Assembly (NCBI RefSeq): GCF_947623445.1
Contig: NC_135244.1
Location: 16,802,860 to 16,866,859, forward strand
Direction of reading: 5' to 3'
Length of the DNA: 64,000 bases
Source of the DNA: Clavelina lepadiformis
Lineage: Eukaryota; Chordata; Ascidiacea; Aplousobranchia; Clavelinidae
The first letter of the stretch is position 1. Each line of letters starts with the position of its first letter. Positions 1 to 64,000 of the stretch are shown in pieces. The notes under the pieces were generated by a model. That model made no database searches. It had not been told where the DNA came from and was given only the letters and a program-made list of their open reading frames with translations. A program made the translations under genes and the position numbers.

Positions 1-55
1 GAACCCGTAACTAGTGCTTGGAAGGCACCAATGCTAACCGTTACACCATCGACGC
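1..55 (-). tRNA. tRNA-Gly(UCC), copy 1, cut by window edge
   Basis: Only the 5' part is inside the window: acceptor 5' strand, D-arm, anticodon arm with loop CTTCCAA, and part of the T-arm. The first T-stem pair is altered (plus strand CCCGTAACT instead of CCCGGAACT). Confidence 0.75.
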
Positions 56-267
56 TGTTGCTGTTGTACAAGAATACAATGTTTTCGTCTTAGACATACC
101 TCAATTAACACAAAGTATATTAATTATATATCTGCTTCTAATGTTAAATGTTACACCATCTACGCTGATGTTGAAATGCATGAATACAATGCATCGGTTT
201 TAAATCGAATACAATGTATTTTTTTTGTTATGCATCAACTGAAAGTAAACCAAGAATTCAATTAGTC

Positions 268-339
268 TGCGTCGACCGGGAATCGAACCCGTAACTAATG
301 CTTGGAAGGCACCAATGCTAACCGTTACACCATCGACGC
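268..339 (-). tRNA. tRNA-Gly(UCC), copy 2
   Basis: 72 nt including discriminator A. Anticodon loop CTTCCAA. The outer T-stem pair is A-G instead of C-G, and the anticodon stem has an additional G-U pair; otherwise the cloverleaf is kept. Confidence 0.75.
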
Positions 340-551
340 TGTTGCTGTTGTACAAGAATACAAGGATTTCCACTTAGATATACCCCAACTGAAAATAATA
401 TGCTAATCTATAAATCTGCTTCTAATGGTAAATGTTACACCATCGATGTTGATGTTGAAATGCAGAATTACCATGTATAGAATGTACACAAAATACAATG
501 CATTCTTCTTGTTATACATCAACTGAAAGTAAACAAAGAATTCAGTTAGTC

Positions 552-623
552 TGCGTCGACCGGGAGTCGAACCCTGTACTAGTGCTTGGAAAGCACCAAT
601 GCTAACCATTACACCATCGACGC
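552..623 (-). tRNA. tRNA-Gly(UCC), copy 3, diverged
   Basis: 72 nt. Position 32 of the anticodon loop is T (loop TTTCCAA), the T-stem is altered (plus strand ACCCTGTACT) and the D-loop has one change. The anticodon is still UCC, but several changes make function doubtful. Confidence 0.6.
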
Positions 624-843
624 TGTTGCTAAATTGAAACAGAACAATGTTTTGGTCTTAGGTAAACGTCAACTGAAAGTAATTGCACAATTCTATACAT
701 CTCCTTCTAATGCTAATGCTAAATGTTTCACCTTCTACGCTGATGTTGAAATGCTTGTATACAATGCATGGGTTTTATACCGAATACAATGTATTCTTCT
801 TTGTTATGCATGAACTGAAAGTAAACAAACAATTCAGTTAGTC

Positions 844-915
844 TGCGTCGACCGGGATTCGAACCCGGAACTAGTGCTTTGAAGGCACCAATGCTAACCG
901 TTACACCATCGACGC
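844..915 (-). tRNA. Gly-type tRNA with anticodon UCA, copy 4
   Basis: 72 nt with intact acceptor stem (GCGTCGA/TCGACGC), canonical T-loop TTCGAAT and T-stem. The anticodon loop reads CTTCAAA, so the anticodon is UCA, which would pair with UGA. This is the only change in the anticodon arm. It is structurally one of the better copies. Expression and charging cannot be judged from sequence. Confidence 0.8.
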
Positions 916-1132
916 TGTTGCTGTTGTACACGAATACAATGTTTTCCACTTATATAACTTATACCTCAAATAAAAGAAGTATGCTAATCTATAAATCTGC
1001 TTCTAATAATAAAGGTTACACCATCGATGCTGATGTTGAAGTGCAAAATTATCATTTATAGAACGTACACTTAATACAATGCATCTTTATTGTTATACAT
1101 CAACTGCAAGAAAACAAAGAATTCAATTAGTC

Positions 1133-1204
1133 TGCGTCGACCGGGAGTCGAACCCGGAACTAGTGCTTGGAAGGCACCAATGCTAACCGTTACACCATCG
1201 ACGC
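1133..1204 (-). tRNA. tRNA-Gly(UCC), copy 5, consensus
   Basis: 72 nt, matches the array consensus: 7-bp acceptor stem, anticodon loop CTTCCAA, T-stem CCGGG/CCCGG and internal B box GGTTCGACTCC. Class flank shared with copy 17. Confidence 0.93.
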
Positions 1205-1410
1205 TGTTGCTTTTTAACAAGAATACAATGTATTTTACTTAGATATACCTCAAATAAAAAAAGTATGCTAATCTATAAATCTGCTTCTAATAGTAAAGGT
1301 TACACCATCGATATTGCAGTGCAGAATTATCATGTATAGAATGTACACAGAATGCAATGCATTCTTCTTGTTATTCATCACCTGAAAGTAAACAAAGAAT
1401 TCAATTATTC

Positions 1411-1482
1411 TGCGTCGACCGGGAGTCGAACCCGTAACTAGTGCTTGGAAGGCACCAATGCTAACCGTTACACCATCGACGC
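1411..1482 (-). tRNA. tRNA-Gly(UCC), copy 6
   Basis: 72 nt, anticodon UCC. Only the outer T-stem pair departs from consensus (plus strand CCCGTAACT), as in copies 1 and 2. Confidence 0.85.
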
Positions 1483-1695
1483 TGTTGCTGTTGTACAAGA
1501 ATACAACGTTTTCCACTTAGATATACCTAAATTAAAATAAAGTCTGCTAATATAGAATTCTGCTTCTAATAGTAAAGGTTACACCATCGATGTTGATGTT
1601 GAAGTGCAAAATTATCATGTATAGAATGTAGACAGAATTCTATCCTTTTTTCTTGTCATACATCAACTGAAAGTAAACAAAGAATTCAGTTAGTC

Positions 1696-1767
1696 TGCGT
1701 CGACCGGGAGTCGAACCCGGAACTAGAGCTTGGAAGGCACCAATGCTAAACGTTACACCATCGACGC
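1696..1767 (-). tRNA. tRNA-Gly(UCC), copy 7
   Basis: 72 nt, anticodon UCC. One change in the anticodon stem (plus strand AGAGCTTGG) breaks a pair and one D-loop base differs. Confidence 0.75.
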
Positions 1768-1979
1768 TGTTGCTGTTGTACAAGAATACAATGATTTCCA
1801 CTTAGATATACCTAAACTAAAAAAAATATTCTAATCTATAAATCTGCTTCTAATAGTAAATGTTACACCATCGATGTTGATGTTGAAATGCAGAATTACA
1901 ATGTATAGAATGTACACAAAATACAATGCATTCTTCTTGTTATGCATCAACTGAAAGTAAACAAAGAATTAAGTTAGTC

Positions 1980-2051
1980 TGCGTCAACCGGGAGTCGAAC
2001 CCGGAACTAGTGCTTGGAAGGCACCAATGCTAACCGTTACACTATCGACGC
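1980..2051 (-). tRNA. tRNA-Gly(UCC), copy 8
   Basis: 72 nt, anticodon UCC. The 3' acceptor strand has a G-to-A change on the plus strand that only converts a pair to G-U wobble. One further change lies in the D-stem/acceptor junction. Confidence 0.85.
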
Positions 2052-2268
2052 TGATGCTGTTGTACACGAATACAATGTTTTCCACTTATATAACTTATAC
2101 CTCAAATAAAAGAAGTATGCTAATCTATAAATCTGCTGCTAATGGTAAAGATTAAACCATCGATGTTGATGTTGCAGTGCAGAATTATCATGTATAGAAT
2201 GTACACTTAAAACAATGCATCTTTCTTGTTATACATCAACTGCAAGTAAACAAACAATTCAATTAGTC

Positions 2269-2340
2269 TGCGTCGACCGGGAGTCGAACCCGGAACGAGT
2301 GCTTGGAAGGCACCAATGCTAACCGTTACACCATCGACGC
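2269..2340 (-). tRNA. tRNA-Gly(UCC), copy 9
   Basis: 72 nt, anticodon UCC, all stems paired; one change in the variable loop. Its flank matches copies 17 and 25, marking the start of the eight-unit higher-order repeat. Confidence 0.9.
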
Positions 2341-2548
2341 TGTTTTTGTTTTACAAGAATACAATGTGTTTCACTTAGATATACCTCAAATAAAAAAATA
2401 TGCTAATCTATAAATCTGCTTCTAATAGTAAAGGTTACACCATCGATGTTGATGTTGAAGTGCAGAATTATCATGTATAGAATGTAGACAGAATACAATG
2501 TATTCTTCTTCTTCATCAACTGCAACTAAACAAACAATTCAATTAGTC

Positions 2549-2620
2549 TGCGTCGACCGGGATTCGTACCCGGAACTAGTGCTTGGAAGGCACCAATGCT
2601 AACAGTTACACCATCTACGC
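2549..2620 (-). tRNA. tRNA-Gly(UCC), copy 10, recombinant and decayed
   Basis: 72 nt, anticodon UCC, but the T-loop reads TACGAAT (invariant T55 lost) and an acceptor pair is broken by plus-strand TCTACGC. Immediately after the tRNA body the flank is that of a deleted relic, so the next tRNA lies only 175 bp away. This looks like an unequal exchange between a full tRNA and a relic. Confidence 0.55.
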
Positions 2621-2723
2621 TGATGTTGAAATGCAGGAATACAATGCATCGGTTTTAAATCGATTACAATGTATTTGTTTTGTTATGCATCAACTGAAAT
2701 TTAAAAAAACAATTCAATTAGTC

Positions 2724-2795
2724 TGCGTCGTTCGGGAGTCGAACTCGGAACTGGTGCTTGGAAGGCACCAATGCTAATCGTTACACTATCGACGC
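2724..2795 (-). tRNA. tRNA-Gly(UCC), copy 11, variant class with T-run
   Basis: 72 nt, anticodon UCC with fully Watson-Crick anticodon stem. T-stem has two mismatches (CCGAG against CCCGA) and the last acceptor pair is A-A. A run of seven T on the coding strand follows about 15-20 nt after the 3' end, a good Pol III stop. Same class as copies 19 and 27. Confidence 0.65.
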
Positions 2796-3006
2796 TGTTG
2801 CTGTTATATAAAAATACAATGTTTTCCACTTAGATATACCTCAATTAAAAAAGTATGCTAATATATAAATTTGTTTCTAATGTTAAATGTTACACCATCT
2901 ACGCTGATGTTGAAATGCATGAATACAATGCATCGGTTTTAAATCGAATACAATGTATTTTTTTTATTATGCATCAACTGAAAGTAAACAAAGAATTCAA
3001 TTAGTC

Positions 3007-3078
3007 TGCGTCGACCGGGAATCTAACCCGTAACTAGTGCTTGGAAGGCACCAATGCTAACCGTTACACCATCGACGC
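3007..3078 (-). tRNA. tRNA-Gly(UCC), copy 12, diverged
   Basis: 72 nt, anticodon UCC. The T-loop has lost invariant C56 (TTAGATT) and the outer T-stem pair is A-G, so the B box is damaged. Confidence 0.6.
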
Positions 3079-3289
3079 TGTTGCTGTTGTACAAGAATAC
3101 AATGATTTCCACTTAGATATACCTCCACTAAAAAAAAATGCTAATCTATAAATCTGCTTCTAATGGTAAATGTTACACCATCGATGTTGATGTTGAAGTG
3201 CAGAATTACAATGTATAGAATGTAAACAGAATGCAATGCATTCTTCTTGTTATTCATCACTTGAAAGTAAACAAAGAATTCAATTAGTC

Positions 3290-3361
3290 TGCGTCGACCG
3301 GGAGTCGAACCCGGAACTAGTGCTTGGAAGGCACCAATGCTAACCGTTACACCATCGACGC
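3290..3361 (-). tRNA. tRNA-Gly(UCC), copy 13, consensus
   Basis: 72 nt, identical to the array consensus by eye: intact acceptor, D, anticodon (CTTCCAA) and T arms. Confidence 0.93.
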
Positions 3362-3576
3362 TGTTGCTGTTGTACAAGAATACAATGATTTCCACTTAGA
3401 TATTGCTCAATAAAAAAAAAGTATACTAATATATATAAATCTGCTTTTAATAGTAAAGGTTACACCATCGATGTTGATGTTGAAGTGCACAATTATCATG
3501 TATAGAATGTACACACAATACAATGTATCTTTCTTGTTATACATCAACTGCAAGTAAACAAAGAATTCAGTTAGTC

Positions 3577-3648
3577 TGCGTCGACCGGGAGTCGAACCCG
3601 GAACTAGTGCTTGGAAGGCACCAATGCTAACCGTTAAACCATCGAAGC
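3577..3648 (-). tRNA. tRNA-Gly(UCC), copy 14
   Basis: 72 nt, anticodon UCC and consensus T-arm. One acceptor mismatch at pair 3-70 (plus strand CGAAGC) and one D-arm change. Confidence 0.75.
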
Positions 3649-3860
3649 TGTTGCTGTTGTACAAGAATACAATGATTTCCAATTAGATATACTTCAACAA
3701 AAAAAAATATGCTAATCTATAAATCTGCTTCTAATAGTAAATTTTACACCATCGATGTTGATGTTGAAATGCAGAATTACCATGTATGGAATGTACACAA
3801 AATACAATGCATTCTTCTTGTTATGTATCAACTGAAAGTAAACAAAGAATTCAGTTAGTC

Positions 3861-3932
3861 TGCGTCGAGCGGGAGTCGAATCCGGAACTAGTGCTTGGAA
3901 GGCACCAATGCTAACCGTTACACCATCGACGC
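3861..3932 (-). tRNA. tRNA-Gly(UCC), copy 15
   Basis: 72 nt, anticodon UCC. T-stem carries two changes (plus strand GAGCGGG and GAATCCGG). Flank class matches copy 3. Confidence 0.7.
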
Positions 3933-4146
3933 TGTTGCTAAAGTGAAACAGAACAATGTTTTGCTCTTAGATAAACGTCAACTAAAACTAATTGCACAAT
4001 TCTATACATCTGCTTCTAATGCTAAATGTCACACCTTCTACGCTGATGTTGAAATGCTTGTATACAATGCATGGGTTTTATACCAAATACAATGTATTCT
4101 TCTTTGTTATGCATCAACTGAAAGTAAACAAATAATTCAGTTAGTC

Positions 4147-4218
4147 TGCGTCGACCGGGATTCGAACCCGGAACTAGTGCTTGGAAGGCACCAATGCTAA
4201 CCGTTACACCATCGACGC
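4147..4218 (-). tRNA. tRNA-Gly(UCC), copy 16, intact
   Basis: 72 nt, anticodon UCC, T-loop TTCGAAT, all stems paired. It is the counterpart of UCA copy 4 in the 12-unit duplication, and keeps UCC. Confidence 0.93.
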
Positions 4219-4435
4219 TGTTGCTTTTGTACACGAATACAATGTTTTCCACTTATATAACTTATACCTCAAATAAAAGAAGTATGCTAATCTATAAATC
4301 TGCATCTAATAGTAAAGGTTACACCATCGATGCTGATGTTGAAGTGCAGAATTATCATTTATAGAATGTACACAAAATACAATGCATCTTTCTTGTTATA
4401 CATCAACTGCAAGTAAACAAAGAATTCAATTAGTC

Positions 4436-4507
4436 TGCGTCGACCGGGAGTCGAACCCGGAACTAGTGCTTGGAAGGCACCAATGCTAACCGTTACACCA
4501 TCGACGC
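4436..4507 (-). tRNA. tRNA-Gly(UCC), copy 17, consensus
   Basis: 72 nt, matches consensus in every stem and loop. Flank shared with copies 5 and 9. Confidence 0.93.
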
Positions 4508-4715
4508 TGTTGCTGTTTTACAAGAATACAATGTATTTTACTTAGATATACCTCAAATAAAAAAAAATGCCAATCTATAAATCTGCTTCTAATAGTAAAG
4601 GTTACACCATCGATGTTGATGTTGAAGTGCAGAATTATGATGTATAGAATGTAGACAGAAAACAATGTATTCTTCTTCTTCATCAACTGCAAGTAAACAA
4701 ACAATTCAATTAGTC

Positions 4716-4787
4716 TGCGTCGACCGGGAGTCGAACCCGGAACTTGTGCTTGGAAGGCACCAATGCTAACCGTTACACCATCGACGC
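4716..4787 (-). tRNA. tRNA-Gly(UCC), copy 18
   Basis: 72 nt, anticodon UCC; only a variable-loop change (plus strand AACTTGTGC). Confidence 0.9.
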
Positions 4788-5000
4788 TGTTGCTGAAGTT
4801 CAAGAATACAATGTTTTGCTCTTAGACATACCTCATTTAACACAAAGTATAATAATTATATATCTGCTTCTAATGTTAAATGTTACACCATCTACGCTGA
4901 TGTTGAAGTGCAGGAATACAATGCATCGGATTTAAATCGAATACAATGTATTTTTTTTGTTATGCATCAACTGAAATTTAAAAAAACAATTCAATTAGTC

Positions 5001-5072
5001 TGCGTCATTCGGGAGTCGAACTCGGAACTAGTGCTTGGAAGGCACCAATGCTAATCGTTACGCTATCGACGC
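5001..5072 (-). tRNA. tRNA-Gly(UCC), copy 19, variant class with T-run
   Basis: 72 nt, anticodon UCC. Same T-stem mismatches as copies 11 and 27, plus a D-arm change. Preceded on the plus strand by a seven-A run, which is a T7 stop on the coding strand. Confidence 0.6.
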
Positions 5073-5284
5073 TGTTGCTGTTATACAAAAATACAATGTT
5101 TTCCACTTAGATATACCTCAATAAAAAAAGTATGCTAATATATAAATTTGTTTCTAATGTTAAATGTTACACCATCTACGCTGATGTTGAAATGCTTGTA
5201 TACAATGCATGGGTTTTATACCAAATACAATGTATTCTTCTTTGTTATGCATCAACTGAAAGTAAACAAACAATTCAGCTAATT

Positions 5285-5356
5285 TGCGTCGACCGGGAGT
5301 CGAACCCGGAACTAGTGCTTAGAAGGCACCAATGCTAACCGTTACACCATCGACAA
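5285..5356 (-). tRNA. Gly-type tRNA with anticodon UCU, copy 20
   Basis: 72 nt. The anticodon loop reads CTTCTAA, anticodon UCU (codon AGA). The first acceptor bases are also altered (plus strand CGACAATG), giving a mismatch at pair 1-72, so this may be a pseudogene. Confidence 0.55.
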
Positions 5357-5573
5357 TGTTGCTGTTGTACACGAATACAATGTTTTCCACTTATATAACT
5401 TATACCTCAAATAAAAGAAGTATGCTAATCTATAAATCTGCATCTAATAGTAAAGGTTACACCATCGATGTTGATGTTGAAGTGCAGAATTATCACGTAT
5501 AGAATGTACACTTAATACAATGCATCTTTCTTGTTATACATCAACTGCAAGAAAACAAAGAATTCAATTATTC

Positions 5574-5645
5574 TGCGTCGACCGGGAGTCGAACCCGGAA
5601 CTAGTGCTTGGAAGGCACCAATGCTAACCGTTACACCATCGACGC
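5574..5645 (-). tRNA. tRNA-Gly(UCC), copy 21, consensus
   Basis: 72 nt, consensus sequence throughout; anticodon UCC. Confidence 0.93.
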
Positions 5646-5859
5646 TGTTGCTAAATTGAAACAGAACAATGTTTTGGTCTTAGATAAACGTCAACTAAAA
5701 CTAATTGCACAATTCTATACATCTGCTTCTAATGCTAAATGTCTCACCTTCTACGCTGATGTTGAAATGCTTGTATACAATGCATGGGTTTTATACCAAA
5801 TACAATGTATTCTTCTTTGTTATGCATGAACTGAAAGTAAACAAATAATTCAGTTAGTC

Positions 5860-5928
5860 TGCGTCGACCGGGAGTTGAACCCGGAACTAGTGCTTGGAAG
5901 GCACCAATGCTAACCGCACCATCGACGC
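5860..5928 (-). tRNA. tRNA-Gly(UCC), copy 22, 3-nt D-arm deletion
   Basis: 69 nt instead of 72. Three bases are missing from the D-arm (plus strand ACCGCACC in place of ACCGTTACACC), which removes part of the A box. The T-loop has one change. Probably not functional. Confidence 0.5.
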
Positions 5929-6141
5929 TGTTGCTGTTGTACAAGAATACAATGTTTTCCACTTAGATATACCTAAATTAAAAAAAAGTATATTAATATA
6001 GAATTCTGCTTCTAATAGTAAAGGTTACATCATCGATGTTGATGTTGAAGTGCAAAATTATCATGTATAGAATGTAGGAAGAATTCTATGCATTTTTCTT
6101 GTCATACATCAACTGAAAGTAAACAAACCATTCATTTAGTC

Positions 6142-6213
6142 TGCGTCGACCGGGAGTCGAACCCGGAACTAGTGCTGGGAAGGCACCAATGCTAACCGTT
6201 AAACCATCGACGC
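6142..6213 (-). tRNA. tRNA-Gly(UCC), copy 23
   Basis: 72 nt, anticodon UCC, but position 37 is C (loop CTTCCCA) and one D-arm base differs. Confidence 0.75.
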
Positions 6214-6425
6214 TGTTGCTGTTGTACAAGAATACAATGATTTCCACTTATATATAACTCAACTAAAAAAAATATGCTAATCTATAAATCTGCTTCTAAT
6301 GGTAAATGTTACACCATCGATGTTGATGTTGAAATGCAGAATTACCTTGTATAGAATGTACACAAAATACAATGCATTCTTCTTGTTATGCATCAACTGA
6401 AAGTAAACAAAAAATTAAGTTAGTC

Positions 6426-6497
6426 TGCGTCGACCGGGAGTCGAACCCGGAACTAGTGCTTGGAAGGCACCAATGCTAACCGTTACACCATCGACGC
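6426..6497 (-). tRNA. tRNA-Gly(UCC), copy 24, consensus with T-run
   Basis: 72 nt, consensus body, anticodon UCC. The 3' flank on the coding strand has a T6 run within about 20 nt, so this is the one copy that combines a consensus body with a strong Pol III stop. Confidence 0.94.
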
Positions 6498-6711
6498 TGT
6501 TGCTAAAGTGAAACAGAACAATGTTTTGCTCTTAGGTAAACGTCAACTAAAACTAATTGCACAATTCTATACATCTGTTTCTAATGCTAAATGTCACACC
6601 TTCTACGCTGATGTTGAAATGCTGGTATAAAATGCATTGGTTTTATACCAAATACAACGAATTCTTCTTTGTTATGCATCAACTGCAAGTAAACAAACAA
6701 TTCAGATAGTC

Positions 6712-6783
6712 TGCGTCGACCGGGAGTCGAACCCGGAACTAGTGCTTGGAAGGCACCAATGCTAACCGTTACACCATCGACGC
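6712..6783 (-). tRNA. tRNA-Gly(UCC), copy 25, consensus
   Basis: 72 nt, consensus body, anticodon UCC. Flank matches copy 9 almost exactly. Confidence 0.93.
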
Positions 6784-6991
6784 TGTTTTTGTTTTACAAG
6801 AATACAATGTGTTTCACTTAGATATACCTCAAATAAAAAAATATGCTAATCTATAAATCTGCTTCTAATAGTAAAGGTTACACCATCGATGTTGATGTTG
6901 AAGTGCAGAATTATCATGTATAGAATGTAGACAGAATACAATGTATTCTTCTTCTTCATCAACTGCAAGTAAACAAACAATTCAGTTAGTC

Positions 6992-7063
6992 TGCGTCGAC
7001 CGGCATTCGTACCCGGAACTAGTGCTTGAAAGGCATCAATGCTAACCGTTACACCATTGACGC
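6992..7063 (-). tRNA. Gly-type tRNA with anticodon UUC, copy 26, decayed
   Basis: 72 nt. The loop reads CTTTCAA, anticodon UUC (Glu codons). The anticodon stem has an A-C mismatch and the T-loop has the same lost T55 as copy 10. Most likely a pseudogene. Confidence 0.45.
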
Positions 7064-7276
7064 TGTTGCTGAAGTTCAAGAATACAATGTTTTCGTCTTA
7101 GACATACCTCAATTAACACAAAGTATACTAATTATATATCTGCTTCTAATGTTAAATGTTACACCATCTACGCTGATGTTGAAATGCAGGAATACAATGC
7201 ATCGGTTTTAAACCGAATACAATGTATTTTTTTTGTTATGCATCAACTGAAATTTTAAAAAACAATTCAATTAATC

Positions 7277-7348
7277 TGCGTCGTTCGGGAGTCGAACTCG
7301 GAACTTGTGCTTGGAAGGCACCAATGCTAATCGTTACACTATCGACGC
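7277..7348 (-). tRNA. tRNA-Gly(UCC), copy 27, variant class with T-run
   Basis: 72 nt, anticodon UCC, T-stem mismatches as in copies 11 and 19, T6 run just downstream on the coding strand. It is the last recognisable full copy before the array ends. Confidence 0.62.
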
Positions 7349-7544
7349 TGTTGCTGTTATACAAAAATACAATGTTTTCCACTTAGATATACCTCAATTA
7401 AAAAAGTATGCTAATATATAAATTTGTTTCTAATGCTAAATGTTACACCATCGATGTTGATGTTGAAATGCAGAATTACCATGTATAGAATGTACACAGA
7501 TTACAATGCATTCTCCTTGTTATGCATCAACTGAAAGTAAAAAA

Positions 7545-8035
7545 AACTTTGTGCCTCATTTAACTTTGTGCGCTATAAAGTTATTGCGATCTTTTATTCG
7601 GTATGGGAATCCAGGATATATGAACATATACTTTATCCGGTTCCTACAACCGTAGATATCTAATTTCTTCAAGATTTGGAAGCTTGTCATGACGTTCCAG
7701 TACGTACTCTACAGATTTGCAGTTAATATCGATATTATTACCACCTTTTTTCTTCACAAGTCCCACGAGACATTTTAATGAGAATTTAATCTTTCAAACA
7801 TTTTCCAAAGATCATCTCTTTTGGTACCATAAGCTACTCTAAATGGTAAGCAATTTGGTCGAGCATACTCCATATGCATTAGTTTCTTTTAAACTTTTTC
7901 CTAGTAGGAAACGGGTTTACTTTCTGCCATTATTTTCAGGTGCAAAAATTTAACAACGTAACCGGAAATAATGGGTGACAACGATGTTTTTGTTACGAGG
8001 AAATTAAAAGGAAATTTACAAGGTAATCAACATGA
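7545..8035. other. Spacer between tRNA array and relic field
   Basis: No coding exon, RNA gene or repeat recognised. Sequence is unrelated to the array unit. Confidence 0.5.
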
Positions 8036-8042
8036 ATAAACA

Positions 8043-8107
8043 GAGACTCGAATACTGAACAAAAGCTTGGAAGTCACAATTGCTAACCGTTACACCATTG
8101 AAGGTGT
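8043..8107 (-). pseudogene. tRNA-Gly relic 1
   Basis: Retains plus-strand GCTTGGAAG (anticodon) and GCTAACCGTTACACCATT (D-arm and acceptor), while the T-arm is barely recognisable. Confidence 0.6.
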
Positions 8108-8182
8108 TGCATATATGCAAGAATACAACGAATTGATTTTACTTGTAAGGTTATTAAAAAAATATTACAAGGTTGTCAACGA

Positions 8183-8253
8183 GCGTAAACCAGGAGTCGA
8201 ACTCAAAGCTAGTGCTTGGAAGGCACCAATGCTAACCGTTACACCACCAACGC
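8183..8253 (-). pseudogene. tRNA-Gly relic 2, best preserved
   Basis: Close to the array tRNA: anticodon UCC, B-box-like GAGTTCGACTCC on the minus strand, but acceptor strands no longer pair. Confidence 0.65.
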
Positions 8254-8403
8254 TTTTGTTGTAACGCAAGATTACGAAGAATTACATTTAATAAAAGTTT
8301 TTCTGAAAAGTAAATGCTGGTTATTTGTTGTTGGAACGCAAGTATACGAAGATTTATTTTTCGCTAATTTGTAATTGAAAAGAAAATTGCTGGGTTATTA
8401 ATC

Positions 8404-8475
8404 TGTTTGGACCGAAAGTAGAAGCCGGAAATTCTGTTTGAAAGGTACAATTGTCTACAGTTACATCATTAATGT
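8404..8475 (-). pseudogene. tRNA-Gly relic 3
   Basis: Weak match in order: a T-arm-like GAAGCCGGAA, anticodon-arm-like GTTTGAAAGG, D-arm-like CAGTTACATCATT on the plus strand. Confidence 0.45.
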
Positions 8476-8553
8476 TAATGTTCAAAGGCAAGCATAAAAA
8501 GAATTACTTGAACTTATGCATCAACTAAAGCGAAAACTACTAATCCATTAACA

Positions 8554-8633
8554 TGCGTCGACCATGAGGCGAACAAGGAACTAGTGTTTGGAAAGCACCA
8601 ATGCTAACCATTACATTAATTAATTATCGACGA
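8554..8633 (-). pseudogene. tRNA-Gly relic 4 with 8-nt insertion
   Basis: Acceptor ends GCGTCGACC and ATCGACGA survive; an ATTAATTA-like insertion of about 8 nt splits the D-arm/acceptor region and the T-loop is lost. Confidence 0.6.
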
Positions 8634-8711
8634 TGTTGTTGAACGGCAAGAATACAAAATTTCTTTTCAGATATGAATCAACTATAAAGTAAATTACTAT
8701 TCTATGAACTT

Positions 8712-8788
8712 TCGTTTACCAAAAGTCTACTTGTAAACCGGAAATAGTACTTGGAGAGCACCAAGTTTAACAGTTACACCATCGAAGC
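8712..8788 (-). pseudogene. tRNA-Gly relic 5
   Basis: Plus-strand GGAAATAGTACTTGGAGAGC and CAGTTACACCATCGAAGC keep the order of the array tRNA; stems are broken. Confidence 0.5.
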
Positions 8789-8863
8789 TTTGTCGAAAGA
8801 CATGAATACAAATAATTAATTTTAGATATAGGCTACTTAAAAAATATTACTAGGTTATTAACC

Positions 8864-8933
8864 TGCGTCGACCGGTAGCCGACTATGGAACTATAGAGGC
8901 AAGCACCATTGCTAACTGTTACAACACCGACGC
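8864..8933 (-). pseudogene. tRNA-Gly relic 6
   Basis: Both acceptor ends (plus-strand TGCGTCGACCGG and CCGACGC) are kept, while the anticodon loop is destroyed. Confidence 0.55.
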
Positions 8934-9036
8934 TGTTGTTGAAAGCAATTGTTAAATAAAAGTTGGTTTTGGTTAATTAGAAGAAAATTACTAAGTTATT
9001 AACATAGTTTAATTAAAATAAAATAGGTTATTAATC

Positions 9037-9113
9037 TGCTTCTACACGGAGTCGAATCCAGAACTGTCATAATGCTTGGCAGACATCAATTCTAGCCGTT
9101 ATTATATCGACGC
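9037..9113 (-). pseudogene. tRNA-Gly relic 7
   Basis: Plus-strand GGAGTCGAATCC (T-arm), GCTTGGCAGACATCAAT and ATCGACGC remain. It is the last recognisable array relative. Confidence 0.5.
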
Positions 9114-9129
9114 TGTTGTTGAAAGACAA

Positions 9130-10640
9130 GAACACGAAGGATTCTTTTTTGGTACGTCGTAATTAAAAATAATTTAAGAAGGTTATAGATCCTAACTTTT
9201 ACTTTAACAAATGCTAACCACATTGGAAAAAAAACATTGTTTGAAATGCTACGAAGCAGATAGCAACGGATTGTCTGTGAGCTAGTCTGTGTATAGTAAA
9301 TGATAGAAAGGAAATTTTTCATTTTTTTTAAGAAGTATAATTATAGTCTTAGTATTCTTTTTTATTTCATTGTAGTAGTATTAACGTTATTGTGTCATTG
9401 TTTTCAATAAGCGTTGCGATATTTTTGGGTTGTTTATGCCAAGTACTTTTTGCATTTATTATTGCGAATCGCCATATAAAAATGTGGCAGACTACAAATG
9501 CATACCGCACAATACCCATAGTATTAACAATTCTAGTTAAAAAAAATAAAAATAAAACAATTAAAAAAACAAATCAATGAATTGTAAATGATATTAACGA
9601 ACTAACGATAAACCAATAAGTGCAGTACGTAAGTAACATAAGTAAATAAGCTATACTCTATGTCATCAAACACAATGGAAAACTACAAATGCAGTGTAAT
9701 ATGCTTCCACCTTTTTTCAAAAAAGTATTCCTGTTTCTTCAGATACTGAAATTTAGTTCTAACTTTTTGATTTATCAAGAAATATTCTGCAAAATAACAT
9801 CATTTTCTGATAAAATACAAATCTTGAAGAGCAATTTAAGTGCCTACAGCTCTATAGGTTTTTGTAGGCTACATAATAGTTTTTTCCTGGTTTACAAATG
9901 TTTCTGTATAGTGATTAATTTGATTAAGAAAGCTCAACCATTTTATGCTTTTTTATTTTTTATGATGTATTTAGTGTATTTTGCAATTGATTGGAATATT
10001 TTTTGTTGTTGTAAATATAACCCTTTTTCATCACTTAATATTTTATTTCAATAGCATTCCAAAAATATTATACAATAGTGTTACACTTGTTTTCGCCTGT
10101 ATCTGTTACATTTCTCCCTTGCGGCTGATTGCGCGTTTCCGTGGTTAATTAAGCACATGTGTCTTTTTATCGAGGTGTGTCCGACAAGTAGTTGGACTGA
10201 CAGTTTTGTATTGGAGCTCCTGAGATGAGCTGTATGAAGACAAACTTAACTTAACTGCTTTTAAATAAAACATATGCCTGTAATTCTAAGAGTGAGGACA
10301 AGCAAAACGTAACAATAGTAAACTAAAGGAATTATATTAATACAATGATCACAAGGCACTTGATAAAATATTCACTTTTAGCAACAATTCCATTGATTTC
10401 CAAAATAAAATATTACGCAAATACGCTCGTTGTACATAAATATTTGCTATAAATTGATTTTCTGGTGGTTTTGTTTGCACAAGTTGATTTTTGCTTGCAT
10501 GATTGGGTCAATACGTTTTTCGAAACTTAACATTTTCTGTGAACGAACGAATTAAAAATGTTTTAGCATGTAATATATACAAAGTATGAAATCACAGTGA
10601 TGGGAACAATAAACGTTGTAAAAGGAAACAATTACAAAAA
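9130..10640. other. AT-rich gap, no gene recognised
   Basis: Contains a 121-codon AT-rich open frame at 9689-10054 that shows no recognisable domain and reads like chance sequence. No repeat or RNA gene seen. Confidence 0.45.
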
Positions 10641-10656
10641 AGGAATTCAAATACAG

Positions 10657-11090
10657 CAGCTGCGCCTTGTCCAAACGATCCAGAAAGTGTAAATGCAATC
10701 GACATATCATCCATTTTTGGAAACTTCCCTCTACTTTATTGGCTTAAAAGATAATTTATATTCCCTGGCCAAAAAACTGAATGACAAAACTGTGCAGTGA
10801 CATTTGAATCATATGTTACAGTTTGTGAACAACGAAGCACCAACTCTTACATCTCTTGATGACTTCATGTGTTTAAGCGACGACACAAAAAACTTTACTC
10901 ATACAGTAGTATTGAAAGCAATTTCGATGGAACATACGGTTCCTTAAACGTAGAATGGAACTTGTATTGTGGAACCTGCTGGAGCAGTTCTTACACCGAG
11001 GTTGTTGTCGAACTTGTGGCGGTAGAATGTACCGATCCCGGAGCGCTTATCTCACTAACACCTGATGATCCGTGTGAACCCGAATGAAAA
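10657..11090 (+). CDS. Possible 3' exons or relic of an unidentified gene
   Basis: Several short protein-like stretches lie in order on the plus strand: one beginning at about 10657 containing PCPNDPESVNAID, one near 10790 containing NCAVTFESYVTVCEQ, and one from about 10905 to the stop at 11085-11087 containing LYCGTCWSSS and ending DDPCEPE. They are not in one continuous frame. Acceptor-like AG sites precede some (ATACAG at 10651-10656; CATACAG near 10907) but I found no clear donors, so either these are real exons or the gene is decayed. The cysteine spacing suggests a small secreted disulfide-rich protein, which is inference only. A poly(A) signal follows at 11118. No family is recognised. 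Confidence 0.35.
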
Positions 11091-11117
11091 CTATGTGTTC
11101 GACGGGCTTGAGCCTTT

Positions 11118-11123
11118 AATAAA
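11118..11123 (+). terminator. Poly(A) signal AATAAA
   Basis: AATAAA 31 nt after the stop codon of the exon-like stretch ending at 11087. The spacing supports that stretch as a genuine plus-strand 3' end. Confidence 0.4.
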
Positions 11124-11840
11124 TGTGATACAATGAATTAGTTTAATGTGATAATTATGCAAAACCAAATAAATTATTCTAACTTGCACTTGCTGTAGCA
11201 AAGATCAATTTGAAGCATGATGTTCTGTCAATTTAGTTCACTCGCTATATACTGTACTTAAGTAAAAATGGTTCAAGAAACTGAGTAAATACTGTAGAAA
11301 ATCTGATTTGCATAATCAAAATACACATGTTGCAGGTGTCAGCAACGCCCCAATAAGAATCAACGTCCAGCTAAGAAACTAAAACCCCAAACAGGAAGAT
11401 ATGAAATCTTTTCAAACTATAAATGTTCCTAACAAATTGAGTTAAACTTGGCAGTTCGCAATTGTGTTTTTCGATTACGTATTTGTGGTATAATGGTCTA
11501 ATTAGGTATCGTATACCTAATTGTCCTGCCTACATAAGTATTTTTCCGCCTTCCCATATACAAAGTATTTAAAATCGTCGATAATGACAAGTAATAGGAT
11601 GTGCTGAAGTGCAATTGAAAATAATTACTATGTGGGCGGTATAAGCGTGGCAGTTTCACAGTCTATTAGGAAAAAATATAAAAAAGCATGTTGGACGGAT
11701 AGCCTGTACAAGTCAAAAACAAGAGGTAGTTCAGTGAAAGTACTTTGTAAATATTAAGCGTTGAGGAAAAAAGAAAACTAAAAATCGTTTTATGTTGAGA
11801 ACCCAACCGGTTCAAAAAGCAGTTTAACCATATAGCCTAC

Positions 11841-14800
11841 CTGTGATCTCCTGTTCCACTTGTCCGCTCTCCGCTTCACTCTATACTTCCCTGTTCGCTT
11901 TCTGTACAGAAGATAAACAGCCAGGAGAATGATAAAAAGGATGAAGATAATAACACCCAGGATGGCGACTGGAATGATGTAATCTGCTATGCCCCCTGAT
12001 GTCAAAAATAGAAACGTTTTTCAAACATAAATAAATATGGACATAAAATCGTACAATGCTGATGATTAATTAAATTATTAATTATCAAATTTCATTCAAA
12101 TTGCAGGGCGATAAAAGATATTTCTTTAAATCCAAAGCATAATGGAAAGATCTTCTGAGATTTATTACTGCATTAAGAAAAGTTTAATACCGGTACCATT
12201 GCAAGAGAATAACAGAATCAATAGGCTTTAAAATACACCACACATCAAACCTGAAAAAATTTCAGGATTTTCGCAATACAGCCCGCTGTATCCTTCCTTG
12301 CATGAACAAAGTTCGGTTCTTTCGTTCGTCTCATCAACGACGCTTGAGCACTTTCCCCCATTTTGACAAGGGATGTTGCAATTACGTCGACCTGCAGTCA
12401 CATGAAATTATCGTAGATGATAGAGTTTCAAACACATATTCTTTTACAAAATAATAGCAGGAAATTTAAGTAACTAATGATGTATTTCAAATAGATTGGC
12501 AACAAGGTAACAAGATAAGAACCTGATTTCATTATGTTGCTCAAGGCAAAGTTAGCAATGTTTTTTTTTTCAACTTAAGCAGATTGCCAAAATATTTGTA
12601 AATATTATTTGTTTGCCTAAATTAATTTGTAATAACGTCATTCTTCATTGCTTTACATTACCAACACTGCTGATCATATTTACAAGATATGTTATTTATT
12701 CCATCGAGTGCGAAATTGTTGTTTTTAAATGATTAATTATGGTAAAATTTGTAAATTATTTATTGTATACCAATTGTAAACACAAACCAACTTCTATGTT
12801 TACTGTATAATTACTGAAAATAAGATTTTAATATGAAATAACGCGCGTGAACTACAGAAGATATTATTCTCGCAAGATACCTCTGTTGCATCATCCTTAA
12901 AACAAAACTGTGTTTACCTTTCGCCGTGGAAGTTAACGGTTTCAATGTTGTTGTTCTACGACGTGGCAAAAATGCCTTTTTTGTGACATCATTATAAGCA
13001 GTTGTATCTTCTTCACCTGGTAAGACGTTTAGAGAGTAAGTGACGTCGGAACGAGTTAAAGCCAATGTTTTGCTTGCATCGTCATCCTTGTTATCTTTAA
13101 GTGTCCTTGGGTCATCTGTACGTTTATTGATGTCAAGTGACGTACTAGTGGGGTCTGCAACGCCATTCTTTTCTTCGTCATTTTCGCCTAGTGTTTGAGC
13201 ATTTGTGCTAACGACGAGAGAGTCTCGAAGATGGGAAAACAAGCCGCTAGACGACGCACTAGTGACATTCTCAAAATTGACCCCATAGGCAACCGAAGAA
13301 ATTTCAGGAGAGGCAGTTGTTAAATCTAGAGAGTGGTTGGAGGATATGTTGATCACGTGCACGGGTTTCATTACAGTATACGTAACACAGAAACGTTTTT
13401 ATTGAACAAATGACTTCACCACCACATCAAAAACAGGGAGGAGCTTCCCGGTTTGCGGTTAAGAGTAATCAAATTTTATTGCAAAAACATAGACAAGGTG
13501 TACAACGTTCAACATTAGATAAGGTGTACATGCTTTTCTCCACAATGTAGCAGTACATTAGAGGCCATGTTAGTTTGGTAATCTTGTAACACAAACAATT
13601 ATTAACGGCGTAAATGATACGTCGGTACCATGTTTCAGGTTGGACATTGACATACGGTATATAGTATGGATTAATGTACAGTATATTGCAAACACCCAAA
13701 ATGAAAGACCAAAAGCCTCTCAAGTTCATTTAACGCTTTATATGTCACAAAAATTTGGTACAAACTTACCACCAGGCCTAACATGATGATAATGAAACCA
13801 ATTTTGGGCGTTTTCCTTCTTTGCATTCCCATGATCGTCGGTGACGTTCATAACCCAACACACTTTGAGAGGAACAAAATAACTGAATGATTGACACTCA
13901 AATCTAGAAGTGATTTGCAGAGCTATAACTTGAAAGCTATTTGGTATAGATTAGTTGTGGCTGCTACACAAGAAAACAATATAGCATTGCTATTATGCGG
14001 TGTATACTGATAAATTACAAGTTTTAAATCACAAAAACTAAAAAAGAATGTAACTTATACATTAAACGTTAAAGATAGAAATGCAAGTTTAAATTTACGA
14101 ACCTTTCTTCTTTACAGCAAAGTGTTTTACATTCTTCTAATGTAGTTTGGTTGTATGTGACGAAAAATTCTTCCTTCACACCTTGCAGATATATATTTTT
14201 GAATCCTTCAAAGTCAGACAAGCAATCTGAAAACATGAGAGAAAACGTTTTATTTTTATAATTTAGTGACGCACTATTATTAAACGTTTTTAAGTTTTAT
14301 AAGCCACACGTTAATATGGTCAAAAAAGCAATAACAAAGCATGAGTTTTGTAATAAGGATCATACTATTAGCTTTTGGATTGGCCTCAAAGTAGTCACCT
14401 TAGTCTAAACTTAGATTAAAGTGTGTGACGTATGAAACTAAAAACTGCATAATCTTTAACTACTGATTCGATATTGTAGAGGGTCTTTGCGGATGACGGC
14501 GTTTCAAAATTATTGAGGAAATGAATTTAAACCAAATTTGTGATGCAACTAAACTTCCAAAAGCAGGATGAAAATAACCACATGTAAAGAGGATATCTGT
14601 CAACGGAATATATCTTTCAATTGTCAAGCGATAATGCTGATCTGGTTGACGTTTATATAGAAATATTTATTTGCTATCCTGCTTTCTGATTTTAATACGT
14701 TGTTAGCGCAATATAGGGATTTGTTATAGTCAAAACGTCTTTATTTTCTGAAATTTGATCAAACCATTAATAGTTTAAGTCTTATAAAAGCTCATATTTC

Positions 14801-17143
14801 CATTCGAGTGGGTATTCAATATCCAAAGAACGTGCCAAAAGCTTTCTGATGATGTGTGTTCAAATGTGTTCAACTGATGATGTGTGTTCAAATGTGTTCA
14901 AATGTGCAGTAAATACTTTAATGTATTGTTCAAACGAAAGCAAATTACATTTGAACATAATTTCACAAACACATCGTTTAGACATTTTAAAAATTACCGC
15001 AATTTCCCATCGGTTTCCTGACAGGGACAAATAATGGATAAATAATTCCTAATTATTTCGCGGGTTTTAAGATGCTGATGGAAGCGATACGATACCTTCA
15101 ATCAGTTAATGGTATTATGAAAATCTTCTGTGATGAGAGATAAGATCGTAACCAAAAAGCTTCTCAGTGTGTTACGGTACGCAAGATTATCTTGAGTTTA
15201 TGTATGTTTTACAAAGAGCAGTGATCATATATGCAAAAATTATACATACAGTAAATTAGGCAAGAATTAAGAATGTGAAGAAGTTTTAGCTGTCAAACAA
15301 ACGTGTTATTTTGACAAAGTTTTCTTCCTGTTTGAACTAATTAGGTGCACATCTACTATTTTCTCATCAAAACTGAATTTGTCGAAACAAAATTGTTATC
15401 ATGCAATTAATGTTTGCCAGATAGAATTAACTTGCAACGTTACTATATATTTATGTTGACGGGTACGATCTCACGGCCTTGCATTCTTTAGTTTATATGT
15501 CACACACTCTCTTGTATACCAATGTCAATTAAGCCTATAATTTTCGTTAAGTGCTGTCTCCATAAAAAATTATTGAAAATTATATCGCAAGTAAACTAAT
15601 TTCAACCTATCATTGACGCTCGTATTTATAAAATTTTATGCTTTTCCTCTTTTTAAATTTCAACTTGTGTCATTTATGCATTTCGTTTTGCCGCGATGAG
15701 GTATAGACCTGCAGAACGTTAACAAAAAGATATAACGCAAACTTTCTATACCAGTTTGTCAAAGATATTGCCAAAATGTGATAAGCATCGCCAATAAAAT
15801 TTTTAGTTCGCGCAAAGAATTGTTTCTACCTTATTTTATCATGACTAATAAATACTTTTAAGCACGAAACAATTACGTGCCGCTGTCAACATATTACAAT
15901 ATAAAAACAAATAGTTTTATTGCTTGGAGCGAGTTTTAAAACGTTGCATTAAGCTTCTGTTTGAACACCAGATTTTCACTCAGGAAGAGGTCAAAATGTA
16001 TTACAATTAGGTGCTGAAATTTTAGCCGTTAACCGGCGGTTAGCTGCCATAGTTGCTAAATGGCAAATCACATCGTTAAATGCAGGTAAAAGCACTGTTC
16101 ATTTTTAAGAAGTGGAATGAAAAGTGTTGCATTAGCAACGTAAATCATGCTAGGCTCCGAAATGTATTAGGAAAACAAACTTATCACGCATTAAAATGAT
16201 TAACGGAACAACATGTTTCCACAAATCGATGGTTTATTTCGCTCCAAAATCTCTGTCATGAGTACGCTTTCGGCTCATGGCTAACAAAACATTTAGATGC
16301 TAAAAGCCTCTAGCCCGTAATTGCTATGAACCGGATAAATTTTCCCAGCCCTGATTACAATACCACTACTACTTACAGCAATGAAATAAATCATATTCCA
16401 AAATATTTTGAGGACAATAAAGTCTTATTGTTAAGAAAACGCTGCCTTTTTGTTGCGTCTGTATTTGTGGTGGTGGTCACTGCTGCAAAATATGTTATTA
16501 TATACGCTCTTTATCCCGCTGACATAACTGTACCAAGTGTCGACGCATATAATGCTCACAGAGCATATATTTCACGTTAGTTATATATTGAACTAGTTTT
16601 GAGCTTTAATTTTTGCACATGTTGCACCTGTTATGCTTAAGGTTTACGTTCTCTTAAAAGCGTTATCGCGACATTTCGTGCCCTAGCATCTTCACGCTTT
16701 GAGCTGATTACTGGTCTGATTTTATCATGGCGAAAAAAGTCAGTCCAAATTGGGCCCGTTGAGCGTAATTGTTTCCTAATTCTTCTCCAACTGACGCCTT
16801 GCATGCTTAGGACTTTTAGCAACTTCAGTTGTTAATTACATGTTTCATGATTTGTTATAAGGTACGTGTATAAAGCATGTATTTGAAAACCCGGTCATAT
16901 ACACAAAACATACAAGCAGTTGTTTTTGCACAAATCATCATAAGTTGTAAACATAAGCCATTAGTAAGTTAAAAACAATAGCAACAACAGCACTTTATAA
17001 TTACCTTCCATGTTCTTATGATGCAATCCGTTACCTTCATGAAAAGTTAGATTGGATTGGACAGTTTCAATTCCCATAGAGACGTCCAAAAAGACCAAGA
17101 CAAAACAAAATAATCCCAATAGCCTGCGAAATACATCTGACAT
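11841..17143 (-). CDS. PAN/Apple-EGF single-pass membrane protein
   Basis: Coding exons (minus): 17143-17005, 14226-14103, 13903-13770, 13325-12918, 12391-12251, 11995-11841, with a tail exon below 11841 not identified. These join in one frame: 1101 nt, 367 codons. Exon 1 has a signal peptide (MSDVFRRLLGLFCFVLVF...). Exons 2-3 encode a PAN/Apple domain with the core EECKTLCC...FECQSFSYF...CWVM. Exon 4 is a ~136-residue Ser/Thr/Asp-rich stalk. Exon 5 is an EGF-like domain (CNIPCQNGGKC...CSCKEGYSGLYC). Exon 6 has a transmembrane helix (IIPVAILGVIIFILF...) followed by a basic stop-transfer stretch (YRKRTGKYRVKRR). PAN and EGF modules are known protein- or carbohydrate-binding units, so a cell-surface adhesion or receptor role is likely, but the ligand is unknown. 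Donor at 14102 (GTTCGT) is weak; the others are good. The exon 4 acceptor (CTCTCTAG) was chosen because phase and frame agree. Confidence 0.85.
14846..14901. repeat. 28-bp tandem duplication
   Basis: The 28-bp unit starting CTGATGATGTGTGTTCAAAT occurs twice head to tail, followed by a partial third copy, inside intron 1 of the PAN-EGF gene. Any reading frame through it is a by-product of the duplication. Confidence 0.8.
16326..16580 (+). CDS. Possible small single-pass membrane protein, intronic
   Basis: An 84-codon frame with ATG and TAG, antisense inside intron 1 of the PAN-EGF gene. The N-terminal ~45 residues are polar, then a dibasic RKR precedes a hydrophobic segment (CLFVASVFVVVVTAAKYVII), typical of a signal anchor. 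Codon use looks ordinary. No family recognised, no poly(A) signal seen close by; it could be a first exon whose donor I cannot place. Confidence 0.3.
   Translation: MNRINFPSPDYNTTTTYSNEINHIPKYFEDNKVLLLRKRCLFVASVFVVVVTAAKYVIIYALYPADITVPSVDAYNAHRAYISR
16637..16810 (-). pseudogene. Unidentified exon-like frame, intronic
   Basis: A minus-strand frame of about 58 codons ending in TAA, rich in Arg/Lys (containing SWRRIRKQLRSTGP and SSKREDARARNVA). It has protein-like composition, faces the frame at 16326-16580, and lies in the same sense as the PAN-EGF gene whose intron holds it. It is not in phase as an exon of that gene as modelled. It may be a retroposed gene fragment. Family not recognised. 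Confidence 0.25.
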
Positions 17144-20100
17144 TGTTAAACTTTGCAGGTTTAAGCAGTAACATATCAAAGACGAATTCGCTAAATTTAG
17201 AAATGTTGAAAAGATGGATTATACTTGATAAGCGTTCAAATAAAACGAATTTATTTAGTGCGCTAACAGAAAAAGAGTTTGAGATGCAAAAAAAGATGAA
17301 TGGTAAACAAATTCCATTGCATTTACAAAACAAATATTTACATTTACAAGAAGAGACAAGAAAGAAACATTTACATTTACTTGTATAAGAGAAATTAAAA
17401 CAAAACTGATGAGTTTAAAGAATGATCAATTAAGATTTTAAATAAACTGCAACGACACAGTATAGTATCTATAGGTTTTATGGACCAATATAGGTTGAAA
17501 TACCAAAGTAACTCCCGATATAGTCTCTGAAGCTAGACGTTGGAGTTAAATGTGCAAACATGATCATAATAAGACTGAAATTTCCACCAATCCCATTACA
17601 TTTCAGTGGAAGAACCAAATATGAACAAATCTGGCGTTTTTGATATCATTCAAGAAGCAATACCTTTGCAAAAGATATCAAGACGATGCAGATCCGTTTT
17701 CTTCAACTTTTAATGAGGTTTAGAAATGACCCCATAATTTAGCCTCCGTTGGTTTTGGGTAATAGAATATGGTTTGCTCTTTTTAGGGTGATCCCCTTTT
17801 ATAAGGTTACAAATAATTTACGTTTTGCGTAAACCATGGATTTTGTGCAAAATCATTAATAAAATGTTTCCAATTTGCAAAATAAACAATTAAAAAGGCA
17901 CAAGGAAGAAAAACGCCAAGCACGAGACGTTAATTGATAGTCATCTATATCAGCAGAAGTGACTTCACCTTATTGATTTAGCGCAAGTAATTATGACGTC
18001 GAAGCCGAAGTTCAACCGCGTTTGCTTGCTAGTTGTGGGTCGATATTATTACATATTTTTACACAAATAGCTAGCTTCCTTTTTAAAAAGCTATATTCCA
18101 GCAAAACTGTTTTTGCTGAATTACTAATTTCTTTTACTGATCTACCTAAAATCAATGAAACTTTTTTCGTAAAAACGTTTGCGGAAAACCTATCTTAATC
18201 AATTGGCCTAAGTAACCACGCAGCAAAGCTATAATTTAAAATTGACTCATTTCGAATTTGCTTGTAAACTAAATGTTGTCAAAACATTTATAAGATCAAC
18301 AGATTGCAATTATATAGGCATAATTACCTGTGATTTTGTATGCTAAAGTTCCTTGTACGATTGCAGTGGTGTGAGAGCTGATGTAAAAATAATTTCATTG
18401 TTGTCAACTTTTCACAGGTTCTAATCATCGATGCCGCAATTGGGTGACGAGGGATTGACCAGTTTAACTTTTTAACTTAAAAATGTGGTTTATTGCATTC
18501 GTCGGTATAAATTTAAAATAGACCAATGAACCACCAAACGTTCTACAGCAAAGTGTCTGCAAAATTGATTCCATTTAATTTACGTATACAATCAAAATTA
18601 AGTAAAACACTACTAATAAATAGCTGCTTTTATACAATAAAATCTTAGTGAACTGCAAATATGGTACAAAAATCATTGAAACATATGAACTGAATTCATC
18701 TCTTATATATGAATGATACGAATATATTTAACATGTTACCAATATACTAATAACCAAGATGTGATAACTGTACATTATATATATACATATCGCATTCCGC
18801 TAACTTTGCTAGTTACCGCTGCTGTTGCACCCATCGAAAAATATAACGTCACAAACATATCTACAAGAGCTTAATGCATTATTCAAACAAATTTATACGC
18901 TGTGTAGTGTTTGACGGTCAAGATCAGTTACACGATAGCAACAGACCGCTTATACATCCCTGACTGTTTGTGCAATAAGATAAATTTTGTAACTGAAATT
19001 GAAACTAATTAGTTTAAAACAGTAACACTGTTTAATACAAACCAAAACCGAATTTAAGGCACCGCCAAAAAACTTTACGCAACTGAGTCTGCGTGTTTGT
19101 GCAGTTTAACTTATGGTTCACAACACACACAGTGATAAAAAGCTAATACAAACAATTTGCAAGAGAGGAGTATGTTTATAATAATTTCACGTGGTTTTGA
19201 TTACCATGTATGCTGATCTGAATACAATACAAATAAAAAGTTAATCCTGTAATACGTTAACAGTAATCGCTTAATCCGCAAAATACTTTTACACACACCG
19301 CAGGTGTGGTTGTCGCCATTGTAGCTCTGTTACAATACCCTGGAGAGACTTCACTGCCACGTTAGTCTGACAAGGAGAAAGGCCAAGTAAAAGTTTCAAT
19401 AAACTAGATTCTGACAATATACTTTAGTTAATTTGAGCTTTCACTATCGCTGCTATAAATCACCATCAACAAGTTGGTTTTGTCGTGGCTGGCTGCGACC
19501 TTAAGGTTGCCCTTTGAAATTGCAATATCATGTCCTAAAACCAAACGTTTGTAATTGCAAAGTTGCCTATAGCACACCTGCATGCGGCTAATAGAGCGCA
19601 ATGACCATAAACAACGTTCTCGTAAGCAAGCAAATGTAAAATGACAACATGCTGCATGCAAACTAGCAAGAATGCAAACCAGTTATAAAAGCAGGTAACT
19701 TCAAGGACCGACACGTGTTCAGCTTTGCCGACAGCTATCCTAGTCCTAACGACACGACAGTCACGGGGAAACATTTATATATAAAGCCATAAATCAATTG
19801 AGTTCCCTTCACTGCCTGGTCGTTTACGTCTGACGTTGACAATTCATATTTTATGCAGTCATAAACAATAACTCGAAATACTTTGATTTCCTATAATTGC
19901 AATCTAGTAAATGTGGGGATTATATTTGTAAAGATAATGGGCAGAATAAGTAACAGTATAGCAACAGCCACAAATAAATAAATATTGAATAATGCACTTC
20001 TACATAATCACACACTGGTCGTTTTGGCCCTCTGTATCAAAAACTCTACAACTAGAAAAGGACTATAGCCACCTCTCTCAAGCTACGTATTGTAATACTT

Positions 20101-23100
20101 AATAGATTTAATGCCACTAACGACATCAATCCATTTGGTAGAAGTCAAACCATACTACGCACAACAGTTAGAAGGTTCTTTTAGAACATAAACTAAATAT
20201 AAATTATATAGTTTTAAGTGTGGCAATTATTTCAACTGAACGCGTTTCACTTTAAATATACTCAGTAAATTCGAGGTTGTTAATGTCTTTGATAACAACT
20301 GAAATAAATCTTTTTAGAAAAGCTTTGTTTGTTGTATTTTTTAGTTAACAACCTTTTATGCCCACACGTATCATGTTCCAACCTAGGAGCGCATCATTGG
20401 CAATAGGCTAGATGGCTTAACTACAGATACATGCTTAATACTCCCTTATATTCAATGGTTATTTTGTGAAGCTTAAATTCATTGGCAGTTTATGTTTCTT
20501 TTCTTCGTCAGTTTTCGTGCAGCTAATGTTGGAATGCCGCTTATAATCAAGACAATAGAATAATTAGCATAATTAACTCTTGGATACGTTGCTGGTTTTT
20601 AACAAACGACGTCACACACTAAATATTATGAAATCTTACCGTCGCATAGCTTTTTGTTGATAAATAAGCGATATAAATTACAGAATTAATGAACAACAGG
20701 CCACGGTAAAAATTTTCCACATAACATGAACTGATTAATTTTCTGATAACACATGTATGTACTTCTCCAAATAAACTTAAACGACGCTAACTTTAAATAA
20801 ATGTTTTGACCACAAAATACCGTAAAATGTGCGGGACAAACCCGACCCCACTGAAGATAAGTTCTACTGCCAATCACTTTTTTGTGTTAAATCAAAAGCC
20901 AATTTACTATCGCAATTCCAAATCATATTACAGCAGATCATTATTGAAAGTAGTGAACTTTACAGTATATGCAGGCGCAAGAAGCAAAATCACCGAATGA
21001 CCACTATGGCATCATCACTGCTTCTTTGTATTTCAGCCCTAGAGGGCATAGATTTGATACAGAATAAAGCGGTACCGCGGTAGTAAAAATGGTTTACTTG
21101 CGTCAGATTACCTTACATGTAATTTTGTGAACTCTCCTTGTGTAATCCGGCTGTTGCTTCCAGTAATACTGTGCATTGACTCAAAGTTAAGAACACTTAC
21201 GGGAAATGACGAAAACCTACCAATGACCAAACGCGTAAAACGTTCGAGAACTTCTTGTCAACAAACGCAAGATAAACATTTCATTCGAATGTTATCCAGA
21301 ATTATTATACAGTATGTTGATGGCGAATGCATAAGTTGAAACGCCCTACCGATAATGAGCTATAACTGCGCGGTTGTCGCTAAGAATGCTGAATCCTCAT
21401 GACTGATCTTAAACTGCAATTGCTGCTAAAGCGCAATCAAAGTCACGCATTTGTCCATGTAACTTGTAAAGCATTCTAAAAATGTTTTAAGTGTACTAAG
21501 CTTTGCTTGTAAATAGCTTTGTCTGAAACTATCATTCTGTTTTTGAAAATGCCACCGGTACTCATGGTGTTGTCTGATTTTATATCATTGTGATATCTGG
21601 TTGTGTATGGACGCCATTACTCTCGATATTACGTCACAAATTCGTGTACACGCCAGTCGTGTAATTACCTTGGCTTGGATAATAAGCTTTTAGCGTGGGT
21701 GTACTTGAGACAATTTGATAATTAATTAACAAACGTAGCACTTCCAAAGCAACTAGCGACGACTTTTTCAGTTTATAGCATATAAACGTAAATACGTACT
21801 GTAGAGGTTTGGCAAAGTTTGCTTTTAAATACTTTCCTGACATTGACATGCTGAGTTAGATTACGGAGGCGTTGCATTAGCGGCGCCTGAAGTATGACGC
21901 ATGGACGCCATATTTGAACGTTATGGCATCTTTATATCGCAGCTTTTATAAAACCTCGTGTAATTTAACAAAATTATAGCAAAATTACATCCTGATTTAC
22001 TTTTTACCTAAACAAAAGGACTTGTCTTGCCTTGTTTGTCAAACACTAATTTTTTTAAGTAAAAATTGGAAATCCGTTAATGAAACAGAAATGGACGATC
22101 TAAAGTATGTAATCGGTACGCACTTAATGCATACTTTATGTTGTGACACCCAAATTTCGACAAAAACGTCGAAACAAAAAGCTTCTACTGACACGTTAGT
22201 CACAAAAACTTTGGGATATTTTTTCAAATTCTGCAACGCCATATGGAAATAGGCGTAGGCCTAAATAGTTAATAGTGTAGTTAATATGTAAATACCTAGT
22301 TTGCGGGCTTTATTTCTGGCCTCTTGATTGGTCGTTTGTCTGTATATAGCTAACAAACACGCGACTCAAAGGAATGTTAATTTCTTATCATCGTCATCAT
22401 CATCAACAAATAAGATTGTATACCTTTTCAGCAAAACACTTTCAGTTCTAAATTTTCTTGTACTAATCAATAACTATTTATGGCGTTGGCATTTTGAAAG
22501 CAGGGATTACGTCATAGAATAAACACTGAATTTTGGACAAATATCTCTTATACGCAATAACAATATTTAAACTATGTTAAATATAAGTTTATTCTAGATA
22601 TTCATGCTTATAAAAGTGGCGTTATAAATGCAAATGTCATATCTTTGTACTTCCGTCTATCTCTTTAGCATTCGGAACAATAAAATAAGCAACCCGGGGC
22701 GTCACTTAGTGGATGGTTAATATGAGAAAAGCGAACGTAGGTCTTTAAAACAACTAAGGTATATAACGTTATCGTTGTATACCGCAACTAAGCAAGTCAA
22801 ATCTGATAGCCTCTGCTGCTTGTGAATGTGACCAAGAGAAGTAAGCTGTAGCCCAAGTTTTATTCGACTATTCTATTTAAAGTACTATCATGCTCCTCGT
22901 GATGCATGGCTTACGAGCTCTGGACGACAACACAACCCAGTGGCTGTTCGATTCATTGCCACCAGACATCTAGTCCGGGTGCCCGAATAGCATCTATGAG
23001 TTATACGAAGAAGAACAAGAAAAGCTTTTTTCAGTTTGACGTATTTTCAAGAGTTTATTACAAAGTTATTAGTTGTTACTAACTTTAGTTTTTAATCACA

Positions 23101-23480
23101 TCTCTATACTGTGAAATACCATAGATATTTTTGAAATGAGTTGCTGATCTCATACCGGTATTTCAAAACGGGTCACATGTATATAAGCTTTGCGTAAAAC
23201 ATTTAAGATATGATAATGGTTTTTGTTAAGAAAGTTATCAGTAAAGTTATCTGGTTTTACCAGGCTAAGGAGCATTACCAAGTCAATATTGCAGCTGTTT
23301 GGTCACGAGAACACTAATTATGACGATAACAGAGATATGACGTCAAAATCATTATCGGAAACTACGCTCTGAAGCGTAGCAATGCATGATGAGTTCATAT
23401 GAACGGACGCCTACTTGTATAAATTATTACTGCACACGCGTGTATTAGCTAAGGATTACCTAGTTACTACGTCACTACCG
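17144..23480. other. 6.3-kb gap without recognised genes
   Basis: AT-rich sequence between the divergent starts of the PAN-EGF gene and the Kelch gene. Only short frames (up to ~84 codons at 20829-21083) without domains, splice context or codon bias. It is the plausible home of upstream regulatory DNA for both genes; I see no transposon ends or RNA genes. Confidence 0.5.
23338..23345. promoter_or_regulatory. CRE-like palindrome TGACGTCA
   Basis: TGACGTCA, the CREB/ATF consensus, lies about 200 bp before the Kelch ATG. The site is seen directly; regulatory use is inference. Confidence 0.35.
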
Positions 23481-23484
23481 TTAC

Positions 23485-23490
23485 TATAAA
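23485..23490 (+). promoter_or_regulatory. TATA box candidate of Kelch gene
   Basis: TATAAA 57 bp before the ATG at 23542, leaving room for a start site near 23515-23520 and a very short 5' UTR. A short out-of-frame ATG at 23532 precedes the chosen start. Confidence 0.35.
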
Positions 23491-23541
23491 TCTCAACAAG
23501 GTGAGCAAGTGTTTTCAAACGGGACAAGCAGATGTCTTTAG

Positions 23542-26500
23542 ATGGGGCATTTTCGGATAGGCAATAACGATAATTGCATTTTGTCCCAACCCCAAGACGA
23601 AGACCCCGAAGTCAACGATGCAATCACAAGTAAGTATAAATGGATAAGTCATTGTGCTGTGAGACTGTGGTAAATTAATTTTTCTTCTCTTTCTTATTAT
23701 TCTAGCTTCCTTGAGTTTGTGTACTTTATTCTGTAACGGTTGTTGTGCGGCATAAATGTGTCGTTAATTTGATTTCCGTTATGTAAACCGCGCAGTTAGA
23801 TGTGGAGAGGACGAAGAAATTGTCTGCTCCAGATCAGGTTTAGCAAAAATAAGCGACTACTTTCGTGCATGTTTATTCGGGAATTTCCGTGAGAAAAATG
23901 ATGACTATATAAGCTTGCCATATGTAGCCGGGGACCTTTTTGTCACCTTGCTTCAATTTTATCCAGAATCAATTCATCTTACAGAGTAGGTGACGTACAG
24001 TAGGGTACTTCAAAGTAGTATGCTTTGGTTTAATATGCGGAATAGTAACTATAAAAATCATAACGACTTTTGATTATACTGTATACGCATCAGAGTTGTA
24101 AAGGGGGTCGGGCTTTTCCGGTCGGTTTCGGGCTGTTTGAAAACAAGACATTGTCCAGATTTAGACCAGAATTTATGCTGACACAGCATGGACAGCTTTG
24201 CGTCGTAATTTCACTTTCTTTGCAAAAATGATTGATGCGCATGCGCGCAGAGTGCTAAAAACCTCCCACAGAAAGCAACGTAGTAAAGGATGATAGTCAA
24301 AGAACGGCATCAAAAGATGATGATTTTGATTCATTCAGTAAAATTAACTTTCGGGCCTAATTCGGGCTTCAAATAAAAAACCGGGTTCGAGTTAACAATA
24401 TAAGGCACATTTACAACTCTGATATTGGCATATCTATTTCATTGTTCTGTTTGTTTATTTGTTGTCCTATACACTGTTATAGATCCAATAAGACTTCAAT
24501 TGATAACAAACTCATTGAAGATGTTAATCAAGCCTGGACACTCATTGAGATTGCTGATATGTTGTATTTGGAGCACGCTGCTCAAAAATGCGACGACTTT
24601 ATAATAGGACAAATAACTCCACAAAATTGTGTTGAAATCTGCCACTTGGCAGACACCTTTCATCGCTCAAATATTCTTCTTGAAGTCGTCCGAAAAATAG
24701 CTTTGTTTAGGTACTGTATTAATGACTTAACATTTCCATAACATTTTTTTTTGAAACTAAGCTTTTAACAGTCTTTTGCTGTCGTGTTTTAGATTTGGGA
24801 AAGGAGTTGAAAATCTTCTGGATTTTAGGCATTTATTTTGCAATAATCACTTACACGATGACAAAAATATTAAAGGTAACGAAGAAAACAAAGCAAATTC
24901 ACCAGACAACATTAATGAAGAAGACTTACAGACGATCTGTAATTTACTCAATCAGTACAAGTTTACCCACAAAATATTCGTTATTGGAGGTTATAACTTT
25001 CACGAACAGAGGGAAAATTCGACACAGAATGAATGCTTCTCTATCGACGCTGACGCGTTTAACACTGACGTCACAAAGGGCGTTTCAAGCAGCAGCGAAG
25101 TAGATAACGAATCTGTAGAGGACACTGCGTTATTATCTGACTATGGTTATAGTCAACAGGGAGCGGAAAATGATAGCAGAGACATCGTAAGCTTCACAAT
25201 CAATGAAAAGTCTCAATATAAACAAATTCATAATTTTCCAGACAAACTGTTAGAGGATTATAGAACTGTTCTTGTCGATACTTTTATCTATGTAATAGGA
25301 GGTATATATTATAAACAAAATTTACCTACTAACGCTACCTGGCGGTACGACACAAGACGAAACGAATGGCGCACGGTAGCTCCTTTAAAACATCCGAGGT
25401 AAAAACTTTCAAAGCAAATTTTTAATACACTTTCCCTCCAAATTTAACAACTTAAACAATGTCTTGTTACTTGCAGAATGGAACACTGCGCAACTACAGT
25501 GAAGGAAACTATTTACGTTTGTGGTGGTTACGATGGCAACGCTGTACACAAAACTACTGAGTCGTTCAACCCAGCAAAAAATAGTTGGTTGGCTCAGCCA
25601 GATATGCCAATCGGTGATTTCATTATGTATATTTACAGTATATTATGATCGTATACAAGTTTTTACCAAAGTAACTATAGTTGCTTGAGAAGATATTACC
25701 TGTTACGCTGTCGTCGAATTGACAAATTTTGTGCATGATTGTTGTGAGCAATATCATAATTTCAGGTGTCGGAAATGCTGCGTGTACGTCTGATGACGTT
25801 AATTTATACGTAATATGTGGTCAATTTGGCAACAAAAAAATTCATACAACGCGAAAAATTCAGCAATTCAACACGGTTACACAGCAATGGAGCCTGCCCG
25901 CCGAGTATGCGTCACCAGGTAATCTGGATCACGGTTGCGTTTTTTCAAAATATTGTAACTACAAGTAAACAACAGTAAGCAAGTAAAAGCAAGCTTTTCT
26001 ATAGTTTGCAAATAACTTCAACTTTTTATGAGAATGTTATAAAGAATAATCTGCTCAAATGTATGAAAGTGTTGTCATCTTTTTGAAGTTTGTTTATTAT
26101 TTGCCTATAGCCCTATATACAAACTGTTAACTACTTTACAATCCTACCCGCATCTTCCGAATAGAAAATAATCACTTTCTGACTGGTTGTATCTTTAAAC
26201 AGTCCATTCAAACAGTACCCGAATGTGTTGTATTTCTATAGTTTTCTATCCCCACTCTGAATATGGAATGAGCTGCGCCGTTCTTGAGGACGAGATCGTG
26301 ATCTTCGGAGGGCAAACTATCAGGGTAGATGCGTATAACATAAAGACGAAACAATGGAGAAGGTTAAAAAATGAAATTTATTCAATTCAATAAACTGAGA
26401 TTAAATTGTAGAATACACATGTTTGGGAGCAGTAACAAGCAAGGGTAGATCAAGCAAAAAAGCTTGTTTGGACGACTGGTCCTGCATTTCAAGTGTGTAT

Positions 26501-28268
26501 TGATAATTAATAAGTTAACTACAGCCGTTCACCATAAGCAAAACAGTTTAGATAAGTTAATGAAAGTATATAATAGGCATATTGCCTACGCTATACTGCT
26601 TTCACTTTGTTACCCATGCCACGCGTGATTATTAGATTATCATGTTTTCAGCAGGATTTAAATTGTTTTTGCCATTATTTCATATGCTAGGCTACAACCT
26701 TTGCATTTACACCACATCGTTAATTGAGACGTGTGACCTTGCAAACCCTTCCCATAAAATTTTTTCTTCGAACACCAATACATTGTTATAGAGACCCAAG
26801 TCATAGACTTGCATCGTATCTCATTATTCCAAAACTTGATTCCATGACTCGTGTCATATTCCAAAAGTTAGATGACTAGCTATTGGTTACGTCCATGCAA
26901 AAATGGTGGTATAGTAAGCAATGTTCCCTCTAATTTTTCACGAGTCTGAGCAAACACACTAACTCCCTGAGCGGTCCCTTCGACCAGTGTGAGCAACATC
27001 AGACGTGCAACGTGCGCACTGTGGCCATTATTATGCCTTTATTTTATTTTTAATTCAGGTTGGATTTTTTTCTTGTGCGCAGCACAGATTTTCTGTGCGC
27101 GGAGACCGTGTCAGCAGTGCGCATTCGCGCACGCGCGCAGCTTAGAGGGAACATTGATAGTAAGTCAAGTCTAAGTAGCCTATATACTTTACTATTTACC
27201 AGATTGAAAGACATGGAACACCGGCGAATTGACGCATCTGCTATCACGTTTAGAAACATCATACTGGTAGCTGGTGGCTACGACTACACTACAGGTAATG
27301 ACTAGGGCAACCAGTTTTTTGACCTAAAAATTTTAAATTTTGACCTTAAAATTTGCAAATTTTGACCTCATTTTGACCTAAAAAGTCTACATTTTGACCT
27401 TATTTTGACCTAAAAAGTTTACATTTTGACCTTATTTTGACCTAAAAAGTTTAAATTTTGACCTCATTTTGAAAAACGCTATACTGATAGTCTCTACACT
27501 GTCTACAGCAACTTTCTAATCTAAAGCTGCATTTAAAAATGACAAAATGCTTTTCTAGTGTTGACTTTTTTTTCGTTTCTGCGTATTAAGATTGACAACT
27601 TGCAGTTTCAAATGCAATGACGTCACATCGTGACGTCACCAAACGCGCTGAAAAGCCTTCCCTCTCTTTGTGGCTTGGGTTCTAAGTAAAATTTGCGGGA
27701 CTGGAATTGTTTGCGGTACAAGAAAAGAGAAAAACGGAAGAATAATATTACAAAATGGTTACAAAATTACAAGTTTAATAGATTTTGACCTAAAAAAAAG
27801 ACCTAACGAAACAATTTGACCGTATTTTGACCTAACGTAACATTTTGACTTTATCTGACCTAATAACTTCTATACCACACGTCGTACAAAGCTGAAATTT
27901 GTTTTGTGCTTGTTTCATAGCATTCTGAGCAGGTAAAAAAAAATTGACCATATTGACTTTTGGTTGCCCTAGTAATGACTAAGATATAAATGCATATCAC
28001 TTCACATCCAAACGAGCTTTTGCCGTTTTACTTTTGCTCTGTAAATTTTCGCTCTTGCACACTATAGGCCTGTTCATTGGTGGGTTATGTGACCTACAAA
28101 ACGTTAAAATATCTAAAATTTCATTTTGCAGGAGAATTTTTCAACACAATGGAAATATACAATAAGGACAAAGAATTATGGACGCTTGGCAAAACACTGC
28201 TTCCTCAATCGGCAAAAAATTTGGGTTTTTGCTACGTTTTTGATGTTGTACCACTAGACCTACATTGA
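23542..28268 (+). CDS. BTB-BACK-Kelch (KLHL-type) protein
   Basis: Nine exons: 23542-23629, 23796-23985, 24483-24710, 24793-25398, 25477-25613, 25766-25918, 26242-26362, 27203-27294, 28132-28268; 1752 nt, 583 residues, all junctions phase-consistent. Exons 1-2 give a BTB domain (ISDYFRACLFGNFRE), with a short N-terminus. Exon 3 gives a BACK/3-box region (IADMLYLEHAAQKCDDF). Exons 4-9 hold six Kelch blades, marked by VIGGYN, VIGGIY, CGGYDG, CGQFG, FGGQT and AGGYDY, each followed by a Trp. Exon 4 also carries a ~70-residue acidic Ser-rich insert between blades one and two (SSSSEVDNESVED), unusual for KLHL proteins. The family acts as substrate adaptors of Cullin-3 ubiquitin ligases, or as actin-associated proteins. 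The substrate cannot be inferred. Introns 2, 7 and 8 carry small DNA transposons. Confidence 0.93.
24091..24421. mobile_element. Small hAT-like element in Kelch intron 2
   Basis: 331 bp with terminal inverted repeats CAGAGTTGTAAA at the left and TTTACAACTCTG at the right. Interior has repeated TTCGGGC/GTCGGGC motifs. Flanking 8-mers (ATACGCAT, ATATTGGC) no longer match, so the target duplication is lost or my ends are slightly off. CAG-ends fit hAT elements. Confidence 0.6.
26919..27156. mobile_element. hAT MITE in Kelch intron 7
   Basis: 238 bp, terminal inverted repeats CAATGTTCCCTCTAA and TTAGAGGGAACATTG, flanked by the exact 8-bp duplication ATAGTAAG at 26911-26918 and 27157-27164. Eight-base duplication and end sequence are typical of hAT. 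GC-rich interior with alternating GCGC tracts. No coding capacity. Confidence 0.9.
27303..27971. mobile_element. hAT MITE at Kelch exon 8 donor
   Basis: 669 bp, ends TAGGGCAACC and GGTTGCCCTA, flanked by the exact 8-bp duplication GTAATGAC at 27295-27302 and 27972-27979. The left duplication begins at the first base of intron 8, so the element sits eight bases inside the intron and the donor GTAATGA itself is the duplicated target. Subterminal tandem TTTTGACCTA motifs are probable transposase-binding repeats. No coding capacity. Confidence 0.92.
27315..27475. repeat. Subterminal TTTTGACCT repeats of the hAT MITE
   Basis: About ten copies of TTTTGACCT followed by TA, CA or AA spacers, in pairs about 29 bp apart. 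A second, looser cluster is at 27783-27860 near the right end of the element. Confidence 0.85.
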
Positions 28269-28880
28269 CAATTCACTGAGCTACGTTTGAAAATTTTTTC
28301 GCCAAGGTCAAAGATGTTTTAACTGTTTCTGAATCAATTTTTTGCGCTAAACTCAAAAATGCAACCACTTTTTTCAATCAGATGAAGTTTTTTCTTCATC
28401 ACACTTTTAATTATGCTAGCTTTGGTCATTATTGTGCACAAAAATACTAATTTCTGTGGTAGCTTAGTTGGTCATGCATGTTGTCAATTTTTGCAAGTAA
28501 CATGGTAATTTTAATTGAATGCAAAGTTTTTGCAATGACAGTCATTTTAAACACTGCAAAAATATAATGACACAGTTGAAATAAAGGCACAACTAACCAA
28601 GAAAGCTTCCTAACACAAAAATTTGTTCAACGGCGCTCAACCTAACAGTAGAAGTTAGTATGTTAATGTTACACTACTAACACGTAATCACTTAACATCA
28701 CAAATTTGTTTTAAATGCTAAATACTCGCCAACATCAGTGGGTGGAATAAAAACGAAGTGTTCAAAAATAACCTAACACAGAAAGTGTTGTGCGGCGCAT
28801 GGTGATATTCCCACGATAAATACAATAACAATATAAATACAAATGCTTTATGCTGACAAAAAGTGTCGCTTCAAAGATTT
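28269..28880. other. Kelch 3' UTR and spacer
   Basis: Follows the Kelch stop. AATAAA at 28580-28585 is the nearest candidate poly(A) signal. No other feature recognised. Confidence 0.4.
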
Positions 28881-28884
28881 TCTT

Positions 28885-29190
28885 CTATGTGTGGAATTGG
28901 AAAGATCTCTTTTTAACTACCAATAGTAACCTGCAAGCATGTTTACGTGCCAGTATCCTTGGCACCTTTCTTCTACCTGGCGATGGTCTTGGTGGAATCT
29001 CTCTCCCTGTTCTTCGCTGTAGTCACCACAGTTGTCAGGAAAGCAATCCAAATGCAAACTCAGAAAATGCATTTTTACAGACATCCGGGCTCCAAGGGAT
29101 TGAAAGCTTTCAAGCAGCTCTTTAACCTGTCCTTCGGAATCAGGGCTTCTATGCTTTGCAAGGATGCTGCTGCTCGCTTTCTATACTTCA
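28885..29190 (-). pseudogene. Fossil fragment of a mobile-element protein
   Basis: The minus strand carries a conserved block containing CGDYSEEQGERFHQD and ERCQGYW, preceded by KMHFLSLHLDCFP. From memory this block occurs in many animal genomes in repeat-derived proteins of unassigned function; I cannot name the element class with certainty. The copy looks broken and partial, with no terminal repeats found around it. Confidence 0.6.
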
Positions 29191-32100
29191 CATGTTGTTT
29201 GTTATTCCGGTTTATTCTTGAAATGAAAAAGAACACTGTTACTCTTAACTCAAACAGTAAATGAAACTGCCTCCATACAGTACAAGTATCAGCATACCTT
29301 GTAAGTTATGCAAAAATAACAATCAGTGACACGGTCTTTTACTTCTCTCCATACCATAGGAATACCAAAAGGAAGCCTTTTTATTTTCTTTGGGCTCCAT
29401 AACCTTAAGCTTTCAACGCACAGCTTGTACTTATATTTTTGTCTTTTATTGTACTATCATGCAAACCAATGCAGATCTATCTTAGGACACGTTGCATTGA
29501 ATTTGGATGTAAAACTTATAAGTACCAAAGTAGGCCTAGTGTTTTTTTGACATATTGACCATGTCTGTGAGGAACAATCTTTACTTATTTTATTATCCGT
29601 TAGAATATTTGATGTCGAGTGTAAATTTAATTTCGAATAATTTGCAAATAATTTTGTGGGCAAAAACTGAACCAACATTTTGTGACACTGCGGCAGTTAT
29701 CATGGGCTCAAGGACGGAGGAGTGAGAAAAACAAACGTACAAAAATTTGGTTTGTTGTGGCAATTGTAATTGAATATTTCCGTTTTATTGAAAAAAGTTA
29801 GTTTCTGATAAATGTTAAACCGAAAAAATACCAAATGAACAATACTTTGGCATAGCGCCAATTTCTCTATAAGAGCCACATTTAAATGACGTCATGCGCT
29901 ATAGGCCAAGTTCCACAGCCCATACTCACGAGCCAGAACACAATGGCGCATATAAGAATGTGGCGTGTTGTTCGAAACTGGGTCTTAAACACGATAATAC
30001 GGAATACACACAAAACTGCAAGAATTAGTTGCAACCATACGTGATTAATTTGACGTCATAAGAAACAAAAACTCGTGAGTTTTTTGCTATTGTTGGTATT
30101 CTATGATTATACACCATTAAAACTTACTTATATGTGTTTGTGATAGATTACTTAGTGTGCCCATAAAATTAAGTCAATTTCTGACTAATCATTAAGTAGT
30201 ATACTCTGACCCTTACTAATAATTAGAAGGTAGCGAATCCTGTGAAGAAATTCTCTACACTTCAGCTGAATAGATTTAATAGTAAACAGGGAGAATCTGA
30301 TTAACTCGGTTTTTAATGCTCTTCATTACTATCTTTTCGGACAAAACACCAGAATTAGCGTCAATATTACAGCTAATCCAAATTCAAGCATGCAAAAGGT
30401 ACATACCTTAGCCTACACTCTAGGAGAGAATTAAAGAGACAATGCAGTTATTGCGAGGTCAATCGTGCAGTGTACGGATAAAGTTGTTTACCAATCAAGT
30501 TGTCAATCAAACACAAGGTTATTTCGAATTCGTTGAGTTCATTTCAAAATGTAGATAAACATGTTTACAAAACCGGGTGTCAATCATGGGGTTATTTTAA
30601 GTGCAATGAATTCATAACGCAAGGTGGATAAACATCTTTGCAAAACTGTTTGTCACTCAATTGTTCTTCGATTCGGTAACAATTATGTCGTAAACTGAGA
30701 ATGAACTTCTGACAAGTATGAAGTTATGCAATAGAAAGCGCGGCATGTGGGAGATAAGATACACAAATATAACTTTATGACTTGGAAGACAATGGAATCA
30801 GTGTGTTCCATATTTACTGTTATATAAGCTATCTATGACGGTGCTATACCTATGATGTCTATGTTTATATTGGTAAATGTGGGCAGCACATGGACTGATA
30901 TTGTATTGTATTGTTTATTTTCACCATTATAACTGTACAAAGCGAAGTTACTATGTTAGTCGTTTTAGTTATAGCACAATAAAACACATGCTCACGAACA
31001 ATTAACGAGCAGGAAAAAATGACAAAGCCTAAGGGCTTAAAACATGCAAGATAGCAATTCTACAATTGTGCTATCAGTTGGTAGGTTAGCAAGGCCACTA
31101 AACCAAAATTACGATGATGCCTTTTGCTCTTACTTATCTACTCAAATGGCGATAAATACGGCGTTTCTTCCTAACTGTGAAAAAAGCTACAAGTTCGTCA
31201 CTCGAGTATAACAATTTTCCATTCATATTCTTAAGTGTGAGTAAAAAACTTTACCGCAGTCTTCGACCAGATATTGCTCCTTGGGGTTACAGGAAGACCA
31301 TAATCCAGCTGACAGGCAAAATTAGACGCAAAACAAAAAGAACGTCTCTTTCTTAGAGATCACGCCATTTCCTAAAGTTGACATGTGGGTGCCCCAAGTA
31401 CAGTCCTGAAATATATCGATGGCGCAGTCCCTACGGCCCATGCTTTTTACTATGGCCATTTGCAAAACCATCAGCGACCTTGCCTGCACTGAACAACCAA
31501 CATGACAGGTGTGGGTACGCAAAAATGGGGTCTGGTGCAGAAGTGCACAACCTTACCAAATGACATCATAAGTTGGGAAGTGTGGTCCTAGTATAATAAT
31601 GCATGACATGGTTGTGCACTAGACTCGAAAAATGTTTAGATGTATATACTTAAGGGTGCTATTAGTCTTAGGTGCACGACTACATACTAATTTATTGGTA
31701 CTGTGGCAGGCCTATACAGTTACTGGAGACAGTTTGGCTAGCCTAACTTGATTAAAAGTTGACTGCACGTAAATTCTGTCCTAGTAGGCCTAATCATTAA
31801 TTGCTAAATAATGCACTGATGCTCATCAAAACCAGTAGCCTACCCATATACCGTATTGATTGTGTCTACGCCAACTATACAGTCTGGCACTACGGCAGAT
31901 TGGTAATGAATTTTTATTTCTGACTTGAGAGTTAATTTTAGGAATAACTCTTTCAAGTCAATTCAATGCCTTTCATTTAAAAACTTTTCTGAGGTCGCAT
32001 TACACCAGATAGCCTCTAGGCCTATTTGTTGAACATTTTACTAGAGTCGTCATTCATCAAAAACTGTGGTGCGAGTTAAGTCACCGACTCTAATGATTAC

Positions 32101-34640
32101 AGCACTGCTGAGTACTGACTAAACAAATGCTTATGGTAAAGTACCTGGCAAAGTATGGTATACCAACAATATTTTTTTGGTTGTTATCATTTTAGCTTGT
32201 TTATTCTATGTTGGTTTTAGTGGCTGTGCTAATCATTATTCATGTTTGTCACAATGAATTTGGTTACATTATTGTTGAACATTTTAAGCCATTGGGCTTT
32301 TCTGCTTCTTCCCAGTCATTGTTTGCTGGTGAAGTTGTTATTTTATCACTGTTATTTTGTTTGTTGGTAGAGTTGTTATTTAGTAGCCTATCAATTTATT
32401 TATTGGTTTTCTCACAGACAATGACGGAAAATAAACAATTCAATGTGAACAGTTCAGTACAACATCTTGTACTGGTTGTGGACTTTTGACATTGCAAAGT
32501 CAGAAAGCTTCCCCTGTATTGTTGCTGATACATTGATCTGATTGATTTACAAGAAATCCCTTTTAATTTATTGACTAGAATGGGTCATTGTTTTCGGTCT
32601 GTCGTAAACTCTTGGGCCACATCTAACCATTTTCTCAAAATATCTACCGGCTTTGATGAGTCAAAGAAGCTTTCCTTCCACATGAAGGCACGTTTATGCA
32701 TGGTAGGTGGTACCGTCTAAATCATACCGGAAACTAGGGCACCATTTACGAGATTCATCAACGCGCATGCTGAACATTTTCATCTTCAAGTCGATTTATA
32801 ACAAACGAAAAAACAACAATTTATTATAAATAAACAGTAAATTAATGCTCAGTGCACATCATCATGCCAGAATGTGTGTTTTTGTATGCACACAGTAAAA
32901 ATGCTTTATATATGCTTTCCAGTTTGGCATCTTACCTTACCATAAGTCACTTATCACAAAGTTTATATGCAGGAAGTTGTTTTGAGCTACAATTTTCTGG
33001 TGCGCTAAAGCTTTAATTGTGTGTTTTTCATTGTAAATTGTTATTTGTTGTTGTAAATTGTTTAAGCAACCGATTTTTATCGTTTGTTTTTTATAAACTG
33101 GCGTAATCATGTAAAAGTAGAAGTCACATGCATTTATTTGCAACATTTTTTGCTATGTTTACCAGACGATAATTTTTGTTGGTTTACTGTGAAGTTAGAC
33201 TGTGGTAGCCTATCCTGAACAGATGAAATATCCTCCAAACATTACAAAAAATACGATTTGGTAATTGATCTAGCCTATTGCAATGTTTCTTAACATCTGC
33301 GCTAGGGCCCCTTTTAAGCATTTTCAACTTTTCAGGGATAATAAGAGCAAGGATGTGGTTTGGAAGCACAGTGTATATACGTCATATTTAGTTATCTGCA
33401 AACTAGTTTTGTGTGAAAGCTAGTTTAAATGCATTAAATAAAAAATCTACTCTATGCAAAACTTGGCACAAGTTGACTTATAACAGCATTAGAATCAATG
33501 TAATTATGTAAACATCATAAAATAAAACAGTTAATTCAATTTATCACCATGTTTAATTTGAATCTTTTCAAAACTCTCTTCGGCTTCATTTCTTTATGTT
33601 AGATACTGGCCTGATTTAAGCTACATATGATTAGCATCTTGAAGCATTTTTGCTATCTATTTTTTTGTATCAATGTAAGCTTGTTGATTAAGCGCGAAAG
33701 ATGCTAAAAAAACTCTGCTCTGATCAATAGAAAAGATAAGCAAGTCATCTAATTGCTATAGATGCCTAAATGTTTCAAATTGAAATAATGTCGTTGTCGT
33801 ACAGTTAAAACTTCCAGGTAATGCAACTGTCACAAATAAATGCTATATGGAATATACCATATATTTCGTATGTACCATATCCAATTTCTTTTGTTGGCGT
33901 AAGAGTTTGCATATATATTCGTCATATTGTTATATTACAAATACTGGGCATTGGAAAATATTATTCTGAAAGGATACAAATGCTATTTAGGAAGTTGGAA
34001 GTACACCAAAATAATGTTATATTTCTATGATGTCTTTGATTAAAAAGATGAAACGAGTAACATTGCCCAATTATATCACAGTTAGTTTTACCAGGAAAAC
34101 ATTTTCTTTGTACAACTTCATTGCGTTGCAAACAGTGGATTGTGACGGCACAAAAGTTATTGTCACAGCTTACCGTAACACATGTAGGGAGACACTTTTC
34201 CAAAGCGGTTATAAAGGGCGCTGGACAGAAAAAGGTCAAAAACCACTGAACTTATGGTACCAGGCTACGCAGTTTATATAAATTTACTTAACTGTATACA
34301 CTTTCCTAATGCTTAAATATAGATTAGGCGTTAAAAGTATGGCAGTTTTTGATATTCAATTTAATTGTGTAGTGTGTTTTGAGAGACTTAAATTGTCACA
34401 TAACACTAACAGCTTGTACTAAATCTTCATTTATGTATTTATTACAAGTTTATTGTTAAATTTGAAATTGTCTTGTATCTGTAATATAAATTGGCATGAA
34501 CATGAAACAGTTTGGTATGCAAATTGATGAGTCTTATGCTTACTTATGGAACACTTTCCATTACTTTAAGCAACTATAACAATTACCTTCTAAGCAACGT
34601 TGTTATACTCTCTCTTCTCTGTACTCATATACATTTAATA
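29191..34640. other. 5.4-kb gap without recognised genes
   Basis: AT-rich, with several short frames (for example 32208-32489 and 34027-34281) that have no domain, no splice context and biased composition. No transposon ends recognised. The 3' end presumably holds the promoter of the nucleotidyltransferase gene. Confidence 0.4.
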
Positions 34641-34659
34641 TTTACAGAAATCACATAAA

Positions 34660-37600
34660 ATGAAAGAAGAACACAAAAGTCACAAATACTCAACTTCCCT
34701 TGTTGAATCTATTTGTTTACAATGTTACAGTAAGTTTTAAGTTATATATACGCATATGCTTACTAGGCAATGCTTCATGTCTTGTGTGTTCACCATTTAG
34801 TATGGTCTGATACTTGCAGAGGTGTAATATGTTTTATTAGTGGTTCCATTGAAGTAGCAGTCATGCGAAATTTGAATTCATGCTCTCACTTTCACACTCG
34901 TATATATATGCTCACTTTCAAGATAATACATACAATTAAACCAATTAAAAAGAATCACCACACAACAGATTATGATCGTGGGTGCATTAATGCGTTGGAG
35001 CCATGCCGAAAATCCACTATTAATATATCATAAAATATTACAGTATCATATTTATCTTTGTTGTATACGAAATAGAAAGAAACATACCAACTAGTGCTGA
35101 TGTTGCCAAACAAGAAAGATTGTACAAAAAGCTACATTCATGTTTAAATGCCACCTCAAAGAATCCTGTCTCTCTCTATCAATTTGGTTCCACTGTTAAT
35201 GGTTTTGGGTTTAGAAATTCAGATGTTGACTTGTATGTCGCTGGTATTTCTCTCATTCAAGCTAAGGTATATAAATTTATTAGTTGTACATTCATTCTAT
35301 TTTACAGTAGAATTCGCCTATAGTGACACCTGAAGGGACCGCGGAAAAAGTGTCACTATAAGCGAAGTGTCACTATAGACGAAGTAAAGGTAAAATGGCT
35401 GCAGATGACTACAGTAGAACTCGCATATAACGGACCAGTCGGGACCAGCGAAATTCGTCCGTTATATGCGATATCCATTATATACGAGGTATTTTACATT
35501 GTTTTCCTCAAAGGGACTGGAGAATTAGTCCGTTGTATACGGTTATCCGTTATATAAGTGTCCATTATATGCAAGTTCTACTGTACATAGCGATTGTTTA
35601 ATCAGCTACTTCATGTATGATGTTCAGTAGATGCTCATCTACATCTTCAAAATTGTGCCCTCTTTGCCTTTTAAATTGAGCGTTACACCCACTTTCATAC
35701 TCTGAAATTATGGCAACCGAGTTTTTGCACATCTTAATAACGGAACTTCTTGGCATTTCCAAGCGGTCTGCAACAGACTTTTTGCTACGCTCTCTTTCTG
35801 CAGCTTTCACGACTTCATATCTTTCCTTCAACGAATACGCTCTTCTCTTTAGTGGCATTGTATAAAACTTAGAAATTTGTGCTAGATCGACAATCTATAT
35901 TCTACACAATGACAATCAACCTGGCTTATGCGGAGAGAACTGAGATCACAACTCACAAGAACAAAAGCCTGGAACTAGCCTAGCAGCCACAGTAGCCTAC
36001 GATTTTATTACATCACAATTATGAAGCCTGCTCATAAACCTTTTCTATCATCTTGCTTGCGCATGGATAAAGTATATATTATTGCATCACAAACTAACAA
36101 GTGTCCTTACACAGAAATTTTTGAACCCAAGGGACAGAAATGTGGTGTCACTGTAAGCAAAGTGTTCTTATACACGAAGTCACTATAGGCGAAGTCATTT
36201 CTATGCAAAACATATGGTTTGCAAACGGGACTTTGTAACAGGTGTCACTATAGGTGAAGTGTCACTATAGCCAAAGTCACTATAGGCGAATTCTACTGTA
36301 TTACAAAAAGCTCAACAGCTTATTACATGTAGATAATCATCAAAACATATGTAATTTTGTGGTAAAATATCATTCGAAAATGTTAAATGCCATTTTATAT
36401 TTCAAGGCGATCCTGAAACAAACTCACGACTTTACAAATGTGGTATTGATTAGATGTCGTATACCAGTGCTCAAGTTTTTCTACAGGCCAAGTGGATTGC
36501 TTGGGGACGTCACTGCAACTAATAAAGTGGTATGTTTTTTGTTAGAACTTTTTGACCACTTAATAATGGAACTAAGCACTTTCTTATATTTTTACATGCA
36601 GCATGTTTGTGCATTTTAAACGCCTGTAAATTTTCTTACGCCTTTCCTGGTTTACCTCTTCATTGACCTGTCTCCAGGACCCCTAAAGATCAGGTTGTTA
36701 AAATATCCCAAAAACATGAAATAGTTTCTATCCCATTTGTTACAATCTGTTACAACATTGCTGCAAAAAATTATCAGATGTCCATTGAAACAGTCTTGAC
36801 CAGACCACACCACACTTATTATCTACCTGATGAACTCCGTAATCCTATTTTTGGAGTGATTTATAGAAACATTTGTAAAACTTCCAAAATTAATTGTTTA
36901 TTATTTGTAGGCTCACAGGAACACGAAGCTGCTTCATCGTTATTCAACAATAAGTTTAAAAAGCAAGATTGCTATTTATGCCTTTAAATATCTTGCCAAA
37001 AGTTGCCATTTGTCAGACGTTGACTCTGGTTTTATATCTTCTTATGCTTTTACAATATTAGCCATCTATTATCTTCAACAGATTGAACCTCCAGCCCTGC
37101 CAGTTTTGCAAGAGGTTAGAGTTTTAATATTTCTATCAAAATGTGCCGTGGTTCCCGAGTCAAATCAAAAATGTCTCAGTATAAAGAATATTTCAATGAA
37201 GAAAAAGTTGTGTAAAAGTTTTTAGTTCTAATTTGGTGTGCTGTGGAGCTATGTTGTGTAAAACGTTCTATTTTAAATATTGCAATGAATAGTTTTCTGT
37301 TTTGTTTTTGCTAGCTTCAATCATTTAATCAAGTACCAACGATGATTTCTGGTTTTAACACATCATTTTTTGATGGAAGCGAGAAAGAACTGGTATGATG
37401 ACATCTTCAATTATAATTGAAGATTATTAATAATCATTATTGAACCGGTGTTCTGTAATTGTTGTATATACAGTTGCGCATTAACCATGGTTTTTACATG
37501 CTTAGGCACGGATTTGGTGCAGTTATGGAAGAAATGAATATTCTGCATCTCAACTTTTCCTTGGAATGCTGGATTTCTATGCAAACAAATTCGATTATGA

Positions 37601-38309
37601 AAATCATGTTGTATCGATTAGGCAGCGGTCAATAGAGAGGCGTCGAGAGGTATTCACATATTTTTTGTAATAAATATGTATTGCGTTTTGTGTCCAGTTT
37701 TAAGCATGTTCCAGCATACACGTATTGTCAATATCATGAAAATTTCGTTTTTCCAGTCACGCTTTGACAACTTCGTCATAGAAGATCCTTTTGAAAACAG
37801 AAATCTTGCAAGCAGAATATCTGTCCAGAAATTAAAGTTGATCCAGGATTTCTTTTCAAAAGCATATTCTCACTTTGCACAATTACAAAATCATTCGTGG
37901 AAGTCAACAAAGCCCTTGGTTTGCTTTGGCATGCGTAGCTAATTTTGTGCTTTATTTAAATGTGTTATTCTTCATATTGTTGTAATACAACTGTAAACTA
38001 CTTGAACTGTTAAGTAAATCAGGTTGCAAACAACTGTTTGAAAAAAGCGACTTCATTCTGCAGGAGTCCCGTTTTAATCCCGGGCTGCTGCTGCACGAAG
38101 AAACTTGCGTATATGTCCTTCGTGGAATGTACAATAATCTGAAAGAGATGAAAACCTGTGGAATATCTGAAACGAATGAACAATATCTTCACACGTTATT
38201 TCAAATGGAGCAGTTCATGCACAAACTTTATAAGAGAAGAAGGCTTCCCCAAAAATTTCACGATAGTTTTTCCCGAAACTTTTCTATTAAGTCTCTGCAT
38301 TTATTGTGA
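34660..38309 (+). CDS. Cid1/TUT-type terminal RNA nucleotidyltransferase
   Basis: Exons: 34660-34729 (exon opens at acceptor 34647), 35076-35266, 36407-36529, 36911-37114, 37315-37392, 37506-37649, 37757-37918, 38064-38309; 1218 nt, 405 residues, phases consistent. Exon 2 has the polymerase-beta-fold signature QFGSTVNGFGFRNSDVDLYV, with both metal-binding Asp in DVD. Exon 3 has IPVLKFF...GDVTATNK, the third catalytic Asp. Exon 4 continues HRNTKLL...YAFKYLAKSC and SSYAFTILAIYYLQQ, and exons 6-7 form the PAP-associated domain (FLGMLDFYANKFDYENHVVSIR). The family adds U or A to RNA 3' ends, in cytoplasm or nucleus. No zinc finger or CCHC knuckle is visible, so it resembles a minimal Cid1 form rather than full TUT4/7. 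An upstream exon cannot be excluded, because the frame is open before this ATG. The donor at 37919 (GTTTGC) is the weakest. Confidence 0.92.
35412..35583. mobile_element. Nested TA-flanked MITE of related family
   Basis: 172 bp, ends CAGTAGAACTCGCATATAAC and reverse-complement-like TATATGCAAGTTCTACTG, flanked by TA (35410-35411, 35584-35585). It sits inside the larger pogo/Tigger element and shares its CAGTAGAA tip, so related transposase could have moved both. Non-coding. Confidence 0.88.
35598..35858 (-). CDS. N-terminal HTH of Tigger transposase, remnant
   Basis: 86 residues starting MPLKRRAYSLKERYEVVKAA and containing KKSVADRLEMPRSSV, the CENP-B N-terminal / pogo-type helix-turn-helix that binds the terminal repeats. 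The catalytic DDE domain is absent; the frame ends soon after the HTH. It is a fragment of the surrounding element, not a host gene. Confidence 0.75.
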   Translation of the reverse strand: MPLKRRAYSLKERYEVVKAAERERSKKSVADRLEMPRSSVIKMCKNSVAIISEYESGCNAQFKRQRGHNFEDVDEHLLNIIHEVAD

Positions 38310-38386
38310 CCCAAACTTTGTCGCGCAAATAGTTTCATTTCTATTAAAAAAATTTTGCGAAAAATTTTTTTTGTTTTTCAAGATTA

Positions 38387-38392
38387 AATAAA
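38387..38392 (+). terminator. Poly(A) signal of nucleotidyltransferase gene
   Basis: AATAAA 78 nt after the stop at 38309, on the coding strand, in a T-rich context. Confidence 0.7.
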
Positions 38393-39202
38393 CGTGATTC
38401 TCAAAGCCTTTTCACTACAAGAACAAGGCTGTTTCGTAAAGCAAGCGTAACATAATAAAACTTAATTACACGCCACACGGTTAATAAGAGCGTCTAGTTT
38501 TTGAATACATGACAGAGAATGAAGCCCGGCTGCTTCATCTCTTGGTATCTGAAGGAATAAAATTTGAATTGTCGACGAAGGGTTGAATTGACGGGAAACT
38601 ATAAGATATGTGTGACGTCACACATCCGACCTTCTACGGAGCTATAATTGGCTCCTTTGTTTGAACTTCAGTTTGAACCTGCAGATGGCCCAATGCTTAT
38701 TTTCTTGCTTTTATTTGCAAAATTCTAAGTTTATTCGGTTACCACTAAAATGCTAACAAATGATTGCAAATAACGTTTATCCCAACCCTGGACGTTAAAC
38801 TCGCATTGTGAGTAATTTTGCAAGTCCTACAAAAAACTTGGGCTGCAACATCAAAATAATCATGCAAAGGGTAACGAGTTCTAAGATTAGTATAACTCAA
38901 CTTAAAAGAGACTGCCAAAATTGTGTAATGCGTATGTAACTCTTATGATTGCGCTATTTGGAAGTTAGGTATAAGGACCCAAATCTAGGCGTAAGAATTG
39001 GTAATATATATGTAGTGTTTGGTTCTTATCTGATCCCACTCCAAAATAGCTTCCAGAAGAAGTTGTGTGTCCAGTTCGGAAACTCTTCAACTAAACTTAG
39101 CAGGTAAATATACATTGTATTAAACTAATGCCTACGTATAATTGATCTATTTAACGCTTGTGATGAAAACAATATGCGGAAGTTAAACTTCACATATTAA
39201 CT
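38393..39202. other. Spacer, nothing recognised
   Basis: AT-rich sequence between the nucleotidyltransferase 3' end and the MITE at 39211. No gene or repeat seen. Confidence 0.4.
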
Positions 39203-39210
39203 CTCTAGGC

Positions 39211-39505
39211 CAGTGATTCCCAAACTGTGTGCCGCAAATCTTTTCGGAAAAGAACAGTATATATATTTAAAATAAGGCATGCAGACAAGCATATGCGACT
39301 TAAAAGCGCTCTAACTGCTTCAATAGCTGATAAATACGCACATGTGACGATGAAACCAATTATGGCATAGAGTAGGGTAATTGCCACGTCATTAACACGT
39401 GAAAATAAATTTTTTTAAAGCAACTTTTCTTCTCTTGTAAGTGTGCCGCCAGAATTTTATAAATTTTCTATTGTGCCACAAGCTGAAAAAGTTTGAGAGC
39501 CACTG
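39211..39505. mobile_element. hAT MITE
   Basis: 295 bp with ends CAGTGATTCCCAAACT and AGTTTGAGAGCCACTG, flanked by the exact 8-bp duplication CTCTAGGC (39203-39210, 39506-39513). The CAGTGGTTCTCAAACT-type end is widespread among animal hAT elements. No coding capacity. Confidence 0.92.
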
Positions 39506-39513
39506 CTCTAGGC

Positions 39514-40272
39514 TATGTTCACTTCATTAAACATTCTGTAACATTTGTTACCACCCGATTGACAGTGTCAATAAGAAACTCGCTTATTATCCGGTAGACA
39601 CTCAGTCACCGATCCCTAGACCTGCTCCCGCACTCATGTCCCCAGCTAAGTTCTATGCACGGTGGTATATAAACGCAGCAAGACAATAAGAAAACAAATA
39701 CAGTAAAAGCAATTAATTATTTGGCCCAGAAAAGAATCGACAACAAAGAAAAGTCATGTGACTAGATTTTAACATATCACTGTTAGCCTAATGAAGAAAT
39801 CGTTCTTTGTCTAGCAGTTAAGTGTCTCCTATTATTTCTATATTCAAAACGACTTATGCAATCGTGTAAAATACTTTTGGGAGATGGTAGTTTATTCAAA
39901 TAAGCATTTACGACGAGATTAAAGCATGCATGTGCATGTGCAATAAAGTCATAGATATAAGCTTTTTGTCAGGCATTGCATTAAGATATGCTGACAAGAT
40001 AAAGCTTGCAACAGAATCACTACATATTCATGTCTGGCGTCAATTCCACGCTAAGCGTGAAACAGCGCTTATCATCAGTTGTCACCAGCTTTGGTACGTT
40101 TCGACTAGACTAAATGCATCATTGAATGTGTTCACAATTTTGACGCGATATTTCCATGACAAAAAGAGAAAGAGTTTATATGTAAGCTAAGCAACTAAAT
40201 TAGGCCAGAGAGTATTAAATGACTTTGGCTATATGCTATGTAAGCTACGATTTTCTCTCGTCTCCACCGCGT
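39514..40272. other. 3' side of esterase A, nothing recognised
   Basis: Downstream of the minus-strand esterase stop. No AATAAA on the minus strand close to the stop and no repeat seen. Confidence 0.35.
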
Positions 40273-43200
40273 TTAGTTTCCACAACGGTTTGAAGAGAGC
40301 TTTGGAGTTGGATCTTGAATAATGTCTCTTTTCGCTGTAGGGTCAAACAAGCTATTGTATGCATCGATGGAATCCCAGAAATCACACAGCTCTTCTTTGT
40401 AACCATCTTCTATCGAGCTTGTTGGCGCCTCCAAACGGATGTTTGTCCATGCTTTTACGCTTTCCCCAGACTGCTACAAAAAAGGGATTGTCAAAGTCAA
40501 AATTAATCGATGACATTTGCTTAGTTTTTTGATGTTCCCAGTTGTCTGATCTTTGTTTTCAGTAAAGGTTTACTTTTTCAGCAATCACAAAACATGGATT
40601 ACATCTTCTAAATAACTTGTAAATTACATTAATTTAGAACAAAAATTATCCGATAACTAATTAAGTATAGGGCAGTATAACATAATCAAAGTTTATGAAC
40701 AAGGCGTTTAGTCACAGCATTTATATCGGTCTATTTCTATATAAATGCCGTCACAGAACTTTAAATAAACCTGAAATCTATATAGGCTAAATTTATAATA
40801 TACCTAATTAAAATATTTTCAGAAAATCAATTTTAGCCTTTTAAGGTTATCTAATCCTGTAACGCAAACTATAGCTTTTCATGGTGAGTCACAATGACCA
40901 AACAACTCCACGTACTTGATCTCTTCAAATCATGAGGCAAGCGTAACAACTAACGTATCAGACCACAATACTAGCACTCTTATTTAAATTTTGATAAATT
41001 TGAGGTGGTTAAAAGACCATAACTATATGTAAAGTAAAGATATCTACAAAATTGCCTGCTAAGAACCAATTAAACCACCTTAATCTTTTTGCAAAATTAA
41101 CCAGAAAAACTAAAAACTTGTAAGTTATACTTGTAATATTGTATACAACTTGTAAACTGAAAAAACACTGACCTGAGGCCTGGGAACATACCGAGGCCAC
41201 TCTGACGACGATGTTGTTGGGGTACCGTGATATGCAAAGTTTCCCCAGAACTTGCTAAACAATTTCACCAGTACCTCGTCAGCTTGAGAAAGATGGCCCC
41301 TAAATGTTATAACCATAGTTTATTGTATTGTTATACCGTCGAACATAAAAGTCTTTAATCGTAGAATCTGGAATTGGTTTTATAATAGTCAAACATAGAT
41401 ATTGCAGTAATAGGTTGAAAAACGCTTTTAAGCACTCTGGATTATTGTAGAGCTAAAAAGCATGTTATCGTGTGTATGATATACCATTTACGCTACGCTG
41501 TCACAGGCAAACGTTTAACTCATACAAGTTTAAAAAGTAAAAAATACAAAAATTCTATTGCATTTAGAAGTTATACCCTGTAACTTCGTCAACATTAAAA
41601 ACAAACAGAAGGTCGGTTCCATGAAATGCATATCCGCAAAATTTTTGAAGACTGATATCATTTTGAATGAGGTGATTGCATAGCTCGCCGTCTAGCGGAT
41701 GGTAATCCACGTATAAGTATATAGAAGGATCGTAAAGGTTTGCTGTTTCTGACATTGACCTAAATGAAACAAAATTGAGATTGGGATGGTATTTCTAAAA
41801 ATGGCGATATCACAAGTTTTCAATATTTTTAAAATATTTTCCACTTTTTAACAAGTACGCCATTTTAAATACATCCTATACTCTACCTTGTCATTGCCCT
41901 CGTTGGGCAAGCAAACACCAAATCTAAAACTGCTTGCTCAAACGATTTTGTATAATCTCCATCGTCACTGGCATATCTTTCATACTTTTCCAAGACATCA
42001 TCAATGTGCCCGAACCCGATGGCAGAAGCCACAAGCATCTGAGGATAAAGTGGTTAAAGAAATATATTTAAAACACCATCGATACTTTTGTTTTCAAATT
42101 CATCCACAATAATTCTTCGACCTGAAGCCAAATGGACTTTATGCTAACATTTTAATAACTAACCTGGTTAACTTAAATAATGAATTCATAAGGAGTAAAC
42201 GTCCTGTGGAGGCTTGTTAGGCAGAAAACTTCGTTTTTGAAGTTAATAGATACTATATATAAATTAAGTAATCATGCAAGCTATACTAACCCCGAATATG
42301 ATTTTGGGCATTTTGAGCCCGTTTAACATTGGCGAGAATATGGAAACTTCCTCCGATAATGTACCAGCTATAACGTTCTTTTTTTTGTTCCATTTCCCGG
42401 ATTGAAACAACTTAATTGGTTGGTCTGATATCTCATCTTCATCTAATACCGGGTGGTAGGGTTCGATAAAGAAAAACGCATCATAGAAGATAAAGTTTTT
42501 CCACGCTTGGTCTAACATATTATAATGGGCGTCAAGTAAATTTTGAATTGTTGCCTCTCTGAAAAATTTGGTCAAAGTTTTAGATCAATTTGCATCTTTG
42601 AAATTGAACAAAAACATCTCTGTTGTTTTGTAATACAATTGATTGAACTTATTGTCAACTTACTGCAAACACTGCAGATCTGTTTTGGAATTCAAGTCAC
42701 ATCCTAGTCCTTTCAATAAACCTTCCGTCACTTTTTTGTAAGCTTGACGTTTCTTGGGATAAGCAAACACGGCTGGATTGCTGTGCATAATAGCACTGTT
42801 GTAGAAAGGTGAACTTTTCTCCGACAGAGTATGAAACATCACAGACTGACCTCCTGCACTTTCACCGAATATTGTTACCTGCATTACAGATCAATAATTG
42901 ATAAATGGACTTTTGTTATCGATATTTTGAAAATTGTCACAAAATAGGTTACTATATGGTTAGATGCACAAAGCGCTATTCCATAAACTTTTGCGATTTA
43001 AATGGTGTAATGTATTTGCATCATTGAGCAAAAAGTTCACCATAGATTTATCCCCTCCAAAGTTCTCAATGTTTTCTTGCACCCATTTCATTGCCAGTCG
43101 CTGATCTTTCATACCCTGGTTACCTCCAGAATAAGTGTCTTCAGTTTTATTGTACACGACAAATCCAAGCGCGCCTTGGAAATAGATATTAAAAAAATAA

Positions 43201-44531
43201 TGAACTAACTAATAAGTAAAACTCTTCACGTGCAATATTTTCAACAAGAAAAATCACCTATTCTGTAGTTGATCGACACCACAACTGTGTTAGTTTCTTG
43301 ACTTAGTTTTTGTGCATCATAGGAGATAGCTGTTCCGCTTCCAAGAAAAAATGCTCCCCCATGTATCCAAAACATTACAGGAAGTTTTTTGTTAGCTGGC
43401 GCCGTAAGGTCAATAGTTGTTGGAACAAACACGTTGAGCACAAGACAATTTTCAGAATACTATGATATAATGAGTATGTGTTACAAACAAACAAAGAAGT
43501 TACATGCAACTAATTTTTAGAATTGTTAATTGAACTAAGTTATAACTAATCACTCACAAATTTACAACATTTAAAATCAATTCATAATATATAAAAGTTC
43601 TAAGAATGTTTACATATTTGTTGCTTGGAAGAGGCCCGAAAACAAAAAACTCATAACAGTTAACATAATCTGGAGAAGATTTATCAAGTGGTCCATTATC
43701 CAGAGCCATCTGTGGTTCCTGAAATCTTCAAAAACAAATAATTTTTAGTTTTCTTAAATCACGAAGATAGAACAAACAGAATTCGTAACACGACAGCTGC
43801 ATCAAAACGAAAAGTAGAATGTAAAATTAAAAAATGAAAAGTCTGAAAAGTGAAGGATAACGAATGCGGGTAGACACTGATGTATACAGATTATACTTTG
43901 TTACTCAAAAATCATGCTCGGTGGTCACTGCCATTTGTAGATGTTGAAGAAGTACTACAAAGCAGTGGGAGAAGTTCAACTATAGCTGGATATGCAACTC
44001 ACAAATAATGAACAGCCGAACGGATACACGACACCCGAATTTATAATGTAGTTTATTATATCAACATAAAGCTTGCGACTTGGAAACATAAACGCTATAT
44101 AACTTAAAGCATAGCTTTAACCAATAAAACATAAGTTAATAGTTGTTTGTGTGTTATAAATTCAATCCAAACTTTATACGGTTTTCGTTTGCCTTTTAAT
44201 ATATCTTTGTAAATAAAGCTTTAATCTTATACGAAAAAAATGCTTACCTTAAGTTTCCGACAGGTGGCTTAGCATAAGGGATGCTGTAAAAAGCATAACC
44301 ATTCTCATAACTTGCTCCTGTAATGAGGCCGCTACTAGTTTGCACTTTAGGGTAAGCAATGGGCTGTGTTAGAGGTCTTTTTGGTTCTGGTCTTAGATAA
44401 TGTAAAGAATTGAATGTAACCCCTGGAATTAACCGACTGAAAGCTGCTTCAAATCCGGCAAAAAATGGATCTATGGAGTCGACAGAAATTGCTAATGCAA
44501 AGACTATTAGCCCGATTACTATCAGTTTCAT
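40273..44531 (-). CDS. Carboxylesterase A, secreted
   Basis: Ten exons (minus): 44531-44248, 43725-43614, 43459-43258, 43174-43041, 42878-42664, 42558-42291, 42038-41887, 41759-41577, 41299-41173, 40473-40273; 1878 nt, 625 residues. Signal peptide MKLIVIGLIVFALAIS; I start at this Met because it gives the signal peptide at the very N-terminus, although the frame extends further up. Oxyanion motif [10 protein letters not shown] (exon 3), nucleophile elbow [11 protein letters not shown] (exon 5, catalytic Ser), acid Glu in GTLSEEVSIF (exon 6), His in CGYAFHGTDLLF (exon 8): the full cholinesterase-type triad. C-terminus is short and polar (KLSSNRCGN), so the protein should be soluble. It hydrolyses ester bonds; substrate unknown. 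Head-to-head with esterase B across 4.1 kb. Confidence 0.95.
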
Positions 44532-47500
44532 TTTTTGAACTTTTCTCGGTCTCTTGTACTTATAAATATCTAAAAACAAAAATACACGTTACGCCTTCCC
44601 TATAAAATGTTCTATTAAAGTGCTATAGGCTATAAATTTATTATAACTTAAGCCGATAAAAAGCATTTTCTTGCTTCTTGCCTATATTCGGTAGCTGTTT
44701 AAAAGGTTGTTGGAACAAAAAAATAAGTAAAATTAAAAGATTGTTTTGTCTTTTTGTATAGTAACCATGCTTTGTTGGTAAAATTCAGTCGAACAGTTCA
44801 GTGTAATCTGCATATTGTTATTGATAACTTTCAACCACAGCTTAATCGTTGTATAGGCCATATAGCTGAACACGACTTCATTTCAAGCAAATTGCCGATT
44901 CCCAACGTACGAAGTGAAATAAGCATAAAAGTAAATCGTCTGTGCACGCAATTCGTGATTACAAGTTCATTAGAGGAAATCACAAACTTCAACTAAACAG
45001 AATGTTCTGAAACCTTACAGCCGAAAAAAGTAATAACATTTCAACTGGAGCAAAGTTCTACGTTTCGTGACAGGAAGCACATTTGGCAGAGTTTTGCTTA
45101 TAATTACTTTTGTACTCCACAAAAGTACATTAAATTGTGACAATGCACAAATTTGCACAGGCAGGTAAAGTTGTGTGCCGATGCTTATATAACCCTATAG
45201 CTGCTTTAAGCCTTTTCTTTGCTTATATCATTTTACTATATAAAAAGATGGTTTTAAATTCTATACATGTTGGTGTAATATTATACTTACGTTTGTTTTA
45301 TTGCGAAATGACGAAATATTAATGCGGTTTGCAAGTGATCGAATAGGTTATTGGTGGTGTAAGTTGTAGATCATGAGCACGTCAAGGTAAAAATCTCCAT
45401 GAATTTTTAATGCAGATGACATTTATCGGTATCAGTCCTCACATACCAATTTACATTGGTAAACTTTGTGCTATTCTAGATAGAAAACAATTTTCAAAAC
45501 TTGCAAACAACGTAGACTATACATGCTATGCCAGTGTGAAAACGCATATGCGGTCCTGGTCTATAATTTCACAACATGTCAAACTGTATACTTACAACCT
45601 TTCACGTTAAGCAGGGTCGATTGTAGGCTGTGAACTAACATCAGGCGCGAAACAATATCATGATAAATTTTCGTGATCACATGTAACCTAGTCGAGTTTA
45701 TGAATACAAGTTTTTCTTATTAATAACTACTGTATAGGTTTTAACTGTCTGCTGTGACAAGAAAGCAGAATTTATAAATGAACAAACTCCAATACATTGT
45801 ACACCAAAACTGTAAATTAAAGTATACATATCTTGAAACATCATACAGATTATTAACTGATATAATGCATACATATTGCGTATATATGTATTACAGTCTG
45901 ATACATATAGTTATTTGACGAGAATACTTGCTAGCTCGTTATGAGAGCACTTCATTGTGCTCTACGACTTCTGGAGACAGTTTGGAAGCTCTGTAGAGTA
46001 CAATTAAGAAAAAGGTTTGTGTACTTTCATCAGGTTGAATTACGACTATCCAGATATGTGTCGAACCGGTTATGCTTGTATATGCATGCAAGGCCTGAGG
46101 CTCAATGCTACGTTTAATGGTGTATTTTATTCATTATAATTGTTGGTTATTGCTTGTATGTACAGTACGGCCTCGTAACGTGACAGGTTGTAATGCAAAA
46201 ATTAACATGTCAAATTCCATCATTCGCGCATTATTCGGATTAAAACAAGTGCTAATTAATTGAGCGTTTACGTCCACGATAACTCTACAACCAATAACAA
46301 AATTAATTACTGTACTTTCAACCTACAATTACTTGTTTTCATCAAAAGTGGTCAAACGTACCACAATTAAATCTAAAAACCTGCTTATCCATCAGTAAAA
46401 ATCATTAATAATATTAACAATTTTATAAAGTTTTAGAAGTTTTTAATGCAAAATATTAAAATTGTTGAATATTGATAAAAAGATGAAAGACAATTTACCA
46501 ATTGTTTCTTTTTCAATGGAGTGGACAACACGTTTATAATTTATTGGTAAAATCACATTTTGCATGGAAAATGGTTTAAAATAGTTTGGTGGTTTCAAAC
46601 TACAGACTTTGGCAAAGAGTTTGACAATAAAGGAAAATGGTTTTGTCTTGTCCAGTTGTAACTTTTTCGTGTGGTTTTGCCATTTTAAATACATTCATAT
46701 GCTAACCCCCCAAGTGAAGTAGTTAAAAATTAAACTCATTTATTATACAAATAATACATTAAGTTGATTAAAAAATTAACAATATTGCAACTTTAACTTC
46801 ACATTTGGTAATAGATGAAATAATATAGCTGTGTTGATGCTTATACAAAATTCTGACATATTTGATATGATTTAAAGGACGGCTATGAATCTAGTACAAG
46901 TTGGTGTATATATGTTTGTACTAGTGCAATATGTTTTAAATTCTCACGTCTTATTTGTATAGGTTGGTAAATGATAAGGATGACTGATGCAGTAGATCGT
47001 AAGGGTTAAAAATGCTTAAAATCCATGTGTATGAGACCACTTATGAGACTTTTTGGGTGAGAAATTTTGTTATGGCATTTCTACTATAGACCTATATGTT
47101 AAGTCAAAATCAAATAAATTTGCTCTAATAATAGTTCCAAGAATCTCAATCTCCACATCTCATTGCAGAATTAAAGCACCCATTGATCAAGTTCATAATA
47201 ATAGCGTGACATACTGTATCACAACGAATCACCAGATTCAAATTTATTTGTATCATCCAAGCAACATCGTGATATGACTCGTGGCAGGTGCAAAAAATTA
47301 TGGATTTTATAAAAAGACGTGTTTTGTTTTGACGGTTGATGACGTATTGATGATTTTTTGGTCTGTGGTAAGATAACCAACCGAATCCGATCTACGCTAG
47401 GCCCTAATCCGATATGGAAAGCAGAGGTAGATGCTGAAAATCTGAAACACCGGCATGCTGTGCATTACTGAAGTCTCCAAAAGATAATTGAGCGATTCCT

Positions 47501-48621
47501 TTTTTCCTCAGCCGTAGACGAATATCCGCCAATAGATGCGCCCAAGAGCTCATTTGGACCCGATTACAGATACTAAGTGAAGGCTATAAAGGAAAATATC
47601 TTTGCATATCTTTGAAATTTAATGAACCTTTTAGCATTTTTTCTCAATACATTGTATCATCGCCACTTACAAGAGTCAACCCCACTACGCCAGTAAAGTA
47701 AGTTGTTACCTGAAACAACGCAACCAGCATGCATATGTCCCAAATACACCACCTCGCACCATTGCCGCAATTGCACTCTCGATGTTTGCCCTAGAGTTTT
47801 GTTTTCTTATTAGTATATAAAGTAAAACATGAATAAGTTTTTATATGGTACAGTATTGATGTAACTGGTTTTAACTACAAAATATGGTTGAAAATTTTGC
47901 GTTTCACTGTTTTAACTAAACCCATCATGTTTGCATTACTAGCAACGAAGGCTGCCGAAATCTAACCCTGAATTTATCGCAATATGATGCAATCAAAGGG
48001 TTTGGTCTATTTACAACGGTTACAACCAAGCAATGATGTATAGTAATTTGTCTTTTATGGCCGGAAGGATTGGAACTAGTTAATGGCAAACTGCTACATG
48101 TTTTATTTATAGCCACCATAAACCAATGTAGATTGTGCTATAAAAATGTTTGTGCTATAAAGATGCACAGTTGCACACGCTGTAGTGTGTGCATTAATAA
48201 TAATAATTAAACAAGATTTGATTATTTAACCGTTGTTATGAGAATTTGAGATGGGTAAATATGGAAAGTTACAGTACTTACATGGGTTTATCATGTATAA
48301 ATGTTGGACTTTATTGCATAAGCAATCGTTGTAGAATTCCAGGAAAACATTAATACTTTTACGAACGCCGTTTTTCATTTTCCACTGCAAATGACAGAGG
48401 GTTATCCTTATGTGTTACTTAGGATATAGTGTTGTTCAGTTGTAGGCATAACCAGATTTGACAATAACGTTTGAAATGGTTTGCACCGACACAAAATAGA
48501 AATAAACTAAAGTTGAGGACCAGTACAAACAAAATCAAAAACAATATTAAATAAAGTGATCTTAAAAATGAGCTTTTTTTTTTTGCTTGAAAAGATTTAG
48601 GAGTTTAGTTATTCCCAAAAA
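44532..48621. other. Divergent intergenic region of esterases A and B
   Basis: 4.1 kb with no recognised gene. A TATA-like stretch (minus ATATTTATAAG, about 44558-44570) lies just upstream of the esterase A ATG. Short frames such as 46443-46694 have no domain. Confidence 0.45.
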
Positions 48622-51600
48622 ATGCAGCTACCACCATTGCTTTTGCTATTACCAGTGCTGACGCTTGCAAACCAAGACCCCTTCTTTTTGGGTTTAGAAG
48701 TTGCTTTGAGCAAAGTAATTGATGGCGTCAAGTTTAGCGCTGATCACTTTGTGCCTAAACAAACAAGCACAAAAAGACCAGATTCGACTGTTATTGATAA
48801 CCCGGAAGTAACCACTACCGCTGGAGTAATAACTGGAGCAACTACCTCAGACGGTCATGCGTTTTACAGTATCCCGTACGGCGAAGCTCCAATAGCAGAA
48901 CTCAGGTATATTTGTAAATTTACATTTTCAAAATCGCTGTTGTATTGTTGTTGAAAGTATAGTTTGTTAATAGGATCCTATCTCAAACCTTTTATTTTCA
49001 TAAGTTCCTTTTCAACATCGAAATCATATTAACCATGTTACCAATAATCCCACGTTTCTTTTCCACTGTTTTATTAGATTTAAAGCACCAGTGCCAAGGG
49101 CTGATAAAGGCCCAATTAATGCATCAGTTCCAGATTATGTGAAGTGTTTCGAATTTCCTTTAGACTGCATAGATGACGACAACTGTGACAACAACGTGAG
49201 ATTTTACAAAGCTATTGGCGTTTATATGCAGTTATTTGGTCGTTTTGCTGTTTTGTATTATATAGAAAATACATACTCTTGAGTTTCACTGGTTTCGAAC
49301 ATTATTGTAGTTGGATGTTTAATATTTACGCAGTATTCTGAAGATTGCTTGCGATTAAACGTATTCATCCCACCAAGTGTTGACTTTTTATTGCCATCTA
49401 ACGAGAAACTTCCAGTGATGGTTTGGTTACATGGCGGCGCATTCTTTGCAGGAAGTGGGACATCAAACGTTTACGACGCAACAAGACTCAGCAATCAAAC
49501 CAACACTGTTATAGTGACGGTCAACTACAGACTTGGTTCATAAACAGACCCCTTAAAATATTGTCTTTCCAGGACTTTGCATAAAATTTAAATGATCTTC
49601 TATTTTAAGGACCGCTTGGATTTCTTGTTTACGACGAAAACGGAACACGATTGTTCGAAGGTAACCAGGGAATAAAAGATCAGCAATTGGCAATGCAATG
49701 GGTTCAGAACAACATAGAGAAATTTGGAGGAAACAAATTCATGGTATGATTAACAGTATATAGTAAGAGGACTAAGAGTCTGAAAACCCCGCAGGAAGTG
49801 AATAAAAAAAAACTTAATTAAGAATGATAAAAATACAGCGAGATAGTTTGGGTAGATTACATATTTACTTTACTTTTAAAAGGTTGTAAGCAAACTTACC
49901 TTAAAGTGTTAAAACTTAAGTTGTTAAAAATCCGGTTTCAATTCCAAGGTCACTTTATTTGGTGAAAGTGCTGGAGCTCAATCGGTCATGTACCACTTGA
50001 TGTCGCCTGTGAGCGAGCCATTGTTCCACAGAGTGATCATGGAAAGCAATCCTGCCTCTTTCCCTTATCCTACCCAGGAAGAAGCTATAAATACCGTCAC
50101 AAAAGGACTTCTACGAGCGTTGAATTGTACAGGAAGTGGACTGCAATGCTTGATGTTAGTAGCAACCGAGCAAAAAAATAACGTAATTATCCTGAAGGAC
50201 TTAACGCTTATTTTTGCAAAACACAAGAAGCGGAATAACACATAAGCTTATTAAATGCTATAAAATTATAGGGAAGCTTCAGCTTTCGCGTTGCTTGACT
50301 CTCACATCCAAACGATCATGTTCAGTGACAATCCAGATCTATTTTTCGTCATCGAACCTTACCATCCGGTGTTGGATGGTGTGGAGATCATGGAGCAGCC
50401 ACTAGATTTTTTTCAATCCGGGAAGTGGCAAAACTACAAGGAAGTTATCATCGGTGTTATGAAAAACGAAGTGGCTTATGTTAATGCAGCATTGAAAAAT
50501 GTTAAGTTGCGAAAAAGCATGTTTGAGGTAAGAAAAAATTTACAGCAACAAGCAATTGAGTTCGTTTGTAAAACAAAGCGTTTCAAGTTCTCTCAGATAA
50601 ATCTATTCCCGGTAAGGGTTGAACCAAACTTAGATTTTTCAATTTTGTAGAATATTTTACTAAAAACTTTAATATCAAAACACCATGCATTATAGCCTTT
50701 CTAAATTCGAAATACTTTCACTCTCATAATTAATCATACTTTTTAAGAAATTGCAATAACCAAACATGACTGATTTTAGCGTCTTATAACATGGGTTGTT
50801 GGACCTGACATCGGTGACAAAGTCATTCAGAAATATTTAGATCTTGTTGGTAACCCAGGCCCAGAGTATGACTACACCGATTCTCTTGCACAAGCAGCAG
50901 CTGATCTTATATTTGTTTGCCCAACGAGAGCATTAACTCGGTGTGTAATAGCTTTTTCGGAGTAGTTTTTGTCACTACCAAAACAAACTCAAAGAACGAT
51001 CAATAAATATGTATTTTTAGTATACTGGTGGTTGAAACTCTTCTAATTGCCATAAGATAATTTAAAACATAAAGTGATTTTTGCAGATTTATGTCTAAAA
51101 CGTCTACTCTTCCAAAGCCATCAGTGTATATGTACGTTGACTACCACCCTCTGTCGGGAGATGCTTGCGTCCTGAGCCCACGCTTGTGCAGTTACGCTTA
51201 CCACGGACTAGACGTTTATTACGTCTTTAATGTTGAATCAAGAACAGGGTGAAAGCTCATATAGATATATCTAACTTTGTGTATTGGAAGAAAAGTACTT
51301 TTAAACGCTGTTTTACTTATTGCACAAGTTTAGCACACTTTTTGTGAATAAGTGTTTCGCCTGAATTCACAATGGTAAATCAATTTAAAGTGAGCAACTA
51401 TGACAGTTACGGTATAGGGCATAGGATTATTGCCGTATTTTTGCATATTTCGGCAGTGATGTTTTCGCTGCAAACGATACAGCAGTTGCTGACCAATTTG
51501 GGAAATTTTGGGGCAACTTTGCATACTACGGTGCCCCATCAATGGAACTCACAGAATGGCCACATTACGTGCCGAGCAGTTTGGTATGGATAATATTGCT

Positions 51601-52064
51601 CAATTTGTTACTACATAGCTGTGTATCTAAGAATAACAAGGTTATGCAAAGCTATAAAAACATTTAGAAAAGATAAAAAGATGCTATAGATTCCTGCAGA
51701 TTTTAATAATGGTCATTATAATTAATCAAAACTTAAATGAACCACCTAGAATGATCTTAACATAAATGAATGGACAAACATCCGCTTGGAAGCGCCAACA
51801 AGTTCTACTGAGAGCGATTTTAGGCAAGACCTGTGTGATTTCTGGGACACGCTCGGATTTTACGTAAACTTTACGTCAGCTGATGAAACGACAAAAGCAA
51901 AGGAAACAACAACTAATATAGAACAAACTACAACAAGAATTGAAGACGACGCTGAGACGACGACGACTGATGCTGCTAATGTGCTTATTGCAAATTACTT
52001 TGTGCACATCTTGCATGTTATCACTTGTACAAGCATTGTGATGTTTTCATGCGACAACGTTTAG
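48622..52064 (+). CDS. Carboxylesterase B with Thr-rich, hydrophobic tail
   Basis: Ten exons: 48622-48905, 49078-49195, 49334-49535, 49610-49743, 49949-50154, 50272-50527, 50780-50940, 51087-51248, 51457-51583, 51750-52064; 1965 nt, 654 residues. Signal peptide [16 protein letters not shown]. Motifs: [14 protein letters not shown] (oxyanion), [11 protein letters not shown] (Ser), [10 protein letters not shown] (Glu), [14 protein letters not shown] (His), [12 protein letters not shown]. The last exon is 315 nt, about 110 nt longer than in the paralogues, adding a Thr/Glu-rich stalk ([15 protein letters not shown]) and a C-terminal hydrophobic stretch ([16 protein letters not shown]). That end fits a GPI-attachment signal or membrane anchor, inferred. 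Intron positions match esterases A and C. Confidence 0.95.
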
Positions 52065-53842
52065 ATTTGCTACAAATCAACTATAACAAATCACCATAAT
52101 AATTATTGTAAACTAAAGTAATGTGAAAAATATGAAAATTATAGTACTTATATACGCATTTATAAATTCACTTCAGTAAATCTAATTAGTATTGCAAGAA
52201 GTTGGTAAGTTTTACTGTAGATATGAATTGCGTTGTGCGAATGAAGATCACTGCTAAATTTATGCCATGTTTTCATATAATGCGATAACTGTCTATATGC
52301 AAAATTAACGTAATATCCTGGTTGTTTCTTATGTTACTGTATAAATGAATAAAAAATAGGAAATAACACATGATACCTATCATTTTTAGTAGAAATCTGT
52401 AATTAATTATATTAATGAGTTTAAGTTCTTTTGGTAAGTTTTTTGCAGCAAACTTCATATTATAACTATTTCGTTAGTTAGACTTTGTAATTGGTATAAT
52501 GCAGCTTTTTTTGATATGCTACTTTTTAAAATAACACCATACAACCTGCTAAGCAAATTTGGAACAACCTTATAGTTTATTTATAACCATGGCAAACAAA
52601 CTAACATTGCATGTAATAATATGTACAAAACATTAAAATTGCATATAGATAATATACTGTGCAGCACCACCGAACATGAGATTCACATTTGGTGAATACA
52701 GCAAACATTCATTACATTGTCAAATTTCACCAGATAATGAAGGAAGTCATGAATTTACTGCTCATTGAGTGATGTATTCAAGAAGAAACTTGTTTGTGTA
52801 CTGACAGTTTTTGATGAAGCTCATAGCAATCAAATAATTTAACTTTTATACTTTAACTGAAAGCATAAAAATAAATCTATTCACAAAGCATCTACATCCT
52901 TTAAGTAAAGCTGTTTATTTTAAATAAAACAAAAAAATTCCAAAATATTTTAGTGTCATATTTACCATAATGGTTTATTGAGTATTTACTAAGTTAATAG
53001 CGCAATTCACCTATCAGAAGACATAATTGCTACTATGGTCTGTAGCGCATGTACGCTTACGTTATGTTTCAGTAATCAATTTGTATTTTATTAAAGCCGA
53101 TATAAACTCAATAATTTAATTCAAATTATAAGAAGGTCAAAATAATCCAAACCTTCTAAACAAGTTTATTCTGAAAATAATATTTTATTGAAAAGAATAA
53201 ATCAGAAATTATTGAACTTTTAACATCCCTTTTTAGTATGATGTGAATGTTTTAGATAAATGTTAAATCTGTAATTAAAACAGAAATATTTGCATGCTAT
53301 TTCATATTTGTGAAGACTTAGTTTTTGAAATTTGCAAGGAATTCGGAGAGTCTCCGTATCATAAAAACGCATTTTCGAATTTTTCGACTGATATTTGGGT
53401 CATCCACAATAGACTAAGACCACAAACATGCTGTATAATAGGCTAAACGATAACTCGAAAAAATGAAACATACTGGTTATACATTTACGGTCAGAGCCCA
53501 GAACCTAACAAAATTAGTAACCTAAAGTGAAAGATACTCCTTCGGCTCTAGACATCTCCATCTCCAAAAACAACTAGAGAAGTCAGGATGATAAAAGAAA
53601 AAAAGAAATCCTGGTCTTCAACTGATATTAAATATGTAACTCCATATATAAAAAAGTTGAAAAAAATGCTGGAGAGTGAGTTACACATGTTACAAATCAT
53701 AAAACATTAGATTATTGCCTTTCAGTGTAAAACGTAGCTTGCTACGTTATTAGCTTCAGAGCTTTATTGGTCTGTCAACTGGATGACTTTTGTGACTAAA
53801 TTACTGCAAAAAAGTGCATTTGTTAAATTTCCCTGTTGTTAC
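52065..53842. other. 3' flank of esterase B
   Basis: AT-rich. AATAAA at about 52348 is a possible distant poly(A) signal. No further gene or repeat recognised. Confidence 0.4.
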
Positions 53843-54236
53843 TAGAGATGGGCCGATACGAACCCAAACCCGAATAGATTCGCCGAATATCGCCTTTATG
53901 GAAGATTCGGGCGAACACGAATACCAACAATGGCGAACCCGAATACAATATTACTTATAAATTTACTGACTTTTGTTAAAAATGATGATCTAGTTTCCCG
54001 ACAAAGCTAAACTAGAGTCAGCATTACTTACAATGAAGGTCGTTTTCCTAACGAGTTTGCTTTTTCAATCGTTTTTTTTAAACAGTATTTTTCAAGAGAA
54101 AGCGATTTGTTTTTCGATTACATCATGATGTTACAATCAAGACTTGACAACTTTTCGATGAAATTTTATTGTTTGGTTCTAATACGAATAGATTCGGGAT
54201 TCGTTCGTGTCGACCTTCATAATATTCATAATGGTT
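53843..54236. mobile_element. hAT MITE, truncated copy
   Basis: Starts TAGAGATGGGCCGATACG and is an inverted, diverged copy of the intact element at 57998-58421. Similarity stops at about 54236 before the second terminus, so one end is lost. Confidence 0.85.
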
Positions 54237-55727
54237 CTCTTAGAAACCGTTTTCATGGAGAAAGATTTTGACTATCGTTACAGCTTCATCATTAACCTGA
54301 AGAAAGCCGCAGAAACTGAACAAGCTTTGCTAGTGAATGTTCGTAGTAATTAACATAAAGTAAGCTAGAAAGATGATAACAATGTTGAAAACGAATCCAA
54401 ACACGCTGATACTTCTGATGCTGAACCAAATGAAGAGGATGAGGGTTTGCTAACCTCATTTTAATTCTTAACAATCAAGAGACCAATCTGTCGGAGGACG
54501 CCCACGAAAAGTCAATGTCGTCGCCCGTTGCAGATGAAGTACATGCGTATTCTACTTTACTAGCATTTTGTGGGGCACGAACTCGTGTTAGAGTTCGGGG
54601 ATATTTTGGTAATAGAGCACTTTGTATCGTTCTGACGTTTTTAACTTGTATCGGACACGCGATTCACCGTGATTTATTTCATATTCCTTGGAACAGAGGA
54701 AAAGTCTCGCCCCAGTGGGCTCAGATGTAACGTGGGGGGGTAACGTGTTACGAACTTTGTTCCTCAGATATCGTGCTTATCATCGTGTTTTCGTTTGAAG
54801 CGTTTTTAGCAATTAGTACCTTTTGTGTTTTTGTTCTTAGATTTTTTAATCACATTGCTTAGCACCCTCATTCAATATAAAGGTGCATTTTCTTTGTTTG
54901 TTTTATGAGCGTGACGACGCTATGCACAGTATATAGTTACTCACAGTTAAGGGTGTTGCGGTTGGGCGAAAACCTGTAATTTTAGCCTGGTTTCGTGAAC
55001 GAGAGAATTCTTGTTACGTATGCAGATAGCGCTGGAAACTGCGGTATAATAAAAGATATATATTATAATGAGGGTATAATTAGGGAAAAGTGGGATGTTT
55101 TTCCACTGGAAGCGTCATGGAATAAAAACATACAATATGTACAAATAAATTGAATCAAGCAAGGGTTTATGCTTTAACTTAACAGTTTAAAAAATGTTTT
55201 ATGCGGATATAATGCCATGAATGTAAAATTTGTATAGTTTTTACAAACATTTCTTTAATCGATAGGTTTGGCAGAACCACCTCGTGGGCTTGGAATTGGG
55301 TAAATCACCCACAAAGACTTGAAAGCTGCTAATCATGCAATAAATACGCTTATACAGTCTATAAAATCTTCACTTGCATCGTGTTTCATATGAAATTTTT
55401 GTTGTGAAACGTTTGTTTTTATTGTAGCCTACTTTAAGCTAGCTACCTACCTACTACCTACTTAAGAACCATGGTGAGACACAAGCCTATAACGCTATTC
55501 GCCGTAAGAGCTTCGTAAAACCGGGTTCATATAAGAGTACGTATGATTTCTACAGTATATAGGATGATGTGTACATGACAGAAAGTCCTAATCGTCAAAT
55601 GCAACGAAATGTCTTATGAAATATATGAAGGGGGTCACAAGCATACTTTGATGGCCTTTAAACCAAACTTGTATGCATTATTTGGACTTTATATATGGCC
55701 AGAAGTTATACGTTTTAGTTTTGTATT
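54237..55727. other. Repeat-like gap, no intact gene
   Basis: Contains protein-like debris near 54400-54560 and a G7 tract before TGTTACGAAC at about 54747, faintly reminiscent of a long terminal repeat start. Not enough is visible to assign an element. Confidence 0.3.
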
Positions 55728-55736
55728 ATTCAAGAT

Positions 55737-56107
55737 GGGATCACGTCAATTAACCGTGAACAAATTAACCAGCGACAATTGGTCTTGATCAACTGACCGG
55801 CAACAAATTGGCCGGCGACACAAATCAACCGCTATGCATTTTAACCGTACGATTGTATGAAATAAGTAGTGTATTAAAACAAAAATAAATTTTGTTAAAA
55901 AAAGGAAATAATTACAAACAAATATTTACTTTACATATAATGTACTACCATCAACTTAAACACCATAATTCAGCACTTGCACGGTCAATTTACCTCTCGG
56001 TCAATTTTGATTCCGGTCAGTTGGTTCTAGGTCAATTTACGTCACAGTCAGTTGTCCCCGGTTAGTTTGTTCGCGGTCAATTTCACACGGTTAATTGTCG
56101 TAGAACC
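55737..56107. mobile_element. MITE with 9-bp target duplication, copy 1
   Basis: 371 bp, ends GGGATCACGTCAATTAACCG and the inverse of GGTTCTACGACAATTAACCG, flanked by exact ATTCAAGAT at 55728-55736 and 56108-56116. Both ends hold clusters of related AACTGACCGG/GGTCAATTT words facing inward. Nine-base duplications with GG-ends fit Mutator-like or Merlin elements; the superfamily is inferred. Non-coding. Confidence 0.88.
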
Positions 56108-56704
56108 ATTCAAGATATAGCGAACTTATAAACTAATTTATAAAATAACATATAGTTAAAGAAGTAAGTTTAGCAAATAATATTGACAAAAACTCACGCT
56201 TATACATTCATTCAATGATCAATTTTAGTGATTTGTTTATGTTTGCAAACGATTTGTTCACTTTGTTGATACGCTTTTGATAGATTTTCTGTGCGCAAGA
56301 CTTTTTCTGCTGGCTGTCTGTTTTAGCTTCGCAAAATCTTTTGTGCCAAAGCACGGGCGTGTTTCTTGTACAGCTTTAGAACGCTGCTCGAGTACAGTAC
56401 ATAAAAATAGGCCTACCATACGTCCTCTTTTAGGAGGATTTGTCCTCTTTTTTCAAGAAAAGTGAATGGTCCTCCGAGGACGCTCAAAAATGCCCAAATG
56501 TCCTCTTTTTTCGCATTTCGAGTTAGTTGCTTATACTTTCATCAAGACTCTTAGGCGAGACGTTGTATTTATTTCTAAAAAATTACTGTAGCCATGAAAC
56601 ATGATGAATTGCTGGTTTAAAAAATGTTTTCCAACAAATTGCCCTACCAGCCCTACCTTCTTGATTGTTATTGCAAACATTGTTCGACGTTCTCTGTAAC
56701 ATTT

Positions 56705-56907
56705 GGGCCTTTTAACATGCGAGGATCTGTCGCAATTTTTCTGGCACGAGTTCGAACTTAACAGACCGTAAAGAAAGTACCGCTAGTCGTCTCGACAAGT
56801 TCGTGGTTTTACATGCGCGCATGTTGAGTTAAGTTCAAACTTGGGGTCTGTTAAGTTCAAACTTGCGCCAGAAAAATTGCAACAGAACCTCACATGTAAC
56901 AAGGCCC
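56705..56907. mobile_element. Inverted-repeat block nested in hAT element
   Basis: Left arm TGGGCCTTTTAACATGCGAG pairs with right arm CTCACATGTAACAAGGCCCA, and the inner part pairs as well (GCAATTTTTCTGGC with GCCAGAAAAATTGC). About 203 bp. No clear target duplication; perhaps a foldback MITE or part of the host element. Confidence 0.55.
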
Positions 56908-57113
56908 ATTAATAAAGCAAAGGTGTGAGTTTTGTAGGCCTAGCCTACTATTAGTGTTACTTAGGGCTACCATATATCCTCTTTTCTAAAGAAAAATGAA
57001 TTGTGCTCAAAGTATAGCCTACTGAAAAATGTCAAAATGTCCGTCCTCTTTTTTGCATTTTGTGCTTTCTTGCTTATATTTTCAACACAATTATATTTTT
57101 ATGTGACTTTTTG

Positions 57114-57393
57114 GGTTCCACGACAATTAACCGTGGGAAATTGACCGCGAACAAACTCACCGAGGACAACTGACCGGGGAACAACTGACCGTGACGTAAA
57201 TTTACCTAGAACCAACTGACCTTAAACCATATTATTACTTTAATCATATAATTTGAATAAACAACAATGCTAATATGCGTAAAAAATAAAATGCGTAGCG
57301 TTTGATTTGTGTCGCTGGCCAATTTGTTGCCGGTCAGTTGACCACGACCAATTGTCGCCGGTGAATTTGTTCACGGTCAATTGACGTGATCCC
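57114..57393. mobile_element. MITE with 9-bp target duplication, copy 2
   Basis: 280 bp, inverted relative to copy 1, ends GGTTCCACGACAATTAACCG and CGGTCAATTGACGTGATCCC, flanked by exact GACTTTTTG at 57105-57113 and 57394-57402. It has a shorter middle than copy 1. Inserted into the hAT element at 56408-57730. Confidence 0.9.
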
Positions 57394-57512
57394 GACTTTT
57401 TGGCATGAGGCCTAAGTCAAGTGACATTTCGGCGACAGCATGAGGTCTAACCATTTTTGTTATCATTGTTTTGATTTAGACAACCATAAAAGCTAAATAA
57501 AGCTAAGCAATA

Positions 57513-57683
57513 ACGCCAAAGAAATATACTGTGTTTTCTGATGAACTGCGGCAAAAGTATCCTTGTTTCAGAAAAGGACGTGATGATTTTGAAGCTGAAT
57601 GCATTACTTGTGCATATGCGTATAGTTATCCAAAAACATGTGATAAATTCTTTAAACGTAAAACTCTATTTGTATTGTACTAG
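57513..57683 (+). CDS. hAT transposase N-terminal zinc-finger fragment
   Basis: A 56-codon open stretch with TVFSDELRQKYPCFRKGRDD and ECITCAY, matching the start of a common animal hAT protein type in which CxxC begins a BED-like zinc finger. The finger's closing His residues are not visible. Remnant of the surrounding element. Confidence 0.5.
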   Translation, partial: TPKKYTVFSDELRQKYPCFRKGRDDFEAECITCAYAYSYPKTCDKFFKRKTLFVLY

Positions 57684-57997
57684 CTGGCGAAATTGTCCTC
57701 TTTTTAGGCGATGAAAATATGGTAGGCCTACATAAAAACAAAACCGCAAAGGCAGCTAAGAATTATTTGGACTTCGGTGAAACCTGAAAATTATATATAG
57801 GCCTTGCCTAACCTAAAAGAATTTCGGTAAAGTTTGGCTACAAACCAAAATGATTGTGACATAAACACCAAAGCTTCAAGAAATTTTGCACTTTTACCTG
57901 GTATGTAAGGGTAAACTGGGGGCAATTGTAACAAAATTCAGATGTTGCTGTTTAATTCAAAATGTTGCGCGTCTGATTCAAACAAAGTGGTGCTGAT

Positions 57998-58421
57998 TAG
58001 GGATGTGCCGCGAGGAAGATTATTTGGGTTCGTGCGAACCCGAATATCATGAAGGTCGACCCGAACGAATCCCGAATCTATTCGTATTAGAACAAAACAA
58101 TAAAATTTCCTCCAAAAGTTGTCAAGTCTTGCTTCTAAAATGACGTGATCGATAAACAAATCGCTTTCTTTCGAAAAATAGTGTTTAAAAAACGACCGAA
58201 AAAGCAAATTCGTTAGGAAAACGACCTTCATTGTAAGTACTGCTGACTCTAGTTTAGCATTGTCGGGAAACTAGATCATCATTTTTTACGAAAGTCAGTA
58301 AATTTATAAGTAATATTGTATTGGGGTTCGCCATTGTTGGTATTCGTGTTCGCCCGAATCTTCCATAAAAGCGATATTCGGCGAATCTATTCGGGTTTGG
58401 GTTCGTATCGGCCCATCCCTA
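57998..58421. mobile_element. hAT MITE, intact ends
   Basis: 424 bp, ends TAGGGATGTGCCG and CGGCCCATCCCTA, flanked by exact 8-bp GTGCTGAT (57990-57997, 58422-58429). Interior carries inverted GAACCCGAATA / TATTCGGGTT words at both ends. An inverted truncated relative lies at 53843-54236. Confidence 0.92.
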
Positions 58422-58429
58422 GTGCTGAT

Positions 58430-59801
58430 ACATGAATGACAATTTTGGACACATGTTCTAAAGATTTAGAACTTATTCAGCCTACAATATACCTTTAACC
58501 GCTATCTCAATAGCTACATTGACCCCATAAAGTAGATCATTTGCAACGCCTCGCTGAGTTTGCTGCGACACCATTTTGTAAAGCTGCTATTCTATTTCAA
58601 ATCAATTATGTGTAATCTAAATCAGTATCGGAGTAATAGGTCTGACAAACAAAACGTTTAGACTTTAGAACTTCACTAGGTCGACGTTGGTGTGCCTAGT
58701 GCGAGCATACCATGCATTGAATCCATCATCCATCTTGCCAACTGCTATTGAAATGCCTTCAGTATATAAACTTTACAACACTTAAGATTTGTCGTCGAAT
58801 TCATCAATATCAAAATGTTTTAATGATTGTACCGTGGGTGAAGTCAACGGAGATAAAGTGACATTTGAATATCATGTTCGGTTGTTGCAATTGGTTACAA
58901 TTACCCAAGCATAGGCATTCACCATGTGACCAAACTTTCTTTTCTTCTATAACCCAATTCAACCAATATAGATTAATTCATAATAGCGCTTTCTCCTATT
59001 TCCTTCTCGCTACCACCAAGAATGTGATTTAATTTTTTAGATGCAGGTGAAATTATTCCATGTTTAAAAAATACTTTACTTAACTTTGTAAAAAAAAAAA
59101 TTCTGCTAATATTTTATTTTTGGCTTACATTATAATCGAGATGATTAGCTTAGTTTACACAGGTTGTAAAGCCAATGTATTGTCAAAACTTTCGATGTTG
59201 AATGAGATACTTAAACAAGGAAAATTTGAGCTGTTGCAATTGACGGTGTCACTTTTGTCCTCGGTCTCCCGTACATAGCAAATCAACAATGGCCTTTGAT
59301 TGTATTCAAGTATTCAATGAAATATCACTTCTTTCAACGTTGCTATGGAAGAGCTTGAGACGATCAGCAAACATTTGTTTGGTTTGAACTGAGCAGAAGG
59401 CGGTGTTCCCATACTGAATATCGGACGAATATCCTCTATAGAATTGGATATTTGCTGTTCAGCAAACACGATAGCACGCCATGAGTCAAAAGAACAGACG
59501 TTTGGGACAAATACATGTGACATATGGTAAGACGAACTTTGCAGCGAGGCATTACTGCAACTGTAATGGTGGCATTCAGTAAAACATTTCAAAGCACCAA
59601 TTACAAGTAACTTTATAGTACACTGAGAGTGGTACAAAATACAGGTAAAGTGGTATTTACAATACTTGTAAATACAGATATATAGTGTAGTAATAAAATA
59701 AAGAGATGTACAGCGTTACTCATAGTTTATTAAAAAAACCAAAGTGATTTGAGGTATTTAGGTTAAGTTTTTCCTCAAAACTGGTTAATAACCTGAACAA
59801 A
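58430..59801. other. 5' flank of esterase C
   Basis: No gene or repeat recognised. A 107-codon minus-strand frame at 59314-59637 has no domain or splice context. Confidence 0.4.
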
Positions 59802-62800
59802 ATGAAGTTCATTTTAAGAGTTGTTGTCTTTATCACATCGGTCATCAGCGTCATCAGTGTAGACCCTTTCTTTGCCGGATTTGAGGAAGCTTTCAGAGAA
59901 CTCAGTGAGGAGCCAGATCTTAAATCTGTTCGATACCATCTGCCCAACCAACTCGAATATGAACCAGATGAAGAACCTATTGCTCATCCAAAGGTACAAA
60001 CAACAAGCGGACTTATCACCGGAGCTGCCTTCCCAGGTTGCACTTCGTTTTACAGCGTCCCGTACGCTAAGCCACCTGTTGGTGATTTGCGGTGAGCCTG
60101 ATGTTTTTACTGACTTAAATAAAGGCAAAACTTGTACAACGTTAACCAGCACTAAATGTAAAGGTTAATTTCATTGTTCAATTATTTAATGCTATGTGTC
60201 ACTTCGTGTAGTTAAATTGCAAAAGATCGACTTTGGTATGGTATATCGTGGTTTCTCTGCAAATGATTTGTGCGATTTAAAGGTTTCAAGAGCCACAGAT
60301 GGCTGAAGACCACGGGCCCCTCGACAAATCGACACCAGATTATGTCAGCTGCGTAGAGTTTTCGTCGAATTTACTTAAAAATAAGAAAACAGTTTCGAAA
60401 ATTTTGGTAAATCTTCGTTTATAATCCCGGATTATTTGATATGTAGATGTCGATAGGTTAAAAAGCATTTTTTATTAAAACTGAACAAATTAAATACTTC
60501 GCTCTGGATACCTCCACTTGTAATAAATCTTTATTAATAAATTGTTCTCAGCAAAAAGAAGATTGTCTTGTTCTAAATGTGCATGTTCCATCCACCATTG
60601 ACCTAAACACGTCACCCAACAAGAAGCTTCCCGTAATGTTTTGGATACACGGTGGCGCTTACAGTTTTGGAAGCGGTACAAGCATGATTTACGACGGACA
60701 AAAATTCAGCCAGGAAACCAACACAGTCGTGGTGACCATCAATTATCGACTTGGTAACTGACAAGTAAATCATTTGCAAAAGCCTTAAAGCGTCCCTTTT
60801 ATTACAAACAAGCGACAGGCCAAAAAAGAACAATGGTCATTTTTTTTATCAGGACCGCTTGGATTTCTCGTGTTTAAAAAATCTCTATTTACTTTCGAGG
60901 GGGGCAACCAAGCAATGAAAGATCAACAACTCGCCCTAAAATGGGTCCAGGAAAACATTGGAAATTTTGGGGGGGATAAGAACATGGTATCTCTCATCAG
61001 TTTCCTTGGCAATGTCTGGTCCATACTTTGGTTTCTTAGTAGATGACTTAAATAATGAACTTAAAATTTTCTTTTTATCGCAGGTTACAATATTTGGCGA
61101 AAGCGCTGGTGGCCAGTCTGTTATGTTTCACCTCTTATCTGAACAGAGTAACCCATTGTTTAAAAGAGCAATCATGCAAAGTAACCCTGCAGTATTTCCC
61201 TATCTTACGAGGGTCAAATATTTCAAGGAAACAACTAAGTTACTATTAAATGGCCTCAAGTGTTCGCCATTTGCCCTTCCCGCCGCTCAACTACTATGCT
61301 TGAAGTACTGTAAATAGGCCAATAGTCAAACACAGTTTTGTTTGAATCGAATGTCATAGCTGATAATTTGCACATTACGCAATCTTACACTAAATTGCTG
61401 GATTTCTCTAACTAGTATTAAAATACTGTATATTTTATTTTGATTTATCTTGGTTGGTGTTTCAAGCTAAACAGTAAGATGTTCTCAGATTTTTCATTTC
61501 TGATTTTTACAGGGAAGCGACGGTATCAAATCTATTGAAGGCACATAAACATCTCATGGATAAGGCAAAAACATCATTTCTAGACTTTGATTTGTTCCGT
61601 CTGATCGAACCTTTTCGACCTATCCTTGACGGGAAAGAAATCACTGCATCTCCGCTCGACTTGTTTCAATCCGGGAAGTGGAACAAGGATAAGGAAGTGA
61701 TCATTGGAACTTTATCCCAAGAGCTTGCCGTTTTGAAACCGATTGTACAGATGACCGGTTTAAAGAAACTTCCGAGGCTATTGTTTAGGGTTAAGCATTG
61801 TTTTACGGTTTTTGATTGTTTCAGTGTCTAACTTTTCCTAAGTTCAAGTCATTAGCGTTTCAACTTGTGTGTTTAGTGTAAAATTGTTCGAAAAACTGGT
61901 TTTGTAATCAGGCAAAACACTTTCCTGTACTGTAGACAATCACCACTGCCGCAGTTGGAGTTTGGAACGCTGGCAAAGTTATGCAACAATATGAACAGTT
62001 TGCCGTTGATGGAGATTACACAGAGGCGTTTGTCCAAGAGGCGTTGGATATGTTTTTTGCCTGCCCAACTAGAGCAGTTGCCAGGTAGGTTACATATATT
62101 TTAGTGCCCTCACCAATAAGAAAAGGTTTTATAAAACTCTTTAAAATATGGCGGCCCTGCGATAGAATCTGTTGTTACGACGATAGTTGCGTACAACCAT
62201 ATATCATGTACGTATGTTATAGCCAATGTTTTCAATGTAAATATTTGTTAATTGAAATGTATATATATCAAACCAATGAATATTTATCTTGCGCAGAGCT
62301 ATGTCTCAAACGTCAGGCTTATATACTCCACCCGTTTATCTTTACGTCAACCAACATCCGCTGGCAGGAGATTTATGCAAGCATTTAAGTCTACCAGAAT
62401 CTTTTTGTGGATATGCATTCCATGGATCTGATGTATTGTTTGTTTTCGACGTTGAGGCTGTGACGGGGTTAGTTAACGTCATTAAATCGATTAGGGTTTG
62501 AAACTGGTTCAAGATCTGGTTAGATTGGTCATGGACACAAGGAACATACTTATTTACAACACGTTATGTTGGATGTTAATATTATGACAGCAACTCGTAA
62601 GTAATGCAAATAAATAGAACTTTAATTTCTTTTTACGTTCTCAGAGATACGCTTTCTGACTCTGACAAAGTTATAGTGAAATTGTTCAGCAAATTTTGGG
62701 GGAATTTTGCTTACCACGGAAGCCCGACAACCGATGCAACAGAATGGCCACGATATGTATCAAACGCTCAAGTAAGCAGAGTTGATACCAAAAGTTCATT

Positions 62801-63207
62801 TAACAATTCACTGAAGATCGCAATAGTTTTAATAAAGGCTTTGGAAAGCTTACATAAGCTCTCTTTATGCAAAGTTGCAAAGTTTGCATTCTTATGTGAA
62901 TAATTTGTTCTAGAATCTAGATAATTAGTAATATGACCAAGACAACCAAATCTTTCAAGTACAATTAAATTGATGATTAATATTGTAAATGCTTTATCAG
63001 AAGGGCGGAACTGTAAATGCATGGAGCAACATTCGTCTGAAAGCGCCAAACAGTTCAGTAGAATCGGGTTACAAAGAAGAGTTTTGCGATTTCTGGGACA
63101 ATCTTGATATCTACAGAGGATGGGCGACGTCTATGGAAAGTAGTGATGAGCATGGTGGTGGCCCTTCAGAGAATCAGGAGGAGAACCACAGTCATGAAGA
63201 CCTTTGA
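59802..63207 (+). CDS. Carboxylesterase C, secreted
   Basis: Ten exons: 59802-60091, 60283-60406, 60552-60753, 60853-60986, 61084-61304, 61513-61789, 61936-62084, 62297-62467, 62645-62771, 63001-63207; 1902 nt, 633 residues. Signal peptide [19 protein letters not shown], then [11 protein letters not shown], shared with esterase A. Motifs: [14 protein letters not shown] (oxyanion), [11 protein letters not shown] (Ser), [10 protein letters not shown] (Glu), [14 protein letters not shown] (His), [13 protein letters not shown]-terminus is acidic and polar ([19 protein letters not shown]), no anchor. It is closer to A than to B in sequence. Exon 5 ends at a GTACTG donor; the alternative read-through meets a stop within a few codons. 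Confidence 0.95.
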
Positions 63208-63780
63208 CGTGCTATGTCAGGAAAATTTACAGCACAAGAACATATTAGCGTACTTATGAAAAGTTTGACTAGTCCAAAGAAAACTGAGATGTATTTGTAT
63301 TTGCAAAATACACTCAAAGGATGATCAATTAATACGTATAAACTGATAGTGTGTCATTGAAATTGTACAAAACACATTTAAAAAACTTTCGAAGTTAGAA
63401 TTAATTCAGTACATCTAGCTTCCACAATAATTTGAGGTTATCATATTTGTAAACCGTACAATTTGCATTTGTTATGCTTCAATACCACTTAAGCGTATTT
63501 ATTTCGTTGTGTAGTTTGGATTTAGCTTTATATCATAAAAAGCATAAGTAGCATAATGAACCAACACATGCTTTACATATGCGTAATATGCAATAGCATA
63601 CACATTATCACAGTAACATCATAATGTACTGTACCAGCACACAAAGTAACGTATAATTTTTTATGCCATTGTATATGTGGTACACAACGTAGAGCACAAA
63701 CACATGGGAGATCTCAGAGCTAAAAGCAAAAAGTTCATGTAATAGCAATTTGCTTTTTTGAACCCAGAGGCAAAATGTGA
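63208..63780. other. 3' flank of esterase C
   Basis: No close AATAAA and no repeat recognised. It may include the promoter of a gene starting near 63781. Confidence 0.35.
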
Positions 63781-63936
63781 ATGGCTGTAAAAACATTTCT
63801 CGCCATAGTCAAGTTCGTATTGTCAGTTGCTCAAGAACAAATGCTTAAGATGGACAGGGTGATTATTAATAATGAATGTGTGGGGTGTTCACTGCCAATG
63901 AATACAAAAGAACTATTGGCCAAGCAAATGCAAAAG
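63781..63936 (+). CDS. Possible first exon of an unidentified gene
   Basis: Open from an ATG (MAVKTFLAIVKFVLSVAQEQ) for 52 codons to a good donor AAAAG/GTATGTG at 63936/63937. It contains NNECVGCSLPMNTKELLAK. The start could be a weak signal peptide. The rest lies beyond the window; family not recognised. Confidence 0.35.
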
Positions 63937-64000
63937 GTATGTGCAAATAATTGTGTACACGATATACACAGAATAGTTTGCAACAAGCGTGTTACAAGCA

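Follow-up and report, generated by a model that had tools for sequence, protein, structure and literature searches.

When a tRNA gene stands some 200 times in a row, nearly every copy beside a truncated version of itself, is the row a supply of tRNA or a satellite made out of a gene? This question is raised by the window analysed here, a 64,000-nucleotide stretch of chromosome 5 of the ascidian Clavelina lepadiformis, whose first lines are shown above. The fold and function of tRNA are known, so the tRNA part of each unit acts as a built-in ruler of selection, and this in turn makes it directly testable whether selection still watches gene-derived satellites. We favour, with a probability of roughly 0.75 and on sequence evidence, the reading that the array is a tRNA-Gly(UCC)-derived satellite whose copies are mostly dispensable and perhaps partly expressed.

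Extent and composition of the array

The cluster spans 77 kb at about 16.735–16.812 Mb of chromosome 5 (C5) in a 209-Mb genome, and positions 1–7540 of the window form its right-hand tenth. The initial annotation had set the array's limits at 1 and 7540. An array is indeed present there, but the true cluster extends far past the left edge of the window, and although the dimeric array ends at about 7540, decayed copies run on to 9113. The cluster contains 196 near-complete units of 284 columns each (about 200 head-to-tail copies overall), and 199 recognisable tRNA genes lie within 174 kb, on a single strand throughout. Tandem Repeats Finder returned a period of 284 for the window, where 26 of 26 units are arranged head to tail with a recognisable tRNA in each; chance is not an issue as the source of this tRNA/relic repeat. 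The mean pairwise identity among units is 0.858, that is, an average difference of 14%. Kelch and carboxylesterase exons also lie within the 64-kb window. A 111-aa frame at 4486–4821 was rejected as a gene, being a mechanical frame that crosses repeats.

ARAGORN identified 26 tRNAs at 268–7348, every one on the minus strand, and all 26 scored above the gathering score of Rfam RF00005 (30.2–64.5 bits against 29), which added one tRNA body cut by the window edge at 1–55. The 27 bodies in one orientation that had been counted by eye are thereby confirmed, and the cloverleaf search on which the array had been staked succeeded in 26/26 with both tools. The assignment to Gly(UCC) holds for 23 of the 26 complete bodies and fails for three, which read UCA (844), UCU (5285) and UUC (6992). 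A relic profile search found 26 relics in the window, matched over the whole or nearly the whole profile length. What remains in a relic is the 5′ acceptor/D arm together with the 3′ tip (GCAGA); the anticodon arm and the T arm are absent, in agreement with the earlier description. The strict alternation of tRNA and relic that had been proposed runs throughout the window except at 2621–2723, the one interval in 26 that has no relic.

Features of the array in the window (tRNA rows from ARAGORN and Rfam, relic rows from the relic profile, unless stated; relic coordinates are profile spans that include a few flanking bases):
1–7546, minus: right-hand end of dimeric tRNA-Gly array, unit ~284 bp (ARAGORN, Rfam, Tandem Repeats Finder, relic profile)
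1–55, minus: tRNA body, cut by window edge (Rfam)
126–179, minus: relic
268–339, minus: tRNA-Gly(UCC)
410–463, minus: relic
552–623, minus: tRNA-Gly(UCC)
695–754, minus: relic
844–915, minus: tRNA, anticodon read as UCA
991–1044, minus: relic
1133–1204, minus: tRNA-Gly(UCC), canonical 72-mer
1275–1321, minus: relic
1411–1482, minus: tRNA-Gly(UCC)
1556–1607, minus: relic
1696–1767, minus: tRNA-Gly(UCC)
1838–1891, minus: relic
1980–2051, minus: tRNA-Gly(UCC)
2127–2180, minus: relic
2269–2340, minus: tRNA-Gly(UCC)
2410–2463, minus: relic
2549–2620, minus: tRNA-Gly(UCC), 5′ side fused to usual relic flank, likely exchange product (ARAGORN, Rfam, relic profile)
2621–2723, minus: interval without relic (relic profile)
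2724–2795, minus: tRNA-Gly(UCC)
2865–2918, minus: relic
3007–3078, minus: tRNA-Gly(UCC)
3148–3201, minus: relic
3290–3361, minus: tRNA-Gly(UCC), canonical
3435–3488, minus: relic
3577–3648, minus: tRNA-Gly(UCC)
3719–3772, minus: relic
3861–3932, minus: tRNA-Gly(UCC)
4004–4057, minus: relic
4147–4218, minus: tRNA-Gly(UCC)
4294–4347, minus: relic
4436–4507, minus: tRNA-Gly(UCC), canonical
4577–4630, minus: relic
4716–4787, minus: tRNA-Gly(UCC)
4858–4911, minus: relic
5001–5072, minus: tRNA-Gly(UCC), weak, 30.2 bits
5142–5195, minus: relic
5285–5356, minus: tRNA, anticodon read as UCU
5432–5485, minus: relic
5574–5645, minus: tRNA-Gly(UCC), canonical
5717–5770, minus: relic
5860–5928, minus: tRNA-Gly(UCC), 3 nt shorter
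6002–6053, minus: relic
6142–6213, minus: tRNA-Gly(UCC)
6284–6337, minus: relic
6426–6497, minus: tRNA-Gly(UCC), canonical
6569–6622, minus: relic
6712–6783, minus: tRNA-Gly(UCC), canonical
6853–6906, minus: relic
6992–7063, minus: tRNA, anticodon read as UUC
7134–7187, minus: relic
7277–7348, minus: tRNA-Gly(UCC), weak, 37.5 bits
7418–7471, minus: last relic, inside edge unit starting mid-spacer (7349–7546)
7600–7937, strand not assigned: decayed fragment, 79.6% similar to a section of the array-resident non-LTR retrotransposon
8045–9113, minus: decayed monomeric tRNA copies

Origin of the dimeric unit

Sequence comparison shows that the unit is a dimer whose halves are homologous: one carries an entire tRNA, the other a tRNA from which the anticodon arm and the T arm are gone. 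When the halves, each being the tRNA or the relic together with its flanks, were aligned as consensus sequences, they scored 112.5, compared with 55.0 ± 6.1 for 500 shuffles. The two spacers alone, each read from behind its tRNA or relic, scored 51.5, higher than any of 1000 shuffles (maximum 43.5). Read instead from the positions preceding tRNA and relic, the spacers reached 36.0, under the shuffle maximum of 40.0. Both comparisons use one and the same spacer pair and are not independent, and we therefore dropped the count of upstream and downstream likeness as two proofs of dimer origin. The scores for halves and for spacers behind agree with the scheme in the initial annotation, in which a tRNA was duplicated, one copy lost its centre and the pair was amplified, with the ancestor now refined to a probable tandem array of monomers.

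That ancestor was probably already a tandem array of single-tRNA monomers, which would survive in decayed form at 8045–9113. Older monomeric repeats, a feature by which satellites are recognised at array edges, are present in this part of the window, with matches at 8045–8101, 8183–8253, 8554–8615, 8735–8788, 8864–8933 and 9037–9113; the copy at 8181–8253 is still recognised as a tRNA (anticodon UCC). Halves and monomers are 0.51–0.69 alike, a likeness that singles out no monomer as the source of either half. A second copy of the monomeric edge lies 45,234 bp leftward, and the retrotransposon related to the piece at 7600–7937 sits inside the array at C5:16.756–16.762 Mb. Homologous spacers, monomers at the edge and higher-order repeats in the interior together allow the succession from monomer through dimer to higher-order repeat to be read on the chromosome, with the monomer array presumably arising first and the dimer later.

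Turnover and higher-order repeats

Runs of unit pairs at ≥0.97 identity occur at lags of 7, 10, 12, 17 and other numbers of units, including 10 consecutive pairs at lag 7 (1,984 bp) and 13 pairs at lag 10 (2,853 bp). Adjacent units have a mean identity of 0.851, so that multi-unit blocks are more alike than neighbours. Two intervals of 174/175 bp with differing breakpoints are consistent with exchange between halves. Damaged tRNAs were amplified too, as in a variant whose T stem is mispaired at two positions (pairs judged by eye) and which is present in 11 copies. Amplification may have proceeded by unequal crossing-over and gene conversion, exchange between unit halves could still be going on, and the relic would be a hitch-hiking by-product maintained by array turnover.

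Dimeric SINEs combine a Pol III promoter with a T-run and an arm that has no B box. The unit holds all three, but among at least 45 matches listed, the five that fall elsewhere in the genome align with nothing beyond the tRNA (query 1–75 at most), and none is a dispersed copy with the non-tRNA part. A collapsed or duplicated assembly would not yield 14% mean divergence together with distinct higher-order blocks, and the genome report gives 117-fold HiFi reads (PMC10884593). An origin as a tRNA-derived SINE or as an assembly artefact is thus scarcely credible.

Integrity and terminators

By simple criteria (cloverleaf, anticodon and B box), 63 of the 196 array tRNAs are intact, and 34 array copies are letter-identical to five dispersed genes. 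All five dispersed genes carry a near T-run resembling a Pol III terminator, whereas T4 or longer lies within 15 nt behind the tRNA in 15/196 array copies and within 30 nt in 47/196; as a set, the array lacks the close terminator looked for in expressed tRNA genes. This is no proof of silence, because Leu-UAG genes of another array have a near terminator in 1 of 30 cases (four 10-kb stretches) and tRNA-Glu/Gly pairs spaced 5 nt apart exist. Most copies would be dispensable today, given the identical dispersed genes with near terminators, and transcription may persist in a minority of copies that are intact. All stages between gene and satellite would stand side by side in one genome, as terminator-bearing dispersed genes, decayed monomers, dimers and fresh higher-order blocks.

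Selection on the tRNA part

On terminal branches of the unit tree, tRNA and spacers both showed 2.89 changes per site, whereas on internal branches tRNA showed 0.72 and spacers 1.68 (p = 3.6e-7 for the contrast). When half of the spacer columns were used to build the tree and the remaining half served for the test, p was 8e-7; parsimony counting over 84 thinned units yielded only p = 0.03. Recombination between units violates the assumptions of such tree-based tests. In counts made without a tree, variants at ≥10% numbered 0.028 per site in the tRNA and 0.42 per site in the spacers (69 variants over 166 sites), while singletons numbered 0.78 and 0.55, respectively. Common variants are thus about 15 times rarer in tRNA than in spacer, while recent mutations are equally frequent in both. 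CpG decay was rejected as the sole cause of the terminal tRNA changes; the 56 non-CpG tRNA sites keep the shape, with 2.48 terminal and 0.79 internal changes per site. A chromosome 9 array used as control (37 distinct among 38 units) pointed in the same direction more weakly, with singletons at 0.155 versus 0.110 per site and variants at ≥10% at 0.025 versus 0.054 (p = 0.014).

The pattern is best read as old constraint or repair on the tRNA that would now be relaxed. The 34 copies identical to dispersed genes, together with clear constraint on internal branches, indicate that selection or conversion by working genes acted; the array may formerly have contributed to the supply of tRNA-Gly(UCC), or working genes may have kept its copies alike. 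The same internal-branch constraint, the 34 canonical and 63 intact copies and the precedent of the SYY cluster in Arabidopsis root tips (PMC12308677) could also be taken to mean that the array still supplies tRNA-Gly(UCC) as a working dosage array, constantly or in one tissue. This is unlikely, since 133/196 copies fail the simple integrity test, terminal-branch tRNA changes match the spacer rate, and near T-runs are found in so few array copies while the five dispersed genes carry them.

Transcription across the dimer and the role of relics

T-runs of at least 6 lie behind the relic in 107/196 units and within 100 nt after the tRNA in 14/196, and the first T4 after the tRNA sits behind the relic in 76/196. 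By eye, in six of seven flank monomers the tRNA is followed after some 14–25 nt by T4 or longer, the arrangement expected of a single gene. The dimer might therefore have become a transcription unit by complementary loss, the terminator being gone from the full half and kept in the relic half; Pol III would read tRNA and relic (~210–250 nt) and stop at the post-relic T-run, leaving a relic-bearing trailer. However, tRNA integrity and the post-relic T-run are uncoupled (84 thinned units, rho 0.003, p 0.98), long T-runs are fewer with intact tRNAs (25/63 vs 82/133, p 0.006, all 196 units), and T4 or longer precedes the relic in 109/196 units, all of which makes such a unit highly improbable. The coupling looked for between tRNA integrity and terminator was thus not found. 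Were such transcription real, the array would yield relic-tailed tRNA precursors; it is very unlikely that the pair of gene and relic represents a novel type of Pol III unit in which read-through transcription keeps the relics. The fold of one tRNA-plus-relic transcript (z = −2.48) was left unused, as the tRNA alone may explain it.

The relics' A-box-like segment without a B box was borne out, with the A-box core GGTGTAA in 142/196 relics and a B-box-like motif in 0/196 relic halves. The B box is usually kept at TFIIIC-only sites. Three tests of relic constraint disagree: one, on a held-out tree, found internal-branch changes somewhat depleted (p = 0.016), and the remaining two were not significant (p = 0.17 and p = 0.54). 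No relic function is therefore shown, and selection on relics is not claimed. A regulatory or boundary role (A-box decoys, TFIIIC or insulator sites) could draw on the A-box core, the held-out test and the CTCF binding of a human tRNA array (PMC4041453). It is extremely unlikely, given the missing B box and the two other tests, and exchange with the 5′ half of the tRNA could account for the conservation. There is no good evidence for any relic function, and where the initial annotation left relics as either neutral or meaningful, the second option gained no good support.

Comparison with known systems

In alpha satellite, monomers border a core organised in higher-order repeats, an arrangement that the Clavelina array shares. 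Pike 5S rDNA is an amplified Pol III gene in a higher-order array (PMC5437419); unlike both, the Clavelina array is tRNA-based with a truncated partner per unit. Tandem tRNA arrays as a kind are already known, although no account of this one was found in the open-licence literature. The Arabidopsis SYY tRNA-Ser/Tyr and tRNA-Cys clusters share short tandem tRNA units beside genes of the same kind (PMC12308677, PMC10701932), and the Cys cluster is described with drift in silenced copies and an edge pseudogene (PMC10701932); sequence drift and decayed edge copies are seen in Clavelina too. Unlike the clusters in these accounts, the Clavelina array runs to ~200 units, nearly all of which include a truncated tRNA, and it has higher-order repeats and decayed edge monomers. 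The human repeat at 1q23.3 is another tRNA-bearing tandem repeat in an animal, reported with a 7.3-kb unit, 9–43 units per allele, a CTCF site and tRNA genes in <6% of the unit (PMC4041453), whereas the Clavelina unit measures 284 bp and pairs a single tRNA with a single relic. Entamoeba also has long tandem tRNA arrays, described as holding nearly all its tRNA genes with most copies uniform within an isolate (PMC2652664), while Clavelina has dispersed genes and variable copies. Large animal tDNA clusters reach at least 50 members (Nematostella, teleost fishes), one example having interspersed pseudogenes; set against the clusters covered in that account (PMC2888827), the regular gene-plus-relic unit and the edge-to-core series are described only for Clavelina. 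Such arrays can inflate animal tRNA gene counts.

The tRNA-Gly(UCC) array and its extent

Between window positions 268 and 7348, ARAGORN identified 26 minus-strand tRNA bodies, all exceeding the Rfam tRNA gathering score. With a truncated body at the edge of the window (1–55), added by Rfam, these make up the 27 bodies counted in the initial annotation. A further ARAGORN tRNA lies at 8181–8253. The previously proposed alternation with relics (tRNA copies without anticodon and T arms) was borne out by a relic profile search, which located 26 relics, one of them past the last tRNA; the sole interval without a relic among the 26 between tRNAs is that at 2621–2723. The window (C5:16802860–16866859, in a genome of 209.06 Mb and 95 contigs) holds the right-hand end of a cluster on contig C5 that spans ~16.735 to 16.812 Mb. 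In 174 kb around the array, ARAGORN detected 199 tRNAs on a single strand, 190 of which read Gly-UCC, and a unit profile gave 236 matches, 196 of them near-complete (at least 255 of 284 columns); the 40 partial matches are excluded from all counts per 196.

Origin of the dimeric unit

On the sense strand, the unit consists of the tRNA (72 nt), spacer 1 (~100 nt), the relic (~36 nt) and spacer 2 (~75 nt). The tRNA half and the relic half aligned globally with a score of 112.5, compared to 55.0 ± 6.1 for 500 shuffles. Taken behind the tRNA and the relic, the two spacers scored 51.5 (maximum of 1000 shuffles, 43.5); the same spacers taken in front scored 36.0 (shuffle mean 19.6, s.d. 3.7, maximum 40.0), a weaker comparison that is not independent of the former. 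Decayed single-tRNA monomers to the right of the array were cut by hand into seven pieces of 116–209 bp. By eye, the 3′ tip and flank of the relic most resemble the monomer at 9037–9113, but the relic half taken as a whole finds its best match in the monomer at 8788 (identity 0.657). Identities among halves and monomers all fall within 0.51–0.69, so that these likenesses point to candidate parents at most. The simplest reading is that the dimer arose within an older monomer array.

Turnover of the array

The mean likeness of units is 0.858, yet multi-unit blocks recur, with consecutive unit pairs at ≥0.97 numbering 10 at lag 7 (1,984 bp), 13 at lag 10 (2,853 bp), 12 at lag 12 and 14 at lag 17. 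The right-hand array edge and its flank are present twice, 45,234 bp apart, with identities of 97.6% across 5.85 kb and 94.7% across 4.9 kb. Two short intervals (174 and 175 bp) differ in where they end: the first ending falls within the 5′ half of the tRNA/relic, the second within the spacer part common to both halves, which looks like exchange between halves. Retrotransposon sequence lies at two places.

L015:3653–9033 (a stretch cut from the genome; C5:16.756–16.762 Mb), non-LTR retrotransposon inside the tRNA array, with reverse-transcriptase (RVT_1) and endonuclease (Exo_endo_phos) frames
Window 7600–7937, decayed piece of a similar non-LTR element

Damaged copies have also been amplified, as a tRNA variant with a damaged T stem is present 11 times in the cluster. 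From the homology of the halves, the edge monomers, the higher-order blocks, the exchange-like intervals and these damaged copies, we read the array as a satellite of tRNA origin that probably expanded through unequal exchange and carries the relic along as a passenger. Monomers would have given way to dimers and these to higher-order blocks, crossing-over would be the amplifying process, and most copies may now be largely or wholly dispensable.

Constraint on the tRNA, spacers and relic

In a tree of 166 distinct units, the tRNA and spacer showed equal change on terminal branches (2.89 changes per site each), whereas internal branches carried 0.72 changes per site in the tRNA and 1.68 in the spacer (p = 3.6e-7). 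Since this tree leans on spacer sites, held-out and tree-free repeats were run. The difference persisted (p = 8e-7) when one half of the spacer columns served to build the tree and the remaining half to test it. Without a tree, singletons per site were 0.78 in the tRNA versus 0.55 in the spacer, and variants at ≥10% were 0.028 (2 of 72 sites) versus 0.42 (69 in 166 sites). In a set of 84 thinned units, counting changes by parsimony yielded 2.71 per site for the tRNA and 3.47 and 4.28 for the spacers, a weak difference (p = 0.03) of the kind expected if recent changes dominate. These patterns suggest that the tRNA part was constrained or repaired in the long term while recent changes meet no such check; conversion by functional gene copies could produce the same pattern. 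The relic was intermediate between tRNA and spacer and does not clearly appear different from spacer (three tests, p = 0.17, 0.016 and 0.54).

Integrity and terminators

No mispair in the 21 stem pairs was found in 72 of the 196 tRNAs, with nine gapped tRNAs counted as failing, and 63 also retained the B box and UCC anticodon and were scored as intact. Nine of the 26 near-complete units starting in the window are intact; one of these 26 crosses the left edge, and the body at 2724, in a partial unit, was left out. The commonest tRNA sequence accounts for 34 copies in the cluster, and five more are scattered outside it (C1, C4, C5 and C6). These five dispersed genes have flanks unlike those of the array, and a run of four or more T starts within 13 nt in all five (read from printed sequences). 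Such runs lie within 15 nt in 15/196 array tRNAs and within 30 nt in 47/196 (4/63 and 24/63 of intact copies). However, a missing near T-run is a weak sign of silence, because Leu-UAG genes in four 10-kb stretches of a chromosome 9 array also lack one (near T-run in 1/30, compared to 29/33 for Lys and 33/33 for Leu-AAG).

The first run of four or more T lies behind the relic in 76/196 units, and in eight none was found in the stretch examined. Runs of at least six T follow the relic in 107/196 units and precede it in 14/196, as might be expected of a transcription unit that continues past the relic as far as the following T-run; however, the coupling of that T-run with tRNA integrity that such a unit should show was not found, and we consider read-through very improbable.

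Known arrays and neighbouring features

Higher-order 5S rDNA is reportedly present in pike. Tandem tRNA arrays or clusters have already been described in Entamoeba, Arabidopsis, human and several animals, and satellites with tRNA-derived parts in catfish (PMC11955569). Searches of the open-licence literature turned up no account of a tRNA satellite whose regular unit pairs a gene with a relic and whose edge consists of monomers.

The chromosome 9 array lies in blocks at ~4.936–4.952 and 5.054–5.195 Mb (stretches L027–L030 and L036–L038), with no array match at 4.952–5.053 Mb among the matches listed. Its 1,180-bp unit carries tRNA-Lys(UUU), Leu(AAG) and Leu(UAG), and 38 compared units are 97% alike. 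Each of seven 10-kb stretches holds 23–26 tRNAs, the last being full to its end. In two further stretches, tRNA-Glu(UUC) and tRNA-Gly(GCC) lie 5 nt apart (L033:2836–2984, L034:713–861 and L034:1523–1671) with a T-run behind the second gene only, and these pairs are possibly dicistronic. The remainder of the window contains the following features, the carboxylesterase-like exons being mutually close.

Window 24761–25402, Kelch-repeat protein exon
Window 27317–27472, short tandem repeat of ~21- and ~32-bp units carrying TTTTGACCT motifs
Window 44244–44588, carboxylesterase-like exon, below the Pfam cut-off
Window 48601–48954, carboxylesterase-like exon, below the cut-off
Window 59748–60095, carboxylesterase-like exon, below the cut-off
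Window 60940–61317, carboxylesterase-like exon, above the cut-off
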